Positions 1-64,000 of a stretch of 64,000 nucleotides of DNA are shown here, one piece after another. How positions within the stretch are numbered: the stretch's first letter is position 1; the number at the start of each line of letters is the position of its first letter. A program made the translations under genes and the position numbers. Below the pieces are notes generated by a model that ran no database searches, had not been told where the DNA came from, and saw nothing but the letters and a program-made list of their open reading frames with translations. Origin of the DNA: Halodesulfurarchaeum sp. HSR-GB (lineage in GTDB: Archaea > Halobacteriota > Halobacteria > Halobacteriales > Halobacteriaceae); the NCBI RefSeq assembly GCF_031432215.1, contig NZ_JAVKGN010000001.1, positions 1,231,421 through 1,295,420 of the forward strand. The letters run 5' to 3'.

Positions 1-1
1 G

Positions 2-481
2 GCGGGATATGACTCGCTCGTGCTCTCCTCGCGAATCGAGGGTGAGGCCGCCGAGGCGGCAAAGACCCACGCCGCGATCGCGAACGAGATCCGAGCCACG
101 GGAACGCCGGTCGAACCACCAGCAGCGATTCTCTCCGGCGGCGAGACCACCGTCACCATCGACGGCGATGGGGGCTCCGGCGGGCCGAACCAGGAGTTCG
201 CCCTCTCCGCGGGGCTGTCTCTGGACGGTTCGACTATCGTCGGCGCGGTCGACAGCGACGGGATCGACGGCGCGAGCGACGCCGCAGGCGCGCTCGTCGA
301 CGAGTCAGTCGTGGATCGCCAGGCGGCCCAGGCCGCCCTCGACGCGAACGACACCGGGGCGTACCTCCAGGCCCGGGACCGCACCATCGTGACGGGACAG
401 ACCGGGACGAACGTCAACGATCTGCGAATCCTGCTCGTCGAGGAGAACTCATTCCAGACAGGCGGCGACGAGTCGGAGTAA
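2..481 (+). CDS. glycerate 2-kinase (MOFRL family), C-terminal part
   Basis: Partial gene: the reading frame is open at the left edge of the window and about 159 residues remain. The C-terminal part carries the MOFRL signature (LSGGETTVTIDGDGGSGGPN followed by QEFALSAG), and the acidic stretch DSDGIDGASDAAGA is typical of the family. MOFRL kinases phosphorylate glycerate in sugar and serine breakdown. The 3' end overlaps the end of the convergent ArsA-like gene by about 30 bases. The N-terminal nucleotide-binding part lies outside the window. Confidence 0.88.
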   Translation, partial: AGYDSLVLSSRIEGEAAEAAKTHAAIANEIRATGTPVEPPAAILSGGETTVTIDGDGGSGGPNQEFALSAGLSLDGSTIVGAVDSDGIDGASDAAGALVDESVVDRQAAQAALDANDTGAYLQARDRTIVTGQTGTNVNDLRILLVEENSFQTGGDESE

Positions 482-1468
482 CTCCTCCCCGCGAACTTCT
501 TCGGCGAAGAGCGGGACCCGCTTCACGTCATAGCCCATGAAAAGCTCCTGGGCCGTTCCGAGTGCGGACTGCTGGACGTCCCAGCGTCGCTGACAGAACT
601 GACAGCCATCGAGGTTCGGAGCGACGTACTCCCCGGGGGCCACGCCGTCGACGATCGATTCGAGTGGCTCCATCACGCGATTGACCACGACCGTCGAGAC
701 CGGAATTCCAAAGCCCTGCAACTGGTTCTCCAGTCGCTTTGCCTCCTCGACGGCCATCTCCTCGGGCACGGTCACGATCCGGAAGTCGGTCCGCTCCGGA
801 TCGGCGAGCAGCGCTCGCAACCGTTCGACGCGCTCGATCTGGGCGTCGAGATCCGGGCCTTCAGCCCCCTCCGACTCGCCGAACAGGCCCGTCAGGCTCT
901 CGCCGAGCGAACCGAGTCGGTCCCGCAACCGGACGAACCGGCCCATCATCGTCTCCATCATCTCGGGCAGTTCGAGCAGTCGCAAGGTATGTCCGGTCGG
1001 GGCCGTGTCGATGACGATCCGGTCGAACCGGTCGTCGTCCAGGTACTCAAGCAAGAGTTGCATCGCCGCGGCTTCGTCCGCGCCGGGGAACTGGCCGTCC
1101 AGCAGGGGATCCGGCTCCTCGCCGCCCAGCAGGTCGCCGACCCCGCCCATCGAGAGGTCGCCACCGAACGCGCCGACCTCCTGGAGGGCCGTCTCCGGGT
1201 CGATCTCGACGGCGAAAAGCGGGATGTCCTCGCGGATTCGGGTCGGGGCGGATGGAATCGAGACGCCGTAGGCGTCTCCCAGCGAGTGGGCCGGGTCGGT
1301 CGAGACGACGAGGGTGTCGGTCCCGTCGAGAGCGCTGGCCAGCCCGGTCGCCGCGGCCATCGTGGTCTTTCCGACGCCACCTTTCCCGCCGTAGAGCACG
1401 TACTCGGCCGTCCCACCGGCCACGCCCGGTTCGAGGGAGTCGACCGCTTCGACCTCGATGTCGTCCAT
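449..1468 (-). CDS. ArsA/Get3-family ATPase
   Basis: A 339-residue P-loop ATPase. A deviant Walker A (YGGKGGVGKTT, residues 26-36), a switch I DPAHS (58-62) and a switch II DTAPTGHTLRLL place it in the ArsA/Get3 group. A CxxC pair (CQFC) near residue 288 matches the dimer-bridging zinc site of Get3-type members, so a role in tail-anchored membrane protein handling is more likely than arsenite export, and no arsB or arsD lies nearby. The frame stays open another 164 codons upstream, but that part runs antisense through cinA and looks spurious. The start was taken as the ATG giving MDDIEVEAVD, about 20 residues before the P-loop. Confidence 0.9.
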   Translation of the reverse strand: MDDIEVEAVDSLEPGVAGGTAEYVLYGGKGGVGKTTMAAATGLASALDGTDTLVVSTDPAHSLGDAYGVSIPSAPTRIREDIPLFAVEIDPETALQEVGAFGGDLSMGGVGDLLGGEEPDPLLDGQFPGADEAAAMQLLLEYLDDDRFDRIVIDTAPTGHTLRLLELPEMMETMMGRFVRLRDRLGSLGESLTGLFGESEGAEGPDLDAQIERVERLRALLADPERTDFRIVTVPEEMAVEEAKRLENQLQGFGIPVSTVVVNRVMEPLESIVDGVAPGEYVAPNLDGCQFCQRRWDVQQSALGTAQELFMGYDVKRVPLFAEEVRGEELLRLVAACLE

Positions 1469-1549
1469 GCATTGTCTTCGCACGGAGCCGGGAGTATCTT
1501 TTCTTCGAGCGGCCCACAGGTTCTTGGCGGCGGCCGAGCGAGAGCCCCC

Positions 1550-2047
1550 ATGGACGAACCCATCGAGGCCCGTCTGGGAGCGGCCCTCGACGACCGGGAC
1601 CAGACGCTCGCGACCGTCGAATCGTGTACTGGCGGCCTGATCGGCTCGCTCGTGACCGACGTGTCGGGGTCGAGTGCCTACTTCGACCGTGGCTTTGTCA
1701 CCTACTCGAACGCGGCCAAACTCGACCTGGGGGTCACCCGGGAGTCCCTGGACGAACACGGCGCCGTGAGCGAACCGGTGGCCCGCGAGATGGCCCAGGC
1801 CGCCAGAGACGCGGCGGGCACTACCTGGGCCGTTTCGAGCACTGGCATCGCCGGCCCGACCGGCGGGACGGCAGAAAAACCAGTTGGGACGGTGTACGTG
1901 GGGGTTGCGTATGCTGGGGAGTGGGGCACTGGAACCACCGGGACGACGGTCAGCCACCACGAGTACGACGGGTCGCGGACCGCGATCAAGTCACAGGCCG
2001 CCCGCGACGCGCTCAAGTCCGTCCTCGAAGCGGTCCGGGATCAGTAA
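1550..2047 (+). CDS. CinA C-terminal-domain protein (NMN deamidase-like)
   Basis: 165 residues comprising only the CinA C-terminal domain. The active-site segment ESCTGGLIGSLVTDVSGSS, the VSSTGIAGPTGGTAEKPVGT motif and the YFDRGFVTYSNAAK motif are all present. In bacteria this domain deamidates nicotinamide mononucleotide in pyridine nucleotide salvage. Archaeal single-domain copies are assumed to do the same. The ATG at 1550 is the only sensible start. It is divergent from the ArsA-like gene and converges on the PHP gene, overlapping it by 7 bases. Confidence 0.88.
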   Translation: MDEPIEARLGAALDDRDQTLATVESCTGGLIGSLVTDVSGSSAYFDRGFVTYSNAAKLDLGVTRESLDEHGAVSEPVAREMAQAARDAAGTTWAVSSTGIAGPTGGTAEKPVGTVYVGVAYAGEWGTGTTGTTVSHHEYDGSRTAIKSQAARDALKSVLEAVRDQ

Positions 2048-2796
2048 ACGGCCACGTCGTCGAACCGGCCGTCGTAGGCGACGTGGTCCGGATGGGTCGG
2101 CTCGGTCCCGGAGAGCAGCAGTCGGTCGAACTTCTTCCAGGTGTTCTCCCAGGCCAGGTGGGCGAATTCGGCCCGACAGCGCCAGTCGTGTCGCGAGCCG
2201 TTCCGCCGCTCGACACGGCGGTCACGCCCCTCCCGAAACGCTTCGAGCAGGGCCGCCTCCGAATCGATATCCCCCGAGATGGCCGTCCAGACCTCGCCGA
2301 TCGTCTGTTTTCGATGGGCATACGAGGACCCGAACTCCGGCATGTCCAGAGTTTTGGCCATCTCCACGGCCCGTTCGTTGTGCTGTTCGAGGTGCTTTGG
2401 ATTGTACACCTCCAGGGCGTCGATCTGGGATTCGTAGGCCCGCAGATCGCCGCGGTCGAGACTCACGGTCAGGAATTCGGGGTGTGGGGCCAGGACCACC
2501 GCGTCCTGACGGTCGAGTTCCCGCATGGCTCCCTCCAGGGTAATGAAGTCCGGGACCGGTTCGTCCAGCCCCAGCGCCAGCACGTGTTTGCGGTGTTGCC
2601 AGGGCCCGGTGAAAATTTCGCGGGCTGGCACCACGAGCAAGTCCTCGTCGCTCAGGCGCTCGGCCCGTCGGCGGGCCGCGGGAAGTCTGGTGAAGTGTGG
2701 TGCGTAGACCAGGACGTCGAGCCCGCGGGATTTCGCCCGTTCGACGACCTGTTCGTCGAGGATTTTCACGTGGGGATCGATACGCGTTTCCGACAC
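2041..2796 (-). CDS. PHP-domain metal-dependent hydrolase
   Basis: 251 residues from a GTG start that gives VSETRIDPHVKILDEQ. The segments DVLVYAPHFTRLP, FITLEGAMRELDRQDAVVLAPHPEF and the later ALEVYNPKHLEQHN with FGSSYAHR fit a PHP-type fold, with scattered His/Asp/Glu metal ligands. The substrate is unknown. A longer in-frame start at 2877 would add 27 residues, but these lie in the intergenic promoter region of the divergent zinc-finger gene and read like noncoding sequence. The start is therefore uncertain. PHP enzymes are phosphoesterases acting on small phosphates or nucleic acids. Confidence 0.78.
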   Translation of the reverse strand: MSETRIDPHVKILDEQVVERAKSRGLDVLVYAPHFTRLPAARRRAERLSDEDLLVVPAREIFTGPWQHRKHVLALGLDEPVPDFITLEGAMRELDRQDAVVLAPHPEFLTVSLDRGDLRAYESQIDALEVYNPKHLEQHNERAVEMAKTLDMPEFGSSYAHRKQTIGEVWTAISGDIDSEAALLEAFREGRDRRVERRNGSRHDWRCRAEFAHLAWENTWKKFDRLLLSGTEPTHPDHVAYDGRFDDVAVY

Positions 2797-2885
2797 GATT
2801 CGGGTTATACACGGCCCGGTAATCTCCCTTGCGAAACTGATCCCGCCGTGGGAAATCTTATGGGATCGCCTCGCCAAGGGCCGCT

Positions 2886-3155
2886 ATGTCGCGCTGGCTC
2901 TGTGCGATCGAGGGCTGTATGGTGGGCTTCGAGGACGTCGAGTCCCTCCTCGCACACCAGAGAGACGATCACGAGGGTCACACCTGTGAAATCTGTGGGG
3001 AACGGGTCCCCGCGGGCTTTTTCGCCATCAGGCATGCCTTCGAGGAACACACGCGAGCCGAGTATGTCAGACACTACGACGGGGACTCCGACGCGATCCG
3101 GTGGCGAGAACAGATTTTGGCCTCCGTCGGGGAGCAGCTAACGGCCGCCGAGTAA
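2886..3155 (+). CDS. small tandem zinc-finger protein
   Basis: 89 residues with two C2H2-like fingers. The first has CAIEGC and LLAHQRDDH; the second has CEIC and IRHAFEEH. A short helical tail follows. The protein is probably a haloarchaeal nucleic-acid or protein-binding micro-protein, but its function is not known. A TATA-like element (CTTATGG) about 30 bases upstream suggests a leaderless transcript. It converges on spt5 with a one-base gap. Confidence 0.82.
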   Translation: MSRWLCAIEGCMVGFEDVESLLAHQRDDHEGHTCEICGERVPAGFFAIRHAFEEHTRAEYVRHYDGDSDAIRWREQILASVGEQLTAAE

Positions 3156-3156
3156 C

Positions 3157-3594
3157 TTACCGTTCGTCGCTGTCGAGCACCCGGATCTGGTCCCCACGGA
3201 CCGTGACCGGGATCGGAACCGTCGCCTCGTAGAGTTCGACTGTCACCTGGTCCTTGCCCTCGTCGATCCGCTGGACCTGGGCCTTCTCGCCCTTGAACGG
3301 GCCGGCGATCAGTTCGACGATGTCCCCCTCCGCGATGCCCTCGACGTCGGGCTTTGGCGAGAGGAAGTGTTCGACTTCCGTGATGCTGCTCTCCCCGGGC
3401 ACGATGCTCCGGGCGTGGGGGATGTCTTCGAGCACGCGCTCGAGCACGCCCGTGTCCTCGGCCTCGACCATGACGTAGCTGGTGAGTGACTCCGGGGCGA
3501 GCACGGCGTGGACTTTCTTCTCCTCGCGGTTCGCGATCATGCTCGCCACGGTCTGTTCCTGACTGGCCGTGGTTTTGACGGCGTATATCGACAT
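3157..3594 (-). CDS. spt5: transcription elongation factor Spt5 (NusG)
   Basis: 145 residues, the normal size of archaeal Spt5. The N-terminal NGN domain ([17 protein letters not shown], with SYVMVEAED) binds the RNA polymerase clamp together with Spt4. The C-terminal KOW domain is recognised by [21 protein letters not shown]. Spt5 keeps polymerase processive and is the contact used by FttA in termination; fttA also lies in this window. The start is two bases after the secE stop, so the two are co-transcribed. Confidence 0.96.
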
Positions 3595-3596
3595 GA

Positions 3597-3767
3597 TCAG
3601 GCCCCCGGCAGTACACCCATGATGAGGAAGATGAGAAAGCCGATGAGGCCGATGAGGAGGATCCCGGCGGCCGCGATGAGCGAGATGCGGGAGAACTCCT
3701 CCCAGTCCGGAGTGCTGGCCAGTTTCAGCACCCGCGTGTAGGCGTTTAACTCGTAAGGTACGTCCAT
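3597..3767 (-). CDS. secE: protein translocase subunit SecE (Sec61 gamma)
   Basis: 56 residues ([20 protein letters not shown]...). An amphipathic N-terminal helix with the family's 'P..EF.RIS' segment ([11 protein letters not shown]) precedes one transmembrane helix ([21 protein letters not shown]). This matches the single-span Sec61-gamma/SecE of the SecYEG channel. It lies between ftsZ and spt5 on the same strand, the usual archaeal secE-spt5 pairing. Confidence 0.95.
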
Positions 3768-3817
3768 GGGCCTCCGTTTGGGGCGGGTGCTTTTCTATCT
3801 ATTGGAAAACGCTCTCG

Positions 3818-4939
3818 CTACTCGACGTAATCGAAGTCCTCGAGTTCCTGGGCCGGGGTCTGCTCGGTCGCCTCCTCCTGCCGGCCGTAGATCTGCGGGG
3901 ACTGGACGCCGGTGACGACCACCATCGTCCGCATGTGCCCGTCGAGGTCCTCGTCGATCGAGGTCCCCCAGATGATCCGGGCGTCCGGATCGATCCGGTC
4001 GTAGATCTCCTCGACGACGCCCTCTGCCTCCTCGATGGACATGTCTGGGCCGCCAGTGACGTTCACCAGCGCGGAGTTCGCACCGGCGATGTCCACGTCC
4101 AGAAGCGGCGACCGCAGGGCCTCCTTCACCGACGCCGTGGCCTTGCTGTCCGAATCCGCTTCGCCCAGGCCGATCATCGCGACGCCGCCTTTCTCCATGA
4201 CCGTCCGCACGTCGGCGAAGTCCAGGTTCACGAGCCCCGGCTTGGTGATCAGTTCGGTGATTCCCTTGACCGAGCGCATCAGGATCTCATCGGAGATCTT
4301 GAAGGCCTGGCGGACCGGCAGTTGGCCGACCGAGTCCAGCAGTCGGTCGTTCGGAACGACGATGACAGTATCAGCCACGTCGCGCAGGCGTTCCAGCCCG
4401 GCCTCGGCGTTCGTCCGCCGTACCTCGCCCTCGGCCGTGAAGGGGGTCGTGACAACTGCAATGGTCAACGCGTCGGTCTCACGCGCGGCCTTCGCGACGA
4501 CCGGCGCGGAGCCGGTGCCCGTGCCACCACCCAGGCCGGCGGTGACAAAGACCATGTCCGAGGTGGAGATCGTCTCGCGGATCTCGTCCTGGCTCTCCAG
4601 GGCGGCCTCCTCGCCGACCTGAGGGAGCGACCCGGCTCCGCGGCCCTGGGTCTTCTCCCGACCCATCAGGATCTTCTTGTCGGCCTGAATGTCGACCAGA
4701 TGCTGGACGTCGGTGTTGGCCGCGACCAGCGACGCGCCGTGAATGCCCTCCTCGAACATCCGGTTGATCGTGTTGCTTCCGGCCCCGCCACAGCCCACGA
4801 CGGTGATGTCGGTCTTGAGGTCCTCGAGGACCGCCTCGAGTTCCTCGTTTGTCATCTCCCCCGTTGGGTGTTCAGTGTCCCCCGAGGCCGCGCTCCCCGT
4901 TTCGGCCTCGTCGATCGCGTCCTCGACGATAGAGTCCAT
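3818..4939 (-). CDS. ftsZ1: cell division GTPase FtsZ (FtsZ1 type)
   Basis: 373 residues. The tubulin signature GGGTGTG is at residues 137-143, the N-terminal nucleotide-binding loop [10 protein letters not shown] starts at 49, and the T7 synergy loop NLDFADVR starts near 238. An acidic N-terminal extension of about 45 residues and a short acidic tail ending in DFDYVE are typical of haloarchaeal FtsZ1, which scaffolds the division ring with FtsZ2. The gene heads the ftsZ-secE-spt5 cluster. An AT-rich GGTAATTAAGG element about 30 bases upstream of the ATG is the likely TATA box. Confidence 0.96.
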
Positions 4940-4997
4940 CTTGGCTATCGGTTACCGGATGAACCTTAATTACCTTTCCCCTATCGTCACGCGGCCG

Positions 4998-6287
4998 TCA
5001 GACGTCGAATCGCTGGGTTTCCCGACTGGAGACTGTCTCCGGTTCGATGGTCTCCCCGTCGACAGTGACCGACTCGCCCGCCGCGAGCCGGCCGAACAAC
5101 GGCCCTTCGGGCACTCCGCGCTCGGCTGCCAGCGCCGGATCGAAGCCCTCCCGTTCGGCGATCACTTGCCCGTCGACTCGCTTCACCGTCTCGAACTCCC
5201 GTTCGAGCAGCCCGAGGAGGCCATCGATCAGCGCGTCGTAGGCCGCCTCGTCCGGAAGCGCGGCGCGATCGCCGACCCGGTTCCCGTTCTCCTCGCTCTG
5301 GTAGGCGACCGTGTGTGCCGCGACGGTCGCCACAGTATCCGCCGGGTCGATCGCCGCGGCGGCATCGAGCAGTTCGTCTGGAAGTGCGCGCACGTCCAGG
5401 TCCTCAGTCGCCGTCCGCTCGCCGAACCGAAGCCCGGATTCGACAGTCCCCAGTTGGGATTCCATCCGCTCGACGACGGCCGGATCGACGCCGCTGGTTT
5501 CTCTGATCCACGTCTCGCTCACGATCTCGTAGCCCAGTGACTCGAGGACTGCGGCCACCTCGGGGTAGTCCCCGTCGAAGACCGCGGCGGACGTGTTGCT
5601 ACGCTCGAAAAGTGCCTGGACGAGATCCCGATTGGCTTCGGGGTCGCCGAGTTCCTCGAGACTCCAGTCCGCGGCCACGTGTCCGATCGCGGCGTCGGTC
5701 TCCAGGAGGAGCCGAGTTGGCTGGGGAGCGTAGTGGTTCCCGCCGACGGCGACGAACGTTCGTTCAGCGTCGGGGCCAACCCCTGCCAGTGACAGGATGG
5801 CCTGGGCGACCGCCCGGCCGCCAACCGAGTCGTCCCACTGCTCCGGGCCGCTGCCGAGTTCCACGAACATCGCGGGCGCGCCGTACTCGGTCGGGCCGTG
5901 GTGGGTACACTCCATCGCGACTTCGTATGGCTCCGGTGCGAGATAGTCGAGTTCGCGAATGACGTGTTTGAGCGCGCCAGGCGCGGGCTGGGAGACACTG
6001 CGCGGCTCGCCGCCGTACTCGGCGTCACCGAAGTTCCCCGTGAAGTGTGCACTCAAAAGCGGGCCGCTGTCCCCGGAGTGTTTCGAGGCCACGACGACAT
6101 ACTCCGGGTCGTCGAAGGCCGCCGCCACCTCGTCCAGTTCCAGGTGGAGCCGATCGAACTCGCGGAGTTCGAACGCACCGTGATGGTAGACCCCGGGTTC
6201 GGACTCGGTCCAATCGACGAGGTCCAGCAACTCCTCGGCGATCGTCACCGAAGCCTGATCCGCGGTGCTGCAGACGATTCCGATCAC
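4998..6287 (-). CDS. dtdA: D-aminoacyl-tRNA deacylase DtdA
   Basis: 429 residues of the archaeal/plant (GEK1-type) deacylase that removes D-amino acids wrongly charged to tRNA. Family marks are the N-terminal IGIVCSTADQAS, VVVASKHSGDSGP, SAHFTGNFG and the metal/active-site region MECTHHGPTEYGAPAMFVELGS with GGNHYAPQPT. The length is normal. The last ~170 residues are less conserved, with Glu/Asp-rich segments. It is transcribed away from the YegP-like gene. Confidence 0.93.
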   Translation of the reverse strand: MIGIVCSTADQASVTIAEELLDLVDWTESEPGVYHHGAFELREFDRLHLELDEVAAAFDDPEYVVVASKHSGDSGPLLSAHFTGNFGDAEYGGEPRSVSQPAPGALKHVIRELDYLAPEPYEVAMECTHHGPTEYGAPAMFVELGSGPEQWDDSVGGRAVAQAILSLAGVGPDAERTFVAVGGNHYAPQPTRLLLETDAAIGHVAADWSLEELGDPEANRDLVQALFERSNTSAAVFDGDYPEVAAVLESLGYEIVSETWIRETSGVDPAVVERMESQLGTVESGLRFGERTATEDLDVRALPDELLDAAAAIDPADTVATVAAHTVAYQSEENGNRVGDRAALPDEAAYDALIDGLLGLLEREFETVKRVDGQVIAEREGFDPALAAERGVPEGPLFGRLAAGESVTVDGETIEPETVSSRETQRFDV

Positions 6288-6367
6288 GGATTCGTGTAGT
6301 ATCGAGCGGCGATTAAGGCCGTCGAAGCCCGTGGAAGTTTAGTTGCTCGCGAGCGTGAATCCAGACG

Positions 6368-6559
6368 ATGAGTACTGGGCAACGGTTTGAAATCTTCGAG
6401 GACAGGGCCGGTGAGTGGCGATGGCGACTCGTCGCCGCGAACGGGAACATCATCGCGGACAGCGGCGAGGGCTACAGCTCGAAACAGGGCGCGAAACGTG
6501 GTATCCAGAGCGTGAAACGGGGCGCAGCCGACGCCGCCGTCGAAGTACTCGAGGACTGA
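6368..6559 (+). CDS. YegP-like DUF1508 (HVO_2922-type) protein
   Basis: 63 residues forming one DUF1508 repeat: FEIFEDRAGEWRWRLVAANG, then NIIADSGEGYSSKQGAKRGIQSVKR. The repeat forms a small beta-beta-beta-alpha fold that dimerises. Function is unknown. A GTTTAGTT element about 30 bases before the ATG suggests a leaderless start. The left end of the IS element begins only about 45 bases downstream. Confidence 0.88.
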   Translation: MSTGQRFEIFEDRAGEWRWRLVAANGNIIADSGEGYSSKQGAKRGIQSVKRGAADAAVEVLED

Positions 6560-6601
6560 ACGGGCGGGAATCAATCGATCTACAGGCGGAACAGGCCGAG
6601 T

Positions 6602-6623
6602 GCCTCGGGGCTTGACCCCGAGG
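6602..6623 (+). repeat. left-end hairpin of the IS element
   Basis: CCTCGGGG (6603-6610), loop CTTGA, CCCCGAGG (6616-6623) form a perfect 8-bp stem. IS200/IS605 transposases recognise such subterminal hairpins in single-stranded DNA. The 3' arm and loop are repeated at the right end (8645-8657). Confidence 0.65.
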
Positions 6624-6642
6624 GTGAAGGCCGTAAGCTCGG

Positions 6643-7045
6643 CTAAACGTGTTCCGTTCGCTCGATGTACTGTTCAATCGTGCTGGTCGAAACATCACCA
6701 GCCGTCCCGACGTAGTACGATTCCTCCCAGAACCCACCGCCCCACAGGTATTCCTGTAATAGAGGTTCGTGCTGTTGCCACATCTCTCGTGCTGTAATGC
6801 TCTTGACTGTCCGTACAATCTCACTCGGGGCGTGTTTGGGATGTGCCGACAGAAACAGGTGTACGTGGTCGGGTGAGATGTGCAACGACAGAATCTCGTA
6901 GTTGTACTCGTCGCACACCGCTCGAAAACTCAATTCCAGTGAATCTTCTATCACACACACACAGTATTGGGTGTCGATACTTCGGACACCACACAAAGTG
7001 GTAGTTGACGTTGTATACCCTATGGTTTGACCGTTTCTCGCCCAT
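6643..7045 (-). pseudogene. tnpA: IS200/IS605 transposase TnpA, frameshifted
   Basis: The first part (MGEKRSNHRVYNVNYHFVWCPKYRHPIL) and the second part (EDSLELSFRAV...; HUH motif in SPDHVHLFL; tail TSTIEQYIERTEHV with the likely catalytic Tyr) are two halves of one Y1 transposase in different frames. The break is at a (TG)6 run at about 6952-6963. Four or seven TG units would restore one frame of 132 or 134 residues, the normal family size. The N-terminal part alone lacks both the HUH and the Tyr, so no active TnpA is expected from the present sequence. The start was placed at the ATG at 7045, about 24 bases from the TATA-like element at 7065-7073. Confidence 0.88.
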
Positions 7046-7064
7046 ACAGTCAGTGAGTGGACAA

Positions 7065-7073
7065 GATTTAAGC
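7065..7073. promoter_or_regulatory. shared bidirectional TATA-like element
   Basis: GATTTAAGC reads as a TATA-like box on both strands. It sits about 24 bases from the tnpA ATG (7045, minus) and about 33 bases from the RHH ATG (7102, plus). It is the only AT-rich box in the 56-base gap between the divergent genes. Confidence 0.5.
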
Positions 7074-7101
7074 ATTTCAGTGAATAAGCAATACGTGTGA
7101 G

Positions 7102-7239
7102 ATGACTAAACGACTCACCGTGGACTTCGAGGACGAGCTATACAAGGAGTTCTCGAAGCAATGCATCGACGCTGAGAAAACTAAGTCCGAAGTCGTGCGT
7201 GGACTCGTCCAAGACTGGCTCAACGAATCCGAAGAATGA
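7102..7239 (+). CDS. 45-residue ribbon-helix-helix protein preceding TnpB
   Basis: The sequence MTKRLTVDFEDELYKEF followed by a KTKSEVVRGLVQDWL helix is a classic Arc/MetJ/ParD-type ribbon-helix-helix: one beta strand, then two helices. Such proteins bind operator DNA as dimers. Its TGA overlaps the tnpB ATG (ATGA at 7236-7239), so it should be translationally coupled to tnpB. It probably represses the central promoter of the element, or modulates TnpB. Both roles are inference. It is too short for most gene callers. Confidence 0.75.
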   Translation: MTKRLTVDFEDELYKEFSKQCIDAEKTKSEVVRGLVQDWLNESEE

Positions 7240-8444
7240 CCGACGTACAGACTCTCGTGAAGACGCTGGATTTCCAACTGAACATCCATAGTGACAACGA
7301 GAGTCTGCTGGAAGACGCCACGCTCGAATCCCGGTGGGCGTACAACGAAACTATCCGTCTCGCCAAGCAGGGCGTTGACTGGGATGAAATCCCCGACCGT
7401 GTGGCCGACGACGCCGACCTCGTGAAAAATACCACACAGCGCGTCGTTGCGAAAGCACTCGGCGCGATGGAAAACTACCACGAGTACGAGGACTTCGGCC
7501 TGCCGAGCCACACCAAAGACGGCGCGTACCCGCTTCGAGCCAACTACAAAGAAGGCTACAACCTCACGCTCCGAGACGACGGTACTATCGAGTTCCGTAT
7601 CAGTGCCAAACCGTACAAGCACGTCAAAGGCGTGCTGGAGGGCGACGACACCCATCTCGACATTCTGCGGACGGCACTCGCTGGTGACGAGTGGTCCATC
7701 GGGACAGCCGAAGCCCTGTTCCACGACGGAACACCCGAGTTGCACGTCAATGTCACGAACACCGAGCGTACCGTCCGAGAGAAACAGGACTCTCGGACAG
7801 TCATTGGCGTGGACGTGAACGAAGACAACATGGCACTGTCGGCACTGTCAGCAGAAGGCGTTGAGGATACGCTTGTCATTGACTTCCCCGAAATCAAGTT
7901 CGAGCGTCACCGCTACTTCACGATGCGAAAGCGGGTGCAGAACGCCGAGAAACCGAGTATGCACGATACGCTCGAAGGTCGGGAAGAACGGTTCGTCCGT
8001 GACCGACTCCACAAGGTGAGCCGTCACATCGTGGAATGGAGCCACCAGTTCGAGAAGCCGTGCATCGTCTTTGAAGACCTCAAAGAGATGCGCGACAGTA
8101 TCGACTACGGCACTCGGATGAACCGACGCCTGCACCACCTGCCGTTCCGTGCGCTCCAATACTACACGTCGTACAAAGCCGCTTTCGAGGGCGTGCCAAC
8201 GGCGTGGATTGACCCTGAATACACGAGTCAGCAGTGTCCGATGTGCGGACACACAGAACGGGCGAACCGCCACAGAAAGCGGTTCAAGTGCCGGTCGTGC
8301 CAGCATCAGGACCACGCCGACCGAAGTGCGAGCGTCAACATCGCTGTGAAAGGTATCGAGAAGCATCAAGACTGGAATGTGCCTGCTCTCAACAGCCTTC
8401 CCCAAGTGCGGAAGGTGTCGACCGAGAGACGAAGTCTCTCGTGA
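7236..8444 (+). CDS. tnpB: TnpB, IS605-family RNA-guided nuclease
   Basis: 402 residues and apparently intact. The split RuvC acidic residues are present: D193 in GVDVNEDN, E280 in VFEDLKEMR and D362 in DHADRSASVNIA. The zinc ribbon is C334/C337 and C352/C355. TnpB proteins are the ancestors of Cas12. With an omega-RNA from the right end of the element they cut DNA next to a short target-adjacent motif, which helps the element to be retained. The 3' end of the gene runs into the structured right end (first hairpin at 8423-8441), as expected if the guide RNA overlaps the tnpB 3' end. Confidence 0.95.
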   Translation: MTDVQTLVKTLDFQLNIHSDNESLLEDATLESRWAYNETIRLAKQGVDWDEIPDRVADDADLVKNTTQRVVAKALGAMENYHEYEDFGLPSHTKDGAYPLRANYKEGYNLTLRDDGTIEFRISAKPYKHVKGVLEGDDTHLDILRTALAGDEWSIGTAEALFHDGTPELHVNVTNTERTVREKQDSRTVIGVDVNEDNMALSALSAEGVEDTLVIDFPEIKFERHRYFTMRKRVQNAEKPSMHDTLEGREERFVRDRLHKVSRHIVEWSHQFEKPCIVFEDLKEMRDSIDYGTRMNRRLHHLPFRALQYYTSYKAAFEGVPTAWIDPEYTSQQCPMCGHTERANRHRKRFKCRSCQHQDHADRSASVNIAVKGIEKHQDWNVPALNSLPQVRKVSTERRSLS

Positions 8445-8658
8445 TCCCGAAAATCTTCGATTTTCGGACGACGACGGCAGGCATCGGGGGCCGTGGACGC
8501 CCCGACCGTGACCTCGGATACCGCGAGAGGGCACCATCCCAATGGTATCCGAGGCGTGTCCGACTAATCCACGGGAAGCCTCGGGGTCGTTCGAGAGAGC
8601 GAAGCTCTCTCGTGATGACGAGACGCCTCCGGCGTCTCGAACCACTTGACCCCGAGGC
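8423..8658 (+). ncRNA. candidate omega-RNA / structured right end of the IS element
   Basis: Consecutive stems occupy this stretch: CGAGAGAC/GTCTCTCG (8423-8441), CCGAAAAT/ATTTTCGG (8447-8467), CGGGG/CCCCG (8485-8504), an 11-bp stem CCTCGGATACC/GGTATCCGAGG (8512-8554), and a final domain whose outer stem GCCTCGGGGT/ACCCCGAGGC (8578-8658) encloses two 9-bp hairpins (8592-8612 and 8619-8639). TnpB guide RNAs start in the tnpB 3' region and end at the right boundary, with the guide taken from the flanking DNA. That function is inferred from position and structure only. Confidence 0.5.
8645..8657 (+). repeat. right-end copy of the 13-base IS terminal word
   Basis: CTTGACCCCGAGG is identical to 6611-6623 at the left end. 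It forms the closing arm of the last structured domain, and the DNA from about 8659 onward is the presumed flank. Confidence 0.65.
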
Positions 8659-8891
8659 AGTTCACTGGTCTGATTGGACATCGAAGGACCGACTGGTCAG
8701 GCTGAACATCGAACGATCTATCGCCGATAGTGGTGTTTCTCTCCGTTTCAGGCCTCCTCGGCGCTGTTTTGCCCCCTGGTCGGTCTGTCTCACTTCCCGG
8801 ACGCGAAGAGCGGTCCCACCCTGGGGAACTGCCAGTTTCGAAGGATCTTGTGGCTTTTAAGGGTCCCCGGAGTGACCTGCAAACAGTAGCG

Positions 8892-8963
8892 ATGTCCTGG
8901 TGCACTCGTGGATCGGACGGGGATTCGACGGCCGTGTCGGGACCGGGAGGGGCGGCGCCATGA
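8892..8963 (+). other. possible 23-residue leader ORF before the cation exchanger
   Basis: The ATG at 8892 opens a 23-codon frame ending in TGA at 8961-8963, which overlaps the exchanger ATG as ATGA. It follows the TTTTAAG box near 8853-8858. A GGGAGGGG Shine-Dalgarno-like run lies before the downstream ATG. Whether it is translated is unknown. The 8659-8891 stretch otherwise shows only this promoter and no gene. Confidence 0.3.
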
Positions 8964-10261
8964 ATCGGCAAACAGTCGGTGCGTTGCTCGGTGCGATCGG
9001 GTTGACCGTCCCCTGGCTCGTCGTCTGGCTGTTCTCGGTCGAGGGGCTGTCGACGAACCTGACCGTGTTCGTCAGCGGCATCTCGGTGCTGGGAGCGGCG
9101 TTCCTCCTCGCCTGGGCGGCCGAGACGGCCGAGCGTGACGTGCCCCGGCCATTCGCGATCGCGGTGCTCGCGGTGCTGGCCGTCGCGCCCGAGTACTCAG
9201 TCGACGCCCTCTACGCCTGGAACGCGGGCGCCTTCGCCGGGACGCCCAGGGGGATCGAGGCCGGAAACCTCGCGGTTGCGAACATGACCGGGGCCAACCG
9301 GATTCTCATCGGGATCGGGTGGGCGGGAATCGCCCTGTTCACCGTCTATCGCAGTGGGGCGGACCTCGATCCCGCCGTCGAGCATCGGGACGGCTTGCTC
9401 GCTGACGCCGTGACCGTCCACAAGGATCTCGCGCTCGACATCACCTTTCTGCTGGCTGCGACGCTCTGGGCGTTTTTCGTCCCGCTCTTTGGCGGGATCG
9501 ACGCCCTGGACATGGCGATCCTGGTTGGCATCTACGTGACCTACATTCTGGTCATTCTCCGGGGTGATATCGAGCCAGAGGAGGAACACGTCGGGGTGCC
9601 GGCGGCCCTCCAGGCCCAGCCGAAGTGGCGACGGGTCTCGACGGTTCTGGCGCTGTTTGCCTACTCGGGACTGATCATCTTCACCGCCGTCGAGCCCTTC
9701 GCTCACGGCCTCGAAACGATCGGGACGAACATCGGCGTGCCTCCCTTCTTCATGATCCAGTGGATCGCGCCGCTGGCCTCCGAGTCACCGGAACTCATCG
9801 TCGTGGTCTACCTCGTGAACAAGGCCCGATCCACGGCCGGGTTCAACGCGTTGATCTCCTCGAAGCTCAATCAGTGGACACTTTTGATCGGGACCCTGGT
9901 CGTCGTCTACTCGATCGCCTACGGCTCTTACGGCGTGCTCCCCTTCGACGCGAAGCAGGCGGCCGAAATCTGGCTGACCGCCGCCCAGTCCTTTTTCGCC
10001 CTCGGAATCCTCACGAACTTCGAGATCTCGGTCCGCGAGGCCCTCATGCTGCTGGGGCTTTTCGTCTCCCAGGTGGGCCTCGAATTCCTGATCATTCGGG
10101 ATGCCGTGGCACTGCCCCTGACCAGCCACGAACTACTGCTGGTCTACACTGGCATCTATCTCGTCCTCGGGGCGTTCCTCTTTATCACTCGGTGGGGCGC
10201 GTTCACGACCCTTCTGGGTCGGGCGAGCCGGACGATCGGGGCGGCCTTGCCGTCTCGGTGA
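8960..10261 (+). CDS. Na+/Ca2+-exchanger (CaCA) family membrane transporter
   Basis: 433 residues with about eleven hydrophobic segments. The two alpha-repeats are recognisable. The first is AWAAETAER...VAPEYSVDALYAWNAG...GNLAVANMTGANRILIGIGW; the second is QWIAPLASESPELIVVVYLVNKARST. The conserved Glu and Asn/Ser in these repeats bind the cation in CaCA exchangers. It likely exchanges Ca2+ or another cation for Na+ or H+ at the cytoplasmic membrane. The ATG at 8960 is preferred because of the upstream GGAGG. An in-frame GTG at 8900 would add 20 hydrophilic residues. Confidence 0.88.
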   Translation: MNRQTVGALLGAIGLTVPWLVVWLFSVEGLSTNLTVFVSGISVLGAAFLLAWAAETAERDVPRPFAIAVLAVLAVAPEYSVDALYAWNAGAFAGTPRGIEAGNLAVANMTGANRILIGIGWAGIALFTVYRSGADLDPAVEHRDGLLADAVTVHKDLALDITFLLAATLWAFFVPLFGGIDALDMAILVGIYVTYILVILRGDIEPEEEHVGVPAALQAQPKWRRVSTVLALFAYSGLIIFTAVEPFAHGLETIGTNIGVPPFFMIQWIAPLASESPELIVVVYLVNKARSTAGFNALISSKLNQWTLLIGTLVVVYSIAYGSYGVLPFDAKQAAEIWLTAAQSFFALGILTNFEISVREALMLLGLFVSQVGLEFLIIRDAVALPLTSHELLLVYTGIYLVLGAFLFITRWGAFTTLLGRASRTIGAALPSR

Positions 10262-10305
10262 TCGTGGGCGACAACGCTTAACCTGGCACGGGCCTGACCG
10301 CGGGT

Positions 10306-11112
10306 ATGGAGGTTTACGGACTCGTCGGAAACCCCGTCGGGCACTCCGTCTCGCCCGCGCTCCACGAGGCGGCATACGAGGCCCGTGGGCTTGACGCACG
10401 CTACGTGACCCTGGAGACCGACCCGAACCGCCTCGGAGCGGCGATCGAGGGGGCAGCCGCCCTGGGGATCGACGGCCTGAACGTGACGATTCCGTTCAAA
10501 GAGGCCGTTCTCGAACTGGTCGAACCGGACGAGACCGCCGCCAAGATCGGCGCGGTCAACACGATCGACTTCTCGGGCGAAACGCCGACCGGGCACAATA
10601 CCGACGCCGCCGGAGCCAGGCGAGCGCTCACGCACCACGATGTCGACCCGGGCGAGCGAACGGCCCTGCTGATCGGGGCTGGTGGGGCCGCCCGGGCGAT
10701 CGGGTTCATGCTGGTTGAGGCCGGGGCGACCGTCCACGTCGCGAACCGGACCGCCTCGCGAGCCGAATCGCTCGCGGCGGACCTGGACGCGACGGGCCAC
10801 CCACTCGATGCCGTTCCCGAGATTGCACCAGGCACTGATCTCCTCATCAACGCGACCAGCGTGGGCATGGAGTCGGATCGCTCGCCCGTGCCCGCGTCGA
10901 TTTTCCGCCCGGAGATGGCCGTCATGGACGCCGTCTACACCCCGCTGGAAACACGATTTCTCAGGGACGCCGCGGCGGCCGGCGCCCAGACGATCGACGG
11001 GGCCTGGATGCTGCTCTACCAGGGGGTCGCCGCCTTCGAGCGGTGGACGGGACAAAATGCGCCAGTCGAGGCGATGAATCGGGCGTTGCGAGCGGAACTG
11101 GGGGCGGCGTGA
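10306..11112 (+). CDS. aroE: shikimate dehydrogenase AroE
   Basis: 268 residues. The shikimate-binding [13 protein letters not shown] (8-20), catalytic Lys65 in [10 protein letters not shown], Asp100 in GHNTDAAG and the NADP-binding GAGGAARA (124-131) are all intact. It reduces 3-dehydroshikimate to shikimate in aromatic amino acid synthesis. A GCTTAACC box about 28 bases upstream gives a leaderless start. A small hypothetical gene starts directly after its TGA. Confidence 0.96.
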
Positions 11113-11313
11113 ATGTGGCGCGTTTCGCTGGTCGAGTGGCTTCGCTCGCTCTTTACGACCGGTGACAGCCCGGACCGGGACGTGATGGCCCCAGCGACGG
11201 CCACCGAACGGGCAGTCAAAGCACCGCTCTCGGAACTTCAGGAGGAGGAAACCGAGTCAAAGCTCCCCGGCTCCGTGGATGAAAAAGGACTTAGGACCGC
11301 GCGCGGAGGGTAG
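11113..11313 (+). CDS. small hypothetical protein downstream of aroE
   Basis: 66 residues (MWRVSLVEWLRSLFTTGD...). Its ATG directly abuts the aroE stop (TGAATG), which suggests coupled translation. The N-terminal ~16 residues could form an amphipathic helix. The rest is polar and Glu-rich and resembles no family I recognise. The last ~25 bases overlap the TATA box of the next gene, so the C-terminus, or the whole gene, may be spurious. Confidence 0.42.
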   Translation: MWRVSLVEWLRSLFTTGDSPDRDVMAPATATERAVKAPLSELQEEETESKLPGSVDEKGLRTARGG

Positions 11314-11317
11314 GGTT

Positions 11318-12286
11318 ATGGATGCTGTCGTACTTGCGGGGGGATATGCGACCCGGCTGTGGCCGATCACGAAACATCGGCCAAAGATGTTTCTCCCGAT
11401 CGGATCCGAAACGGTCATTGACCGAATTTTCGCCGAACTGGAGGCCGACGAGCGCATCGAGACGGTCTATGTGAGCACGAACGAGCGCTTTGCACCCGAC
11501 TTTCGCGAACACCTCAAGAGCACTGACTACGAGAAACCACAGCTCTCTATCGAGGAGACGACCGCCGAATCGGAGAAATTTGGCGTGATCGGGGCCCTCG
11601 CTCAACTGGTCGACCGCGAGGGCGTGACGGACGATCTGATCGTACTGGCGGGGGACAACCTCATCAGCTTCGACGTGAGCGAGTTCGTGGACTTCTTCGA
11701 ATCCAGGGGCACCCCGACCATCGCCGCCTACGACGTCGGCAGTCGGGAACGCGCCAAGTCCTACGGGCTGGTCGAACTGGACGGCACCGCCGTCACGAAC
11801 TTCCAGGAGAAGCCGGCCGACCCGCAGAGCACGCTCGTCTCGATCGCCACCTATGCCTTCCCCGCCGAGTCACTCTCGCAACTGGAGACCTACCTGGCAG
11901 GTGACAACAACCCCGACGAGCCGGGGTGGTTCATCCAGTGGCTTCAGGAGCGGGGGCCGGTCCATGCCTTTACCTTCGACGGCGCGTGGTTCGATATCGG
12001 AACTCCGGAGAGCTACCTGGACGCCGTCCGCTGGGCCCTCGACGGGGAGACGGTCGTGGCCGAGGATGCCACGCTCGTCGACTCCACCCTCGGGGAGAAC
12101 GTTCACGTCATGGGCGGGGCCCGTATCGAGGACTCACAGGTTCACAACGCCGTTATCTTTCCGAACACGACGATCCGTAACTGCGAGGTGCGGGACTCGA
12201 TCATCGACGAGGAGACCTGCATCGAGAACATCGATTTCTCGGGGGCACTCGTCGGTGCTCACACCGACCTCTCCGCGTCGAACTGA
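11318..12286 (+). CDS. sugar-1-phosphate nucleotidyltransferase
   Basis: 322 residues. The N-terminal signature VVLAGGYATRLWPITKHRPKMFLPI matches the nucleotide-sugar pyrophosphorylase family. The C-terminal part (about 255-315: LVDSTLGENVHVMGGARIED, then NAVIFPNTTIRNCEVRD) is a left-handed beta-helix repeat region. It would make an NDP-sugar (for example dTDP- or UDP-glucose) used in glycosylation or surface polysaccharide. The substrate cannot be read from sequence. The start is the ATG at 11318, 25-28 bases after a CTTAGG box. An upstream in-frame ATG at 11279 lies before that box. Confidence 0.9.
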   Translation: MDAVVLAGGYATRLWPITKHRPKMFLPIGSETVIDRIFAELEADERIETVYVSTNERFAPDFREHLKSTDYEKPQLSIEETTAESEKFGVIGALAQLVDREGVTDDLIVLAGDNLISFDVSEFVDFFESRGTPTIAAYDVGSRERAKSYGLVELDGTAVTNFQEKPADPQSTLVSIATYAFPAESLSQLETYLAGDNNPDEPGWFIQWLQERGPVHAFTFDGAWFDIGTPESYLDAVRWALDGETVVAEDATLVDSTLGENVHVMGGARIEDSQVHNAVIFPNTTIRNCEVRDSIIDEETCIENIDFSGALVGAHTDLSASN

Positions 12287-12997
12287 TCAGCCGAGCCGGG
12301 CGGACTCGATTTCGACGTGGCCACGGGTGCCATCCCAATGTGTCGTGTACTCGATTTCGATCGGCTGGTTCATGTGCGGACCCTCTGTGACGAGCGTCTC
12401 GAACTCGCCGCCCTCGCCCAAAACATGGACCCCGTACTGCTCGTTGAGGGCCTGTAACTCCGCGAACGCTTCGCGGTCGAGGGTTCGCCCGAGCCAGGAT
12501 TCGTCGAGTCCCGCCGCGGCCACGGCCACGATCTTGATCGTAAAGCCCCGGTCGAGGAACCACTCGCCGAGTTCGACGGGATCCCGTCGCCAGAGCGGAG
12601 CGTACATGTCGATGCCCAGTCGGCGGCACATATCCGCGATTCGGGTGGCCTGGAACTCGCTCTCGATGGCTCCGACGGTTACACCGGCCAGGCCACCAGC
12701 GACCTCCTCGTCGAGGGCTTCGAGGGTTTCTTCGAGCGGTTCGAGCTCTTCGTCCCCGCGCTCGCTCGAATCGTGGCCCGTACTCGTGCCGCCGGGGACC
12801 GCCGTCAACTCGACGCCGATGCTCGTTGCAGCCAACTCGGCCAGGCGGGTTGCCGGCACGTGATAGAGATAGGAGTCACCCTCCGGGTGGACGGTCACCA
12901 GCCGATCCACGGCCAACCCGGCCTCCCGGGCCATGACGAAGGCTGCGACCGAGTCCTTGCCCCCGGAGAAGAGACTGACCCACTGCCCGTCTTCCAT
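12287..12997 (-). CDS. dph6: diphthine-ammonia ligase Dph6
   Basis: 236 residues of the PP-loop ATP pyrophosphatase family. The SGGKDS loop is at residues 11-16, with VGAIESEFQATRIADMCRRLGIDMYAPLW and LGEGGEFETLVTEGP typical of Dph6/MJ0570. It performs the last amidation step of diphthamide formation on elongation factor aEF2. It converges with the nucleotidyltransferase gene with no intergenic base. Confidence 0.92.
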   Translation of the reverse strand: MEDGQWVSLFSGGKDSVAAFVMAREAGLAVDRLVTVHPEGDSYLYHVPATRLAELAATSIGVELTAVPGGTSTGHDSSERGDEELEPLEETLEALDEEVAGGLAGVTVGAIESEFQATRIADMCRRLGIDMYAPLWRRDPVELGEWFLDRGFTIKIVAVAAAGLDESWLGRTLDREAFAELQALNEQYGVHVLGEGGEFETLVTEGPHMNQPIEIEYTTHWDGTRGHVEIESARLG

Positions 12998-13035
12998 GCC
13001 TCAAATTCGTGCCCGAGCGGGAAAACCAGTCCGAC

Positions 13036-14175
13036 TCAGGCCGCTTCGGGGTCCCGGTCGCCATCGTGGGTCAACCGCGAGGTGAGTCCGATCCCGAGCA
13101 GGCTCACGAATATCCCCAGGAGGACGAAGCCGGCCAGCCGGTGTTCCGGCGAGAGCGTGAGTCCGCGGATGGTGATCGCGCCGATCCGGGTCGGTTCGAG
13201 GACGATCCCATCGATGATGGCCGCCCGTTCCAGAAAGTACGCGGCGAATCCACGGACGACCAGTCCCATGGCCAGCGCCCCGAAGGGCAGGTTCAGGGAG
13301 GCGGTGCGAATCGTTTCGTCCCGGAGGACCTCGTCCACGAGCCGCCCGATCGAGGCTGCAATCGCGCCCAGGGCGATCCAGGGCACGCTGTAGTACGCGA
13401 AGGCCATCACGGTCACGAACTCTAACCCTTCGATCGGCAGTTCCGAGGCGCCAAGAACCCCCACGAAGATTCCGACGAGCGCGAGGCCGGCGGCGATTAC
13501 GGAGGTCACGATCGAGATCCGCCCGGAGTAAAGCGCATCGCGGGCCTGCGTGGAGAGGGTCGCGAGCCGCTCGTCCACCCCGAACCCGCGATAGAGGAGG
13601 AAGGTGCCGATGACCGCCGTGATCGACCCGATGGCGACGGCCACGTCGCTCAACATGAGAATCGCCGGGAACACCAGCATGACGATCCCGATCGGGATCA
13701 GCACCGTGCCCCGGAGCTCCTCGTCCGCGAGGAACTGCTTGAGCAGGTAGTAGGTCGATTCGAGGTCCCTGGCCTGGCGGACGACCACGCGATCGACCGA
13801 ATCGATCCGAATCCGGCTCTCGATGATCGGCAAGAGTCGCTCGTCCTCGGTGCTGTCGATGACGACCACTGCCGAGTCCGGATCGTGGATCTCGATCAAC
13901 TCGTCGATCTGTTTTGCGATGGCCTGGTCGGCGGACACGACGTTCTCGGCGTTGCCCGAGACGATCCCGACGACGGCTGACTCCCCCGTTTCCTCGATGT
14001 CCCGGCCGACGGCGAGTGCCTCGAGTAACGTGTTGACCGTCGAGTCCTCCGGGTCTTCCATCCCGAATTCGACGATCAGATCGGAGACGGTCTCCACACC
14101 GCTAACGGGCAGGGAAACGCCGGTCTTGCCCGGGACGTCTCCGGTGCGATCGATCGCCACGACCAGGGTCTGCAT
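13036..14175 (-). CDS. DUF373 membrane protein
   Basis: 379 residues. The N-terminal ~150 residues are soluble and nucleotide-binding-like (LVVAIDRTGDVPGKTGVSLPVSG; AVVGIVSGNAENVVSADQAIAKQID; AVVVIDSTEDERLLPIIESR). Six or seven hydrophobic segments follow. This is the DUF373 architecture, widespread in euryarchaea with unknown function. A TTTTTATT box about 25-30 bases upstream of the ATG fits a leaderless transcript. Confidence 0.9.
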   Translation of the reverse strand: MQTLVVAIDRTGDVPGKTGVSLPVSGVETVSDLIVEFGMEDPEDSTVNTLLEALAVGRDIEETGESAVVGIVSGNAENVVSADQAIAKQIDELIEIHDPDSAVVVIDSTEDERLLPIIESRIRIDSVDRVVVRQARDLESTYYLLKQFLADEELRGTVLIPIGIVMLVFPAILMLSDVAVAIGSITAVIGTFLLYRGFGVDERLATLSTQARDALYSGRISIVTSVIAAGLALVGIFVGVLGASELPIEGLEFVTVMAFAYYSVPWIALGAIAASIGRLVDEVLRDETIRTASLNLPFGALAMGLVVRGFAAYFLERAAIIDGIVLEPTRIGAITIRGLTLSPEHRLAGFVLLGIFVSLLGIGLTSRLTHDGDRDPEAA

Positions 14176-14220
14176 CCGGCTGTCAACTCGCCCCGACGGA
14201 ATAAAAACCTCCGGTGTCGC

Positions 14221-15120
14221 CTACAGGTGGCCGCTCTTCTGGAGCTTGCGCAGGTCCTCGGTGTCGAGGGTTTCGCCCTCCTTGAACCGCTCGTAGATCT
14301 CCTCGGCTTCCTCGCGAGCTTCCTGGCGCTTCTCCTCGCGCTGGTCCTTGCGCTGCTCTTCCTCCTTTTTGTCCAGTTCGCGCAGGCGCTTCTGGACCTC
14401 GACGAAGGCCTGGTGGTGTGCGTCGGCCGCTTCCTGTGCCTTGACGAACTCTTCGTGTGTCTCGTCGGCCCGGTCACGAACGTCGTCGGCCTCCCGGTAG
14501 GCCTCGATCATCTGGTTGTGATGTTTCTGGGCCCGGTCGGCCAGTTCGGTGACCTTCTCGTGGTGCTTGGAGGCTTCCGCCCGGACCTCCTCCGCGCGGT
14601 CGACGAACTCCTCGAGGTCGTCGTTCTGGTCGAGTTTCTCCTTGCGGCTCTGGTACTCCTCGCGTTTCTCCTCGATCTCCTCGATGAGTTCCCGCTCGTC
14701 CTCGGTCGAGAGGACCTCGGTCTGCTGTTTGAACTCCAGGTCCTCGATCTCGGATTTCAGCTCTTCGAGGTCCTTGCCCTCGTCCAGTTCGAGGTCGGCC
14801 TTCATGTCCTCGACCTTCTCGAAGAGCTCGTTTGCCTTCGCGTTCAGCTCGTTCCGGACCGACTTGTGAGCCTGGACCCGGTCGTTGAGCGTGTCCCGGA
14901 TTTCCCGGTGTTCCTGGGCGCTGTCGACCTTTTCGCGAGTCTTCGCGTTGAGATCGTCCCGCTTGGAGGCCCGGGAGCTGGCGAGCTGGTTGAGCTCGTT
15001 GCGTCGGTCCCGGAACTGGCCGGCCTTCTTGATCAGCTGGCCCTTGGATTTCTCCTGTAGCTCTTCGTCTGTGATAAGTTCGTCCGCACTCGATACCGTG
15101 ATTTCAACTTGTTCTGCCAT
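14221..15120 (-). CDS. long coiled-coil protein
   Basis: 299 residues, almost wholly charged heptad-like helix from about residue 20 to 280 (QLIKKAGQFRDRRNELNQLA...; EEEQRKDQREEKRQEAREEA). No enzymatic motif is visible. Such single-gene haloarchaeal coiled-coil proteins are conserved, are sometimes mislabelled as phosphatases, and may be structural or RNA-associated. The family identity is known only by resemblance. The gene has an unusually long upstream region (see the leader feature). Confidence 0.85.
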   Translation of the reverse strand: MAEQVEITVSSADELITDEELQEKSKGQLIKKAGQFRDRRNELNQLASSRASKRDDLNAKTREKVDSAQEHREIRDTLNDRVQAHKSVRNELNAKANELFEKVEDMKADLELDEGKDLEELKSEIEDLEFKQQTEVLSTEDERELIEEIEEKREEYQSRKEKLDQNDDLEEFVDRAEEVRAEASKHHEKVTELADRAQKHHNQMIEAYREADDVRDRADETHEEFVKAQEAADAHHQAFVEVQKRLRELDKKEEEQRKDQREEKRQEAREEAEEIYERFKEGETLDTEDLRKLQKSGHL

Positions 15121-15285
15121 TGTTTTACCCTCTATTCCATACTGTCACGACGTTCGCAGGGCAACGGCTCCTCATCGATCCGAAGCCAACGTGTGAGAAC
15201 CTTCGATCGTTTGTCGGGCTGTGCGCGAACACTCGTGATCTTCTGGTATCTACGTGTATCCCGGGACCCTGATTAAGTGTTTCGC
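15121..15285 (-). promoter_or_regulatory. promoter and long leader of the coiled-coil gene
   Basis: On the minus strand an ACACTTAATC TATA-like box is at about 15271-15280, which predicts a transcript start near 15249 and a leader of about 125 bases. Most genes in the window look leaderless. No ORF of note was found in the leader. Confidence 0.4.
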
Positions 15286-15363
15286 TGTTGAATCGCGGCA
15301 TCACTTTCACTTTCACCCCGCGCCAGGGTCGCCATCAAGAGGGCTGCAGTGCTGGGTCCAACT

Positions 15364-15549
15364 ATGCTCGCGGACCTTGCGCTGACCTGTACCCGCTGTG
15401 GGGCACCCCTCGATTCGAGCGACCGGAAGCTCTCGATGCGGACGCCCGATGGCCTGCGACACGCCTACGAGTGTGAGTGTGAGGCGATCACGATCACGGT
15501 CTCGGCCGACCCCGAGCCCGCTCGCGGGACACTGTCCCGTCGCGAGTAG
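15364..15549 (+). CDS. small zinc-ribbon-like protein
   Basis: 61 residues with a CxxC pair (LTCTRCGAPLD) and a CEC near the middle (YECECEAITITV). This could form one zinc site. It is probably one of the many haloarchaeal zinc micro-proteins, with unknown function. The ATG at 15364 gives MLADLALTC. A GTG at 15349 would add five residues. Confidence 0.65.
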   Translation: MLADLALTCTRCGAPLDSSDRKLSMRTPDGLRHAYECECEAITITVSADPEPARGTLSRRE

Positions 15550-15583
15550 CATCACTCAAGGGTGACTCCCGTGTAAGGCGGCT

Positions 15584-16003
15584 ATGCCGATCGAGGAACG
15601 AATTTCGGCGTCGGGACACGAGTTCGTCCTGGCCGAACACGCGAGCACGTTCGAGGTGACTACCGACGACTACCTCACGAAAGCCGGCGACTGTATTCTG
15701 GGGATCGAAGCCGACCGTGCACCGGCGGATTTCGACGCCGAATTCGTCGCGGCGGCGAGTGATGCCTCGGCGACGATCACTGCAACCTTCCGCGCGGACG
15801 GTCGTGCGGTCTCCATCACGGGTCGTGGGGATCCGCGGCTCACCTTCGAGAACGAGCGGAGCATGGTCGGTCGCACAAGTGAATACGTCGACGACCGGAC
15901 GATCATGGTCGAAGCCGACGCCGCCGCGGCGGACCTGGATCGGGAGTTCGTCGCCGCGCTCGCGAACGGGGCCGACCTTACCGTCGTACTGCGGGTCGAG
16001 TGA
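15584..16003 (+). CDS. DUF371 family protein
   Basis: 139 residues. The N-terminal HASTFEVTTDDYLTKAGDCILGI segment is the DUF371 signature, with repeated 'A..DFD.EFVAA' units (ADFDAEFVAAASD and ADLDREFVAALAN). The family is archaeal, small and cytoplasmic, with unknown biochemical role. It sits 61 bases upstream of nth on the same strand. Confidence 0.9.
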   Translation: MPIEERISASGHEFVLAEHASTFEVTTDDYLTKAGDCILGIEADRAPADFDAEFVAAASDASATITATFRADGRAVSITGRGDPRLTFENERSMVGRTSEYVDDRTIMVEADAAAADLDREFVAALANGADLTVVLRVE

Positions 16004-16063
16004 AGCCGGCGTGTTTCGGGGCCGACCAAAACTGTTGAACGGCCCGCTTCCCGACAGTCACCC

Positions 16064-16861
16064 ATGACCGAGCGATCCGAACCTGCACACAACATCGCCG
16101 CCGGGACGCCTGCCGAGGAGCGTCCCGGGGGGCAGGACCCCCAAACCCGGGCCGAGGCGGTCGTGGATCGTCTGGGGGAGCTTTTCTGGCGAAGTACCTA
16201 CGGCGATCAGGCGGCCTTCGAATCGCTCGTCCGGACGATCCTCTCACAGAACACGAGCGACCAGGCGAGCCAGCCGGCCCACGACGCGTTAATGGATCGA
16301 TTCGATGGTGAAGGGGACCTCGCCAGGGCGCTTGCCGAGGCGGATCGCGAGGCGATCGTGTCCGCGATCAAGTCCGCGGGGCTGTACAACCAGAAGTCGG
16401 CTGTCATCCAGCGCACCGCCGAACACGTCCTCGAGGACTACGGGAGCGCCGACGCGTTCGACCGGTACGTGCGCGAGGAGGATGCTGTCGAGGTCCGAGA
16501 CACGTTGCTCACGCTGAAGGGTGTCGGGCCGAAGACCGCGGACTGCGTCCTGCTCTTTGCGGGCGGACGAGACGGTGTCTTTCCGGTCGATACACACGTC
16601 CACCGTATCTACCGCCGTCTCGGAATTGCCCCACCGGACGCCGATCACGAGGCGGTTCGTGCGGTACTGGAGCGGGAGGTGCCGCCACGGAAATGTGGCT
16701 ACGGCCATACGACGAGCATCCAGTTCGGGCGGGAGTACTGCACGGCCCGGGACCCTGTCTGTCTAGCGGACCCTGACGCCTGCCCGCTCTTCGATCTCTG
16801 TGATCGAGTCGGAGTAAATCTCGACGCCGGGACCGTCACCGATCCCGCTGAAACAGTCTAG
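16064..16861 (+). CDS. nth: endonuclease III (DNA glycosylase/AP lyase)
   Basis: 265 residues. The helix-hairpin-helix LKGVGPKTADCVL carries the catalytic Lys, and the catalytic Asp lies in PVDTHVHRIYRRLG. The C-terminal Fe-S loop has four Cys with spacing 6-6-5 (CTARDPVC...C...C). It excises oxidised pyrimidines in base excision repair. The last bases overlap the end of convergent fttA by 4 bases. Confidence 0.95.
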   Translation: MTERSEPAHNIAAGTPAEERPGGQDPQTRAEAVVDRLGELFWRSTYGDQAAFESLVRTILSQNTSDQASQPAHDALMDRFDGEGDLARALAEADREAIVSAIKSAGLYNQKSAVIQRTAEHVLEDYGSADAFDRYVREEDAVEVRDTLLTLKGVGPKTADCVLLFAGGRDGVFPVDTHVHRIYRRLGIAPPDADHEAVRAVLEREVPPRKCGYGHTTSIQFGREYCTARDPVCLADPDACPLFDLCDRVGVNLDAGTVTDPAETV

Positions 16862-18774
16862 ACGAACCGGAAGGTTTCGAGGTTCTTCGGTGCGAACGTG
16901 CGGATGTCGTACTTGTGATAGAGCGCCGATGAGAGCTCCTGGGTGGAGCGTTCGTCGCCGTGGACACAGAGAATCTTCTCCGGACGGGGGTTCATCGTCT
17001 TCACGAAGTCCTCCAGGCCTTGCCGGTCGGCGTGGCCCGAGAACCCGTCGACGGTCTCCACGTCGACCTCCAGGCTGAGCCGATCGCTGCGACCGCCGCC
17101 CGAGGAGATGGGAATCTCGTCCCAGCCACTCTGGATCCGTCGGCCGAGGGTCCCCTGTGCCTGGTAGCCGACGAAGACCATCGTCGATTTGGGGTCGGGC
17201 CCGAGGTGTTCGAGCCAGGACATGATCGGGCCACCGGTGACCATTCCCGAGGTCGAGAGGATGATCGCCGGGTCGCCGTCGGTAATCTCGCGTCGCTCGT
17301 CCTCTCCGCCGTCGACCTGGTTGAACTGCTCGGCCAGGAATGGGTTCTCGTCGTCGTGGAAGATCCGGTCTCGCAGATCGTCACGCAGGTACTCCGGATA
17401 GGTGGTGTGAATCGCGGTTGCCTCCCAGATCATCCCGTCGAGGTGGATGGGAATCTCGGGAATCTCGCCCTTTCGCATCGCCTCTTCGAGGACGAGCATG
17501 ATCTCCTGGGATCGGCCGACCGCGAAGGCGGGGATCAGGACCTTGCCGTCCTGCTCGACGGTCTCGTTGATGACTTCTTTGAGGTGCTCTTCGGCGTCAG
17601 CCTGGTCGGTCTGGTAGTCGTTTCGACCGCCGTAGGTCGATTCGAGCACCAGGGTCTCCACGCGGGGGAAGTCATTGACCGCCCCGTTGAACAGGCGCGT
17701 GTCCTCGTAGTGGATGTCACCCGAGAACGCGACGTTGTAAAGGCCGTCGCCGATGTGGAAGTGACTCACCGCCGAGCCCAGGATGTGGCCGGCGTTGTGG
17801 AGCGTGAGTTTGATGTCCGGCGCGATGTCGGTCACGTCGCCGTACTCCAGCGGGATGGTGTGATTGATCGCCTCCCGGACCATCTCGGAGTCGTAGGGCG
17901 GCGTGCGGCCCTCCTTGGCCGCGACGTCGAGGTAGTCAAGCGTGAGCAGCCCCATCAGGTCCCGCGTCGGCTCCGTCGTGTAGATCGGGCCGTCATACCC
18001 GTACTTGAAGAGCAGTGGGACGAGTGCCGAGTGGTCGAGGTGGGCGTGAGTCAGAACGACGGCGTCGATGTTCGTTGCGCCGGCTCCAAGCGCCTCTGGC
18101 ACCTGGAGGTACGGCACGTCGTCCGAACCGGGTTTGTCACCCGCGTCGATGAGGATCCGGGTTTCGGGGGTCGAGAGGATGAACGCGGCTCGACCGACCT
18201 CCCGCGAGCAGCCCAGGGTCGTGATCCGGACCCACTCCTCGTCGGCCATCTTCTCGCGGTGGATCTGGCGGCCGACCCGTTCCAGAATGTCTCGGCGCTC
18301 CTCCCGTTGTTGTTTCAGGAAGTTCCGCACGTTCGAGACCGTCGAGGACTCGATCGGGGGTGTCCGGACGACTTCGGGCGTCCAGCCGGCCTCCTGGGCG
18401 ATCTCCCGGAGCGTACTCCCGTGTCGGCCGATCACCAGGCCCGGTTTTTCGGCCTCGATGACGACCTCCCCGGTGTCCTCGTGGAAGTCCAGATCGGTCA
18501 CGCCGGCCTCGTCCGGGATGACCCGCATGACGTCCTCGCGGGCCTTGTCGGGCCGGGAGAGTACCGCGGGGTCGGGACGGACCGTAATTCGTTTGCGGAG
18601 TTGACTCGCGAGATCCCGGATCAGGTCGCCGTTGCGGGCAAATCGCTTCGGGTCCCGTGTGTACACGACCAGCTCTGGGCCCTCGTATTTCACCTCGGTG
18701 ACGGAGATGTCGGCCGGTACCGCCTCGGTGATCGTCTCGTGAAGTTCCTCTAGTTGCCGGTCTACAGCACTCAT
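16858..18774 (-). CDS. fttA: transcription termination nuclease FttA (aCPSF1, beta-CASP/KH)
   Basis: 638 residues, full length. Two N-terminal KH domains (residues 1-145, the second with IGRHGS at 115-120) precede a metallo-beta-lactamase core with HAHLDHS (243-249) and a beta-CASP domain (GFSGHADRQ, CVHGDE). FttA cuts nascent RNA at U-rich sites and, together with Spt4/5, ends archaeal transcription. The transcript appears to carry a long leader (next feature). Confidence 0.97.
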   Translation of the reverse strand: MSAVDRQLEELHETITEAVPADISVTEVKYEGPELVVYTRDPKRFARNGDLIRDLASQLRKRITVRPDPAVLSRPDKAREDVMRVIPDEAGVTDLDFHEDTGEVVIEAEKPGLVIGRHGSTLREIAQEAGWTPEVVRTPPIESSTVSNVRNFLKQQREERRDILERVGRQIHREKMADEEWVRITTLGCSREVGRAAFILSTPETRILIDAGDKPGSDDVPYLQVPEALGAGATNIDAVVLTHAHLDHSALVPLLFKYGYDGPIYTTEPTRDLMGLLTLDYLDVAAKEGRTPPYDSEMVREAINHTIPLEYGDVTDIAPDIKLTLHNAGHILGSAVSHFHIGDGLYNVAFSGDIHYEDTRLFNGAVNDFPRVETLVLESTYGGRNDYQTDQADAEEHLKEVINETVEQDGKVLIPAFAVGRSQEIMLVLEEAMRKGEIPEIPIHLDGMIWEATAIHTTYPEYLRDDLRDRIFHDDENPFLAEQFNQVDGGEDERREITDGDPAIILSTSGMVTGGPIMSWLEHLGPDPKSTMVFVGYQAQGTLGRRIQSGWDEIPISSGGGRSDRLSLEVDVETVDGFSGHADRQGLEDFVKTMNPRPEKILCVHGDERSTQELSSALYHKYDIRTFAPKNLETFRFV

Positions 18775-18946
18775 AGTCGAATAGTACGGGTTCGGTGGTC
18801 GGTCATTGCATCAGGATCTTTCTTCGCCGGGCCGAATGGCCCGGTCATGTTACACTCGGTAATGGATACGACTGCCCAACGTGGGGTGCGGGAATCGACC
18901 GTGAGAACCCGCTTTAACGACGTATTCACGGTGCCCGATATAAAAA
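18775..18946 (-). promoter_or_regulatory. fttA promoter and long structured leader
   Basis: On the minus strand TTTTTATATC (18937-18946) is a strong TATA box, placing the start near 18914 and leaving a leader of about 140 bases before the fttA ATG. A stem GCGGG/CCCGC (18888-18912, 15-base loop) falls at the 5' end of the leader. ACCGTGA and TCACGGT form an inverted repeat (18898-18904 with 18926-18932) around the predicted start. No gene was found in this gap. Confidence 0.45.
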
Positions 18947-18968
18947 CCTTCGCACCAGTTTCGCCTGC

Positions 18969-19442
18969 TCAGGTCATCGACGCCAACCGGGCAATGTACA
19001 CCAGACTCACGAGGTGATCGGCCGTCTGGAGGGGTTGCCCGGCGCCGTCTGTACCACCGTCTTCGAACACTCTGACGTAGTCCCGGAGGTCGGAGGCGGC
19101 CCCCTCCCCGAGCCAGCCGATGTCGGCGTAGTACTCCAGGGCCTGGAGAGTCTGTCTGGACCCGGCCTGCTCGAGGGTGAACTGCAACCACTCGAAGACC
19201 GTGAGCCTGCCGGCGTACTGGTCGGGGACCCGTTCGAGATACGGCCGTTCCAGATCTGTCGGGTCAGCCCCGCCCTCGAGGAGGATGAGTTCCTTGAGTC
19301 GCGACTCTGGGAACTCGCCCGCCCCTGTGTTCGCCGCAGCGAGGTCCTCGCGGAGCGCTTCGATGTCTTCCTCGCGGACACTGCGTGCCGATTCCGCGGT
19401 GTTCCGGTCCGTCAGATCAGATCGTGGTGGCGGTTGTGTCAT
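18969..19442 (-). CDS. stand-alone FlaD/FlaE-domain archaellum accessory protein
   Basis: 157 residues. The C-terminal ~100 residues (YLERVPDQYAGRLTVFEWL, then LQALEYYADIGWLGEGAASDLRDYVRVF) match the C-terminal domain of ArlCE encoded at 46.6-48.1 kb (LVDPPDGYLADVLLLEWLDYL, AIRAINHYERIGWIGEPMRD). The N-terminus is short and polar, without the membrane segment or coiled coil of ArlCE. In haloarchaea extra FlaD copies accompany the archaellum genes. It probably interacts with the cytosolic motor ring. The ATG giving MTQPPPRSD was used as the start. Confidence 0.85.
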   Translation of the reverse strand: MTQPPPRSDLTDRNTAESARSVREEDIEALREDLAAANTGAGEFPESRLKELILLEGGADPTDLERPYLERVPDQYAGRLTVFEWLQFTLEQAGSRQTLQALEYYADIGWLGEGAASDLRDYVRVFEDGGTDGAGQPLQTADHLVSLVYIARLASMT

Positions 19443-19507
19443 GGTGGGCAGCAACGTCGTTGCTCGGCCATTCTCGGAGTTTAGTCATTAAACTACTGGC
19501 CCGATTT

Positions 19508-20359
19508 TCAAAACCAAGAACGGGCAGTCCAGTATCGATGCCCCCAGCCGCCGATCGTCCCTCCAAGCCCGAACCCGGTCACGTGTGCGTAGACGTTGCT
19601 GATCGCGGGGCCGGCAAACGGATCCGCCGGGACGAGCGCGATAGCGCTCGTGAGCAGGACAGTACCGACCACCGTCGTGAGGAGTGCGGTCGTTCCAGCC
19701 CGGGGCCATCGGTCCACTGGACGCTGTCTATCCTGCTCGCTTCGGATTCGACTGCCCACGTCGAAAAGCAGGACCGCGACGCCGGCGCCAAGGATCCCGA
19801 TAACGGTCGTCCAGGGCGGGTCGCCGACCACCCAGAGCAGCCCCACCAGCGTGCCGATCAGGACGTTGCCGCCGACACTGATCGCGACACGGCGGTCGAA
19901 TTCCCGATGGAGAAAACCCAGAAAGAGCACGTAGAGCAGTCCCAGCATGGCTGCGACGACAGCGGACACACCGCGAGCGGCATAGCTGAGACTGGGGCTG
20001 AGCCAGCCAAAGGCCAGGTCGCTGACGAGTGCAGAGCCCGGCGGCACGACCAGTAAAATTGCGACCCCGGAGAGCCGGAACCACCACCGCTCCCGGATGA
20101 GCCAGGCGATTCCGTAGGCGACACCCGCCACGAGCCCGTAGCCCACCAGGTTTTCGACCAGGTGCGCTGTCGAGTGGTGGACTGCCCAGTGACCGAACAG
20201 GCCCTGGAGTGTGGTGGCGTCGGCGGAGTGGGTCAGACTCGCAAGGAGGGCTTCAGAGCCGGCAAAATGAATGAGACTGAGCGTCAATGGAATGACCAGC
20301 AATCCCGCCACGTCGAGTCCGAGGATCGTGAAGTCGACGTGCCGGTCGATCGTGCCCAT
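19508..20359 (-). CDS. rhomboid-like multi-span membrane protein
   Basis: 283 residues with six to seven hydrophobic segments. An early HLVENLVGYG after HHSTA, a central RGVSAVVAAMLGLL and a late HVTGFGLGGTIGG are placed like the HxxxN, GxSx and H...G motifs of rhomboid intramembrane serine proteases. The serine motif is GVSA rather than GASG, so catalytic activity is uncertain. It is divergent from archaellin arlA1 and next to a FlaD-domain gene. The closest alternative is a non-catalytic rhomboid-fold protein. Confidence 0.62.
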   Translation of the reverse strand: MGTIDRHVDFTILGLDVAGLLVIPLTLSLIHFAGSEALLASLTHSADATTLQGLFGHWAVHHSTAHLVENLVGYGLVAGVAYGIAWLIRERWWFRLSGVAILLVVPPGSALVSDLAFGWLSPSLSYAARGVSAVVAAMLGLLYVLFLGFLHREFDRRVAISVGGNVLIGTLVGLLWVVGDPPWTTVIGILGAGVAVLLFDVGSRIRSEQDRQRPVDRWPRAGTTALLTTVVGTVLLTSAIALVPADPFAGPAISNVYAHVTGFGLGGTIGGWGHRYWTARSWF

Positions 20360-20406
20360 ACTGTCTCTCCGCTTTGATCGACTAATTCGCTTGTGGCCGG
20401 AAAGTA

Positions 20407-20422
20407 TTATCGGAGCCGATAA
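20407..20422. promoter_or_regulatory. palindromic operator upstream of archaellin 1
   Basis: TTATCGGAGCCGATAA is a perfect palindrome (7-bp arms, 2-base centre) ending 15 bases before the TATA box CTTATAC (20438-20444). The same half-sites TTATCG and CGATAA with a 4-base centre recur at the same spacing before archaellin 2. It could also serve the divergent rhomboid-like gene. Confidence 0.6.
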
Positions 20423-20472
20423 CTGCCGCCCTAATTACTTATACTACGATTTTGAACGGACTGGATAGGCAG

Positions 20473-20487
20473 GCACCAGCCCGGTGC
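20473..20487 (+). promoter_or_regulatory. 5'-UTR hairpin of archaellin 1
   Basis: GCACC (20473-20477), 5-base loop, GGTGC (20483-20487), ending 12 bases before the ATG. An equivalent hairpin with the same stem and spacing precedes archaellin 2. Confidence 0.5.
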
Positions 20488-20499
20488 TTGTGAGGACCC

Positions 20500-21510
20500 A
20501 TGATACGCAACACACTCGGATCGATCAAGGAACGTTTCCCCGACTCGGGGGAACACGGTCAGGTTGGTATCGGTACCCTGATCGTGTTCATCGCGATGGT
20601 GCTGGTCGCGGCCATCGCGGCAGGCGTGTTGATCAACACGGCCGGCTTCCTGCAGAGTTCGGCCGAACAGACAGGCGAGGAGAGCACCGAACAGGTCACG
20701 AACCAGCTCCAGATCGTGAGTACGACTGGGGAGGTCGCGGCGACGGAGTTGACGATCGAGAACGAGAGTTCGGAGGACGCATTCAGCGTCCACGAGGACC
20801 TGACCTTCGAAGCCACGGTACACGATAACAACAACTCGCTGGATGATCCAGCAAACTTGACTGAGGAGGGCGGTGATGCGACCCTCCAGCTCGGCGATCT
20901 GAACGACACCCACACGGTGAAAGTTTCGGACGTCACGCTGAACGACGACGGGGCTGACACCTACACGCTCCAGTACTGGAACCCCGATGAGTTCGACCAG
21001 CCGCGGGAAGCGACGTTCAACGCCAGCAAGAATCTGACTTACGAAGGTAACGAACCTGGGGCCTTCGCCGAACTGACCCTTGATGGCACGACCGTCGAGA
21101 TCAACAACACCAACGCGACAGTCTCGGGCTCCGACGAAGGGGTCACGCCGCTGGTCTCGGACATCGAGATGATCGTGACCCAGGCACCCGGTGCGAACGA
21201 CATCGACATGAAGGGCACCACGATCAGCATGGTCGCCCCTGATGGCAGTCACGACCTCGTCTACCGAGGGCCTCCAGGTGAAACCGATCCTGTCGAGGAC
21301 ACCAGCTTCACCCTCTCGGCGATTCAGGACGACGACAACACCGTTCCCGTCCTGACCTCCGGTGATCGCTTCACGATCCACGTCGATCCTGGCACCTTGG
21401 CAGCAGGCACCAGCTCGGAAGTCTCCATCACGACGCCCTCGGGCGCGACGAAGTCCATGGAGATCCGCGTCCCTGACTCGCTCGCCAACCAGGAAGCCGT
21501 CAGTCTCTAA
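20500..21510 (+). CDS. arlA1: archaellin (major archaellum filament protein) 1
   Basis: 336 residues. The class III signal peptide ends at G20 (SGEHG | [10 protein letters not shown]), processed by the prepilin peptidase PibD. The hydrophobic assembly helix follows (residues ~25-50). The exposed middle carries eight N-X-S/T sequons (NES, NNS, NLT, NDT, NAS, NLT, NNT, NAT), expected sites of N-glycosylation. The last ~110 residues are nearly identical to archaellin 2. Transcription from CTTATAC at 20438 gives a leader of about 35 bases with a hairpin. Confidence 0.96.
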
Positions 21511-21528
21511 CGTACGGACACCGCTTCG

Positions 21529-21540
21529 TTTTTCTTCTCT
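21529..21540 (+). terminator. pyrimidine-rich terminator after archaellin 1
   Basis: TTTTTCTTCTCT lies 18 bases after the archaellin 1 stop. T-rich tracts end transcription in archaea, and here one would separate the two archaellin transcripts, which each have their own promoter. Confidence 0.55.
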
Positions 21541-21571
21541 CCCGGTCCACGAACGTCGTGGCTAGTCTGTG

Positions 21572-21587
21572 TTATCGCAACCGATAA
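21572..21587. promoter_or_regulatory. palindromic operator upstream of archaellin 2
   Basis: TTATCGCAACCGATAA has 6-bp inverted arms TTATCG/CGATAA and ends 15 bases before the TATA box CTTATAG (21603-21609). Arms and spacing match the archaellin 1 site. Confidence 0.6.
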
Positions 21588-21636
21588 TGGCAACCGTACT
21601 TTCTTATAGTAATTTGCTGAACGGGGTGGTAGGCAG

Positions 21637-21651
21637 GCACCCAAGCGGTGC
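21637..21651 (+). promoter_or_regulatory. 5'-UTR hairpin of archaellin 2
   Basis: GCACC (21637-21641), 5-base loop, GGTGC (21647-21651), again ending 12 bases before the ATG at 21664. Confidence 0.5.
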
Positions 21652-21663
21652 TTGCGAGATACT

Positions 21664-22683
21664 ATGATACGCGACACACTCGGATCGATCAAGGAACGGC
21701 TCCCGAAATCGGGAGAGCACGGCCAGGTCGGTATCGGTACCCTGATCGTGTTCATCGCGATGGTCCTCGTCGCGGCCATCGCGGCGGGCGTACTGATCAA
21801 CACGGCTGGCTTCCTGCAGAGTTCGGCCGAACAGACCGGCGAAGAGAGCACCCAGCAGGTCACGAACCAGCTGCAAATCGTTAGTACGACCGGGCTGGTC
21901 TCCTCCGCGGAACTGACCGTGGAAAACGATAGTGGTCAGAACTTCGACATCCGGGAGAGTGAGGTGCTACAAGTCAACGTGACCAACTCGTCGGATTCGG
22001 GAACCGCGTCCCTCATTGAATCCGATGCCGATGACCCCACAACCCTTGAGCTCAAAGATTATAACACAACCTACAATGTCACCGTGAGCAATGTTGAGGT
22101 CAACGACGGCGACGAAGCCAGTACATACACGCTTCAGTACTGGGACCGGCAAGACGATGATATGGATGAGCCTCGGACAGCTACGTTCAACGCCAGCCGG
22201 AACCTAACTGCTGATGGCGATGCTTCTCTGACGGTGACCTACGACGATACTGACTACTCGGTCGATACCGGCGATGCTCCCGAATCCTTCGACGTCTCTG
22301 CCAGCGACGACAATGTGGAGCCTCGGGTGAGCCAGATCGAAATGATCGTGACCCAGGCACCCGGTGCGAGTGACATCGACATGAAGGGCACGACCATCTC
22401 ACTCGTCGCCCCCGACGGCAGTCACGACCTGATTTACGAGAACCTGAACGATCAGGCCGCCCCCGCCGAGGATGAATCCTTCACCCTCTCGGCCGTTCAG
22501 GACGACGACAACACCGTTCCCGTGCTGACCTCCGGTGACCGGTTCACGATGCACATCGATCCGGGCTACCTCGACGCCGGCACGAGCTCGGAAGTCTCGA
22601 TTACGACCCCCTCAGGCGCGACGAAGTCCCTCGAGATCCGGGTCCCTGACTCCCTGGCGAACCAGGAAGCCGTGAGCCTGTAA
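21664..22683 (+). CDS. arlA2: archaellin 2
   Basis: 339 residues. The N-terminus ([20 protein letters not shown] | QVGIG...) and the last ~110 residues are nearly the same as archaellin 1, while residues ~80-220 differ in sequence and length. The middle has about seven sequons (NDS, NVT, NSS, NTT, NVT, NAS, NLT). The start was set by alignment to archaellin 1; a longer in-frame start at 21652 falls beside the UTR hairpin. Paired archaellins can make mixed or alternative filaments. Confidence 0.95.
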
Positions 22684-22735
22684 GGCCCATATCTTCTCTC
22701 ACTTTCGAACGCTTTCGAACCACACCACACCACCA

Positions 22736-23284
22736 ATGAACACGACACGCGTGCTCCTGATCGGCGTCATCTTCCTCGGGCTCGCAGCCTCGGGACCACT
22801 GCTGCCCACCGGCGCGAACGCCCAGGCGGACTGTGACCCGATCGAGGATCGCTCGCTCTGCATCGAGGCTGTCGAGTTGAGTGAGGAGTCACTCGTCCTC
22901 GGTGAACAGGGCGAGTTCACCGTGACGGTGCGAAACACGGGCGAGACCGTCACGAGCGGGACGGTCGTGCTCCACACCGCCAGTCCCGAGAACGAGACCG
23001 AGTCCTACGAGGTCGAGACGGTCTCGATCGATCCCGGCCAGGAGGCCAGTGTCTCGCGGGCGATCAACGCCAGCACGGTCGGCACACACGGCCTCCGGTT
23101 CACGGTTCTCGACGCCGAGACCCGCGAGCCCGCCGACGTCTCCGACGTGCACACGATCGAGGTGCTCGAAAGTCACCCTGCTGAACTCGGCGGGCCCATC
23201 GATCGCACCGAACTCGCATTAGTCGCCTTCCTCGGTGCCATTCTCTCCCTCGTCGGGTTGGGCTATCGAATGGTCCAGTCCTGA
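22736..23284 (+). CDS. secreted CARDB-like protein with C-terminal anchor
   Basis: 182 residues. An N-terminal signal-like helix (TRVLLIGVIFLGLAASGPLL) is followed by a beta-rich domain typical of CARDB/BatA-like folds (EFTVTVRNTGETVTSGTVVL; ETVSIDPGQEASVSRAI) and a C-terminal transmembrane helix (ELALVAFLGAILSLVGLGYRM). It would sit on the outer face of the membrane. It lies between archaellin 2 and an archaellin-like gene with one base between stop and next start, which suggests a joint role at the cell surface. No named family was recognised. Confidence 0.72.
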   Translation: MNTTRVLLIGVIFLGLAASGPLLPTGANAQADCDPIEDRSLCIEAVELSEESLVLGEQGEFTVTVRNTGETVTSGTVVLHTASPENETESYEVETVSIDPGQEASVSRAINASTVGTHGLRFTVLDAETREPADVSDVHTIEVLESHPAELGGPIDRTELALVAFLGAILSLVGLGYRMVQS

Positions 23285-23285
23285 T

Positions 23286-23918
23286 ATGGCGGGACGGCGG
23301 CGGCACGCGAACCGCCACACGCGAAGCCAGGAGGGCAGGGGGGCCGATTCTGGACCCACCCGGGCCCAGATCGGGGCCGGAACGATCGTCATTCTCGTGG
23401 CCGTCCTGATCGTCGCCGCGACGACGGCTGGCGTCCTGTTCAACGTTACTGACGTGCTCCAATCCAGGGCTGATCTCACGGGCGAGGCCGTCACGGCAGA
23501 GGTCGACTCCCCGCTCACGGTCGTCGCAGTGACGGGGCGCGTGGATCAGACCGCTGATCCCCGTCGGCTGACCGACGTTCGGGTGATCGTCTCGGCCTCA
23601 CAGGCGCCGGCTTCGGTGGACTTGCGACGGGCGACGGCAATCGTCGAGACGCCGGCTACGGTCGAGGAAATCGAATACAGCGCCGCGGGAGCAACTGTGG
23701 GCGAGACCTTCTCCGTCGAAGCGCTCGCGGATTCCGATAGCTCGGCCCCCGTCATCACCGAAACTACCGATCAGTTCGCGGTGGTGATCGAGACGCCACC
23801 GCTTGGTGTCCACGACCGGCTCGGGGTTCGGCTCCAGCTGGAATCGGGGGCCACCGAACGGATCCAGATCCGGGTTCCCGAACGGATCCGGACCGAATCT
23901 GCCGTCTCGCTCAGGTAG
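23286..23918 (+). CDS. divergent archaellin-like protein
   Basis: 210 residues. The segment QIGAGTIVILVAVLIVAATTAGVLF aligns with the archaellin assembly helix, and the C-terminus (IQIRVPERIRTESAVSLR) aligns with the archaellin end ([16 protein letters not shown]). It lacks the variable, sequon-rich middle, so it is about 125 residues shorter. It carries a 30-residue Arg/His-rich leader before the cleavage region, where the residue at -1 is Ala rather than Gly. It may be a minor, hook or cap subunit rather than the main filament. Confidence 0.8.
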   Translation: MAGRRRHANRHTRSQEGRGADSGPTRAQIGAGTIVILVAVLIVAATTAGVLFNVTDVLQSRADLTGEAVTAEVDSPLTVVAVTGRVDQTADPRRLTDVRVIVSASQAPASVDLRRATAIVETPATVEEIEYSAAGATVGETFSVEALADSDSSAPVITETTDQFAVVIETPPLGVHDRLGVRLQLESGATERIQIRVPERIRTESAVSLR

Positions 23919-23983
23919 TCACCCACCGAATTTGGGGGGCGGGATGAGTACAAATATACCCCTGCCGCTGGTACTCCTGCACA

Positions 23984-25216
23984 GTGCCTTCGCTCTTCGG
24001 ACTGGAACGTGACGGGGACATCGAGACCCTGACCGCGGTGGTTACCGAGAGTGACAACCCGACGGTGAGAGAGCGGGCCGCCGAAATCCTGGGCAGTCTC
24101 GACGAGACTGACGACGACGGCATCGAGGCACTCGTCGAGGTCGTACAGACAGACGACAACGAGGCCGTCCGAGCGGCGGCGATCGACGCGTTGACGGCCC
24201 TCGATGCGATCGACGGTCTCCTCTCCGCGCTGGGTCGGGACGTTCCGGCGGCCGCTGCCGACTGGAAGAAAGCCGAGACCTTCGTCCAGGATCTCTCGGC
24301 GGACGCGCCGGAACTCCGGATGGCCGCCGCGAACGTCCTGGGCCGCCTGGAGAACGAAAACGCCGTCAATCCGCTGGTCGAGTCCCTCTCCGATCCGGAT
24401 CCCCGAGTGCGGGTCCGGGTGGCTCGCGCCCTCGGTCGGATCGCAGATCCGGGGGCCGCGGGCGCGCTCGTCGAACATCTCCAGGGAGAACCGCTCCCGG
24501 TCAGGCGGGCGGTTGCTGACGCGCTGGGCTATCTGGGCAATCGGCCCGCCCTCGACGGACTGCTCTCGATGGCCGATGACGGCAGCGAGGCGATGCGACG
24601 CACGGTGGCTGCCTCGCTCGGGCGCTTTGGCAACACGGAGCCGATCGACACGCTCGTGGATCTGCTCGGCGACGAGAGCGATCTGGTCAGGCGGGCGGCG
24701 GTCTTCTCACTGATCGAGATCCTCTCAAACGTCGACGCCTCGAAGAGCGACGAACTCAGACAGGCCGTCGTCGATCGAATGAGCGCGAGCGGTGATCCGA
24801 GCATCGTCCAATCCCTCGCCGAGATCATCGAGGAGGGAACCCAGCTTCACCAACGGCGCAACGCCGTGTGGATGCTTGGGCGGGTGGCCGAGGAAGGCGA
24901 TGGGGTGGCTATCGATGCCCTCCTGTCCGTCCTGGACGACGATGATCAGTTAATCCAGCAGTTCGCTACCACGAGCCTGGCCGAGATCGGTGGCCGACGG
25001 GTCGAGACCGAACTGCTGGAGGTGCTGGATACCGGGAGCGAGGCGGCGGTTGGAAAGGCCGCGTTCACGCTCGGGAAAATTGGGGGTGACCGCTCGCGCC
25101 AGAAACTCGAACGGCTGGTCGACGAGACCGAGAGCGAGGAGGTACGGCAGTACGCCTTTTCGGCACTGTCGAAACTCGAACAGTCCGCTCCTGATATCGA
25201 GGATTTCGAGTTTTGA
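23984..25216 (+). CDS. HEAT/PBS-repeat protein of the chemotaxis cluster
   Basis: 410 residues built of about ten HEAT/PBS-lyase-type repeats (for example VRERAAEILGSL, VRVARALGRIAD, VRRAVADALGYLG, VRRAAVFSLIEIL, VRQYAFSALSKLE). It is a protein-interaction solenoid. A HEAT protein beside cheF is known from Halobacterium, where it was found in the Che-archaellum interaction network. The start is GTG at 23984, about 26-30 bases after an AAATATA box, so it is leaderless. An earlier frame has no better start. Confidence 0.88.
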   Translation: MPSLFGLERDGDIETLTAVVTESDNPTVRERAAEILGSLDETDDDGIEALVEVVQTDDNEAVRAAAIDALTALDAIDGLLSALGRDVPAAAADWKKAETFVQDLSADAPELRMAAANVLGRLENENAVNPLVESLSDPDPRVRVRVARALGRIADPGAAGALVEHLQGEPLPVRRAVADALGYLGNRPALDGLLSMADDGSEAMRRTVAASLGRFGNTEPIDTLVDLLGDESDLVRRAAVFSLIEILSNVDASKSDELRQAVVDRMSASGDPSIVQSLAEIIEEGTQLHQRRNAVWMLGRVAEEGDGVAIDALLSVLDDDDQLIQQFATTSLAEIGGRRVETELLEVLDTGSEAAVGKAAFTLGKIGGDRSRQKLERLVDETESEEVRQYAFSALSKLEQSAPDIEDFEF

Positions 25217-25227
25217 ATGCTCAGACA

Positions 25228-25338
25228 AATGTTTTATAGCGACCACGTGAAGGGCAAAGTAGCATGATGTCGGCGGGGGCGGCCGGGTCGTGGTCGATTC
25301 GACGGGGAGCTTCTCGCCCGTGGAGGGGATGGGAATGA
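25228..25338 (+). other. cheF1 promoter and possible 24-residue leader ORF
   Basis: GTTTTATAGC (25228-25237) is a good TATA box. About 28 bases on, ATG ATG at 25264/25267 opens a 24-codon frame whose TGA (25336-25338) overlaps the cheF1 ATG (25335-25337). A GGAGG run lies 8 bases before the cheF1 start. Translation of the short frame is not shown. Confidence 0.35.
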
Positions 25339-26210
25339 GCGAGTCCGAATACAAGATCGAGGACACGAAAGGCAAGTTCCTCCAGGCGGTCAAAGACGGC
25401 CGACGGCTGAAGGACGCCGACTGGTCGCCCGGCCGGATCATCCTCTCGAACAAACGGCTCATTCTGGTCAGCAACGACGGGAAGCGGACCCTCCCGCTGT
25501 CGAAGATCACGAGCCTGAGCGGTCGGTACGACGTGAACCAGACCGTCGCCAAGGTCTCGGATTACGTTAGTATTCAGCTCGCGAACGAGAGTGTGGTGCT
25601 CATTTCCCTGGGTTCGAACACCGAGTCCTTCGAGTTCTCGCTTTTCGGTGCCATGTTGGACCAGGAGCAAGTCCAGGTCAAGCACCCGGCCGTCGAAGGT
25701 GGGGTCGTCCAGGATACCACCTACGAGCAGGCCCGTGTGAAAGTCTCCGATGACGACCGGGAACTCAACGTCGCACTCTCCTCCGGCGCCTTTGTCCCGA
25801 TCGATCTGGACGACGTGGGAAGTGTGGAGGCGGACAATCAGCAGGTAGCTGGGACGGCTCGGCCCATCCTCAAGGTCGAACACGCCCAGGAGGGGACCAG
25901 CGTCCAGACCTACTTCGCTGGCGAGTCCCACGCCATGGCCGTGCTCGAATCACTTTTCAAGCGCGGCGTCGAGCAGAGCCAGGGCGCAGTCGACCTCTCG
26001 GAGACCGAAAAGCGGGTCCTGATGGGCCTGTACTCGGGTGTCTCCGCCTTCGAAATTCCGGACTTCCTGGGGATGGACGTCGACGAGGTCGAGTCGATCT
26101 ACGAGCGGCTCATCGAACTCGACATCCTGGAGGAGGTCCGAACTCGCCGGGAGGTCACGATGAAGACTCGCGGGCGGAACATCGCGAGTGAAGTCATCAA
26201 CGAGGAGTGA
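25335..26210 (+). CDS. cheF1: CheF chemotaxis-archaellum adaptor 1 (DUF439)
   Basis: 291 residues. It has the DUF439 layout shared with CheF2: an N-terminal PH-like region (SPGRIILSNKRLILVSNDGKRTLPLSKITSL), a middle beta domain ending KVEHAQEGTSVQTYF, and a C-terminal winged-helix-like unit (LMGLYSGVSAFEIPDFLGMDVDEVESIYERL). CheF proteins link CheY, CheD and CheC to the archaellum and are needed for switching. The start was chosen for its GGAGG; an ATG six bases earlier is too close to it. It ends head-on against cheF2 with no gap. Confidence 0.92.
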   Translation: MSESEYKIEDTKGKFLQAVKDGRRLKDADWSPGRIILSNKRLILVSNDGKRTLPLSKITSLSGRYDVNQTVAKVSDYVSIQLANESVVLISLGSNTESFEFSLFGAMLDQEQVQVKHPAVEGGVVQDTTYEQARVKVSDDDRELNVALSSGAFVPIDLDDVGSVEADNQQVAGTARPILKVEHAQEGTSVQTYFAGESHAMAVLESLFKRGVEQSQGAVDLSETEKRVLMGLYSGVSAFEIPDFLGMDVDEVESIYERLIELDILEEVRTRREVTMKTRGRNIASEVINEE

Positions 26211-27077
26211 TCACAGGTTGACCTGCTCGAGGTTCTCCCCCACGGCCAGTTTGCCGGTCGGGGTGAGTTCCCACCCCGAGTCGGACTCTTCGAGCAGGGA
26301 CTTCTCGGCCAGCCGGCGGAGCATCGTCGAGACCCGACTCGCGTCCACGCCGAGCATCCCCGCGAGATTCCCCTCACTCGCACCCGAATAGAGTCCCACG
26401 AGGATCTCGATCTCCTCGTCCCGCAGGTCGATCTCCGCGAGATCCTTTTTGAGCTGGGTGTACTCGATCCGGAGGAACCGGCCCAGCACGTTCATCTTCC
26501 GCTCGGGTTGCAGGGCGATCTCGCTCGTCGCGATCTCCCCGCCATCTGCGTGCCGAACCGAGAGTACGGGTCGGGTCCGACCGGCCACCTCCCGTTCGAT
26601 CCGCTCGAAGTGTGAGACCGTCGACACTTCGATCTCGAAGGGGCTTTCAGCTCTGAATCGCACCGTCGCCGAATCGACGAAGAGCGAGGCTCGCTCGTAG
26701 GCTACGTCGGTGATCCGGCCACCCACCTTTGCGGGGTGTTTGACCGCGACCACGGTATCGTTCAGCACGGCCTTGAAGAGCAAGTTGGTGAAGCGCTCGA
26801 CGGTCTCGTCGGCCCCTTCGATCAGGGCGGCGCGTTTGGATCCGGCGCGCTCGTACGCGACTGTCACGGTGTCCTCGAAGAAGGCCCGGAGCTCGGAGGG
26901 GGCGCTTCCGTAGGCGATGTCGAACACGTCCCCGACACCGAAGTTCACGCGGTCCTCGGGGGTGACGAGGACCACTTCCTCGCGGTTCATCACCACGCGG
27001 CCCCGGACTGGCTCGTCGTACCGGCCGGTATCGGGAACCACGTCCGTGACGAAGTCCGCGACGACGGAATCACCCAT
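26211..27077 (-). CDS. cheF2: CheF chemotaxis-archaellum adaptor 2 (DUF439)
   Basis: 288 residues and a paralogue of CheF1: GRVVMNREEVVLVTPEDRVNFGV, HPAKVGGRITDVAYERASL, and the C-terminal ILVGLYSGASEGNLAGMLGVDASRVSTMLRRLAEKSLLEE. It is co-directional with and downstream-facing from cheR (36-base gap), so it probably ends the che operon. Two CheF copies are found in Halobacterium, where both bind Che proteins but only one is essential for the switching response. Confidence 0.92.
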   Translation of the reverse strand: MGDSVVADFVTDVVPDTGRYDEPVRGRVVMNREEVVLVTPEDRVNFGVGDVFDIAYGSAPSELRAFFEDTVTVAYERAGSKRAALIEGADETVERFTNLLFKAVLNDTVVAVKHPAKVGGRITDVAYERASLFVDSATVRFRAESPFEIEVSTVSHFERIEREVAGRTRPVLSVRHADGGEIATSEIALQPERKMNVLGRFLRIEYTQLKKDLAEIDLRDEEIEILVGLYSGASEGNLAGMLGVDASRVSTMLRRLAEKSLLEESDSGWELTPTGKLAVGENLEQVNL

Positions 27078-27112
27078 TTGTCGATCAAATCCTGGGACGG
27101 CGGGCTCTTAGA

Positions 27113-27907
27113 TCACTCGATCAGTCGATAGATCCGAAGCCGCGGGTCGGCGGCCTCGAACCGTGCTTTGATGTCCGGCGGGATCGTTTCGGTCTGGCCG
27201 AGGACGAGATAGCCACCCGGCCTGAGGGACTCGCTGACGGTCTCCAGGATCGGGTGTTTGTACTCGCTGTCGAGATAGATACAGACGTTTCGACAGAGCA
27301 CGAGGTCGAAGCCCGATTTTGGATCGCCGGTGATCAGATCGTGGCGCTCGAAGCTGATGAGGTCTTTCACCCGCTCTGTGAGTGCGATTCGGTCCCCGTC
27401 CTGGGAGACGTATTCCAGGGGATCATCGAGGAAGGAAAGCTGGTCTTCGAGGTCGGTCGTCCGGGTGCTCTGATAGACGCCCTGGCGGGCCCGATCCAGG
27501 GCGTTCTCGTCGATGTCGGTCGCGAGAACGTCGACCGACCGTGGCGAGAGCCCGGCGTCGAGGGCCAACATCGCGAGGGAGTACGGTTCGCGGCCGTCCG
27601 CACACGCCGCACTCCAGATGTCGACCGACCGGTTTGTCGCTGCGAGGTCCTGAACGACCTCCCTGAGTGCGTGCCAGACCTTCTCGTCCCGGAAGAAACT
27701 CGTGACGTTGACCGAGAGCGTATCGAGCAGCTCGGCCCGCTCGTCCTCGTCTCGTTTGAGCAGGTCGAAGTACGCCCCGTAGTCCTCGGATTTGGTCCGC
27801 CGCATGCGGGCTGAGATCCGTCGGTCGAGGTAGGACTCGTCGTAGTAACTCGATGCGAAACTCGTCTCCGATTCGATGTACGTGATGAGGTCTTCGAAAG
27901 CGTTCAT
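27113..27907 (-). CDS. cheR: chemoreceptor methyltransferase CheR
   Basis: 264 residues. The N-terminal helical domain ([31 protein letters not shown]) and the SAM-binding core ([64 protein letters not shown]) are standard. It adds methyl groups to transducer Glu residues for adaptation. Its ATG overlaps the cheD stop by 4 bases. Confidence 0.96.
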
Positions 27908-28380
27908 AGCACTGTCGTCTCCGCGTCCACCCGTTCGATCGTCAGGGCTCCGGTCGCCGGGTGAAACGACACGGAGCGGCCCGAGCTGCCCCCAGTCTCT
28001 TCGGCGGCAAGGTCGATCTCTGCCTCGGTGAGGGCTGTTCGGGCGGCCGAGACGTTCGTGTCGCCGATCGGTTCGTCGGTCCCGATGTCGAGCATCGACG
28101 AGCCGCCGGTCAGCTTCGCTGTCAGTGCTTTCGGGTCGGCACCGAGGGACTCCAGTTCGGCTGTCAACAGCTCGATCCCCGAATCGACGTACTTCGGCGT
28201 CGGTTCCTCAGCGGCTGGGAGGGTCGGGAGCATTGCATGCAGCAGGCCGCCGATCCCATCGCCGTCGTGGATGGCGACGGCCACACAGGAACCCAGCCCA
28301 CTGGTCACGATCTGTCGTGGCTCGTCGGTCACCGCCATGTCAGCCACGCCAACCCGGATCCGCTCCCCCCGTGTCTGCAT
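27904..28380 (-). CDS. cheD: chemoreceptor glutamine deamidase CheD
   Basis: 158 residues. The catalytic Cys is in [12 protein letters not shown] and the His in GGLLHAMLP, with [11 protein letters not shown] completing the family pattern. CheD deamidates receptor Gln residues and binds CheC. The ATG ([15 protein letters not shown]) starts two bases before the end of cheC1, in the middle of the che operon. Confidence 0.95.
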
Positions 28381-28381
28381 T

Positions 28382-29548
28382 TCAGACACGCTCCACAGTC
28401 GAGACGTCCAGATCCTCGTCGAGTGCCGAGATGACCGACTGGAACCCGTCGGCGTCGGGGAAGGCAAAGAGCCGGCAGGTAAGCGGGTCTTCGGCGGTGA
28501 TCGCCACGTCGAAGACGTAGGCGAACTCCTGGTTGCGGCCGAGCTGGACCGCGACGGACTCCAGGACGGCCTGGCCCAGATCGTCGACGAAGTCCGGCAC
28601 CGAGTGATCGATGGTCGTCCCCAGGGCGTTGGCCCACCCGTCGATGAACCCGCTGGCCGTGATGTTCCCGATCTCCTCGATCGCACTCCGCTGGATGCCC
28701 TCGTCGGTGGCGTCTCCCGGCACCAGGGCCTCGGTGACCGTCCTCGCGTGTTCGGCCTCGAAGAGGACCGCGAGAAAGCCGTCCATCACCCCGGAGAACT
28801 CGAAGACCGTGCCGACGTACTCCGACTCGTCGACCGCCCCGGAGACGTCCTTGATGGGGACGAAATCGAGATGGGTGACCGCGACGTCGGTCGCCAGGCC
28901 GGTCATCGCTTCCAGGTTCTCGGCGACGGTCTCGGCCCCGGCGGCGGTCAACCGGATGAACGTCGAGAGCTCCTGAACCGACACCGCCGAGTCGCTGGCG
29001 TCGGCGGCTGCCTCCTGGAGCATCTCGAGGAAGCTCGTCGGGTCCGGGAGCAGGTAGAACCGGCATTCGTGGCCAGTTCCGACCTCGATCTGGCTCTCGA
29101 AGACGAAGGAGAATTCCGCCAGGTCCGCATCGGGAACCCGCTGGGTCGGGTCCTCGATCGTCGTCGGGGTGGAGATGTCGATGGTCTCGGCGAGCTGCTC
29201 GGCCCACCCATCGACGAAGCTGCTGGTCAAAATGTTCCCGACCTCGTTGAGGTAGGCGGGGTCCGGGTCCGGACCGGTTCCAGCCAGTTCGGAAAGCACG
29301 AAATCGGCGCTTTCGCCGTCGAAGACCAGGAGTGCGTGCCCCTCCAGTCCGCCCTCGTACTCGACGGCAATCGCCGTCTCGAAATCGGCGACCAGGGCGT
29401 CGATCGAGTCGATCGGGGCGAAGTTGACCTTGGTCGTTTCGACGAAGGTCTCGGCGTCGGTCAGGGTGGCAAGGGCCTCAGCAGCCGTTGTCGCACCGGC
29501 GGTTCCGATCCGGTTGAAGGTGCCAAGGGAGGCGAGATCCACACGCAT
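28382..29548 (-). CDS. cheC1: CheC-type phosphatase with two CheC domains
   Basis: 388 residues: two CheC domains in tandem, each about 190 residues. Each carries the E-x2-N phosphatase motif, in LNEVGNILTSSFVDGWAEQL (first) and IEEIGNITASGFIDGWANAL (second). A single CheC domain dephosphorylates CheY-P, so the duplicated form has twice the usual length. It lies one base after cheC2 in the operon. Confidence 0.94.
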   Translation of the reverse strand: MRVDLASLGTFNRIGTAGATTAAEALATLTDAETFVETTKVNFAPIDSIDALVADFETAIAVEYEGGLEGHALLVFDGESADFVLSELAGTGPDPDPAYLNEVGNILTSSFVDGWAEQLAETIDISTPTTIEDPTQRVPDADLAEFSFVFESQIEVGTGHECRFYLLPDPTSFLEMLQEAAADASDSAVSVQELSTFIRLTAAGAETVAENLEAMTGLATDVAVTHLDFVPIKDVSGAVDESEYVGTVFEFSGVMDGFLAVLFEAEHARTVTEALVPGDATDEGIQRSAIEEIGNITASGFIDGWANALGTTIDHSVPDFVDDLGQAVLESVAVQLGRNQEFAYVFDVAITAEDPLTCRLFAFPDADGFQSVISALDEDLDVSTVERV

Positions 29549-29549
29549 G

Positions 29550-30137
29550 TCAGATCGAGTTGATGAGTTCCACGAACTCCTCGATGTTCGGGAACGTGTA
29601 GATGGTCGCCTCGACGTCGACATCCGGGGCCTCAAGGGTCGAGTCGAAGACCAGTGCGATCTCGTGTTTGCCAGCCTCGACGCTGTGCTCGACGATCGTG
29701 TCGCCCTCGGCTCGCAGCAGTTGGGGTGTCGAGATGTCGATGGTTCGCCCGAGGACGTTCGCCCAGCCGTCGATGAAGCCACTGGTCATGATGTTGCCGA
29801 CTTCCTTGATCGCCGATCGTTCCATCTCCGAGTAGGTTGGGCCGCCGCTCGGTTCGCTCCCGAGCATCGAGTGAGCCAGTTTTTTCGCGCTCTCATCCTC
29901 GAAGAGGATCAGTACCGACCCGTGTGGGTGTTCGAGCAGGGGCACGTTGACACCAACGACCCGCTCCCGGCCCAGATGTGCCCCCAGATCCTCGATGTCA
30001 AGCACATTGATCTTCGTGATCTGCATCTCCGTCTCGACGCCGGTGAGCTGGGTCAGATGTTCCGCGACCGTCTCGGCACCGGCCTTGGCGAGCCGGTTCA
30101 CGTCCCTGAGCCGCCTGATGTCGATCTTCGTGGACAT
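29550..30137 (-). CDS. cheC2: CheC-type CheY phosphatase
   Basis: 195 residues, one CheC domain with IKEVGNIMTSGFIDGWANVL and an N-terminal DVNRLAKAGAETVAEHLTQLTGVE helix. It likely dephosphorylates CheY-P and partners CheD. It starts two bases after the cheA stop. Confidence 0.94.
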   Translation of the reverse strand: MSTKIDIRRLRDVNRLAKAGAETVAEHLTQLTGVETEMQITKINVLDIEDLGAHLGRERVVGVNVPLLEHPHGSVLILFEDESAKKLAHSMLGSEPSGGPTYSEMERSAIKEVGNIMTSGFIDGWANVLGRTIDISTPQLLRAEGDTIVEHSVEAGKHEIALVFDSTLEAPDVDVEATIYTFPNIEEFVELINSI

Positions 30138-30139
30138 GA

Positions 30140-32047
30140 TCAGAGTGTCGCCACGTCGAGGATGGTCACCACGTCGCCCTCCCCGAGGACCGCCGCCCCG
30201 GAGAGGCCCGGAATGCCGCTCAGGATGCCCTCGAAGGGCTTGACGACGACCTCCTCCTGTCCCTGGACGGCGTCACAGTGCAGGGCCACCTGGCGTTCCG
30301 TGTCCCGGATCTTGACGAGCATGCCGTCCCCGTTGCGTGTCTCTCCGGGCACGTCGAGGGCCCTCCCCAGGCGCACGAGCGGATAGACCGTGTCGTCGTA
30401 GGTGACCACTTCCTCGCCGTCGACCTGCTTGAGCGGGCGCATCCGGCTGATCTCGTCGATGGTCTTGATCGGGATGCCGTATTTCTCCCCGCCGGACTCC
30501 ACGAACAGCACCTTCACGATGGCGACGGTCACCGGCAGGGTGAGTGTCACGGTCGTCCCCTCGCCCGGGTCGCTCGTGACCGACACCGAGCCATCGAGTC
30601 GCCTGACGGTGTCGTTGACAACGTCCATCCCGACCCCGCGCCCGCTGACGTCTGTTACCTCCTCCGTGGTCGAGAACCCGGAGTGGAAGATCAGCTCGGC
30701 CACCTCGTCTTCCGCCAGGTCCGCCGCCTCTGCACTGTCGAGAATGCCCTTCTCGACGGCTTTCGTTCGAACCGCGTCGTGATCGACGCCCTGGCCGTCG
30801 TCGATCACCTGGATCTTCACCCGGTCCCGCTCGCGCTCGGCCCGGAGCGTGATGGAGCCAGTCGGGTCCTTGCCGGCGGCTTCGCGCTTCTCGGGGGGCT
30901 CGATCCCGTGGTCGACTGCATTCCGCAGAATGTGCATCAGCGGGTCGCTGATCTCGGTGAGGATCGTGCGATCGAGTTCGACGTCGTCACCCTCGATCGT
31001 GAACTCGACCTGTTTGTCCTCCTCGCGGGCGAGATCCCGGACCAGTCGGGGAAACTTCCCGACGATCTTCTTCATCGGGACCAGCCGCATGTCCATCACG
31101 GTGTCCTGGAGGTTCGAGGTGATCTTGTCCAGATCGTCGAGTTCCTCTTCGGTCCGGCGGTCGTTCGCTCCGACGCTCCGGCGGAGCTTGATCCGGGTGG
31201 TCACCAGCTGTTCGACCAGGCCGTGGAGCTCGTCGAGCTGGTCGACGTTCACGCGGACCGATTGGATCTCGCCGACCGAGTCCGTGCCCGACCCGCCAGC
31301 GTCCGCCGCTGTCGTCTCCGTCTCGCTTCCGGCGCTCTCGGTGTCGAGTTCCTGGACGGTGACGTTCGTGACGTCCCCGTTTTCCGCGATCACCGAGGCG
31401 ACGTCGCCGGCGTCTGTCGCGAGTGCCAGTGCGAAGTCCTCGTCGTACTCGCCGTCCTCGATCGCGTCGATCTCGGGGACGGCCCCGAGAACGTCGAAGG
31501 TCTCCTGGATGTCCTCCAGAACGAACATCGCGTCGACGCCGGGCATCTCCGAGTCGGCCATCTCCACTGTTGCCTGTACCACCCGATCGCCGTCGGCGTC
31601 CAGTGTCGCTGGATCGAAGGCGACGTCCTCGGTGGTCGATTCCTGGGCAGCCGTCCCGGTCGCCGGCTCGTCGGCCTTCTCAAGGACCGCTCTGAGGTCC
31701 GTGATCGTCGGCCGCACGTTTCGAGTGACCTCACCGGCGGCCTCGATCTCGTCGAGACAGGCCTCGATCTCGTCGACGCCGGCGAAGATGTGGTCCATCC
31801 GGTCGGCGGTGACCGCAATCTCGCCCTGGCGCATCGCGTCGAGGAGGTCCTCGACGGCGTGGGCGAGGTCCGAGGCGTCCTCGAAGCCCATTGCTCCGAA
31901 GTTGCCCTTCAGGGTGTGGGCCGTCCGGAAGATCCGGTCCATGGCCCCGTCATCCTCGGGGTCGCTCTCGAGGGTGAGCAGCGCGTTGTTCAGCTCGGTG
32001 ACGTGGTCTTCGCCCTCGCGGACGAATTCTTCGAGATAGTCTTCCAT
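30140..32047 (-). CDS. cheA: chemotaxis histidine kinase CheA
   Basis: 635 residues. In order: the P1 domain with phospho-accepting His44 (FRTAHTLKGNFGAMGFEDASD), a variable acidic linker and regulator-binding region (~125-275), the P3 dimerisation helices (VNVDQLDELHGLVEQLVTTRIKLRR), the P4 kinase (HILRNAVDHGIEPP, VIDDGQGVD, TDVSGRGVGMDVV) and the P5 CheW-like domain. It phosphorylates CheY and CheB. Its ATG overlaps the cheB stop. Confidence 0.97.
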   Translation of the reverse strand: MEDYLEEFVREGEDHVTELNNALLTLESDPEDDGAMDRIFRTAHTLKGNFGAMGFEDASDLAHAVEDLLDAMRQGEIAVTADRMDHIFAGVDEIEACLDEIEAAGEVTRNVRPTITDLRAVLEKADEPATGTAAQESTTEDVAFDPATLDADGDRVVQATVEMADSEMPGVDAMFVLEDIQETFDVLGAVPEIDAIEDGEYDEDFALALATDAGDVASVIAENGDVTNVTVQELDTESAGSETETTAADAGGSGTDSVGEIQSVRVNVDQLDELHGLVEQLVTTRIKLRRSVGANDRRTEEELDDLDKITSNLQDTVMDMRLVPMKKIVGKFPRLVRDLAREEDKQVEFTIEGDDVELDRTILTEISDPLMHILRNAVDHGIEPPEKREAAGKDPTGSITLRAERERDRVKIQVIDDGQGVDHDAVRTKAVEKGILDSAEAADLAEDEVAELIFHSGFSTTEEVTDVSGRGVGMDVVNDTVRRLDGSVSVTSDPGEGTTVTLTLPVTVAIVKVLFVESGGEKYGIPIKTIDEISRMRPLKQVDGEEVVTYDDTVYPLVRLGRALDVPGETRNGDGMLVKIRDTERQVALHCDAVQGQEEVVVKPFEGILSGIPGLSGAAVLGEGDVVTILDVATL

Positions 32048-33084
32048 CAGGTTCGGTCCCGTATGGTGTCGAGAACGGCGTCGACGAGTTCGTCCGCCGG
32101 GTACACCTCGTCGACACAACCGGTCTCGATGGCTCGGCCGGGAATGCCGAAGACCGCGCTCGTTTCCTCGTCCTGTGCCAACACCTGGCCGCCGATGGCG
32201 TCGATCGCCTCGACCCCCGCCGCTCCGTCCGAGCCCATGCCCGTCAGGACGACGGCGGTGACGGGATCGTCGATCGTCTCGGCGACGGACTCCATGGTCA
32301 CGTCGATGGCCGGCCGCACGGAGTGGACGGGCGCGGACTGTTCGAGTCGCACCCGGAGCCGACCACTGCTATAGCCGCTCACGACCATGTGGTAGTCGCC
32401 TTTCGCGATCAGTGCCTCGCCGCCTCCGATTCGGTCCCCGTCACTCGCTTCTCTGACGTCGTAGGCCGACCGCCCGTCCAGTCGCTTCGCGAATCGCCCG
32501 GTGAACTGATCGGGCATGTGCTGGACCACGAGGACCCGGAAGTCGGCGGCACGCGGGAGACCCGCGAGAATCGACTCCACGACGTTCGGGCCACCGGTCG
32601 AGGCCCCAATCACGAGGGTCGGATGGTCGACGTAGCCCCCCTCGCGATCGGCCGCCGATCGCTGGCTCGTCGAAATCGCCTGTGCGGTCGGATCGGATTG
32701 GGCGACCGACTCGACGGTGCGAACCAGTGCCTCGGCGTGGGCGGAGAGGTCAGTCGAGATGGTCCCACTCGGCTTCGCGAAGAAGTCGACGGCGCCTTTC
32801 TCCATGGCCTCAAGCGTGGCGTCGGCCCCGTCGGTCGTCAGCGCCGAGAGCATCATGATCGGGACCGGGTCCCGGTCCATGATCGCCTCGACCGCCTCGA
32901 TGCCGTTCATCTCGGGCATCTCGACGTCCATCGTGACGACGTCGGGATCGTGGTCGGCGACGAGTTCGACCGCCTCGCGACCGTTTGCGGCCTGGGCGAC
33001 GACGGTCAGCCCGGCGTCCTCGAGGATGTCGGTGATGACCGTCCGCATGAAATGCGAGTCGTCCACGACCAGGACGCGTGTCAT
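32047..33084 (-). CDS. cheB: chemoreceptor methylesterase CheB
   Basis: 345 residues. The receiver domain (VVDDSHFMR, VVTMDVEMPEMNG, FFAKPSG) is followed by a linker and the methylesterase domain with the catalytic Ser in IGASTGGPN, His in VVQHMPDQFTGRFAKRLD and Asp in LTGMGSDGAAG. It removes methyl or amide groups from transducers. The ATG at 33084 overlaps the cheY stop by 4 bases. The frame is open further upstream only as a shadow of cheY. Confidence 0.97.
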   Translation of the reverse strand: MTRVLVVDDSHFMRTVITDILEDAGLTVVAQAANGREAVELVADHDPDVVTMDVEMPEMNGIEAVEAIMDRDPVPIMMLSALTTDGADATLEAMEKGAVDFFAKPSGTISTDLSAHAEALVRTVESVAQSDPTAQAISTSQRSAADREGGYVDHPTLVIGASTGGPNVVESILAGLPRAADFRVLVVQHMPDQFTGRFAKRLDGRSAYDVREASDGDRIGGGEALIAKGDYHMVVSGYSSGRLRVRLEQSAPVHSVRPAIDVTMESVAETIDDPVTAVVLTGMGSDGAAGVEAIDAIGGQVLAQDEETSAVFGIPGRAIETGCVDEVYPADELVDAVLDTIRDRT

Positions 33085-33443
33085 GCCGCGAGGACGTCCT
33101 CGATGGCGTCCATCACGCTGGGCTTCTGGAACGGTTTGGTGATGTACCCGTCCGCGCCCGCCTTGACTGCCTTTTTCATCTTCTCCTCCTGTCCGATGGA
33201 CGTGCACATGATGACGTGAGCGCCGGCGTCGGCGTCCTTGATGGCCGCCGTCGCCTCGATCCCGTCGCGGATCGGCATCACGATGTCCATCATCACCAGG
33301 TCCGGGTGGTGCTCCTTGTACATCTCGACGGCTTCGACGCCGTTCTCCGCCTCGCCGACGATCTCCAGTTCGCCTTCCAGGATCTCGCGAAGGAGATTCC
33401 GCATGAACTCCGAGTCATCAACGAGAAGCACGTCCTGTGCCAT
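33081..33443 (-). CDS. cheY: response regulator CheY
   Basis: 120 residues, a single receiver domain: acidic pocket D9/D10, phosphorylation site D53 in LVMMDIVMP, T81 and K103. CheY-P acts on the archaellum through CheF. It heads the cheY-B-A-C2-C1-D-R-F2 operon. A CTTTATAG box 20-27 bases upstream of the ATG gives a leaderless start. Confidence 0.96.
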   Translation of the reverse strand: MAQDVLLVDDSEFMRNLLREILEGELEIVGEAENGVEAVEMYKEHHPDLVMMDIVMPIRDGIEATAAIKDADAGAHVIMCTSIGQEEKMKKAVKAGADGYITKPFQKPSVMDAIEDVLAA

Positions 33444-33508
33444 ACGTAGCCAGTTAGTAGAAGGGGTACTATAAAGTCACCCCGTCCGTTATCAGATATG
33501 ATTGTCGG

Positions 33509-34063
33509 TCAGGCACCCGGCCCGTCAGTCGAGATCGCATCGATCAGTCGGGCGATGTCCAGCCAGAGCACCAGCGAGATGTCCTCAGGGACCCCATCCT
33601 CGTCCACCTCTCCGAGGTGCTTTCGGAGCACGCCCTGGACGAGGTCGGCCTCGATCGCGCTGGTCTGGATGCCCGCCAGATCGCCGTTCCGATCGATCTG
33701 TGCGGGTGGGTAGCCGGTGACCTCCTCGACGGACCCGACCCGGATCCCGATCTTCTGCTTGTCGCCGTCGCGATCCAGGACCAGGATGTTCTCGGCCGTC
33801 CCATCGTCCTCGATTGCGAGGAACAGCGTCGGGTCCACCACGGCTGTGGTCTCCCCCCGGAGATCCATCACACCCTCGACCGCCTCGGGGGCCCGCGGGA
33901 CTCTGGTGATCTGTTTTGGCTCGACGATGCTGTCGACCGCGTCGATGTCGATCGCACAGCGTTCGGCTCCGAGCGTGAACTCGACCACCTCCGTGGCTGG
34001 TTCCGCGGCAGTCTCCTCGCGCTTCTCGGGGGCCATCGCGGTGTCGGAATCGGTGGCGGTCAT
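33509..34063 (-). CDS. cheW1: chemotaxis coupling protein CheW (1)
   Basis: 184 residues. A CheW fold (EFTLGAERCAIDIDAVDSIVEP, VEGVMDLRGETTAVVDP, NILVLDRDGDKQKIGIRVGSVEEVTGY) is preceded by about 25 acidic residues. It bridges transducers and CheA. An AATTATACG box about 30 bases upstream of the ATG at 34063 supports that start over a longer in-frame one at 34120. It is transcribed separately from cheY. Confidence 0.94.
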   Translation of the reverse strand: MTATDSDTAMAPEKREETAAEPATEVVEFTLGAERCAIDIDAVDSIVEPKQITRVPRAPEAVEGVMDLRGETTAVVDPTLFLAIEDDGTAENILVLDRDGDKQKIGIRVGSVEEVTGYPPAQIDRNGDLAGIQTSAIEADLVQGVLRKHLGEVDEDGVPEDISLVLWLDIARLIDAISTDGPGA

Positions 34064-34129
34064 CGTCACTGTCCCAATCACCGGCAGAGTGGCGTATAAT
34101 TGTTTCGCGGTAGCTATCAAAATCGAAAG

Positions 34130-34741
34130 TCAGGGGAAGACCAGGCCGTCGTGCTCCCGAACCGTCTCCAGGAGGTCGCCGATCGAATCCTCGGGGTCGA
34201 GGTCGTGTTCCTCGAGGTACGCCAGCAGGCCCGTGACTGGGTAGCGAACGCGGACGTTCGACTCCGAGAGCAAGATCCCAAGGGTGTCCTCGACCGCCGT
34301 TCCGTCCCCGACCTGTTGGGCGTACCACATGAGCAGGCCGTCGAAGGCCATTCCGATGTCGTCGGAGGCAAGTTGCTGATGGCTCACGTTCTCGCCCGTC
34401 TTGGCCGCGAGCCGGTAGGCGTACTGGCTGTCGGTTCGACGCAGGTTCGCGCCGATCCAGCGTTTGACGTCACTCCCCCGTAGCTCCTGGAACTCGGTCC
34501 CCGCGGACCCCTGCTGAGTCGTCTTTTTCGTCGGTGCTTCGGTGTCCGGGGTCGACCGGTGGCGATCACCTTCGGGTGCCGTTTCTATCGTGGATCTGTC
34601 GACGTCGGGTCGACCTTCCGCCCCGATGACGAACCGGCTCTCGTCCAGTTCCGCCACTTCCTCTTCCTCCCTGAAATCCAGGTCCTCGGGCGTGAGAACT
34701 GAGTCGTCCGGCATCTCCTCCTGATCCCGAGGCGGGTCCAT
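34130..34741 (-). CDS. uncharacterised acidic protein beside cheW
   Basis: 203 residues. The N-terminal ~85 residues are acidic and probably disordered. The C-terminal ~110 (FQELRGSDVKRWIGANLRRT; LASDDIGMAFDGLLMWYAQQVGD; VRVRYPVTGLLAYLEEHDLDPEDSIGDLLETV) look like a compact helical domain. No family was recognised. Position suggests a taxis or motility role. A GATTTATG box about 25-30 bases upstream of the ATG supports the MDPPRDQEE start. Confidence 0.7.
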   Translation of the reverse strand: MDPPRDQEEMPDDSVLTPEDLDFREEEEVAELDESRFVIGAEGRPDVDRSTIETAPEGDRHRSTPDTEAPTKKTTQQGSAGTEFQELRGSDVKRWIGANLRRTDSQYAYRLAAKTGENVSHQQLASDDIGMAFDGLLMWYAQQVGDGTAVEDTLGILLSESNVRVRYPVTGLLAYLEEHDLDPEDSIGDLLETVREHDGLVFP

Positions 34742-34816
34742 ACAGCGACCTTTGGTGCTCAGGGTCATAAATCCACCCCGGGCTACGTCGTTCTCAAAAT
34801 CGAGAGGGGTGCCGGG

Positions 34817-34879
34817 CGTTTTAAGTGGATTATCCTCCCAAAACAGGGCATGGAACACAACGTGAGGTGGCCCCCGTGA
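34817..34879 (+). other. promoter and 9-residue leaderless leader ORF
   Basis: GTTTTAAG near 34818-34825 is a TATA box. At 34850, the expected transcript start, an ATG opens MEHNVRWPP, whose TGA (34877-34879) overlaps the GTG start of the next gene (34876-34878). GAGGTG, a good anti-16S match, lies 7 bases before that GTG. The arrangement suggests a leaderless mini-ORF followed by reinitiation. Confidence 0.45.
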
Positions 34880-36339
34880 ACGAGGAAACAGTCGTCGTGA
34901 CCGACGGCGTCACGGTGACCAAGTCCTTCGACGCCGAGGAGTTCCCGGTCCCCGCCGTGACCTTCGCGGTCGAGTCGACCCGGACGGAGCCGGTCGAGTT
35001 GACGATTACGGATACGATCCCCGAGGACTTCGGGATCGAGCAGATCGGGTTCCACCCTGAGTACGGGAGCGAGGACTGGACTGCCACCGGGAATGGTGAA
35101 GTCCGATTCGAACGCACCGTCGAATCGGACGCGAGTTTCACCACGCTCTATGGTATCAGAATGGCCGCCGACACCGAGCCGACACGCTTCCTCGAAAAGC
35201 CGACTGTCGAGGTGAACGCAGGCACTCCGGCGGACGGCTCCGAACCGGAACCTGAAGCGGAGGCGGAGATGGAGGCAGACGGCGTCGTCCCTGCCGAGAG
35301 CTCCGAACTCGTCAGGGAGTTGGCCCGGGGGGATCGAGAGAGCGTCCCTGGACTGGCCGAGGAGACCACCGGTGACGAACCTGGCGAGAAATCCGGGGAC
35401 GAACCCGGCACGGAACCAGTCGAAGCCGAGGAAGCGGCCCGCAGGACGGTTGCTGGACTGATCGAGGAGACCGTCGCGGAATCCGAGGCCGCCCCGGCGG
35501 AGATGTGGGCGGAGGCTGACGAGACTGAGTCAGAAGCTGATTCGGACGAGACCGACCCCGAAACTACCGCCGGCGAGACCGACCCGGAGACGGATACGGC
35601 GGCCCAGACGGACGACGTCGAACCGACAGCCGAGACGGCGGACGAACCGACCGAAACGTCGGCCCCGGACGAGGGCCTCGAGGCGACTGTCCCCGAGGAA
35701 CCGACTCAGCCGGCGGCGGACGCCGACGCGGAACCAGTGGAAGCCGACGCCGCCGCGGACCAACCCACCGACCCTACCCCCGAAACACCAATGGAGCCCG
35801 AGACAGAAACCGAGTCGATCGCCACCGCGCTCGCCGAAGAGATCGAGGCCGGAACCGTCGACCAGGACGCTTTGGCGACGATCCGCGAGGCGGTCCGGAC
35901 CGAGTCGCCGAGCGATCGCGTTCGGATCGAACACCTCCAGACCCGGCTCTCGGACCTGGAGGCCTACTCGGATGCCTTAGAAGAGTTCATCGACGACAAC
36001 GGCGGCGCACAGCAGGTACTCTCGGACCTGGAGGCAGAAATCAACTCCCTGGGCGCGGACCTGGCTCACGTGGAGGAGCGACTCGATGTGGCCGAGACTG
36101 ACCGGGACACGATGAACGAGCACCTGGAGAACCTCACGGACACCGTCGAGGCCATCGCCGGCGTGGCCGAGCAGATCGAACGGTTGCGTGGAGATCTCGA
36201 GGCGCTCGACGAACGGGTCGATGAGGTGGAGTCCACGCAACTCGAACTCGAATCCCTGTCCGAGCAGGTCGACGCCCTCGAAGCGGAACTCGAGGCCGTC
36301 CAGGAGTGGCGTGACCAGCTTTCGGACGTCTTCGGGTGA
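34876..36339 (+). CDS. large acidic protein with N-terminal beta domain and C-terminal coiled coil
   Basis: 487 residues in three parts. Residues ~1-105 form a beta-rich domain (VVVTDGVTVTKSFDAEEFPVPAVTF; FEVTIEDTIPEDFGIEQIGFH-like pattern). About 105-315 is Glu/Asp/Thr/Pro-rich low-complexity sequence with repeated ETDPET-like units. About 330-487 is coiled coil (LADLEAYSDALEEFIDDNGGA to the end). No membrane segment is visible. It is not a recognised family. Its place between cheW and the transducer suggests a structural role at the taxis or archaellum pole. The GTG start is supported by GAGGTG. Confidence 0.72.
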   Translation: MNEETVVVTDGVTVTKSFDAEEFPVPAVTFAVESTRTEPVELTITDTIPEDFGIEQIGFHPEYGSEDWTATGNGEVRFERTVESDASFTTLYGIRMAADTEPTRFLEKPTVEVNAGTPADGSEPEPEAEAEMEADGVVPAESSELVRELARGDRESVPGLAEETTGDEPGEKSGDEPGTEPVEAEEAARRTVAGLIEETVAESEAAPAEMWAEADETESEADSDETDPETTAGETDPETDTAAQTDDVEPTAETADEPTETSAPDEGLEATVPEEPTQPAADADAEPVEADAAADQPTDPTPETPMEPETETESIATALAEEIEAGTVDQDALATIREAVRTESPSDRVRIEHLQTRLSDLEAYSDALEEFIDDNGGAQQVLSDLEAEINSLGADLAHVEERLDVAETDRDTMNEHLENLTDTVEAIAGVAEQIERLRGDLEALDERVDEVESTQLELESLSEQVDALEAELEAVQEWRDQLSDVFG

Positions 36340-36347
36340 CTGAGTCG

Positions 36348-37133
36348 ATGACCACGGTCCAGATCTTGATGGACGACCGGGTCGTCGGGACCCGACCGAT
36401 GGGTTTGCGGGCCGAACACGGTTTTGCAGCGGTCGTTGGGGACGTGCTCTTCGACACGGGTCAGACCGGCGAAGCCGTCGAAAACGCCCGTCGGCTCGGG
36501 CTGGAGACGAGCTACGAGCAGATCGTATTGAGCCATGGTCACTACGATCACACCGGCGGCTTGCCGGCGTTTCTCGACGGAGCCGAAACCGTGTACGCCC
36601 ATCCCGATGCGTTCGATCCGAAGTTCCAGGACGGGACGTACATCGGGCTCCCGTATCGGCGGGCGCGACTGGCAGCCGACGTCGAAATCCACACCCACGA
36701 AGGGCCGGTCGAGGTCGCCCCAGGAATTCACGCCCTCGGGGAGGTCCCTCGCCCCCATCCCGACAATCCGCTCGGGACGACGGTTCGTTCGGACGGCTCC
36801 CGCGTGGCCGACCAGATCGCGGACGACCAGTCACTGGCGGTGGAGATGGCGAATGGTACCGCGCTCGTCTGTGGCTGCTGTCACGCGGGGTTGCGGAACA
36901 CGATCGAACACGCAGAAGCGGTGACCGGCGAGCAAGTTCGGGCCGTCATCGGCGGGACACACCTGGTCGGATCGAGCCCCGCGGAGATCCGGGAGATCGC
37001 CGACTGGATCGGCGATCGACTCGATCTCTTCGCGCCCTCTCACTGCACCGGTCACGTGGGCGAGCGGATCTTCGCCGAGCGGTTCTCCGAAGCCTACGAG
37101 CACGTGGGTGTCGGGTCCACGATCGAGGTCTGA
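36348..37133 (+). CDS. MBL-fold metallo-hydrolase (dihydropterin-synthase-like)
   Basis: 261 residues. The metal site HGHYDHTGG and later CGCCHAGLRNTIEH, GGTHLVGSS and APSHCTGHVGE match the MBL subgroup that includes the archaeal beta-ribofuranosylaminobenzene phosphate/7,8-dihydropterin-like enzymes. The real substrate is uncertain. An alternative GTG start at 36336 overlaps the preceding stop (GTGA). Its link to the surrounding taxis genes is unclear. Confidence 0.87.
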   Translation: MTTVQILMDDRVVGTRPMGLRAEHGFAAVVGDVLFDTGQTGEAVENARRLGLETSYEQIVLSHGHYDHTGGLPAFLDGAETVYAHPDAFDPKFQDGTYIGLPYRRARLAADVEIHTHEGPVEVAPGIHALGEVPRPHPDNPLGTTVRSDGSRVADQIADDQSLAVEMANGTALVCGCCHAGLRNTIEHAEAVTGEQVRAVIGGTHLVGSSPAEIREIADWIGDRLDLFAPSHCTGHVGERIFAERFSEAYEHVGVGSTIEV

Positions 37134-39173
37134 TCAGCGCAGCCCAGCCGTTTCGAGGTACTCGTGGGCCACCACGCGGGGATGGCGTTTCCCGATATCG
37201 ACCTGTCTGACCAGCCGACGCATCTCCGAGACGTCCTCGAAGGTGGGTCCGATCCGGTTGAGAACGTCCATGACCTCGGGATGGGAGCGGACCAGGTCGT
37301 TTCGAACCAGCGGTGCCGGGTTGTAGATCGGGAAGAACTGTCGCCGGTCGTCGAGTTCCTCCAGGTCGTGGATGTCGATGAGGGCGTCCACGGTCAGCCC
37401 CATGGTCACATCGACCGTCGACCGGCCGATCATCTCGTAGCGCTCCTCCGAGGCGTCGATCGTCTCTGTTCGCTCCCAGACTGCATCCTGAACCTCGGGC
37501 TCGAAACCGTGGGTCTCAAGCAGGCCGCGCCAGCCGTCGTCCCGGTCCCGGAAGTCCGGCCCGACGACGGCGTTGAGCTCGCCGTCGTGGTCGTTGGCGT
37601 AGGTCGCCAGGTCGTCCAGGGAGTGAACACCCGTCTCCTCACACCAGACCCGGGGCGCGAGGATGCCGTAGGTGTTGTTGTGAGTCGCCCGCTCGCCGTA
37701 CGTGAGTTGGTAGGTCGACTCGATTCCCTGCTTGGCCGTCTCGTAGAGCTTGTGGGTGTCCGTAATGGACTCGGTTCGGTCGAGGAACTCCCCGTAGATC
37801 GTGCCGGTGTACTCCCAGTAAAGGTCCAGATCGCCGTTCCGTAGCTGTCGGAAGTTCTCCTCGGTGACACCGGTCCCCACCTGATCGACCGGCGAGAGGT
37901 CGGTTTCGGCTTCGAGGAGTTCGTAGGCGAGATAGGCGAGGATCTTGTTCGCGGTGAAGGGCTTGGAGCCGATGACGATCGGGGTGGACTCGGCCGCCGC
38001 GACACTCTCGCGGGTCTCCGAGTCGAGCGTTGTGACCCCCTGGACGTTCCGGTACTCGTACCCGCCGAGTTGCTCTTCGAGCACGGTCGCCTGCGCGGAG
38101 AGGGTCTTCACGTCGTGACCGATCGCGGCGAACTCGCCCTCCTGGGACTCCATGGCCTGGACGACGCTGTCGGTCTCGTCGGTGGTCTGCTGGGCGAGGT
38201 CGTAGAGTTCGTCGGCCATCTGTGAGACCTGCTGGGCCGCTTCTGCCTGTTCGGCGGTCGCGTCGTTGATCTCCTGAACCCCGACGTTGGTCTCCGTGGC
38301 CTGCTCGGCGATCTGCTCCAGTGACTGGAGGGCTCCCTCGACGGTCTCGATCCCGCTGGAGACGTTCTCGGCCGTCGCGTCGAGTTCTGCCGCGGTGTCC
38401 TCGGCGTGGCTGTGAACGTCGGTCAGCAGGCTCCCGATCTCGTCGGTCGCCTCCTGGGTCTCCTCCGCGAGGGACTTGATCTCCTCGGCGACCACAGCAA
38501 AGCCGTCCCCGGCCTCGCCCGCCCGGGCGGCCTCGATGGAGGCGTTCAGCGCGAGCAGGTTGGTCTGATCGGCGATGTCAGCGATGAACTCGACGACTTC
38601 GTCGATCTCGGCGGTCTGATCCGTGAGGTGTTCGGCGGTCTCACGGGCCCCGGAGACGCCCGTTTCGATCTGATCGAGTTCCTCAACGGCCCGCTCGGCG
38701 GCCTGGCCGCCTTCTTCGCCACGCTCGGCCATCCGCTCGGACTGATCGGCCACGTCGTCGGCCGTCGCAGTGACCTCCTCGATGGTTGCCGAGACGTTTG
38801 CCATCTCCGCGGAGACGGCCTCGACGTTGGCCTCCTGTTCGTCGGTGGCGTCGCTGATCGTCTCGGTCGACTGGCGGACGACCTGGCTCTCCTGGCGGAC
38901 GTCCTCGATGCCGCGGGTCGCCTCCTGGCTCGTGTCGGTGACGTCCCCGGCAAAGCGGTCCACGGTCGCGAAGGTGTGTTCGAGGGATTCGGCGACAGTA
39001 TCCAGCAGCGATACCGTCTCGGCGAGTTCCGGATCGTCCGGCGAGACGGTCGGTCGGGCCGTGAAGTCTCCCTCGGCCATGGCCCGGAGTACGGACTGGA
39101 TCTCGCCGATCGCTTCGTGTCGGTCGTCCCTGGGCTCCTCCCGGTCGGTGTCTGTCGTTGATGTCGCGTTCAT
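37134..39173 (-). CDS. htr: cytoplasmic transducer (MCP) fused to an OpuAC-type binding domain
   Basis: 679 residues, with no signal peptide and no hydrophobic span anywhere. Residues ~20-75 are HAMP-like ([20 protein letters not shown]). About 80-370 is a methyl-accepting signalling domain with the conserved tip [21 protein letters not shown]. About 398-679 is a substrate-binding protein domain of the glycine-betaine type ([59 protein letters not shown]). Domain order is the reverse of membrane receptors: the sensor is C-terminal. It would sense a cytoplasmic osmolyte or quaternary amine. The cheW2 gene lies 9 bases upstream. Confidence 0.9.
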
Positions 39174-39182
39174 GTGTGTCTT

Positions 39183-39584
39183 TCAACCGAGTAGCGCCGA
39201 CGGCTCGACCCAGACCACGAACCGATCATCCACTCTGATGACTCCGCGTGTGGTCGCCGAACTGGTCGACTCGTCGACGCCTGCCGACGTGACCGACAGC
39301 ACCTGGTGAACGTCGTCGATGAGGAGGCCGGTCCCGTCTTCGTCCGCCAGGACGACGATCCGCTGGCCGCTGGTGGTCGCATCCAGATCCAGGGCGACCG
39401 TCGGATCGACGATCGTGGTCGTCTCTCCGCGGAGGTCCACGACACCCTCGACTTCCGGAGCCGCGTTCGGGACGGCCGTGATCTCCTCGTCGGCGTCGAC
39501 GATCTCTTCGACCTGTGTGATGTCGATGCAATATCGGTCGTCTCCCAGCGAAAATTCGAGGACACTTGTATCTTCGTTACTCAT
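39183..39584 (-). CDS. cheW2: chemotaxis coupling protein CheW (2)
   Basis: 133 residues, a compact CheW (LEFSLGDDRYCIDITQVEEIVD; VEGVVDLRGETTTIVDP; RGVIRVDDRFVVWVEP). It is in one operon with the soluble transducer, 9 bases apart, so it is probably its dedicated coupler to CheA. A CCTTATTC box about 26-30 bases before the ATG at 39584 favours that start; an in-frame ATG 15 bases earlier is possible. Confidence 0.94.
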   Translation of the reverse strand: MSNEDTSVLEFSLGDDRYCIDITQVEEIVDADEEITAVPNAAPEVEGVVDLRGETTTIVDPTVALDLDATTSGQRIVVLADEDGTGLLIDDVHQVLSVTSAGVDESTSSATTRGVIRVDDRFVVWVEPSALLG

Positions 39585-39712
39585 TATCAATCTGCTCATA
39601 CCGGAACCGAATAAGGATTGGGGCTTGGGCCGTTGACTGGTAACTGTCAGCACATTTTCCCACGGAATAACGCCGGTACTCTTTTGCCACCCCCATGATT
39701 TGTCGTCAAGTG

Positions 39713-40054
39713 ATGGATCCGGAGGCGGTGTTGCGTGTCCTTGGAAACAAGTACAACGCCCAGATACTTCGGGCAACCCACAAGCCGAAGTCCGCACAGG
39801 ACCTTTCGGAGGAACTAGATATTCCGATCGCAACCTCCTATCGCCGAATCGAGGAGCTGCAGGACCACGATTTGCTGGCCCTCGAGGGCCAGGAGTTCTC
39901 GGATGAGGGTCGTCGGACCAAAGTCTACCGTCGCAAGATCGACGAGATTGCGGTTTCCTTCGGGAACGGTGACTGCGAACTGGATCTGACCCGGCGGACG
40001 GAGGCCAAAAACAACCTCGTCGACGTGTGGTCGGATTTACGCGACCAGGCCTGA
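39713..40054 (+). CDS. ArsR-like winged-helix regulator
   Basis: 113 residues. The sequence LRVLGNKYNAQILRATHKPKSAQDLSEELDIPIATSYRRIEELQDHDLLAL is a winged helix of the ArsR/HTH_20 type; the recognition helix is IPIATSYRRI. No metal-site Cys pair is seen. A start at 39695 would add six residues. It lies just upstream of a small membrane protein gene and may act with it. It sits amid taxis genes, so control of motility is possible but unproven. Confidence 0.8.
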   Translation: MDPEAVLRVLGNKYNAQILRATHKPKSAQDLSEELDIPIATSYRRIEELQDHDLLALEGQEFSDEGRRTKVYRRKIDEIAVSFGNGDCELDLTRRTEAKNNLVDVWSDLRDQA

Positions 40055-40118
40055 TTATTGAAAATTGAAATCGGCGGGCAAAATTTAAGTGCCAGTTCCA
40101 GGGACTTCAGCGTGTACC

Positions 40119-40409
40119 GTGGCCCCCATAACACTTATCGAGGCCCTCTATGCCGTCTTCAGCGGGACACTCGCCCTCGCTGGTCTCTCGGTCGTCGCGC
40201 TCGCCATTCAGGCCTACGCCGACATCCGACAGCCCGCGATGCTCCACCTGTCGATCGGGTTCGTCCTCATCGTCGCCGCCGCGCTTGGGACGACAATCAG
40301 TACGTTCCTCGGCGATTACTCACACGTGGTTGGTCTCCTGACGGTCAACTACGCCATCACGACCGTTGGGTTTCTCTTCGTCATGTACAGCATCGTCTCG
40401 CGCAACTAA
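40119..40409 (+). CDS. small three-span membrane protein (DUF7521-like)
   Basis: 96 residues with three hydrophobic helices (IEALYAVFSGTLALAGLSVVALAI; MLHLSIGFVLIVAAALGTTI; VGLLTVNYAITTVGFLFVMYSI). Haloarchaeal genomes often pair such proteins with a winged-helix gene, as here. The GTG at 40119 follows an AATTTAAG box by about 30 bases and fits a leaderless start. The pair may be a membrane-linked transcription switch, which is inference. Confidence 0.72.
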   Translation: MAPITLIEALYAVFSGTLALAGLSVVALAIQAYADIRQPAMLHLSIGFVLIVAAALGTTISTFLGDYSHVVGLLTVNYAITTVGFLFVMYSIVSRN

Positions 40410-40410
40410 T

Positions 40411-41358
40411 TCATCGTCCGAACCAGGACCGGACCCGACCGAGAAGCTGGGTTCGATCCGCTTCGTTTTCGAGTCCGGCTTCGTCGATGAGCGTCTCGAG
40501 TGGGACTTCCATGACCGGACCGGGTTCCTCGTCGATCTCCGCCCCACTTTCTGGATCGACCCACTCGAATCCACCGGGATCCCTCGGTGAGTCCTCGCCG
40601 AATTCAAGTGTCTCCGCGAGCGAAGCCGCGAGGCGTCTGTAGGCGACGGCTGCCGGCGTGGACTCGTTCTCGAAGACGACTGGAACGCCCGTTCGAATGC
40701 TCCTTTGAACTTCGCTGTCGGCCGGGACGCTGACCGTCACCGAGCCGGTGGTTCCGAGGGCCGTCGCGAGTCCCTCCACGTCGTCGAAGGAACCGGAGCC
40801 CGTCCCAGTGAGGACAGCCCCGACGACGGGCACTTCCAGCCGCTCGACGAGTTCGCCCGTCTTGGACGCGTCGGTCAGGGAGTGCAGTTCCGCGGTCGTG
40901 ACCAGGAGGACGCCGTCTGCTACATCGAGCGCCGCAGCGACGTCGTCGCTCAACCCGGCCCCGGCGTCGAGGACGACCACGTCGAACGCCGATTTGAGTT
41001 GGGCGATAATCGCTTCGAGGGAGTCCGTTCCCGCGTCGGCGTACTCGCGCAGGTCGGTCGCCCCAGGAACGACCGTGAGCCCGCGAGCCTCGTGAAGCGC
41101 GGCGGAAAGCGGGGCTCGCTCGGCGAGTACGTCGTGGATCGTCGCTTCGGGCTGGGTGAGCCCAACCATCGCGCCCAGATTCGCCATCCCCAGATCGACG
41201 TCCACGACCGCGACGCGGTAGTCCCCGGCGAGGGCCGCACCGAGGTTCACCGCCGTCGTCGTCTTGCCGACGCCACCCTTCCCGGAGGCGACCGCGAGGG
41301 CGTAGCCTTCGGCGTCCGCGCCCGGCATGCTGTCCTGTGTTTTCCGTGTTCCATACAT
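40411..41358 (-). CDS. MinD/ParA-family ATPase beside the archaellum genes
   Basis: 315 residues. The deviant Walker A ASGKGGVGKTTTAVNLG, DVDLGMANLGAM and VVVLDAGAGLSDD are typical of MinD/FlhG-like ATPases. It lacks a clear C-terminal membrane-targeting amphipathic helix, though the end LLGRVRSWFGR could bind membrane. It is 17 bases after arlJ on the same strand and likely co-transcribed. In Haloferax a MinD homologue places archaella and chemoreceptor arrays at the poles, and this gene is a positional candidate for such a role. Confidence 0.87.
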   Translation of the reverse strand: MYGTRKTQDSMPGADAEGYALAVASGKGGVGKTTTAVNLGAALAGDYRVAVVDVDLGMANLGAMVGLTQPEATIHDVLAERAPLSAALHEARGLTVVPGATDLREYADAGTDSLEAIIAQLKSAFDVVVLDAGAGLSDDVAAALDVADGVLLVTTAELHSLTDASKTGELVERLEVPVVGAVLTGTGSGSFDDVEGLATALGTTGSVTVSVPADSEVQRSIRTGVPVVFENESTPAAVAYRRLAASLAETLEFGEDSPRDPGGFEWVDPESGAEIDEEPGPVMEVPLETLIDEAGLENEADRTQLLGRVRSWFGR

Positions 41359-41375
41359 AAGTGTGCCTGCTGCGA

Positions 41376-43100
41376 TCAGATCCCCAACAGGGTGCCAACG
41401 AGTTCCAGCGTTCCGGCTCCGATGATCGCGGTCAACCACGTGAGTGCCACGAAGTGCATGTACGCGTTCACCGTGTGTCCGCCATCGACGACCCGGACCA
41501 TGAAAGCGGAGATGAGGGCGTTGATCAACACGGTCAGGGTGAGCAGGTACTCGATCAGGTCGACGTCGTACACCTCCGTGTGGATGAGCGAGTCGAAGTC
41601 GAAACTCCCCGTCGAGGCGAGGCCGGCTGACAGCCCCGAGAGCTGATCGACGATCCCCAGCCCGATGAAGAAGGCAAACGTGGCCGCGGCGGAGATCCCA
41701 TAGAGGACACCGATCAGGGTCATCGTCGACTGGCTTCGGCGCTCTCTCAACTGGAGCACCTCGTTCATGTTCTCGCTTATAAGCTCCCCGAGATGTTTGG
41801 GATCCCCGCCCATCTGTCGTCCGACGAGGTACATCTCGCTGAACTTCTGGATGAGGTAGGAGTGGGCGTCGGCGGTGAAAAACCGCCAGGCCTCCTCGGG
41901 GGAGAGCCGCATTTTCAGGCGGGTGTAGAGATCATCGACGTTCTCGGTCAAGGGGCCGAAGTCCTTCTCGCGGAGCCCCTCCAAAACCGCCGTCGTGGTG
42001 GTCTGCTGGGCGGTCTCGCTCGATCCGAGCGCGCGAATGAAACTCACGTACTCGCTGTCTCGATCTTTGATGTCTCCTTCCTCCTGTCGGGCGACCAACC
42101 CCGGGATCAGCAGCGGTGTCGTCGGGAATGCGGCGTAGATCGGCAGCGGCACGGCGTCTGGGTCGATCCCGGTCGCCCCGAGCATCACCGCGAGCGTGGC
42201 AGCGATCGCAAGGATGGACAGCGACCCACCCACGAGGACCGCCCGTCGCATGCGTCGCTCCGTGGGTGTCGTCCGATGGTCGGGCACGTGCCAGACCGGG
42301 TCCGTCGGCGAGACGGTGTAGATCGCGTAGAGAAAGCCCAGCTGAATGAACGAGTACATCACGACGACGGCCGAGACCGTGATCGTGGGGTCGGTCCCGG
42401 AGATGATCGGCAGCACGGTGCCAAAGACCAGCGCGAAGGTGACCGAGAGGATCATCGAGAGGTACAGGTCTTTCATGACCTCCAGGTTCTCCAGTTGGCC
42501 CTCGTAGATGGTCGTGTAGTTCTGGATGATCGCCGACTGCTCGCTCACCAGATAATTCGAGAGGCTCTCCCCGGCGTTGATCGTGTAGGAGAGCCGATCG
42601 AAGAAATCGGAGACTGCGTCGCTGGGGACTTTTTTCGCCCGCATCCGGCAGGCGTCGTCCAGGCTCTGGTTCCAGGTATCGACGAGCTGAACGATCCGAC
42701 GGGTCTCCTCGGAGAGCGGGCCGTAGTCGTCCGTGGCGGCGATCCGCCGGAAGACCTCTACCCGATCGATGTTCGTCGTCGAGAGCACCGTCATGTGGGT
42801 CACGTACAGATGAAAGACTTCCTCCATCCGCTTTCGACGCTGATCCAGTCGGAGTTTGGGGTAGATGAAGGCCGCCACGACGATCAAAAGCCCCAGCGCC
42901 GGCATGGGGAGCCGGACGAAAAGTGGCATCTCCAAAACGATCGCAGCCACGATCGTGAGCAGGAAGAAGAGGGCCCCGGGGAGGAGAATAGCCCCCACAT
43001 AGCGGGAGACCGGGATCTCCATCTGGCGGTAGGCGTCCCTGATGGACACGAGCAGGGTGGAGAGCTCGAAGGAAACGTCCGCCTCGGATTCAGTCGCCAT
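41376..43100 (-). CDS. arlJ: archaellum membrane platform protein ArlJ
   Basis: 574 residues, the FlaJ/TadC-type integral membrane anchor. It has paired N-terminal spans (YVGAILLPGALFFLLTIVAAIVLE), two cytoplasmic domains with the charged helices that contact ArlI (RMRAKKVPSDAVSDFFDRLSYTINAGESLSNYL; RQMGGDPKHLGELISENMNEVLQLRERR), and several spans after each. It starts two bases before the arlI stop. Confidence 0.94.
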   Translation of the reverse strand: MATESEADVSFELSTLLVSIRDAYRQMEIPVSRYVGAILLPGALFFLLTIVAAIVLEMPLFVRLPMPALGLLIVVAAFIYPKLRLDQRRKRMEEVFHLYVTHMTVLSTTNIDRVEVFRRIAATDDYGPLSEETRRIVQLVDTWNQSLDDACRMRAKKVPSDAVSDFFDRLSYTINAGESLSNYLVSEQSAIIQNYTTIYEGQLENLEVMKDLYLSMILSVTFALVFGTVLPIISGTDPTITVSAVVVMYSFIQLGFLYAIYTVSPTDPVWHVPDHRTTPTERRMRRAVLVGGSLSILAIAATLAVMLGATGIDPDAVPLPIYAAFPTTPLLIPGLVARQEEGDIKDRDSEYVSFIRALGSSETAQQTTTTAVLEGLREKDFGPLTENVDDLYTRLKMRLSPEEAWRFFTADAHSYLIQKFSEMYLVGRQMGGDPKHLGELISENMNEVLQLRERRSQSTMTLIGVLYGISAAATFAFFIGLGIVDQLSGLSAGLASTGSFDFDSLIHTEVYDVDLIEYLLTLTVLINALISAFMVRVVDGGHTVNAYMHFVALTWLTAIIGAGTLELVGTLLGI

Positions 43101-43101
43101 C

Positions 43102-44925
43102 TCAGAGGTCCCGTCGGGCCATCGTGAAGGGGAGGCCCTCGACGCCGTCCCGCTGGAACGCGGCGACGACGTCGTTGAAGTCGTGATAGCCGATCAGGTC
43201 CTCCTGGATGATGCGTTCGATGATCTCGGTGCGGAAGTCCATCTCGTCGTAGATCTCGCGGGTGTCCTCGTACCCCAGCAGCGTCGCGATCTGCTCTTCG
43301 AGCACATACGAGTTGTTTCGCCCCTGGAAGACGATCTCGTCCTCGACGGGGTCCCAGTAGAAGGCCTGGCGGGTCACGACCCCGCCCATCTCCTTCGAGT
43401 AGCCCTCGATCTCCTGAACGCTGGTGACCCGGCGAAGCACGTCGTCGCCCTGTTTCACCCGGTTCTGGAACAGCGCCACGTCGGCGTTGTCCATGAACGT
43501 CTCCGGGACGTTGATCGGTTCCCCAGTGAACCGCTGGATCATCGAGACGATGTCGCTGGCGTGGAAGGTCAACATGACCGGGTGGCCCGTCTGGGCGGCC
43601 TGGAAGGCCATCCGACCCTCGGCCCCTCGAACCTCACCCACGATGATGTAGTCCGGGCGGGACCGCAGCGCCGCCGCAACCAGGTCGAACATGTCCACGT
43701 CGGCGCTGTTTTCGCCCTGTCCCTCCCGGGTCAGGAGCTGTTGCCAGGTGTCGTGTGGCGGCAGGACCTCCGCGGTGTCCTCGGCGGTATAGATCTTCGA
43801 GTCCCGGGGAATGAAGGCCGTGATCGCGTTCAGCGTCGTCGTCTTGCCCGAGGCGGTCTCCCCGACCACGAAGACCGTCTGTTCGTTCTCCAGACAGAGC
43901 CAGAGATAGGCCGCCAGTTCCGGGGAGAGCGTGCCCCACTTGGTTATCTGCCCGACCGAGAGCGGGACCTCATCGCCCTGACGGATGGTGAGCGAGGGGC
44001 CTTTGAGACTCACGTCACTCGAATAGATGATGTTGATACGGGAGCCATCCGGGAGCGTGGAGTCCACGATCGGGTCCGAGTCCGAGACCGGATCGCCCAT
44101 CCGCTCGCCGATGTTCCGCAGCCAGTTGTCGAACTCCGCCGAATCGCCGAAGTCCACGGTCGTTGGCAACAGGCCGTAGGTCCCGTGGTCGACGTAGGTC
44201 TGGTGGGGGCCGATGACGTGGATGTCCTCGTTGTACGGGTCCCGCATCACGGGTTCGAGCGGTCCCAACCCCACGATGTCGCGGTTGAGTCGGTAGCGGA
44301 TCGTGTCGTAGGTCGTCTCCGAAACCGGAATTCGTCCCATTCCGAGGGACTTCTCGACGGTTTCCTGGAGGGTCCGTCCGGGCCGCCCGGCGGCGGCTTT
44401 CGCATTACTGACCAGCCCGCTCGGGAGGGTCGCCTCGACGTCCACATCGAGTGAGATCTGGCCGCGCGAGTCCCGGGTGAGCCGATCCGGCGCGGCTGTT
44501 TTGAGCCGCGCCAAGAGCCCACCACCGGCCGCCTCGCCGATTCGAACCGTCCCCTCCAGCAACTCCTCGATCCGGTCTGTGTACTCCGACTCGGCCTCGG
44601 GAGCGGGGTGCTGGACGGACTTCTCCAGGATGCGAGTCCGCACGTCGTCGAAGACGGCCTGTTCGGGGCCGGAGAGTTCCGGCTCGATGGTGTGGTACTT
44701 GGTGTCTTTTCCCACGTCGCCGTAGACGTGACAGAAGATCGGGCCGCCGACGTTGTAGAGGACGTTTGGCTTCTCGGCCTCCCATTCACCACTTGGCTCC
44801 TCGATGTACTCCGGGAACTCGCCGGTGAACTGTTTGAACCGCTGGAGGTACTCCCGAAGGTGGGGATGTCGCCCCGCTGCTTCGCGCAGTTCGTGTCCCA
44901 GTTCGCGAGAGCCGTGATCCGGCAT
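43102..44925 (-). CDS. arlI: archaellum motor ATPase ArlI
   Basis: 607 residues, a type II/IV secretion-like ATPase. Walker A is GETASGKTTTLNAITAFIP, the Asp box starts at YTAEDTAEVLPP, and Walker B is IIVGEVRGAEGRMAF with the following His box (HPVMLTFHASDI). It drives filament assembly and rotation as a hexamer with ArlH. The ATG giving MPDHGSREL starts one base before the arlH stop. Confidence 0.96.
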   Translation of the reverse strand: MPDHGSRELGHELREAAGRHPHLREYLQRFKQFTGEFPEYIEEPSGEWEAEKPNVLYNVGGPIFCHVYGDVGKDTKYHTIEPELSGPEQAVFDDVRTRILEKSVQHPAPEAESEYTDRIEELLEGTVRIGEAAGGGLLARLKTAAPDRLTRDSRGQISLDVDVEATLPSGLVSNAKAAAGRPGRTLQETVEKSLGMGRIPVSETTYDTIRYRLNRDIVGLGPLEPVMRDPYNEDIHVIGPHQTYVDHGTYGLLPTTVDFGDSAEFDNWLRNIGERMGDPVSDSDPIVDSTLPDGSRINIIYSSDVSLKGPSLTIRQGDEVPLSVGQITKWGTLSPELAAYLWLCLENEQTVFVVGETASGKTTTLNAITAFIPRDSKIYTAEDTAEVLPPHDTWQQLLTREGQGENSADVDMFDLVAAALRSRPDYIIVGEVRGAEGRMAFQAAQTGHPVMLTFHASDIVSMIQRFTGEPINVPETFMDNADVALFQNRVKQGDDVLRRVTSVQEIEGYSKEMGGVVTRQAFYWDPVEDEIVFQGRNNSYVLEEQIATLLGYEDTREIYDEMDFRTEIIERIIQEDLIGYHDFNDVVAAFQRDGVEGLPFTMARRDL

Positions 44926-44926
44926 T

Positions 44927-45691
44927 TTAGGCCACGCTCCGGCTCTCGATGACGATTCCGGTGCCCGATCGAACCGAGAACCCGATCGAGTCACCGACCT
45001 GTTCGCCCATTCCGGCAAACCGCCGCACCTGGATCGACCGCCGGACGTCGTTGCCGACCTCGGCCATCTGGAGTTCCAGGAACACGTCGGCGATCGACCG
45101 GAAGGGGCCGATCGCCTCCTCGTCCACCGTCGAGGGGTCGACGGTGAGGACGATGACCTTCCCCTGGGTGACGATGTCCCGGAAGAAGGAGATGATCTCC
45201 AGGGCCGCCTGTCGCTCCTCGTTCTGGCGGACCAGGGCCTCGAAGTTCGGATCGTTGCGGAGGATGGCGTCGAAGGTGTCGATGATCACCACTTCGGCCT
45301 CCCACATCCCCTCGGCCTCCATCAGCCGCTTGAGCAGCTTTTTCCGGTTCGTGTCGTCTTTGGCCCCGCCTCTGAGGGCGTTGCCACCCGTGTCCACGTC
45401 CGCGTGGAGAAAGAGGAGCCGTTCGTCGAGCAGGTGTTCCTCGACGCCGTAGGAAAGGGAGTGCATCTGGTCGATGAAACCTGTGACCGTGAGTTCGGTC
45501 GAGAGCAGGGTCACGGAGACATTTTGGTCACACAGCCCGTAGGCCAGTCGCTGGCTCAGCGCGCTCTTGCCCGCCCCATAGTCGCCTTCCACGAGGACGA
45601 TGCTCCCCCGGGGGATCCCGCCGCCGAGTTCGTTGTTGAGCCGATCGCGTTCGTCCAGGCCGAGCGAGTAGAGGCGTTGGTGTTGGCTCAT
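44927..45691 (-). CDS. arlH: archaellum motor protein ArlH
   Basis: 254 residues of the KaiC/RecA-like family. Walker A is [18 protein letters not shown] and a Walker B-like [12 protein letters not shown] is present. ArlH binds ATP, forms a ring and regulates ArlI. Its ATG overlaps the arlG stop by 4 bases. Confidence 0.96.
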
Positions 45692-46140
45692 GTTCGGAAG
45701 TCAAAGCGTTCGCGGTTGCCGTTGACGTTCAACACGACGCGGTGGTCGGTGTCCGCTCCCAGGGAGACATTCGAGACGGTGAGTCGGGCGACCGACCCCG
45801 GCTCCCACTGGGCGGCATCAAGGACCTCGATCGATTGGTCGGTTCGGTACTGGCCGTCGATCACCGTATCGACCGTGGTCGGATCCGTCGAGAGGGTGTT
45901 CGAGCCGGTGTTCTTGAGGAGGAGTGTGACGGTGTTCGTCCCATCGTCGTAGACCTGGCCGCTCCCCGGATCGCTGATGACCTCGATATCCGTGCGGATC
46001 TCCTGGCTCACATCGAGGCTCCGGTCGTCGAGGGCCTCACTTAGCTGGCTCACCCCGCCGGTCATCGCGCCCGCGACGCTTCCCGCCACGAGCACGGCTG
46101 CGATGAACAGGATGAGCGTCTCCGAGGAGACGATCGCCAT
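45688..46140 (-). CDS. arlG: archaellum stator protein ArlG
   Basis: 150 residues. One N-terminal transmembrane helix ([21 protein letters not shown]) without a prepilin site is followed by an immunoglobulin-like beta domain ([17 protein letters not shown]). ArlG forms a filament capped by ArlF and ties the motor to the S-layer. Its start overlaps the arlF stop (TAATG). Confidence 0.93.
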
Positions 46141-46604
46141 TAGGGGTAGCCCTCCGTGGCTGTGACCCCTGGCCCGGTCACGACTTTTACGGTGATCGGT
46201 TCGGAGTGGTCCTCCCGGACCGAGATCGTCAGCTCCTCCCGTGGTTGCCAGAGATCGGTCCCGTCCGTGCCTGCGGTGAGCGTGCCATCGTCGGTACTGA
46301 CGGTTCGGGTCGTGTTGATCTGGTAGGTACCGTTTAGCAGGAGGTCCGTGTCTGTGACCGACAGGGTGTTCGTCCCGTCGTTTCGCACCGTCACCGTGAT
46401 CGCGTCCGGTGAGACGCTGGTGTCGTGGGTCACGTTCACGATTTCGACCTCGGTGTTCGCTCGCTGCAGGTCACTTGCGGATTCGATCTCGCTTGCGTCC
46501 TGTACGCTCTCGTAGCCGTTGTACGCCGTGGTGTAGAGCATGCCGGCGCTGGCGACGGCGGCGATGAGAATGATCGCCGTCCCGCCGCTAACGCTGAATC
46601 CCAT
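46140..46604 (-). CDS. arlF: archaellum stator protein ArlF
   Basis: 154 residues. It has an N-terminal helix (GGTAIILIAAVASAGMLYTTAYNG) and a beta-sandwich domain (ITVTVRNDGTNTLSVTDTDLLLNGTYQ). It binds S-layer protein and controls ArlG assembly. The ATG giving MGFSVSGG overlaps the end of arlCE by about 17 bases, so the two are translationally linked. An earlier start would run deeper into arlCE. Confidence 0.93.
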   Translation of the reverse strand: MGFSVSGGTAIILIAAVASAGMLYTTAYNGYESVQDASEIESASDLQRANTEVEIVNVTHDTSVSPDAITVTVRNDGTNTLSVTDTDLLLNGTYQINTTRTVSTDDGTLTAGTDGTDLWQPREELTISVREDHSEPITVKVVTGPGVTATEGYP

Positions 46605-48090
46605 CCCCCTTGAGTGTGGAGATGCGGTCGCCGAAGGCACGATCTAAGTGGCCGGTCCCCAGGTCCTCGATATATCTGAGGCTCCGGCGGTGATCCTCCA
46701 TCGTGAGATCCGTGGGGCCCGACTCGTCCCGGTAGGGGTATTCCGCGTCTGCGATTCCCTGGAGGACCCCGATGCAGTGATCGCGCATCGGCTCGCCGAT
46801 CCAGCCGATCCGTTCGTAGTGATTGATCGCCCGGATGGCGTTCCGGGCGTCGAACTCGCTCACCAGATAATCGAGCCACTCCAGCAGGAGCACGTCGGCC
46901 AGGTAGCCATCGGGCGGGTCCACGAGATGTGGCTGATCGGCGGCGTCGGCTGCGGTCGCCGCCCCGAACTGGAAGCCCCCCTCGCCGGCCGCCTCGTCCT
47001 CGTCGTCTGGCTGTGGGTCCCCGACTGATTCTCCGGCAGCCGTTGTGTCGTCGACGGCATCGACAGCCTCCGAAGCGGGCCCGCTTGGGTCTGTGGTGGA
47101 TTCGGGCTCGCTCTTCGCGCCGACTCCGACGGTCTCCTCGCCCGCGGCCAGGTCGTCCTGCTGGAAGAGGTCCGCTTCTTCTGTCCCGTCTTCGGTAGTT
47201 TCAGCGGCCGGTTCGGTTGTATCCGTCTCCGCCTCGGTGGGCTCCTCTGTTTCGAGGGCCGTCTCTTCGGCCCAGTCTGCCTCGCCCGATTCGTACTCGG
47301 CTTTCAGTTCCTCGAAAGACGTGCCACCGCCGGAATCGTCGGTTTCGTCGTCGGTCATTGCTTCGTCTTCCCCGTCTTCCAGGTCGTCGAAATCGTCGAA
47401 CTCGGTTTCCTCGCCCCCGAGTTCCTCGTCGAACGCCCCCGCTTCGAAGTCGTCGAAACCGTCTCCGTCGTCTGTCTCCGCTGTCGCGTCGGAACTCTCC
47501 TCCTCGAAGTCGTCGAAGGCATCGTCCTCGAAGAAGTCCTCGGCCTCGGCGTCCGCGATGTCCGATTCGAGGTCTTCCTCCTCCTCCGCCGCGCCCGATT
47601 CCTCTTCATCGCCGCCGAACAGCCCGAAATCCCCGGACCCGCCCATGCCCGCATCGGGGCTCACGTCGTCGACGAAGGGGTTGACCCCGCGGGTCACCAT
47701 CTCGTAGATCTCGAGCAGCTTTCGGACGTTCTCTTCGACGTCGTCGACCTGTTCGCTGATCTGTTCGTTCTCGCTGCGGACGGTGTTGGCCGTCGAGGAG
47801 ACGTTCGCGATCTCGCTTTCCAGGTCCTCGATCCGATTCTCGAGTTCGGAGGAACTCGCACCGTTCCCCTCGTCCATCCCGTCCATCCCGCCGAAGTCGT
47901 CGTCGAACCCGTCGACATCGAACTCCTCGTCCATCCCGAAATCCGAGTCGTCCTCGGCGAACTCGCCGGCCTCGCCCTCTGTTTCCACGTCGTCGGCGCC
48001 GTCATCGCCCAACCAACTCACGAGGCCCACACCTACGAGGCCCAAAGAGAGGAACTCCGGAAGGATCGGGCCGAGATCGACGAGTACCAT
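46588..48090 (-). CDS. arlCE: fused archaellum cytosolic ring protein ArlCE
   Basis: 500 residues. A short hydrophobic N-terminal segment (LPEFLSLGLVGVGLVSWLG) leads to an ArlC-type coiled coil (ENRIEDLESEIANVSSTANTV...LLEIYEMVTRG, ~85-145). A very acidic linker (~150-375) follows, and the FlaD/E domain (DPPDGYLADVLLLEWLDYLVSEFDARNAIRAINHYE) is at the end. It connects the motor to chemotaxis through CheF. It leads the arlCE-F-G-H-I-J-minD operon. A TTAATAG box about 25-30 bases before the ATG suggests a leaderless start. Confidence 0.93.
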   Translation of the reverse strand: MVLVDLGPILPEFLSLGLVGVGLVSWLGDDGADDVETEGEAGEFAEDDSDFGMDEEFDVDGFDDDFGGMDGMDEGNGASSSELENRIEDLESEIANVSSTANTVRSENEQISEQVDDVEENVRKLLEIYEMVTRGVNPFVDDVSPDAGMGGSGDFGLFGGDEEESGAAEEEEDLESDIADAEAEDFFEDDAFDDFEEESSDATAETDDGDGFDDFEAGAFDEELGGEETEFDDFDDLEDGEDEAMTDDETDDSGGGTSFEELKAEYESGEADWAEETALETEEPTEAETDTTEPAAETTEDGTEEADLFQQDDLAAGEETVGVGAKSEPESTTDPSGPASEAVDAVDDTTAAGESVGDPQPDDEDEAAGEGGFQFGAATAADAADQPHLVDPPDGYLADVLLLEWLDYLVSEFDARNAIRAINHYERIGWIGEPMRDHCIGVLQGIADAEYPYRDESGPTDLTMEDHRRSLRYIEDLGTGHLDRAFGDRISTLKGDGIQR

Positions 48091-48249
48091 TGGTCCCAGT
48101 TCACGCGTAGAGTACTATTAATCTTCGCCTCCAACTATAGAATCTGATAAACGAGAAACCGGCGCAATCGCCCGAATTCAGCCCATACAGTGGTGACTCG
48201 GAAATTTGGAGGGGCATCCGCACGAACCCTGACCGAAAATCGGGTTGAT

Positions 48250-48444
48250 TCAGGCGGCCTCTTCTTCGTCCTTGCCGGTCACAACTGAGACGTTCTCCAG
48301 ATCGGTTTCGGTCACCTCCGGGGATTCGGCGTCGGACACGGGCGGTTCGTCGTCAGCGTCGAGCGTTTCGTCTATCTCCTGGCGGATCCGCTGCTCGCGT
48401 TTCTTCTGTCCTTTTCGCTCGCGTCCCCGCTTCGTGTCACCCAT
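48250..48444 (-). CDS. small charged hypothetical protein
   Basis: 64 residues. The first ~22 are Arg/Lys-rich (MGDTKRGRERKGQKKREQRI) and the rest acidic. No fold can be named. A GGTTAAGTG box about 25 bases upstream of the ATG gives a leaderless start, which supports a real gene. It could bind nucleic acid through the basic N-terminus. The 48091-48249 gap holds only the arlCE promoter. Confidence 0.7.
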   Translation of the reverse strand: MGDTKRGRERKGQKKREQRIRQEIDETLDADDEPPVSDAESPEVTETDLENVSVVTGKDEEEAA

Positions 48445-48575
48445 GGGTTGTCAACTGTTCCCAATGCACTTAACCGTTCCCGCCGTGCCATCTGTGACGA
48501 CTGGGTGGTCGATCGACGGTCGCTCCAGGGTCCAAATCGGTGGACTGTTGAATTACGACACCTGACTGTGGACCG

Positions 48576-49277
48576 ATGTCTCACTCGTCCACCGAGGACG
48601 TCCCGCTGGATCATCCCGACCGGTGGGCGTCGTTGCACACGCTCTTTGCGGAGTGTCTGAAAGCGCCGACCGAGGGATTCGTCGAGGAGGTTCGTGCGGG
48701 GCGCCTGGAATCTGAGCTGGTCGATCATGCCGATGTGCTGTCCCTTTCCGTTTCGGACCCGGCCCCGCCTCACCCGGCGGATCGGGCCACCCTCCAGCGC
48801 GCCTATCTCTCCCTTTTCGAGGCCATGGAACAGCCCTTTGCACCGCCAGTCGAGTCCCCGTACAAGCCCTGGTACGGCGATCGATCGGGCGGGTTGCTCG
48901 GCGGTCCCCCGGCCTCGGATATGGAGAACCGATACGAGGCCCTTGGTGCGTCGCCGCCGCCAGCGTACCCGGCCGATCACGTCGCCCTGCTGCTGGAGTA
49001 TGGGGCCTTGCTGCTCGATGCCGGTGCAATCGAGGAGTACCGCTCGTTTTTCGATGACCACATGGACTGGCTCCCGGCCTTTGCCGAACTTATCGAGGAT
49101 GCCAGGGCGGACGAGCCGTTCTACGACTGGACGATCGAGACACTCCGCGAGGTACTGGCCGATCTGCGGACGCGACTCGACATCTCCCCACCGACGGAAG
49201 CGGCCATTGAGGAGATGGCCGATCGAGTAGACGGGTCGACCGTGCCCGAGCAGGCAGACGCCGTGTTCGACCCCTAA
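48576..49277 (+). CDS. TorD/DmsD-type molybdoenzyme chaperone 1
   Basis: 233 residues, all-helical TorD/NarJ family. The motif SPYKPWYGDRSGGLLGGPPA, followed by MENRYEALG and YPADHVALLLEYGALLL, is the family core. Such chaperones bind the Tat signal of molybdopterin reductases and help cofactor loading before export. The client is probably the reductase encoded 4 kb downstream. A paralogue lies after that operon. It is leaderless from a TTGAATTA box. Confidence 0.88.
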   Translation: MSHSSTEDVPLDHPDRWASLHTLFAECLKAPTEGFVEEVRAGRLESELVDHADVLSLSVSDPAPPHPADRATLQRAYLSLFEAMEQPFAPPVESPYKPWYGDRSGGLLGGPPASDMENRYEALGASPPPAYPADHVALLLEYGALLLDAGAIEEYRSFFDDHMDWLPAFAELIEDARADEPFYDWTIETLREVLADLRTRLDISPPTEAAIEEMADRVDGSTVPEQADAVFDP

Positions 49278-49411
49278 GACACCATCGTGGCCTGTGCGGG
49301 TCGGCCGTTTTGGTGCCGGCGTTGTGGGTAGTCCGTCCACAATTATAAAGCACTGTGGCGAGTATGATAGTTACAGAAGCACATCGCGGCAGTGCCCAGT
49401 TTGGAGTTAGT

Positions 49412-50053
49412 ATGCCCCAGCAGACACCCACCGAATCGACGCGAAATCACATGAGCGAGCGGGGCGTCAAGGTCGTCTTCGAGATCGTCCCGAAAGGCTC
49501 CTGTTTCATGGACCAACTCGAGGGGCAGGTTTCTGACGTGGAGTTGCACTTCCCGAACGGGGAGTGTCACGCCGACGTTACTGTCTCCGAGGACGACGGC
49601 GTCAATCCCTGCCGCGTGGAGGTAATCAATTACAGCGGCGAAGTCTGCCAGAACTGCCCAGGTACGATCTTCGCGAACTACGGGCTCGTGCCGCGGTTTT
49701 TGGAACGCAACGACGACGAGTTCGTCGTCCAGACTCACCTCCCGACGAACCACGAACTGTCGGACGTGGTCGCCGACCTCCGTGAGGTCTCAGAGCGGGT
49801 CACGGTTGTACGGATCGTGGACATGCGAAACGAGGACGTCTCGGGGATCACCGCGGAGGTCGATCTCTCCCAGCTGACGGCTAAACAGCACGAGGCCCTG
49901 GAATCCGCCGTGAAAGGCGGGTACTACGGGCTCTCACAGGAGGTGTCCCTCGAAGTGTTGGCCGATGAAATCGGCATCTCGACCTCGGCGCTGTCTCAGC
50001 GACTCGCCCGGGCCGAACGCCACGTGTTGACCCAGCTTTTCGAAGAGGAGTAG
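49412..50053 (+). CDS. DmsR-like HTH regulator 1 (bacterio-opsin activator HTH type)
   Basis: 213 residues. An N-terminal sensor domain carries VCQNCPGTIFANYGLVPRF, a CxxCPG motif, and earlier Cys in GSCFMDQL and GECHADV. The C-terminal HTH_10 domain is LTAKQHEALESAVKGGYYGL, then [21 protein letters not shown]. The start was set at the ATG with GGAG 7 bases upstream; in-frame starts at 49355 and 49364 would add 16-19 residues close to the TATAAAG box at 49343. It probably controls the anaerobic reductase genes, with Cys-based redox or metal sensing inferred. Confidence 0.85.
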   Translation: MPQQTPTESTRNHMSERGVKVVFEIVPKGSCFMDQLEGQVSDVELHFPNGECHADVTVSEDDGVNPCRVEVINYSGEVCQNCPGTIFANYGLVPRFLERNDDEFVVQTHLPTNHELSDVVADLREVSERVTVVRIVDMRNEDVSGITAEVDLSQLTAKQHEALESAVKGGYYGLSQEVSLEVLADEIGISTSALSQRLARAERHVLTQLFEEE

Positions 50054-50122
50054 CACGGCGGGCTGTTCCCACGGGGCGGGAATTTCGCCATTGTTTTTGC
50101 ACAACCGAACGTAGATCGGAAC

Positions 50123-50758
50123 ATGGGTGTTCATCGGTCCGCTGCCGTGCCTGCAGGCTCCTCGCAGAGCGAGGAACGCGAACTGCGGATCGTTCTCGAG
50201 ATCGAACGGGGCGGCCCGTGTAGCCTGGACGACCTGGCTGGTCGGGTCCTCGACGTGGACGTGCGGCTGGACGAAGAGACCTGTAACGTCGACGCCACGG
50301 TCAGGGACGACGAGGACGACCAGGTTCGCACGGTGTTCTTTACCGACGACCTCTGTGATCACTGTCCGGGCAAGATCTTCGCGAAACACGACTGTCTGCC
50401 ACGCTACAGACGAATCGACGACGGCTCCTTCATCATGGAGACCTACGCCTCGGATACGGACACGGTCGCGGAGATCGTCAACGAGGTCCGCACCATCTCC
50501 GATCACGTCTCGGTCAAGTCCATTGTGCCGACGGACGACGGTGAGGTCTCGGAGATCGACATCGTGGATCTCACGTCGCTGACGGCCAAACAGCGACGGG
50601 CGCTCCACTACGCGAAGGAAGCGGGCTATTACGATTCCGGGGAGTCAGTCCCCCTGGACCACCTGGCGGAGCGAATGGGTGTCTCCACGTCCGCGCTCTC
50701 CCAGCTGCTTCAGCGTGCGGAGGCAAACGTTCTCCGCCAACTCGACTGTGACTGTTGA
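50123..50758 (+). CDS. DmsR-like HTH regulator 2
   Basis: 211 residues, a paralogue of the previous gene: LCDHCPGKIFAKHDCLPRY in the sensor part and LTAKQRRALHYAKEAGYYDS with HLAERMGVSTSALSQLLQRAE in the HTH_10 part. The Cys-rich C-terminus ends in DCDC. It lies directly upstream of the rhodanese gene. Confidence 0.85.
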   Translation: MGVHRSAAVPAGSSQSEERELRIVLEIERGGPCSLDDLAGRVLDVDVRLDEETCNVDATVRDDEDDQVRTVFFTDDLCDHCPGKIFAKHDCLPRYRRIDDGSFIMETYASDTDTVAEIVNEVRTISDHVSVKSIVPTDDGEVSEIDIVDLTSLTAKQRRALHYAKEAGYYDSGESVPLDHLAERMGVSTSALSQLLQRAEANVLRQLDCDC

Positions 50759-50799
50759 CCGGGCCGTGTGACAGGCTCCCACGAAATGTGGGGCACCCC

Positions 50800-50825
50800 T
50801 TATAAAACCTAAACCGATCCCGAGT
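50800..50825 (+). promoter_or_regulatory. promoter/operator of the rhodanese gene
   Basis: TTATAAAACC followed by TAAACCGATCCCGAGT. The block differs at only two of 26 positions from the one at 52232-52257 before the reductase operon. It spans the TATA box and the region up to the likely transcript start. Confidence 0.65.
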
Positions 50826-50861
50826 CACGGTCATCCTTGAAGCACTCCTATAACTACGTGT

Positions 50862-52136
50862 ATGGAGCGAAACATCAACCGTCGACGGTTCCTCGAGATC
50901 TCCGGTGCCGCAGGAATGGCCGCGATCGCCGGCTGTGCCGGTGATGGTGAGGACACGCCGACAGACACGCCGGAACCGACCACGGCGGAACCGACCACGG
51001 AAGAGCCCACGACCGAAGAGCCCGCGGCGGATTATACGCCGCCCACCGAAACCGAGAACGCGCTGGTCGAGCCGGCGACGCTCAAGGAATGGGTGGACGC
51101 GGAACTCGTCAACAGCGACGACGTGTACGCCGATCCACGTGTAGCGGTCATTCGTGTCGACGCCGGCAACTACGACTCGGGTCACGTTCCGGGCGCTGTT
51201 CCGCTCGCCAGTGACGATGCCGAGGGGTCGGCGACACTCGCGACGACACGTGTCGAGGGCCTCGCTCAGACACAGAAACTCGTCCCGCACGGGGAGACCG
51301 TCGACCAGATCATCCAGAACGCTGGTGTCGGGCCAAACACGACGATCGTGCTGGCCGGCGACAACCCGATGTACGCCGCACGGGCCTACTGGGTACTTCG
51401 GTTCTGGGGCTTCCCCCGCGAGCGCGTGAAAGTCCTCCAGGGCGGATCGAGTGCCTACGACGACGAGTTCGGCCTGGTTTACGAGGACGTCCAGACGCCG
51501 GATACGAATTACACCGTCAAGGGATTCGAGGAGCCGAACTACAACAGCCGCAAGGGCCTAAACGAGCTGATTCAGGACGTCGATGCAATCAACGCGGGCG
51601 AAGACGCCCCGTCGATCCTCGACCAGCGTGGTGAGGGCGACGGCGAGGGCGAAGCGAAGATCGCCGGCAGTCATATCGACCAGGCCGGGGCCTACATCGA
51701 CGGCGACAGCTTCACCGCGCCGAACCCGTGGAAGTCCGCTTCCGAGATCGAGGAGCACGTCAACGGGTACGAGGGCGTCGACGCGGCGAACGGCGACATC
51801 GTGACCATGTGTCACAGCGGGTTCAAGGGCACGATCGCCTTCTTCGCTCTCGACGGGATCGTCGGCAACGAAAACGTCGCGCTGTACGACGGCTCCTGGA
51901 GCTTCAGTTGGAGCCAGTACAACGGCGAGCAGGACCCGACTCCCAACGAAGCGTGGCGGACCGACATCAACGAACGGACCGTTGGCGAGATCACGGACAC
52001 GAGTCAGCTCGATATCGATCCGGATCTCAACGCGGAGCTGACGGAATTGGCGACACTCGACGCGAACCAGGTCAAGAAGGACGCCATCGAGTACATCGTT
52101 GGGGACACGAGCGGCGGCTTCGGCTGCGGCTCGTAA
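50862..52136 (+). CDS. Tat-exported lipoprotein sulfurtransferase (tandem rhodanese)
   Basis: 424 residues. The twin-arginine signal is INRRRFLEISGAAG, with the lipobox Cys at residue 25 (AGCAG) and a Thr/Glu/Pro-rich tether. Two rhodanese domains follow. The first has no Cys in its loop (VLAGDNPMYAARAYW); the second has catalytic Cys317 in MCHSGFKGTIAFF. This matches the thiosulfate/3-mercaptopyruvate sulfurtransferase layout. The C-terminus ends in GGFGCGS, with a second Cys. On the outer membrane face it could deliver or mobilise sulfane sulfur for the reductase downstream. Confidence 0.88.
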   Translation: MERNINRRRFLEISGAAGMAAIAGCAGDGEDTPTDTPEPTTAEPTTEEPTTEEPAADYTPPTETENALVEPATLKEWVDAELVNSDDVYADPRVAVIRVDAGNYDSGHVPGAVPLASDDAEGSATLATTRVEGLAQTQKLVPHGETVDQIIQNAGVGPNTTIVLAGDNPMYAARAYWVLRFWGFPRERVKVLQGGSSAYDDEFGLVYEDVQTPDTNYTVKGFEEPNYNSRKGLNELIQDVDAINAGEDAPSILDQRGEGDGEGEAKIAGSHIDQAGAYIDGDSFTAPNPWKSASEIEEHVNGYEGVDAANGDIVTMCHSGFKGTIAFFALDGIVGNENVALYDGSWSFSWSQYNGEQDPTPNEAWRTDINERTVGEITDTSQLDIDPDLNAELTELATLDANQVKKDAIEYIVGDTSGGFGCGS

Positions 52137-52231
52137 GCGAATCGACCCGGCCCAGAGTTTTCTCCGATTTTTCGTGCTCGTCGAGCGCCGCCCTAACTCC
52201 CTCGATATCGTGGGACCAACTCACACAGAGG

Positions 52232-52257
52232 TTATAAAACCTTAACCGGTCCCGAGT
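52232..52257 (+). promoter_or_regulatory. promoter/operator of the reductase operon
   Basis: TTATAAAACC followed by TTAACCGGTCCCGAGT, 24 of 26 bases identical to 50800-50825. The reductase ATG is about 145 bases further on, leaving a long leader that contains a short ORF. Confidence 0.65.
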
Positions 52258-52301
52258 GTGGGCTATCTCGGTGGAGTCCCCTGCACTAGTTGTAGAGAGC
52301 C

Positions 52302-52406
52302 ATGCGCTTACCGAGCAGACACACATCGGATTCGACGGTGATCCGAGGACAAGACGACAGTTCGGAACCGCCCACGACTGGGTGGTGTGGAGGTGCCGAT
52401 CGATGA
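52302..52406 (+). other. possible 34-residue leader ORF before the reductase
   Basis: The ATG at 52302 (MRLPSRHTSDSTVIRGQ...) runs 34 codons to a TGA (52404-52406) that overlaps the reductase ATG (52403-52405). GGAGGTG, a perfect Shine-Dalgarno, lies 7 bases before the reductase start. No family resemblance is seen, and translation is unproven. Confidence 0.35.
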
Positions 52407-54706
52407 GTAACCAGGCCCAGAGTTCCAGCGGGCTGACCCGCCGGACGTTGCTGAAGGCAGGGAGTGCCGCCGCCGGTGCAGTCGCGCTCGGTGGCTGTCT
52501 CTCCAGTGACGATGGGACCGATTCGGGCGGCGCGGACGTCTCTAAGGCATTCAGTAACTGCTGGATGTGCTCGCACAACTGCGGGCAGGAGGTGACCGTC
52601 GTCGACGGGTCGGTCGTGAACATCACGGGTGTCGATGGTCATCCCCGGGGGAGTGCCGGCCCGGGAACCGAAGGGACCCTCTGTCCGAAGGGACTGGCCC
52701 AGCAGGACAAGACTCACGATCCAAAACGGGTCAAGGAGCCACACATCCGGAAGGACGGCGAACTGCAGAAGGTCAGCTGGGATGAGGCCTTCGAGTACAC
52801 CGCCGACCGGCTGGTCAGCTTCGCGGACGAATACGGCGCGGAGACCTTCCTCGACGCCACGAGCTGGGCCGAAACGTCGATATTCCGGACCATCTGGCGT
52901 GATCTTTACGGGTCACCCGAACGCATCAGCCGCGGGATCCACGTCTGTGCGGGACCGACCTTCGTCACCGGCGGTATGATGGGCGTGGGTTCGAACAACC
53001 GCGTCCCGGACTACCAGAACAGCGATTACATCATCGCCTGGGGCCGCAACCAGCTCAACTCCTTCGCCGGGCAGTTCGAGGCCAAGGGCACACTGGAGGC
53101 CATCGAGAACCGGGGCGCGACCCTGGTCACGATCGACCCCCAGCACACCATCACCGCCGAGAAGTCCGACAAGTGGCTCCCGATCGAGCCCCGGACCGAC
53201 GGCGCGCTGGCCCTGGCGATGGCCAACGTCATCATCGAGGAGGAGCTCTACGACGAGGATTTCGTCGAGAACTACACCTACGGGTTCGACGCCTACAGGG
53301 AAGCGGCTGCGGACATGCCGCCGGAGGACGCGGCTGAGATTACGGGCATTCCCGCCGAGGACATCCGGGAAGTCGCCCGTGGCTTCGCGGAGGCGGCCCC
53401 CCGAGCGGGCATCTCGGTCTGGACCGGGACGGCACAGATGGGCAACGGCTGGAAGGCCACCCAGAACATCACCGCGCTCAACGGCCTCGTCGGGAACATC
53501 GACCGACCCGGCGGCCTGCGGCTCTGGGAGTACCCGGGAACGGCCTCCTTCGGACAGGTCTGTGAACAGGACTACACGAACCGCGCCGAGTTCCGGGAGC
53601 CGGCACTGAAGAAATACGACGAGTACAGCGACTATCCGGTCCGGCACATCGAGGGTATCGCCCACAACCTCGTGCCCGAAATGGTCGACAACGGCCACAT
53701 CAATGGCATTGTTGTGCACCACGACGACCCGTTGAAGGACGGGAACGCGGACGAGTGGGTCGAGGCCATCGAGGAGATGGCACTCGTCATCTCGATCGAC
53801 GCCTACTGGAACGGCGTCTCCCGGAACGCGGATATCGTCCTTCCCGAGGCGACCTCTCTGGAGAAGGACACGCTTGGCACTGGCAACTGGTCGGCCTACC
53901 CCAAGCACAAGTGGGTCACCGGCGGCAAGGCAGCCGTCGAGCCGCAGTGGAACACGAAACCGGACTTCGACATCCTGACCGGCATCGCGTCGGCGATGGC
54001 GGAGAAGACGGACAACGACGACTGGCGGATCTTCGAGCAGTGGGACTCCCACGAGGAGTTCATCGACGACCAGCTTTCGACGCTGGATCTCACTCTCGAA
54101 GAACTCTCGAGCGGCGAGAAGAACTACGAGCTGGTCGAAGAGTACGACTACGAGAAGTGGAAGGACAACGATAACTTCGTCTTCCGCTTCGACCTCGATC
54201 AGGTCGGAAGCTTCGCCCAGGCTGCGGAGGAAGCCGGTATGGACACGGCACCCGAGTGGATCCCACCGGGAACCTATGGGGACTCGACCAGCGACGAGTA
54301 CCCGCTTGAGTTCTACGACGTGCGGTCGGTTTTCTTCTCCCACGGGAGCAACCAGCCCCACGAGCGCCTGCGGGATCACTTCGCGAAACGCAACGATCTC
54401 AACGAGGAGGATTACCGGGGCAACTACCTCCACCTCAACCCGAAGGACGCCGAGCCACGGGGCATCGAGACCGGTGACATGGTACAGGTGGAGTCCGAGT
54501 CCGGCAGTGGCGAACTCATGGCCCACGTCACGGAGAACGCCCGTCCCGGCTTTGTCACTGCCGAGTATGGCTTCGGCGAGACCTCGGCGACGCCGGACGG
54601 CGAGGGTATGAACACGATGACACTTCACGACAAACAGATGGACCCGATTACGGGACAGGTGGACAGGCACATCGCCGTCGATGTCAAACCCGCGGGGGGT
54701 GACTGA
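52403..54706 (+). CDS. exported molybdopterin oxidoreductase, polysulfide/thiosulfate-reductase type
   Basis: 767 residues. The Tat signal (LTRRTLLKAG) ends in a lipobox Cys32 (LGGC). The [4Fe-4S] motif C53, C56, C60, C94 (CWMCSHNC...LCPKG) and a likely molybdenum ligand C182 (GIHVCAGPTF) are intact. A Cys ligand and NrfD partner favour the PsrA/PhsA/TtrA group over classical DMSO reductase. GRNQLNSFAG and the C-terminal cofactor-binding region (HGSNQPHERLRD; LHLNPKDAEPRGIETGDMV) complete it. It is the catalytic subunit on the outer face. The electron acceptor is inferred, not proven. Confidence 0.92.
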   Translation: MSNQAQSSSGLTRRTLLKAGSAAAGAVALGGCLSSDDGTDSGGADVSKAFSNCWMCSHNCGQEVTVVDGSVVNITGVDGHPRGSAGPGTEGTLCPKGLAQQDKTHDPKRVKEPHIRKDGELQKVSWDEAFEYTADRLVSFADEYGAETFLDATSWAETSIFRTIWRDLYGSPERISRGIHVCAGPTFVTGGMMGVGSNNRVPDYQNSDYIIAWGRNQLNSFAGQFEAKGTLEAIENRGATLVTIDPQHTITAEKSDKWLPIEPRTDGALALAMANVIIEEELYDEDFVENYTYGFDAYREAAADMPPEDAAEITGIPAEDIREVARGFAEAAPRAGISVWTGTAQMGNGWKATQNITALNGLVGNIDRPGGLRLWEYPGTASFGQVCEQDYTNRAEFREPALKKYDEYSDYPVRHIEGIAHNLVPEMVDNGHINGIVVHHDDPLKDGNADEWVEAIEEMALVISIDAYWNGVSRNADIVLPEATSLEKDTLGTGNWSAYPKHKWVTGGKAAVEPQWNTKPDFDILTGIASAMAEKTDNDDWRIFEQWDSHEEFIDDQLSTLDLTLEELSSGEKNYELVEEYDYEKWKDNDNFVFRFDLDQVGSFAQAAEEAGMDTAPEWIPPGTYGDSTSDEYPLEFYDVRSVFFSHGSNQPHERLRDHFAKRNDLNEEDYRGNYLHLNPKDAEPRGIETGDMVQVESESGSGELMAHVTENARPGFVTAEYGFGETSATPDGEGMNTMTLHDKQMDPITGQVDRHIAVDVKPAGGD

Positions 54707-54708
54707 CG

Positions 54709-55374
54709 ATGGCAGTCGAAAGCGAACACTGGGTCTTCTACTTCGACCCGAACCGGTGTATCGGCTGTCACGCCTGCTCGGTCTCCTGCAAGCAGTTCCA
54801 CGGTCGGGGCTCGGATACCGACGACTGGCGAACGGTCACCCACCACCAGAAGGGGACCTACCCCGACGTCGAGGACGTCCCGCTGTCGATGTCCTGCATG
54901 CACTGTCACGACGCCCCGTGTGAGAAGGTCTGTCCGACAAACGCCATCGAGAAACGCGAGAGCGACGGGATCGTGACGATCAACCGGGACGACTGCATCG
55001 GCTGCAAGTACTGTGGCTGGGCCTGTCCCTTCGGCGCGCCGGTTTACGGCGACGACGGGCTCATGTCCAAGTGTAACATGTGTCTCGGGCGCGGTCCCGG
55101 CGGCGGGGCTGATGTCGAGGACACGCCCAAACACGAACTCGAGGACCAGGTCGAGCCGAACTGCGTCTCGGACTGTGTCGGCGAGGCCATCAAGGCCGGC
55201 CCGCAGAAGGAGATCATCGAAGAGGCCTCCCAGGCTGCCGCGGAACGCTTCAGGTCTGGGGCGGTGGCCAACGGTCGCGTGATCGTCGAACCGCTCCAGG
55301 ATAGCACCTCGGCCGTCGACGGAAGCGTCGGCGGGACGAAGGAAGTCACCACGCCGTACAACGCAGGGGACTAA
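54709..55374 (+). CDS. reductase iron-sulfur subunit (four-cluster ferredoxin)
   Basis: 221 residues with four [4Fe-4S] sites: CIGCHACSVSC, CMHCHDAPCEKVCP, CIGCKYCGWACPFG, and CNMC plus CVSDC. This is the PsrB/DmsB electron-transfer subunit, which carries electrons from the membrane subunit to the molybdenum site. It has no signal, so it is probably co-exported with the Tat substrate. It starts two bases after the catalytic subunit stop. Confidence 0.95.
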   Translation: MAVESEHWVFYFDPNRCIGCHACSVSCKQFHGRGSDTDDWRTVTHHQKGTYPDVEDVPLSMSCMHCHDAPCEKVCPTNAIEKRESDGIVTINRDDCIGCKYCGWACPFGAPVYGDDGLMSKCNMCLGRGPGGGADVEDTPKHELEDQVEPNCVSDCVGEAIKAGPQKEIIEEASQAAAERFRSGAVANGRVIVEPLQDSTSAVDGSVGGTKEVTTPYNAGD

Positions 55375-55376
55375 GC

Positions 55377-56519
55377 ATGAGCGCGATAGGAGCCAGTGAA
55401 TGGCTATGGTTACCCCACGTCCACTGGGGCGTGTTCATCGCCACGTACCTCTTCCTGGGGGGCGTGGCCGGTGGTTCGTACCTCACCTCGACCTGGGCCA
55501 GTTTCATGAAGAGCCTGATGGACGCCGACAACTGGCTCGGCCGCCTGCTACTGGCCCGGACCGACGATCCGGAACACCGCTTCGCGTGCGCGGAGACCTC
55601 CCGCTGGGGTTCGGTCATCGCCCTGATCGCCATCGGGGTCGGGAGCATCGCCCTGCTCTCACACCTCGGCGCGCCGCTGCGCGCGCTGACCTTCGCGTGG
55701 AACTTCACGAACTACGGCTCCTGGATGGTCATCGGGACCTGGATGATCATCACGTTCTCCCTGATCGCGGTCCTGGAGACCCTCTGGCTGCACTTCGGCC
55801 GTGATCTACGGGGCAAATCCGGTCTGAGTCTCTTCCCCCGAAAGATCCTCGGATGGATCGACGGGGTGATGCCCTGGCGGACGGAGCGGGGTATCGTCTG
55901 GCTGCTCGACCGGCTCGCGGACATCACGCGACTCCCGAACCGTGTCTGGGGTGCCTTCCGGATCTTCGGTGCAGTCGTTGCCGTGCTCGTCGTGGTCTAC
56001 ACGGCGATGCTCCTCAGTGACATCGCGGCGGTGCCGGTCTGGAGCCGAACCTACCTCCCCTTCATCTTCCTGATGAGTGGCGTCTCGACGGGTATCTCCG
56101 CGGCGCTTTTGGGAACGGTCATGAGCGGTGGCGCGCTGACCCGTGTCAATCACCGGTTCTGCCTGACCGACGACGCGATCATCATCGTGGAGCTGGTCGC
56201 CATCGGAGCGCTGCTGTCCTTCCTCTCGGGGTCGGCTAACCTCGGGGCACAGGCGACACTCTCCGAACTGCTGGGGACCTATCAGCTGGCCTTCATCGGT
56301 GGGGTCCTGATCCTTGGGACCGGGCTCCCCGTGGTGATATCGCTGACGGTGACCATGTTACACCAGTTCACGGACTTCGACGAGACGCCCTTCGGGCGCA
56401 AAGTGCTCACCGGAGGCTACGCGACGAAGTACGTCCTGGTGCTGGTCGGCGGCTACCTGCTGCGCTATGTCGTGTTGCTGGCTGCCGTGAAAACCCCGCT
56501 TGCCGTCCCCGGACTCTAG
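55377..56519 (+). CDS. NrfD/PsrC-type membrane quinol-oxidising subunit
   Basis: 380 residues with eight to nine spans. The N-terminal WLPHVHWGVFIATYLFLGGVAGGSYL is the NrfD signature. It takes electrons from menaquinol and passes them to the Fe-S subunit. It starts two bases after the previous stop. Distinct from the DmsC family, it supports assignment to the polysulfide/thiosulfate/tetrathionate reductase type. Confidence 0.94.
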   Translation: MSAIGASEWLWLPHVHWGVFIATYLFLGGVAGGSYLTSTWASFMKSLMDADNWLGRLLLARTDDPEHRFACAETSRWGSVIALIAIGVGSIALLSHLGAPLRALTFAWNFTNYGSWMVIGTWMIITFSLIAVLETLWLHFGRDLRGKSGLSLFPRKILGWIDGVMPWRTERGIVWLLDRLADITRLPNRVWGAFRIFGAVVAVLVVVYTAMLLSDIAAVPVWSRTYLPFIFLMSGVSTGISAALLGTVMSGGALTRVNHRFCLTDDAIIIVELVAIGALLSFLSGSANLGAQATLSELLGTYQLAFIGGVLILGTGLPVVISLTVTMLHQFTDFDETPFGRKVLTGGYATKYVLVLVGGYLLRYVVLLAAVKTPLAVPGL

Positions 56520-56520
56520 C

Positions 56521-57186
56521 ATGGCTGATCACCATCGTGAGGAGCGGACGTTGCCGGCCCGCGGATCCTGGGAACAGCTCCAGGTGCTGCTGTCGAACTG
56601 CCTGCGCCACCCAGATGAGGACCTCAGGCGGGCTATCGAGGACGGGAGCCTCTACGAGGACCTCTCCCGGACGATGGCGGACGTGGGGCTCACTGAGCCC
56701 TCGCCTCCGCCGTCGATCGACGGTCGAAATCTGACCGAAGACTACGAGGCGCTGTTCGGGGCCTTTCGACGGCCCTTCGCCCCGCCCGCTGCTTCCCCGT
56801 ACAAGGAATGGTACGGGGATCACGAGGGCGGCCTGATGGAGGGCCCGCCAGCCACGGCGATGGAACGGCGCTACGCGGCCATGGACGCCGCCGTTCCGGA
56901 GGCTTACCCGGCCGATCACCTCGCGCTGGAACTGGAGTACGCGAGCGTGTTGACCGAGGCCGCGGAGATCGATGAGCTGGCCACGTTCGTCGAATCGGAA
57001 CTGGACTGGATCGACCCCTTCCAGGAGCTGGTTGACGCGGCCGTCGCCGAGGCGCCGTTCCACCGGTGGTGTGTGGACGTGCTGGGCGAGGTTCTCGATC
57101 ACCTTCGGGCGACCCTCGGCGTTTCGGCACCGGAACCGAAAGCGGTCGAACAGATGGCCGAGCGAGCGAGATCGAACGTCGAGTGA
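56521..57186 (+). CDS. TorD/DmsD-type molybdoenzyme chaperone 2
   Basis: 221 residues, a paralogue of the chaperone at 48.6 kb: SPYKEWYGDHEGGLMEGPPA, then MERRYAAMD and YPADHLALELEYASVL. It is one base after the NrfD stop and so belongs to the operon. It is the likely dedicated chaperone of the reductase. Confidence 0.9.
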   Translation: MADHHREERTLPARGSWEQLQVLLSNCLRHPDEDLRRAIEDGSLYEDLSRTMADVGLTEPSPPPSIDGRNLTEDYEALFGAFRRPFAPPAASPYKEWYGDHEGGLMEGPPATAMERRYAAMDAAVPEAYPADHLALELEYASVLTEAAEIDELATFVESELDWIDPFQELVDAAVAEAPFHRWCVDVLGEVLDHLRATLGVSAPEPKAVEQMAERARSNVE

Positions 57187-57187
57187 C

Positions 57188-57796
57188 ATGGACGACCCGA
57201 CCGGGTTGAATCGCAGCTCCTACCGGCTCGAATTCCGGGTCAGACCGACCCGAACGTGTCCGGTCCGTGAGTTCGATGGGACGATAACGGATATTTCTGT
57301 CTTCCGCACGGAGGACGGGATCAACTGCGAGCTCGTCGTCCGCGAGGAGGGCGAAACAGCCGTGAAACAGCTCGAACGCCCGCTTTCCAGCCCGTGTGCG
57401 TGCGCGGCGGTTTTCGAGTCCGGGTCCGTTCCACGGGTGCGTCCGTCTCGGTCGGCGGCCGGTGAACTGCTGCTGACTACCTACGTCGACTCCTTCGAGG
57501 CGGCCCAGTCGATCCGGGCCAGGCTGGACGACGTCGCGGACGCTGTCGAACTGGTGGACTACTGGAAGGTCGACCGCGAACAGACAGCCTGGCCCGCCCA
57601 GATCGATCTCGCGGCACTTACCGATTCACGCCGGGAGGCGTTGTTCCGTGCGATCGACGCAGGATACTACGAGCACCCACGACAGACGACCCTCTCGGAG
57701 CTTGCCTCGCTGGCTGGTCTCGACGAGTCAGCCTTCGAAAGTCGGCTTCGCGAGGCCGAACGGGAGATCCTCAGCCAGATTTCCGCCTCGCGGTAG
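57188..57796 (+). CDS. DmsR-like HTH regulator 3 (degenerate sensor)
   Basis: 202 residues. The HTH_10 part (LTDSRREALFRAIDAGYYEHP, SELASLAGLDESAFESRLREAE) is conserved. The sensor part has SSPCACAAVFESG where regulators 1 and 2 have CxxCPG, so the Cys spacing and the Pro-Gly are lost. The ATG is one base after the chaperone 2 stop, so it may autoregulate the operon from its end. Confidence 0.82.
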   Translation: MDDPTGLNRSSYRLEFRVRPTRTCPVREFDGTITDISVFRTEDGINCELVVREEGETAVKQLERPLSSPCACAAVFESGSVPRVRPSRSAAGELLLTTYVDSFEAAQSIRARLDDVADAVELVDYWKVDREQTAWPAQIDLAALTDSRREALFRAIDAGYYEHPRQTTLSELASLAGLDESAFESRLREAEREILSQISASR

Positions 57797-57836
57797 CGGT
57801 CGCCACTGTTTTTCCAGTTGGGCTCGTCCCCACGCC

Positions 57837-58826
57837 ATGACCCAGGCCTTTGTCATCGGTGGGACCCGCTTTATCGGCCGGCATCTCGTCGAGACGCTGC
57901 TCGCCCACGGGGACGACGTGACGATTTTCAACCGCGGGCGTCACGAGAATCCGTTCGCGGACGAGCCCGACGTCGATCACGCCACCGGCGATCGAACCGA
58001 GCCTGACAGTCTCGAACGCGCCGCCCAAGCCGTCGAGCCGGACATCGTCTTCGACATGGTCGCCTACCACCCCGAAGCCGTCGAACACGCGACGCGGGTG
58101 TTCGCCGACGCCGACGCGTACGTCTACGTGTCGAGTGGGGCCGCCTACGCCGCGGAGGAGGTGCCCAAACGAGAGGACGAAACTCCCCTCGAACCGTGTT
58201 CGTCCGAACAGGCCATTGACGACACCCCCGAGACCTACGGCAATCGGAAAGCAGCCGGTGATCGGGCGGTGTTCGAGGCCGCCGACCGGGGCGTCAACGC
58301 GATGGCGGTCCGGCCGCCGATCGTCTATGGCCCCCACGACTACACCGAACGACTGGCCTACTGGCTGCACCGGATCGAGAATCAGGGGCGCATCGTGGTG
58401 CCCGGCGACGGCACGAACCTCTGGCAGCGGGCGTACGTCGAGGACGTGGCCCGTGGGCTCCGGCTCGTCGCGGAGCGTGGCACTCCGGGCGAGGCGTACA
58501 ACGTCGGCGATCGCAACGCCGTCACGCTGGATCGGATGGTCGAGTTGGCCGCGAGGGCTTTGGAGACCGACGTGGACGTCGTCCACGCCAGCAATCGCGA
58601 ACTCTCGGTCGCCAATCTCGACGCCGAGGCGTTCCCGCTCTACCGGCCGTATCCACACCTGCTCTCGACGGCCAAGATCGCGGCCCTGGGCTGGGATTCG
58701 ACCCCGGTCGAGACGGCGATGGCCCGCACCGTAACTGACTACCGAAAGAGTTCCCGAACTGGCATCGAGAACGGCCCCGATCGCGATGTAGAGGAGCGCG
58801 TGCTCGCGGTTCTGGAGACGCTCTGA
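57837..58826 (+). CDS. NAD-dependent epimerase/dehydratase family protein
   Basis: 329 residues, extended SDR fold. The NAD motif is FVIGGTRFIGRHLVETLL, and VYVSSGAAYAA and ETYGNRKAAGDRAVFE hold the Ser and YxxxK of the active site. The substrate is likely a nucleotide sugar or related metabolite and cannot be specified. It is a stand-alone gene. Confidence 0.88.
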   Translation: MTQAFVIGGTRFIGRHLVETLLAHGDDVTIFNRGRHENPFADEPDVDHATGDRTEPDSLERAAQAVEPDIVFDMVAYHPEAVEHATRVFADADAYVYVSSGAAYAAEEVPKREDETPLEPCSSEQAIDDTPETYGNRKAAGDRAVFEAADRGVNAMAVRPPIVYGPHDYTERLAYWLHRIENQGRIVVPGDGTNLWQRAYVEDVARGLRLVAERGTPGEAYNVGDRNAVTLDRMVELAARALETDVDVVHASNRELSVANLDAEAFPLYRPYPHLLSTAKIAALGWDSTPVETAMARTVTDYRKSSRTGIENGPDRDVEERVLAVLETL

Positions 58827-58878
58827 GTGGCGGCCGGCTCCCGTGGTTGTTTATGTGTCCCGCCGAAGAAGCCAAACC

Positions 58879-59937
58879 ATGTTCGAGAAATCGACCTGGA
58901 TTCGGCTGCCCCGGAACGTCGTGGTGGGCCACGACGTGCTCGCCAGGGCCGGCGAGGTCATCACGAGCACCCACCTCCACGGTCGGCCGCTGGTCGTCAC
59001 GAGCGAGACGCCGAAGGCGGTGGCCGGGGACTTCCTCCTGGAACGGCTCGAAGAGGCGGGTTTTGATCCGGCGGTCGTCGTCATCGAGGAAGCCTCCTTC
59101 GGAGCGGTCGAGCGCGTGCTGGAGGCGGCCGAGACGGTCGAGCCCGGCTTTCTCGTCGGCGTCGGCGGGGGCAAACCCATCGACATCGCGAAGATGGCCG
59201 CGGATCGGCTGAACGTAGGTTTCGTCTCGGTCCCAACTGCTGCCAGCCACGACGGCATCGTGAGCGGCCGCGGATCGGTGCCCGAAGGTGATACCCGCCA
59301 CAGCGTCGCGGCCGCACCCCCGATCGCCGTCATCGCGGATACCGGGATCATCGCCGAAGCGCCCTGGGAGCTTCTGACTGCCGGGTGTGCGGACATCATC
59401 AGCAACTACACCGCGGTCAAGGACTGGAAACTCGCTAATCGGTTGAAGAACGTCGAGTACTCCGAGTACGCCGGGGCCCTCTCACAGATGACGGCAGAAC
59501 TGCTCCGGGACGCCGCCCCCTCGATCAAACGCGGACTGGAGGAGTCCGCCTGGATCGTGGTGAAGGCACTCGTCTCCTCGGGCGTGGCGATGAGCATCGC
59601 CGACTCCTCACGACCGGCGAGCGGGGCCGAGCATCTCTTCAGCCACCAACTCGACCGGATCGTGCCCGGCAGCGCGCTTCATGGCCACCAGGTCGGGGTC
59701 GGCTCGATCCTCACCGAGTACCTCCACAGCGGCGCGGACGGGGAGTGGCGAGCCGTGCGGGACGCGCTTGCGAGTATCGACGCCCCGACCACCGCCGACC
59801 AGCTCGGGATCAGCGACGAGGCGGTCATCGAGGCGCTCACCACGGCGCACCTGATTCGAGACCGGTACACGATTCTCGGGGACGGTATCGAGGAGGCGGC
59901 CGCTATCGAGGCGGCTACCAGGACCGGCGTCATCTGA
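58879..59937 (+). CDS. egsA: sn-glycerol-1-phosphate dehydrogenase EgsA
   Basis: 352 residues of the iron/zinc alcohol dehydrogenase-like family. NAD(P) binding is at FLVGVGGGKPIDIAKM, and metal ligands lie around PTAASHDGIVSGRGS, SGAEHLFSHQLD and LHGHQVGVG. It makes sn-glycerol-1-phosphate, the archaeal lipid backbone precursor. A GTTTATG box about 30 bases upstream supports the ATG start. Confidence 0.97.
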   Translation: MFEKSTWIRLPRNVVVGHDVLARAGEVITSTHLHGRPLVVTSETPKAVAGDFLLERLEEAGFDPAVVVIEEASFGAVERVLEAAETVEPGFLVGVGGGKPIDIAKMAADRLNVGFVSVPTAASHDGIVSGRGSVPEGDTRHSVAAAPPIAVIADTGIIAEAPWELLTAGCADIISNYTAVKDWKLANRLKNVEYSEYAGALSQMTAELLRDAAPSIKRGLEESAWIVVKALVSSGVAMSIADSSRPASGAEHLFSHQLDRIVPGSALHGHQVGVGSILTEYLHSGADGEWRAVRDALASIDAPTTADQLGISDEAVIEALTTAHLIRDRYTILGDGIEEAAAIEAATRTGVI

Positions 59938-60019
59938 TTTTGGCTAGCCTAAAAACCTGCAGTTTCCGCCCGTTCTCGAAGGGGTTTATGGATCGCCCTG
60001 TTTCTCTGAGGTACGAATC

Positions 60020-60142
60020 ATGCGAACCGAACCCTATCAGAAGTGCCAGTCCTGTGGCCGGCCGCTCGAACACTCGACCGTCTATCGCAATCACGCGTAC
60101 TGTGGACAGTGTTCGCCAGGACTCGGCGGAACGACACTGTAG
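60020..60142 (+). CDS. 40-residue zinc-ribbon micro-protein
   Basis: MRTEPYQKCQSCGRPLEHST then VYRNHAYCGQCSPG: two CxxC pairs make one zinc site. It matches the haloarchaeal zinc-finger micro-protein class, several of which affect growth or biofilm in Haloferax. A GTTTATGG box about 32 bases before the ATG supports expression. The 59938-60019 gap holds only this promoter. Confidence 0.7.
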   Translation: MRTEPYQKCQSCGRPLEHSTVYRNHAYCGQCSPGLGGTTL

Positions 60143-60210
60143 GGCTTTTGCGCATCACTTTACCGGTGCAGTGAAACCTTTAAGCGGGTTCATCCCCCAC
60201 GCCAGTCGGG

Positions 60211-61266
60211 ATGGAGACGCTACGCACCGGACTCTCTTATGACGACGTCTTGCTCGTGCCACATCGCTCGCCAGTCGACAGCCGTGAGGAGGTCGACCTC
60301 TCGACTCACCTCACGCCGTCGATCGAGCTTGCAAACCCGCTTTTGAGCGCGCCGATGGACACGGTGACCGAGGCCGAAACCGCGATCGAACTCTCCCGAA
60401 TCGGTGGGTTCGGCACGATCCATCGGTTCCTCTCGATCGAGGAGCAACTCGCGGAAGTCAGGGCGGTGAGGGCGGCCGGCGAACGGGTCGGGGCTGCAGT
60501 CGGGATCAGCGAGGACTACCTGGAGCGGGCCGAGCAGACGATCGAAGCCGGCGCGACCGCCGTCATGGTCGACGTGGCCCATGGGCACCTCGAACGGGCC
60601 CTCGATGCCGTCGCTGACATCGACCGCGAGTTTCCAGACGCGGAGCTAATCGCGGGGAACGTCGCGACCGCCGAGGGGGTCCAGGACCTGGCTGCAGCCG
60701 GTGCGGACGCGGTCAAAGTCGGTATCGGGCCCGGCTCACACTGCACGACCCGCGTGGTCGCCGGGGCCGGCGTGCCCCAGCTCACGGCCGTCTCGGACGC
60801 CGCCGAAGCCGCGGCGGACCTGGATGTCCGGATCATCGCCGATGGGGGTATCAGGAACTCGGGGGACGCGACGAAGGCACTCCTGGCCGGCGCGGACACC
60901 GTGATGATGGGCCGGTTCTTCGCGGCGATGGACGAGTCGCCCGGCGAGATCGTCGAGGTGGACGGCGAGCAGTACAAACGCTCCCGGGGGATGGCGACCA
61001 CGGCCGCGAACGACGCTCGGACCGACAAGCAAAACAGCGAGCCGACGGCCGACGAGGGCGTCGAGGCGCTCACGCCACTGGCGGGCCCGCTGGCCGAGGT
61101 GACGACGGAGTTCCTCGCAGGCATTCGCTCGGGGCTGAGCTACGTGGGGGCAGCGACCATCCCCGCGGCCAGGGACCGTGCCGAGTTCATCCAGGTCGCC
61201 CCGGGAGCCAGACGCCGGGAGGGAGCGCACTTCGATCACGACTGGGAGAACCCGACGGTGAAGTGA
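60211..61266 (+). CDS. IMP dehydrogenase/GMP reductase family enzyme, no CBS domains
   Basis: 351 residues. The catalytic loop [15 protein letters not shown] contains the active Cys, with [38 protein letters not shown] and [10 protein letters not shown]. The length and absence of CBS domains resemble GMP reductase or the short haloarchaeal paralogue rather than full IMPDH. It acts in purine nucleotide interconversion. It is leaderless after a CCTTTAAG box. Confidence 0.9.
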
Positions 61267-61314
61267 CCGGGCGGAACTGAAACCTTTTTTAAACCGGTCG
61301 CCGTGGCCGATAGT

Positions 61315-62370
61315 ATGCGGCTGGCCTTCGTCTCGGCGACGACGATTCATCACGCCGACAGCGACGGCGCAGCCCGGTTGAACCGCCTGGCCACGGCACT
61401 TTCCGAACGCGGTCACGAAGTGACGGTCATCACGGCGAAGTGGTGGCAGGGTGATTTCGTGGAGTTCGAGCAGGACGGGCTCACCTATCACGCGGTCGGC
61501 GACGGCTCGACCGGTGGGCTATCCACGCCGCTGGGAGTCGTCAACGCCATCAGGGAGGTCGATCCCGACGTGGTCCACGCGGCCTGTGAACTGCCGAACT
61601 GGATCGTTGCGGCACGGATCGGCGCGACGCTGTCGGGGGCCGGCCTGCTCGTCGAATGTTACGATCCACCGGAGACGACTGGTGGATTTGGGGGCTGGCT
61701 CAGATCTGCGGGGCTTCGGGCTGCCGATGCGATCGTCACGCCCTCGACGACGGTCGAGACCACCGTCAGAGCGCTGGGCGTCGATGCCGCGGATATACAG
61801 GTCATCCCGACGGGCATCGACATGGACCTGGTTCGGGAGACAGCACCAACCGAAAGCGGGGACATCGTCTACTCCCGCCGGCTTGATGACGGCGCGAACC
61901 TCGAAACCTTGCTCCTGGCCCTGGCCGAGTTCCGCGAGTACGACTGGACGGCGACGATCATCGGTGACGGGCCGCGTCGGGCGGCCTACGAACGCCAGGC
62001 CCGGGACCTCAGGATCGACGACCGGGTGACCTTCGTCGGGGACCTCCCGGTCGCGGAGCGGATCGCCCGGTTCAAGGCGGCCCACGTGTACGTCCACACC
62101 GCCGAGTACACGCCGTTCGCCCACGACCTGCTCCGGGCCCTCGCGGCCGGGTGCGTGTCGGTGGTGGAGTACCACGAGGCAGCGAGCGCTCACGAACTGG
62201 TCGAGCACGAGGAGCGTGGGTTCACGGCGACCAGCCCGGAGGAGCTTACCCGCCGACTCGCCGCGGCCGGGGACCTCGAACGACGCACCTTCGACGAGGC
62301 GTTTGCCCGGTTCGACGACGACGCCGTACTGGAGACCTACCTCGATCGCTACCGATCGATCCGCTCCTGA
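61315..62370 (+). CDS. glycosyltransferase family 4-like protein
   Basis: 351 residues with the GT-B layout: N-terminal LAFVSATTIHHADSDGAARLNRLATAL and C-terminal YTPFAHDLLRALAAGCVSVVEY with DVVHAACELPNWIVAARIG. It transfers a sugar to a lipid or glycan acceptor. The substrate is unknown. A CTTTTTTAAACC box lies about 27 bases upstream of the ATG. Confidence 0.88.
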   Translation: MRLAFVSATTIHHADSDGAARLNRLATALSERGHEVTVITAKWWQGDFVEFEQDGLTYHAVGDGSTGGLSTPLGVVNAIREVDPDVVHAACELPNWIVAARIGATLSGAGLLVECYDPPETTGGFGGWLRSAGLRAADAIVTPSTTVETTVRALGVDAADIQVIPTGIDMDLVRETAPTESGDIVYSRRLDDGANLETLLLALAEFREYDWTATIIGDGPRRAAYERQARDLRIDDRVTFVGDLPVAERIARFKAAHVYVHTAEYTPFAHDLLRALAAGCVSVVEYHEAASAHELVEHEERGFTATSPEELTRRLAAAGDLERRTFDEAFARFDDDAVLETYLDRYRSIRS

Positions 62371-62418
62371 GTCGCTGGTTGGTCAAGCCTTTTGGTGGCC
62401 CCACACGATCGTTCGACG

Positions 62419-63426
62419 ATGCGATCACACTTCTTGCAGGCGGCCCGCGGGGAGGAAACTGCTCGCCCGCCGGTCTGGCTGATGCGCCAGGCGGGCCGCT
62501 ATCTCCCCGAGTACCGCGAGCTCCGGGCCGATTACACCTTCCGCGAGGCCATCTCCACCCCGGACGTGGCGACCGAGATCACGTTGCAACCGTTCGAGCG
62601 CTTCGGCCTCGACGCCGTCGTGATCTATTCGGACATTTTGGTCGCCCTGGAGCCACTGGGCATCGACTATCATCTCGAATCCGGCGTGGGACCGGTTATC
62701 GACGACCCGATCGAGACGCCGGCGGCGATTCCAGACCACCACGAACCGGTCGCCGAACGGCTCGACTACGTGGGCGAGCTGATCGAGCGCGTGAGTGAGC
62801 ACGTCGGCGACCGGGCGGCGACCCTGGGATTTGCCGGCGGGCCCTTCACCCTCGCCTCCTATGCGGTCGCGGGCGAGCCCGCCAAAAATCACATCCCCGT
62901 ACGGGGGTTCCGGGCGGCCCATCCCGCGGCCTTCGAGGAGTTGCTCGGGACGTTCGCGGACGTGGTTCGGGAGTATGTCCGGTTCCAAGTCGAGCATGGG
63001 GCCGACGCCATTCAGCTATTCGACACCTACGCGGGATTGCTGGGGCCGGAGGATTACCGCGACTACGTGTTACCCCTCCACCAGGAGATCCTCGAGGCCG
63101 TCGACGTGCCAACGATCGTCTTCGTCCGGAACATGGGCGGTCGGCTCCCGACCCTGGCCGAGAGCGGCGCGGACGTGGTCGGGCTCGACTGGACGGTCGA
63201 CATGGCCGAGGCCCGGGAGACCCTCGGCGAGCAGCCTGTCCAGGGCAACCTCGATCCGACCGATCTGCTGGGCGACCCCGAGTTCGTCCGGCGGCGAACG
63301 GAGTCGATCATCGAGGCTGCCGGTCCGGACGGACACATTCTCAATCTCGGGCACGGCGTGAATCGCACCACGCCGGTGGAGTCGGTCGCGGCCTTCGTCG
63401 AGACGGCGAAATCCTGGGAGTGGTGA
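62419..63426 (+). CDS. hemE: uroporphyrinogen decarboxylase HemE
   Basis: 335 residues. The N-terminal active-site segment PPVWLMRQAGRYLPEYRELR is present, along with GFAGGPFTLASYAVAG and IQLFDTYAGLL. It converts uroporphyrinogen III to coproporphyrinogen III. It is convergent with the ferrochelatase gene, adjoining with no gap. The start is the ATG giving MRSHFLQAARGEE. Confidence 0.96.
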   Translation: MRSHFLQAARGEETARPPVWLMRQAGRYLPEYRELRADYTFREAISTPDVATEITLQPFERFGLDAVVIYSDILVALEPLGIDYHLESGVGPVIDDPIETPAAIPDHHEPVAERLDYVGELIERVSEHVGDRAATLGFAGGPFTLASYAVAGEPAKNHIPVRGFRAAHPAAFEELLGTFADVVREYVRFQVEHGADAIQLFDTYAGLLGPEDYRDYVLPLHQEILEAVDVPTIVFVRNMGGRLPTLAESGADVVGLDWTVDMAEARETLGEQPVQGNLDPTDLLGDPEFVRRRTESIIEAAGPDGHILNLGHGVNRTTPVESVAAFVETAKSWEW

Positions 63427-64000
63427 TCACTCGACGGGCGCGTTCAGGCAGAAGGTTCCCGGTTCGTCCCGGCACTGACACTGGCGAAGCTGGTGGTACG
63501 CGGGGTCGAAGTCGGCGAGGAACGGTTCGATCAGGTCCCCGAGGACCGTCGCGAGCCGTGGATCGTCGTGTGGCACTGGCACCCGGTAGAACTCCAGGCC
63601 CTGTGTTTCGGCTGCCTCGCGAAGTTCGACGTCGAGTTCGTGAAGCGTCTCGGATTGCTCGTGGAGGAAACTCATCGGCTCGACGACGACCCGGTCGGCC
63701 TCGATCGATTCGAGGGCGTCCTCGATGTCCGGTTCGGTCCAGGGGATGTCCCGGTTCGCGTGGTTCTGGAAGCCCAGCGTGTAGGACTCCGGTCCCAGCA
63801 ATGCGGCCATGGTGTCCGCGTACTCCGTGACGTACTGGTCATAGCGGCTGCCGGCCTCCAGATACGAGGTGGGGGTCCCGTGGGCCGAGAAGAGCAGTTC
63901 GGTCCCCGGGGCCGCGAGGTCCACCCCCTGTGCCTGGAGGAACGACTGGACGTTCTCGACCCGGAGCCGGGTGTAGGTAGCGTGACGGTGCCAGCCGGTG
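63427..64000 (-). CDS. hemH: ferrochelatase HemH, C-terminal part
   Basis: The frame runs off the right edge, and about 190 residues of the C-terminal end are seen. GTELLFSAHGTPTSYLE contains the metal-site His, and later WTEPDIEDALESI and MSFLHEQSETLHELD hold the family Glu and His. The end has three Cys (LRQCQCRDEPGTFCLNAP) where iron-sulfur ferrochelatases carry their cluster ligands. It inserts iron into porphyrin. Confidence 0.9.
   Translation of the reverse strand, partial: TGWHRHATYTRLRVENVQSFLQAQGVDLAAPGTELLFSAHGTPTSYLEAGSRYDQYVTEYADTMAALLGPESYTLGFQNHANRDIPWTEPDIEDALESIEADRVVVEPMSFLHEQSETLHELDVELREAAETQGLEFYRVPVPHDDPRLATVLGDLIEPFLADFDPAYHQLRQCQCRDEPGTFCLNAPVE

Follow-up and report, generated by a model that had tools for sequence, protein, structure and literature searches.

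A soluble haloarchaeal chemoreceptor with a C-terminal OpuAC domain appears to derive from the CosB-CosT osmolyte-taxis pair

Chemoreceptors and binding proteins are usually taken to be outward-looking. In Halobacterium salinarum, taxis towards compatible osmolytes depends on CosB and CosT, an OpuAC-type binding protein carried on the surface as a lipoprotein and an MCP that acts as membrane transducer. The same species also has soluble transducers without transmembrane (TM) segments, among them Car (Htr11), a cytosolic receptor for arginine for which CheW2 is preferred; no OpuAC domain is described there for Car or its kin (PMC3579733). TlpD of Helicobacter pylori is another soluble chemoreceptor, with a zinc-binding CZB domain, and changes at its ligand site are described as reaching the kinase interface (PMC12871147). 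The binding proteins AfProX, OpuBC and EgtUC (subcluster F-III) serve ABC transporters outside the cell.

The window, a stretch of 64,000 nucleotides from Halodesulfurarchaeum sp. HSR-GB, encodes a HAMP-like segment, an MCP and an OpuAC domain in a single gene (Table 1). Like CosB-CosT, this fusion combines an OpuAC-type binding protein with an MCP, and its halves group with proteins that are CosB- and CosT-like by context. However, it is one cytosolic chain that lacks the TM segments, the Cache-like region and the first HAMP domain of that system, carries the binding domain at its C-terminus and has a leucine in the ligand cage. Because separate surface and membrane parts are absent, we do not assign it to the CosB-CosT system in its present definition. 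It shares solubility and the lack of TM segments with Car and its kin but differs from them in having an OpuAC domain, and its two-lobe sensor is unrelated to that of TlpD.

Table 1. Positions in the window of the fusion gene, its encoded domains and pocket residues, and its neighbours.
Feature	Position	Strand	Remarks
Main chemotaxis cluster: CheF, CheR, CheD, CheC (two), CheA, CheB, CheY, CheW1	26211-34120	-	
DUF7500 protein	34130-34858	-	Inside chemotaxis cluster, directly upstream of CheW1
504-aa protein	34825-36339	+	Sub-threshold coiled-coil Pfam matches only; conserved neighbour of the fusion also in G006 and G392
Metallo-beta-lactamase-fold protein gene	36336-37133	+	Convergent with the fusion; end abuts the fusion stop
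Fusion chemoreceptor gene, HAMP-like / MCP / OpuAC	37134-39173	-	679 aa, ATG start
OpuAC substrate-binding domain, aa 398-674	37152-37982	-	Pfam
Tyr617, retained cage residue (EgtUC Y443)	37323-37325	-	Alignment
Leu593, cage-wall position (EgtUC Y419)	37395-37397	-	Leu in all fusions
Arg544, retained carboxylate anchor (EgtUC R379)	37542-37544	-	Alignment
Asn500 and Tyr502, retained cage base and wall (EgtUC N339, Y341)	37668-37676	-	
Tyr455, retained cage residue	37809-37811	-	Tyr as in AfProX; EgtU has Phe
Lys404, retained carboxylate anchor (EgtUC K242)	37962-37964	-	Alignment
Linker, aa 372-397	37983-38060	-	Predicted disordered, pLDDT about 30-55
MCP long antiparallel coiled coil, aa 48-371	38061-39032	-	Predicted helix 48-371
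MCPsignal domain, aa 158-322	38208-38702	-	Pfam; hairpin tip IEAARAGE, aa 213-220
HAMP-like segment, aa 22-65	38979-39110	-	Sub-threshold Pfam; aligns with second HAMP of G371 CosT
CheW2, 133 aa	39183-39584	-	Same strand as the fusion and 9 bp upstream of it
Archaellum cluster: ParA-like, ArlJ, ArlI, ArlH, ArlG/F, ArlCDE	40411-48090	-	

Both main domains lie far above their Pfam cut-offs in the 679-aa protein, with E-values of 3.7e-42 for MCPsignal and 2.7e-45 for OpuAC. The N-terminal segment is called HAMP-like only, since its match (E-value of 0.023) scores 15.5 bits, below the cut-off of 25. The MCP half has the conserved hairpin tip within its signalling domain and arms of about 21-22 heptads each, which we take to fit the long class of MCPs. 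Hydropathy analysis of the whole protein and of its first 60 residues gave maximal 19-residue means of 1.03 and 0.43, respectively, and thus revealed neither a TM segment nor a signal peptide. Its stop-to-stop frame of 682 aa extends only three codons beyond the gene, which excludes an upstream start with a hidden N-terminal membrane anchor, and the full-length orthologues likewise have no hydrophobic segments. The protein is also unlike the F-III binding proteins in being fused to an MCP and carrying no export signal, and there are no ABC-transporter genes among its annotated neighbours in the window. An earlier note on this DNA had described a soluble receptor without TM segment or signal, in the order HAMP-like, MCP, OpuAC, with its sensor inside the cell. 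The domain positions and hydropathy agree with this description, the HAMP match being sub-threshold and the cytosolic location following from the sequence as it stands. We consider it very improbable that some unrecognised route takes the protein to the membrane or surface, where it would still sense the outside. Its ancestors were presumably surface-exposed, but Tat, Sec and lipobox motifs are absent from its sequence, as are hydrophobic segments, there is no coding room upstream, and the MCP of the same chain must face the cytosolic CheA.

Orthologues of the fusion were found at a range of distances. Within the genus, they occur in G006 (96% identity) and, as a contig-end fragment across the junction, in G392 (77%). 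In a different family, G317 encodes a protein of 686 aa with 72% identity in the OpuAC domain, and in a third family, that of Haloarculaceae archaeon H-GB1-1 (G371), the protein has 756 aa and 47% identity in this domain. The fusion thus ranges over three genomes of its own genus, one of them represented by the fragment, and two other families. The earlier note had also proposed a survey of MCP-OpuAC fusions; carried out within the class, with frame lengths and the MCP motif checked, this identified the fusion in 4 of 391 sampled genomes, and we therefore regard it as rare and patchy. Very long open frames that overlap OpuAC in G233, G369, G235 and G296 were rejected as fusions after their MCP motifs were checked. 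No full-length relative was found in plasmid records. A contig scan returned four bacterial loci, three of which adjoin ABC-transporter genes, and the fourth a permease fragment at a contig end. We found no description of such a fusion in the literature, searched largely in papers outside subscription. That faulty annotation or assembly joined two separate genes has a negligible probability, as the same fusion is present in G000 (the genome of the window), G006, G317 and G371, the G392 fragment spans the junction, and the OpuAC and MCP halves give matching clades; chance or artefact is excluded. Comparison of the fusion in the window with that of G006 gave a dN/dS of 0.069 over the whole gene (MCP 0.043, OpuAC domain 0.106), so both halves are under purifying selection.

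To trace the OpuAC half, each related binding protein was labelled by its gene neighbours. CosB-like and CosT-like refer here to gene context and domain content, in trees that do not contain the Hbt. salinarum sequences. The OpuAC half clusters with binding proteins linked to CosT-like MCPs or sensor kinases (support 99/97, and 96/95 without the two longest branches). Within this clade, the binding proteins of G333, G367, G112, G210 and G371 lie beside CosT-like MCPs, and those of G233, G369 and G296 beside sensor kinases with a CosT-like membrane part. ABC-linked binding proteins form separate groups, and the context-labelled tree rules out an ABC-transporter origin of this half. The MCP half clusters with two CosT proteins (96/79, or 98/94 for the group that takes in a third CosT-like MCP), and the other two CosT proteins fall elsewhere in the tree; the case for a sister relationship to CosT is good but not decisive. 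In both trees, the fusions form one clade (100/100 for OpuAC, 100/99 for MCP), which fits a single fusion event.

Alignments add detail to this ancestry. Residues 3-369 of the window protein are 43% identical to residues 386-762 of the G371 CosT, and the G371 fusion is 53% identical to the CosT of its own genome, starting from the coil between the two HAMP domains of the latter. All five CosB partners that we examined have twin-arginine and lipobox-like starts. The fusion would therefore correspond to CosT from the second HAMP domain onwards, followed by CosB without its export signal. Because the binding-protein gene comes first in CosB-CosT loci, simple read-through cannot yield the order of the fusion, and a duplication or rearrangement would have been needed to place the MCP before OpuAC. 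Both halves thus appear to descend from CosB and CosT, with the weaker support for the MCP half. The earlier note was right to choose CosT for comparison. Its term for the fusion, a reversed design, holds for the C-terminal, cytosolic binding domain but falls short as a full account, because both halves appear to be derived from the very pair with which it was contrasted.

Related arrangements were seen at loci L072, L074 and L071 (in G369, G296 and G233, respectively), where OpuAC-type proteins adjoin membrane receptors with a C-terminal histidine kinase. These pairs are akin to CosB-CosT, and a lipobox was seen in the binding proteins of L072 and L074. These two loci were rejected as CosB-CosT pairs, as the partners are histidine kinases.

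We next consider the ligand pocket, which we read by alignment to EgtUC and AfProX following the rules of PMC9732360. The OpuAC domain has a predicted two-lobe type II fold (pLDDT of 91.7) that matches AfProX, OpuBC, EgtUC and related solved structures with Z-scores of 31-34, the nearest folds being choline-, betaine- and ergothioneine-binding proteins. With these F-III proteins it also shares the carboxylate anchors (K404, T458 and R544, all retained) and most of the cage, of which N500 and three of the four aromatics (Y455, Y502 and Y617) are present. The fourth aromatic is replaced by Leu593, whereas AfProX, OpuBC and EgtUC have an aromatic there. In a comparison that took in locus L088, all fusions have Leu at this position, and 36 of 36 separate binding proteins have Phe. 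The earlier note would have given up its reading upon loss of the aromatic cage; the pocket bears this out for one wall only, the anchors and the other aromatics being kept. EgtUC is the best sequence match, which made an ergothioneine sensor a candidate. Gly244 and Phe293 of EgtU correspond to Phe and Tyr in AfProX-type pockets (PMC9732360), and the fusion follows this glycine-betaine pattern with Phe406 and Tyr455, so ergothioneine is the less likely ligand. From these residues, a quaternary-ammonium compound is the likely ligand, with glycine betaine itself an unproven candidate. Leu593 in the cage wall may make quaternary-ammonium binding weaker or altered. With its reduced cage, the domain may bind with lower affinity, as would suit an internal pool in the millimolar range, or may bind a different ligand.

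The last of these options extends to a different function. The pocket of the same cytosolic receptor could have been retuned to some other metabolite inside the cell (a different betaine, an amino acid, or a methylated amine or sulfur compound), and the receptor would then serve metabolite or energy taxis instead of osmolyte taxis. Besides the invariant Leu593, such retuning could account for position 498, which is His, Tyr or Met in the fusions and Phe or Leu in most separate binding proteins, and for the Trp at position 502 in G371; solved relatives do bind ligands as varied as betaine, choline, carnitine and ergothioneine. Yet Lys404, Phe406, Tyr455, Thr458, Asn500, Arg544 and Tyr617, the set that contacts the carboxylate and ammonium groups of betaine, are kept in the aligned fusions, and we regard this explanation as rather unlikely. 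It is less plausible still, and in our judgement improbable, that the domain has lost the ability to bind small ligands and now serves the cytosolic receptor as a structural part or as a docking site for proteins. Such a role might be in line with the lost cage aromatic and the disordered linker, but the pocket residues are conserved over three haloarchaeal families, the dN/dS of the OpuAC domain is low (see above), and its two-lobe fold is predicted to be intact.

In the genome, the fusion gene is placed between the main chemotaxis cluster and the archaellum (arl) cluster, directly behind CheW2. CheW2 orthologues with 64-73% identity occupy the same site beside the arl genes in the regions examined from three family mates, none of which has a receptor gene next to it; it is therefore probable that the fusion entered the site behind CheW2 within this genus. 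The cheW2 gene of Hbt. salinarum is found close to fla genes, and CheW2 exceeds CheW1 in its binding to the cytosolic transducers Car, Htr13 and Htr15 (PMC3579733). The genome encodes four MCPs (loci L062-L065), and none of them has an extracellular ligand domain. The three besides the fusion comprise two soluble proteins, one with a PAS match that narrowly misses the Pfam cut-off and the other a protoglobin receptor, and a third protein in which a short loop accompanies two TM segments. The OpuAC domain of the fusion is the sole copy in the genome, which also encodes three BCCT carriers, whose substrates are inferred from their family alone. From this combination, betaine-type solutes can probably enter through the BCCT carriers, without an OpuAC-type binding protein on the outside.

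We consider it reasonably likely that the fusion is a cytosolic, single-chain derivative of CosB-CosT that reports the internal betaine-like pool. On this reading, CosT would have lost its membrane half (TM segment, Cache-like region, TM segment and first HAMP domain), and CosB would have lost its Tat signal and lipobox to become the C-terminal domain. The BCCT carriers would import a quaternary-ammonium compound or a near relative, which would sit in the cleft of the OpuAC domain. Closure of the cleft could then be relayed by the short linker to the coiled coil of the MCP at its C-terminal end, and the change in the coil might alter CheA activity at the hairpin tip, with CheW2 as the likely adaptor. 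The receptor would in this way report the internal, and not the outside, level of its ligand. The whole-chain structure prediction shows one long helical stretch over the MCP region, a disordered linker and the binding domain, with a low-confidence pTM of 0.38 that makes the domain arrangement unusable. A wider scenario, in which an extracellular pair was internalised, its binding protein became a cytosolic sensor and taxis towards external osmolytes turned into taxis by the internal pool, in a receptor set without outside ligand domains, has in our view slightly less than an even chance.

The fusion thus probably acts as a cytosolic chemoreceptor whose sensor is of the CosB type. It probably descends from CosB-CosT, and swimming is probably steered by the internal betaine-like pool rather than by the outside level. 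What is new here is that both halves can be traced to the haloarchaeal osmolyte-taxis pair, an outside-sensing pair apparently turned into a single inside-sensing protein. Since it is soluble and compact as a full-length receptor, and its clamshell type of sensor is well understood, it should also help in studying how the coiled coil is driven by a ligand domain at the C-terminus. Haloarculaceae archaeon H-GB1-1 holds a CosB-CosT-like pair as well as the fusion, so the switch from tasting the outside to measuring the cell's own pool is directly testable there. Just upstream of its intact fusion, this genome also carries a truncated second OpuAC with the fusion-type motif (L070:8155-8823, minus strand), which is probably a decaying tandem duplicate.

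Follow-up and report, generated by a model that had tools for sequence, protein, structure and literature searches.

A rhodanese-like carrier, Sud, is thought to feed sulfur to polysulfide reductase (Psr) in Wolinella. The same is thought of the rhodanese-like carrier of haloarchaeal Psr operons (PMC5437934; PMC6176080). In H. formicicum HTSR1, of the genus studied here, the PsrA HTSR_1347 is described as 'co-transcribed' with the rhodanese-like HTSR_1348 and is the most abundant Psr on sulfur, at 3-4 times the other Psr; the authors regard the rhodanese as the supplier of sulfur and describe the polysulfide reductases of this genus as constitutive, which lends no support to a sulfur-specific signal in that system (PMC5437934). 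In the facultative AArc1, Psr is found only on sulfur, and such psr operons include rhodanese and bacterioopsin-activator-family genes (PMC6176080), a layout shared by our window, the whole stretch of 64,000 nucleotides analysed. The accessible parts of both papers report genes and proteins and leave a shared promoter element unmentioned, and our literature search, with most subscription papers outside its reach, found no regulator or promoter element for haloarchaeal sulfur respiration. The earlier note on this DNA had tied the exported sulfurtransferase to the reductase, and the reported co-transcription of HTSR_1347 and HTSR_1348, which we equate with the window genes by adjacency and not by sequence, supports their joint expression. 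This physiological tie was already known; the new part is the common promoter element and its likely readers.

Regulators of the DmsR/NarO type (bacterioopsin-activator-like, HTH_10) are linked to a molybdopterin reductase operon in the described systems, as members of the same family are here (PMC11218638; PMC10062603). The motif CGAAYATDKTYG of NarO-type denitrification regulation is semi-palindromic and is found 66-79 nt upstream of the start codon for nir, nor and nos and 319 nt upstream of it for nar, whereas the window element is non-palindromic and abuts TATA; at one mismatch, CGAAYATDKTYG occurs five times in the window (3.55 expected) and in neither of the two promoters. For TrmBL1 of Pyrococcus, an operator between TATA and start, the position found here, is a known place of repression (PMC4706686). 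TrmBL1, however, belongs to a different protein family and governs a global regulon through a palindromic site, whereas here only two promoters are concerned. SurR of Pyrococcus is a sulfur-responsive CxxC regulator of sulfur-related genes, with the motif GTTn3AACn5GTT. It could be a model for the sensing step, although its family is unrelated, and at one mismatch its motif is absent from both promoters.

The window (Table 1) contains the full set of genes that characterises a haloarchaeal Psr operon, namely psrA, psrB, psrC, a chaperone and an adjacent rhodanese gene, and going by PMC5437934 polysulfide would be the substrate of PsrA; an NCBIfam search of PsrA gave no reductase model above its cut-off. 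The rhodanese-like protein bears an apparent N-terminal export or lipoprotein signal (RRRFLEISGAAGMAAIAGC, read by eye). Its score against ExtH, an NCBIfam model named for a selenite/tellurite reduction operon, is 220 bits (cut-off 200). In a MAG named Halodesulfurarchaeum (L068), the psrA relative has 84% identity and the rhodanese gene 77%, which places the window in that genus or very close to it.

Table 1. Genes and core-promoter elements of the psr region, in window coordinates.
Feature	Position	Strand	Remarks
Reg1, DmsR-like regulator (HTH_10, DmsR_N)	49412..50053	+	recognition helix STSALSQRL; candidate binder
Reg2, DmsR-like regulator	50123..50758	+	recognition helix STSALSQLL; Cys conserved at four positions; candidate binder
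Core-promoter element, rhodanese gene	50801..50835	+	TATA 50801-50807, CCTAAACCGATCCCGAGT 50808-50825, then loosely conserved; putative start A 50833
Rhodanese-like protein	50862..52136	+	Pfam Rhodanese; NCBIfam NF040901 ExtH above cut-off
Core-promoter element, psrABC	52233..52267	+	TATA 52233-52239, CCTTAACCGGTCCCGAGT 52240-52257, then loosely conserved; putative start A 52265
psrA-like molybdopterin reductase, catalytic subunit	52403..54706	+	
psrB-like 4Fe-4S subunit	54709..55374	+	
psrC-like membrane subunit (NrfD family)	55377..56519	+	
TorD/NarJ-type chaperone (Nitrate_red_del)	56521..57186	+	
Reg3, the third of the DmsR-like proteins, at the end of the operon	57185..57796	+	without CxxC and SALSQ helix; less likely binder

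The two promoters are almost the same over the block that spans 50800-50825 (TTATAAAACCTAAACCGATCCCGAGT) and 52232-52257 (TTATAAAACCTTAACCGGTCCCGAGT): direct comparison confirms the 24 of 26 identical bases given in the earlier note, and by a simple binomial estimate the number of pairs this alike (24/26 or better) that chance would produce in 64 kb is about 0.016. With up to three mismatches, these are the only matches to the 26-base pattern in the window and in the genome, and 100 shuffles of the window gave none; the exact 14-mer AACCGRTCCCGAGT, from the AACCGrTCCCGAGT part that had been proposed for a genome scan, is found exactly twice in 2.25 Mb. The likeness runs on to about 50835 and 52267, in the order TATAAAACC, TNAACCGGTCCCGAGT and then a weaker GGNCNATC. 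A position matrix built from 35 sites reads TATAAAACCTTAACCGGTCCCGAGT, loose columns and then YTAY, and in all 35 the TATA spacing is fixed and free of gaps and the A at offset 32 from the TATA start, about where transcription would be expected to begin, is invariant. The block is a conserved core-promoter element, locked in position. Only two sites in the window exceed 5 bits, that of the rhodanese promoter at 46.4 and that of psrABC at 50.7. Known archaeal operators are frequently palindromic; the dyad symmetry of the main motif is not significant over the 34 distinct sites (p 0.79). The short core AACCGGTCCCGAGT at two mismatches proved too loose, with 14 to 30 matches per strand per genome (fewer, 0 to 5, in the backward control), and nothing useful came from scanning 50700-52500 for bacterial-type promoters and terminators.

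The same arrangement recurs in relatives. In the family scan, five of 26 genomes, belonging to two genera, each show two matches and no more, separated by about 1.43 kb, with no match in the backward control. Among 391 genomes, a sample of the class, seven match the 35-base pattern at up to three mismatches, and in the three that lie outside the family the single match precedes a psrA-like gene with a DmsR-like regulator next to it; the 25-base pattern brings the count to eight of 391, the added match being likewise before psrA. A degenerate pattern with at most one mismatch gave 27 matches in 22 of the 391 genomes, and none backward, 17 of them in genomes whose sites, or identical copies, entered the pattern, and ten in nine genomes (five genera) outside its derivation. 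All 27 stand directly before psrA or the exported rhodanese gene (16 assigned jointly, plus G275, G062/G261/G234, G000, G001 psrA, G002 and G021, the rhodanese sites of G002 and G021 being assigned from the start of the next reading frame), so that the block does not lie before many unrelated genes, the case that the earlier note had named as counting against it.

A held-out test covered nine genomes, with 10.5-11.5 kb examined in each. Where one promoter had already been matched, the matrix was asked about its partner, psrA in G177, G190 and G280 and rhodanese in G153, G051, G194 and G325; several of these genomes are congeneric and the nine are not independent cases, and the site was present in seven of seven predicted partner promoters at 23.6-33.8 bits, against a maximum of 6.9 bits in 780 shuffled upstream regions. 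Both promoters of G084 had been matched beforehand, and the G068 stretch has no rhodanese gene. No further site above 8 bits appeared in the nine stretches. A scan of named genomes by PsrA alignment yielded 60 loci, 24 of them haloarchaeal, and over named and other genomes together 35 of 39 upstream regions of psrA and rhodanese genes carry the motif. With a near-identical block before the same two genes in so many relatives, it is very probably their dedicated switch.

Three DmsR-like proteins had been put forward as readers; linkage and recognition helix keep Reg1 (49412) and Reg2 (50123) in place and make Reg3 a less likely one. Reg1 and Reg2 score 50.6 and 50.7 bits for HTH_10 (cut-off 23.1), and 27.9 (barely) and 33.9 bits for DmsR_N (cut-off 27). 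Together with their linked relatives they have in common the helix S-x-S-A-[LFA]-S-Q-[RL]-L and a CxxC, both of which Reg3 lacks; in the regulator tree, whose branches are long, Reg3 has no settled place. A Reg1/2-type regulator is present at 15 of the 19 named motif loci, and in eight of the nine held-out genomes (G325 has a weak match only); it is not adjacent to the psrA promoter in L052, L053 and L072, and is missing from the stretch examined in L063, L067, L086 and L108. In most loci the linked protein is a Reg2 relative, and both types are present in the window and in G021. The idea of Reg2 as sole binder failed, since a Reg1 ortholog is linked instead in both genomes of the second genus, presumably Halanaeroarchaeum, at 57-58%, and in Haloferax marinum (51%). 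In a set of 21 loci, the more the recognition helices differ, the more the motifs do (r 0.43, p 0.002; r 0.43 when PsrA is taken into account), whereas PsrA distance shows no such correlation (r -0.09). The trend depends on a small number of changes (SAFSQ paired with TTGAG, SAASQ paired with the palindrome) among related rows, and it is contradicted by L054, where a SAFSQ helix goes with the usual CCCGAG motif. An alignment of 23 regulators shows C54, C78 and C81 invariant and C33 nearly so, which is compatible with a metal site or a thiol switch. The sensing step cannot be read from structure, because a PDB profile search with the family gave no informative relative (best E 0.077) and Foldseek of an AlphaFold model (mean pLDDT 81, pTM 0.59) no match at E <=0.001 (TM about 0.2).

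We consider it likely that the block serves as a dedicated operator for a regulon of two promoters, those of the rhodanese gene and of psrABC, read most probably by Reg1 and/or Reg2. Such an operator would be built into the core promoter itself, abutting TATA and filling the stretch to the transcription start, and would be bound by one or both of the linked regulators. Since the same site lies in both promoters, the sulfur-delivering rhodanese and the sulfur-using reductase would rise and fall together. The signal may be perceived through Cys33/54/78/81, as a metal cluster or a thiol switch. A protein sitting between TATA and the start should stand in the way of RNA polymerase, and because of this position we lean, by a modest preference, towards repression, lifted under anaerobic or sulfur-respiring conditions.

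As to the sign, an activator acting through the same site and the same Reg1/2 is a possibility to be reckoned with, though not one we expect. It would touch the basal factors downstream of TATA and so offset a weak upstream TFB element, in line with the fixed, gap-free spacing of all 35 sites and with the lack of any conserved BRE-like base upstream; moreover, the related NarO and DmsR are described as activators (PMC11218638). However, those archaeal regulators that have been characterised act as repressors when bound downstream of TATA and as activators when bound upstream of it (PMC4706686; PMC5937170; PMC9426492), and with TrmBL1 a site downstream of the promoter led to repression in nine of nine templates (PMC4706686). 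As to the reader, it seems unlikely that Reg3 or an unlinked regulator is responsible and that the linkage of Reg1/2 is incidental: Reg3-type proteins also stand at the end of several psr operons, and the four named loci without Reg1/2 would fit, but the Reg3 types are diverged and devoid of the common helix and Cys, and the variation of the motif follows the Reg1/2 recognition helix.

A location in the core promoter, start region included, would also suit a basal element for a particular TFB/TBP pair, or simply a generally strong promoter. A basal factor should have many targets, whereas at up to three mismatches the psrA/rhodanese pair is the sole match in four of five genomes and the fifth has one more, so that we hold this to be very improbable. 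We give next to no weight to the idea that one promoter was recently copied, by duplication or gene conversion, without regulatory meaning, despite the two genes being neighbours, because both promoters have retained the element in different families within unrelated flanks. When 23 psrA promoters (near-duplicates L017 and L018 dropped) and ten rhodanese promoters were compared, identity upstream of TATA was 0.26-0.29, as in unrelated DNA, against 0.81-0.82 at TATA, 0.61-0.70 in the element and 0.58-0.62 in the start region; these flanks showed no BRE or other upstream element, and in the ten same-locus pairs one six-base stretch before TATA reached 0.47. In G325, moreover, the rhodanese genes are oriented away from psrA, and the one that comes first keeps its own site, each of the divergent genes having its own copy. 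Unrelated flanks and divergent copies refute duplication as a full explanation. At L241:3470-5722 (-) we also observed a tandem pair of rhodanese genes in divergent orientation to psrA, the first of them preceded by one copy of the motif.

In the diverged subgroup of L057 and L058, a perfect 13-base palindrome, CTTAACAGTTAAG, directly follows TATA and replaces the element before psrA (at about 4052-4086 in L057 and in the corresponding position in L058), the only variant that is a perfect palindrome, and the regulator has an altered helix (SAASQ, RAT). The motif is absent from L066 and L069, which have a more distant psrA type (45% and 50%), and from all nine paralogous psrA loci that share genomes with the element (L162-L166, L172-L175), where the best score, 6.7, falls inside a coding region. 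Weaker extra copies in the opposite direction, divergent from psrA or apart from it, at 12-26 bits, occur in Haloferacaceae at L053:9435 (-), L052:9490 (-) and L072:4202 (-), and point toward a gene for an ApbC/Mrp-like P-loop protein about 0.45-0.54 kb away (neighbour gene checked in L053 and L072; L052 by score alone). Nothing else in the data points to a further target. In relatives (L052, L053, L057, L058, L060, L061, L065, L066, L067, L069, L071, L072, L108, L017, L018), motif and psrA are separated by a short open reading frame, about 70-86 codons long, with the conserved core YDQELGRxxG...EFGDDYxP; the window has no such conserved frame there.

A paralogous psrA operon, which has a regulator of its own with the helix QQALSQ, bears another conserved block, TATAAAAAGNNCTTGTCNNTGAAAGA, just after TATA. 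This block (TATAAAAAGNNCTTGTCNNTGAAAGANNAG; G000:C1:981020-981049 in L234, also L227 and L225) is found once each in three of the 26 family genomes, all of this genus, with a control of 0, and since two of the three are near-identical relatives it is a lead only. By eye, a dmsA-type (DMSO-reductase-type) promoter in L221 has a palindrome, CTGATTATCAG, directly after TATA, beside a DmsR-like gene, and L222 and L223 have shorter ones. We tentatively raise the doubtful but more general idea that DmsR-type proteins are gene-specific core-promoter factors, which would sit in fixed phase downstream of TATA, with no visible BRE, and activate, each reductase operon having its own TATA-abutting word and regulator paralog.

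The specificity of the element, with 27 of 27 matches in 391 genomes standing before the two genes, means that it marks sulfur-respiring operons from DNA alone, and it names two candidate regulators for the psr and rhodanese genes. With a site set between TATA and the start, it would also provide a clean case of how archaeal regulators work inside the core promoter.
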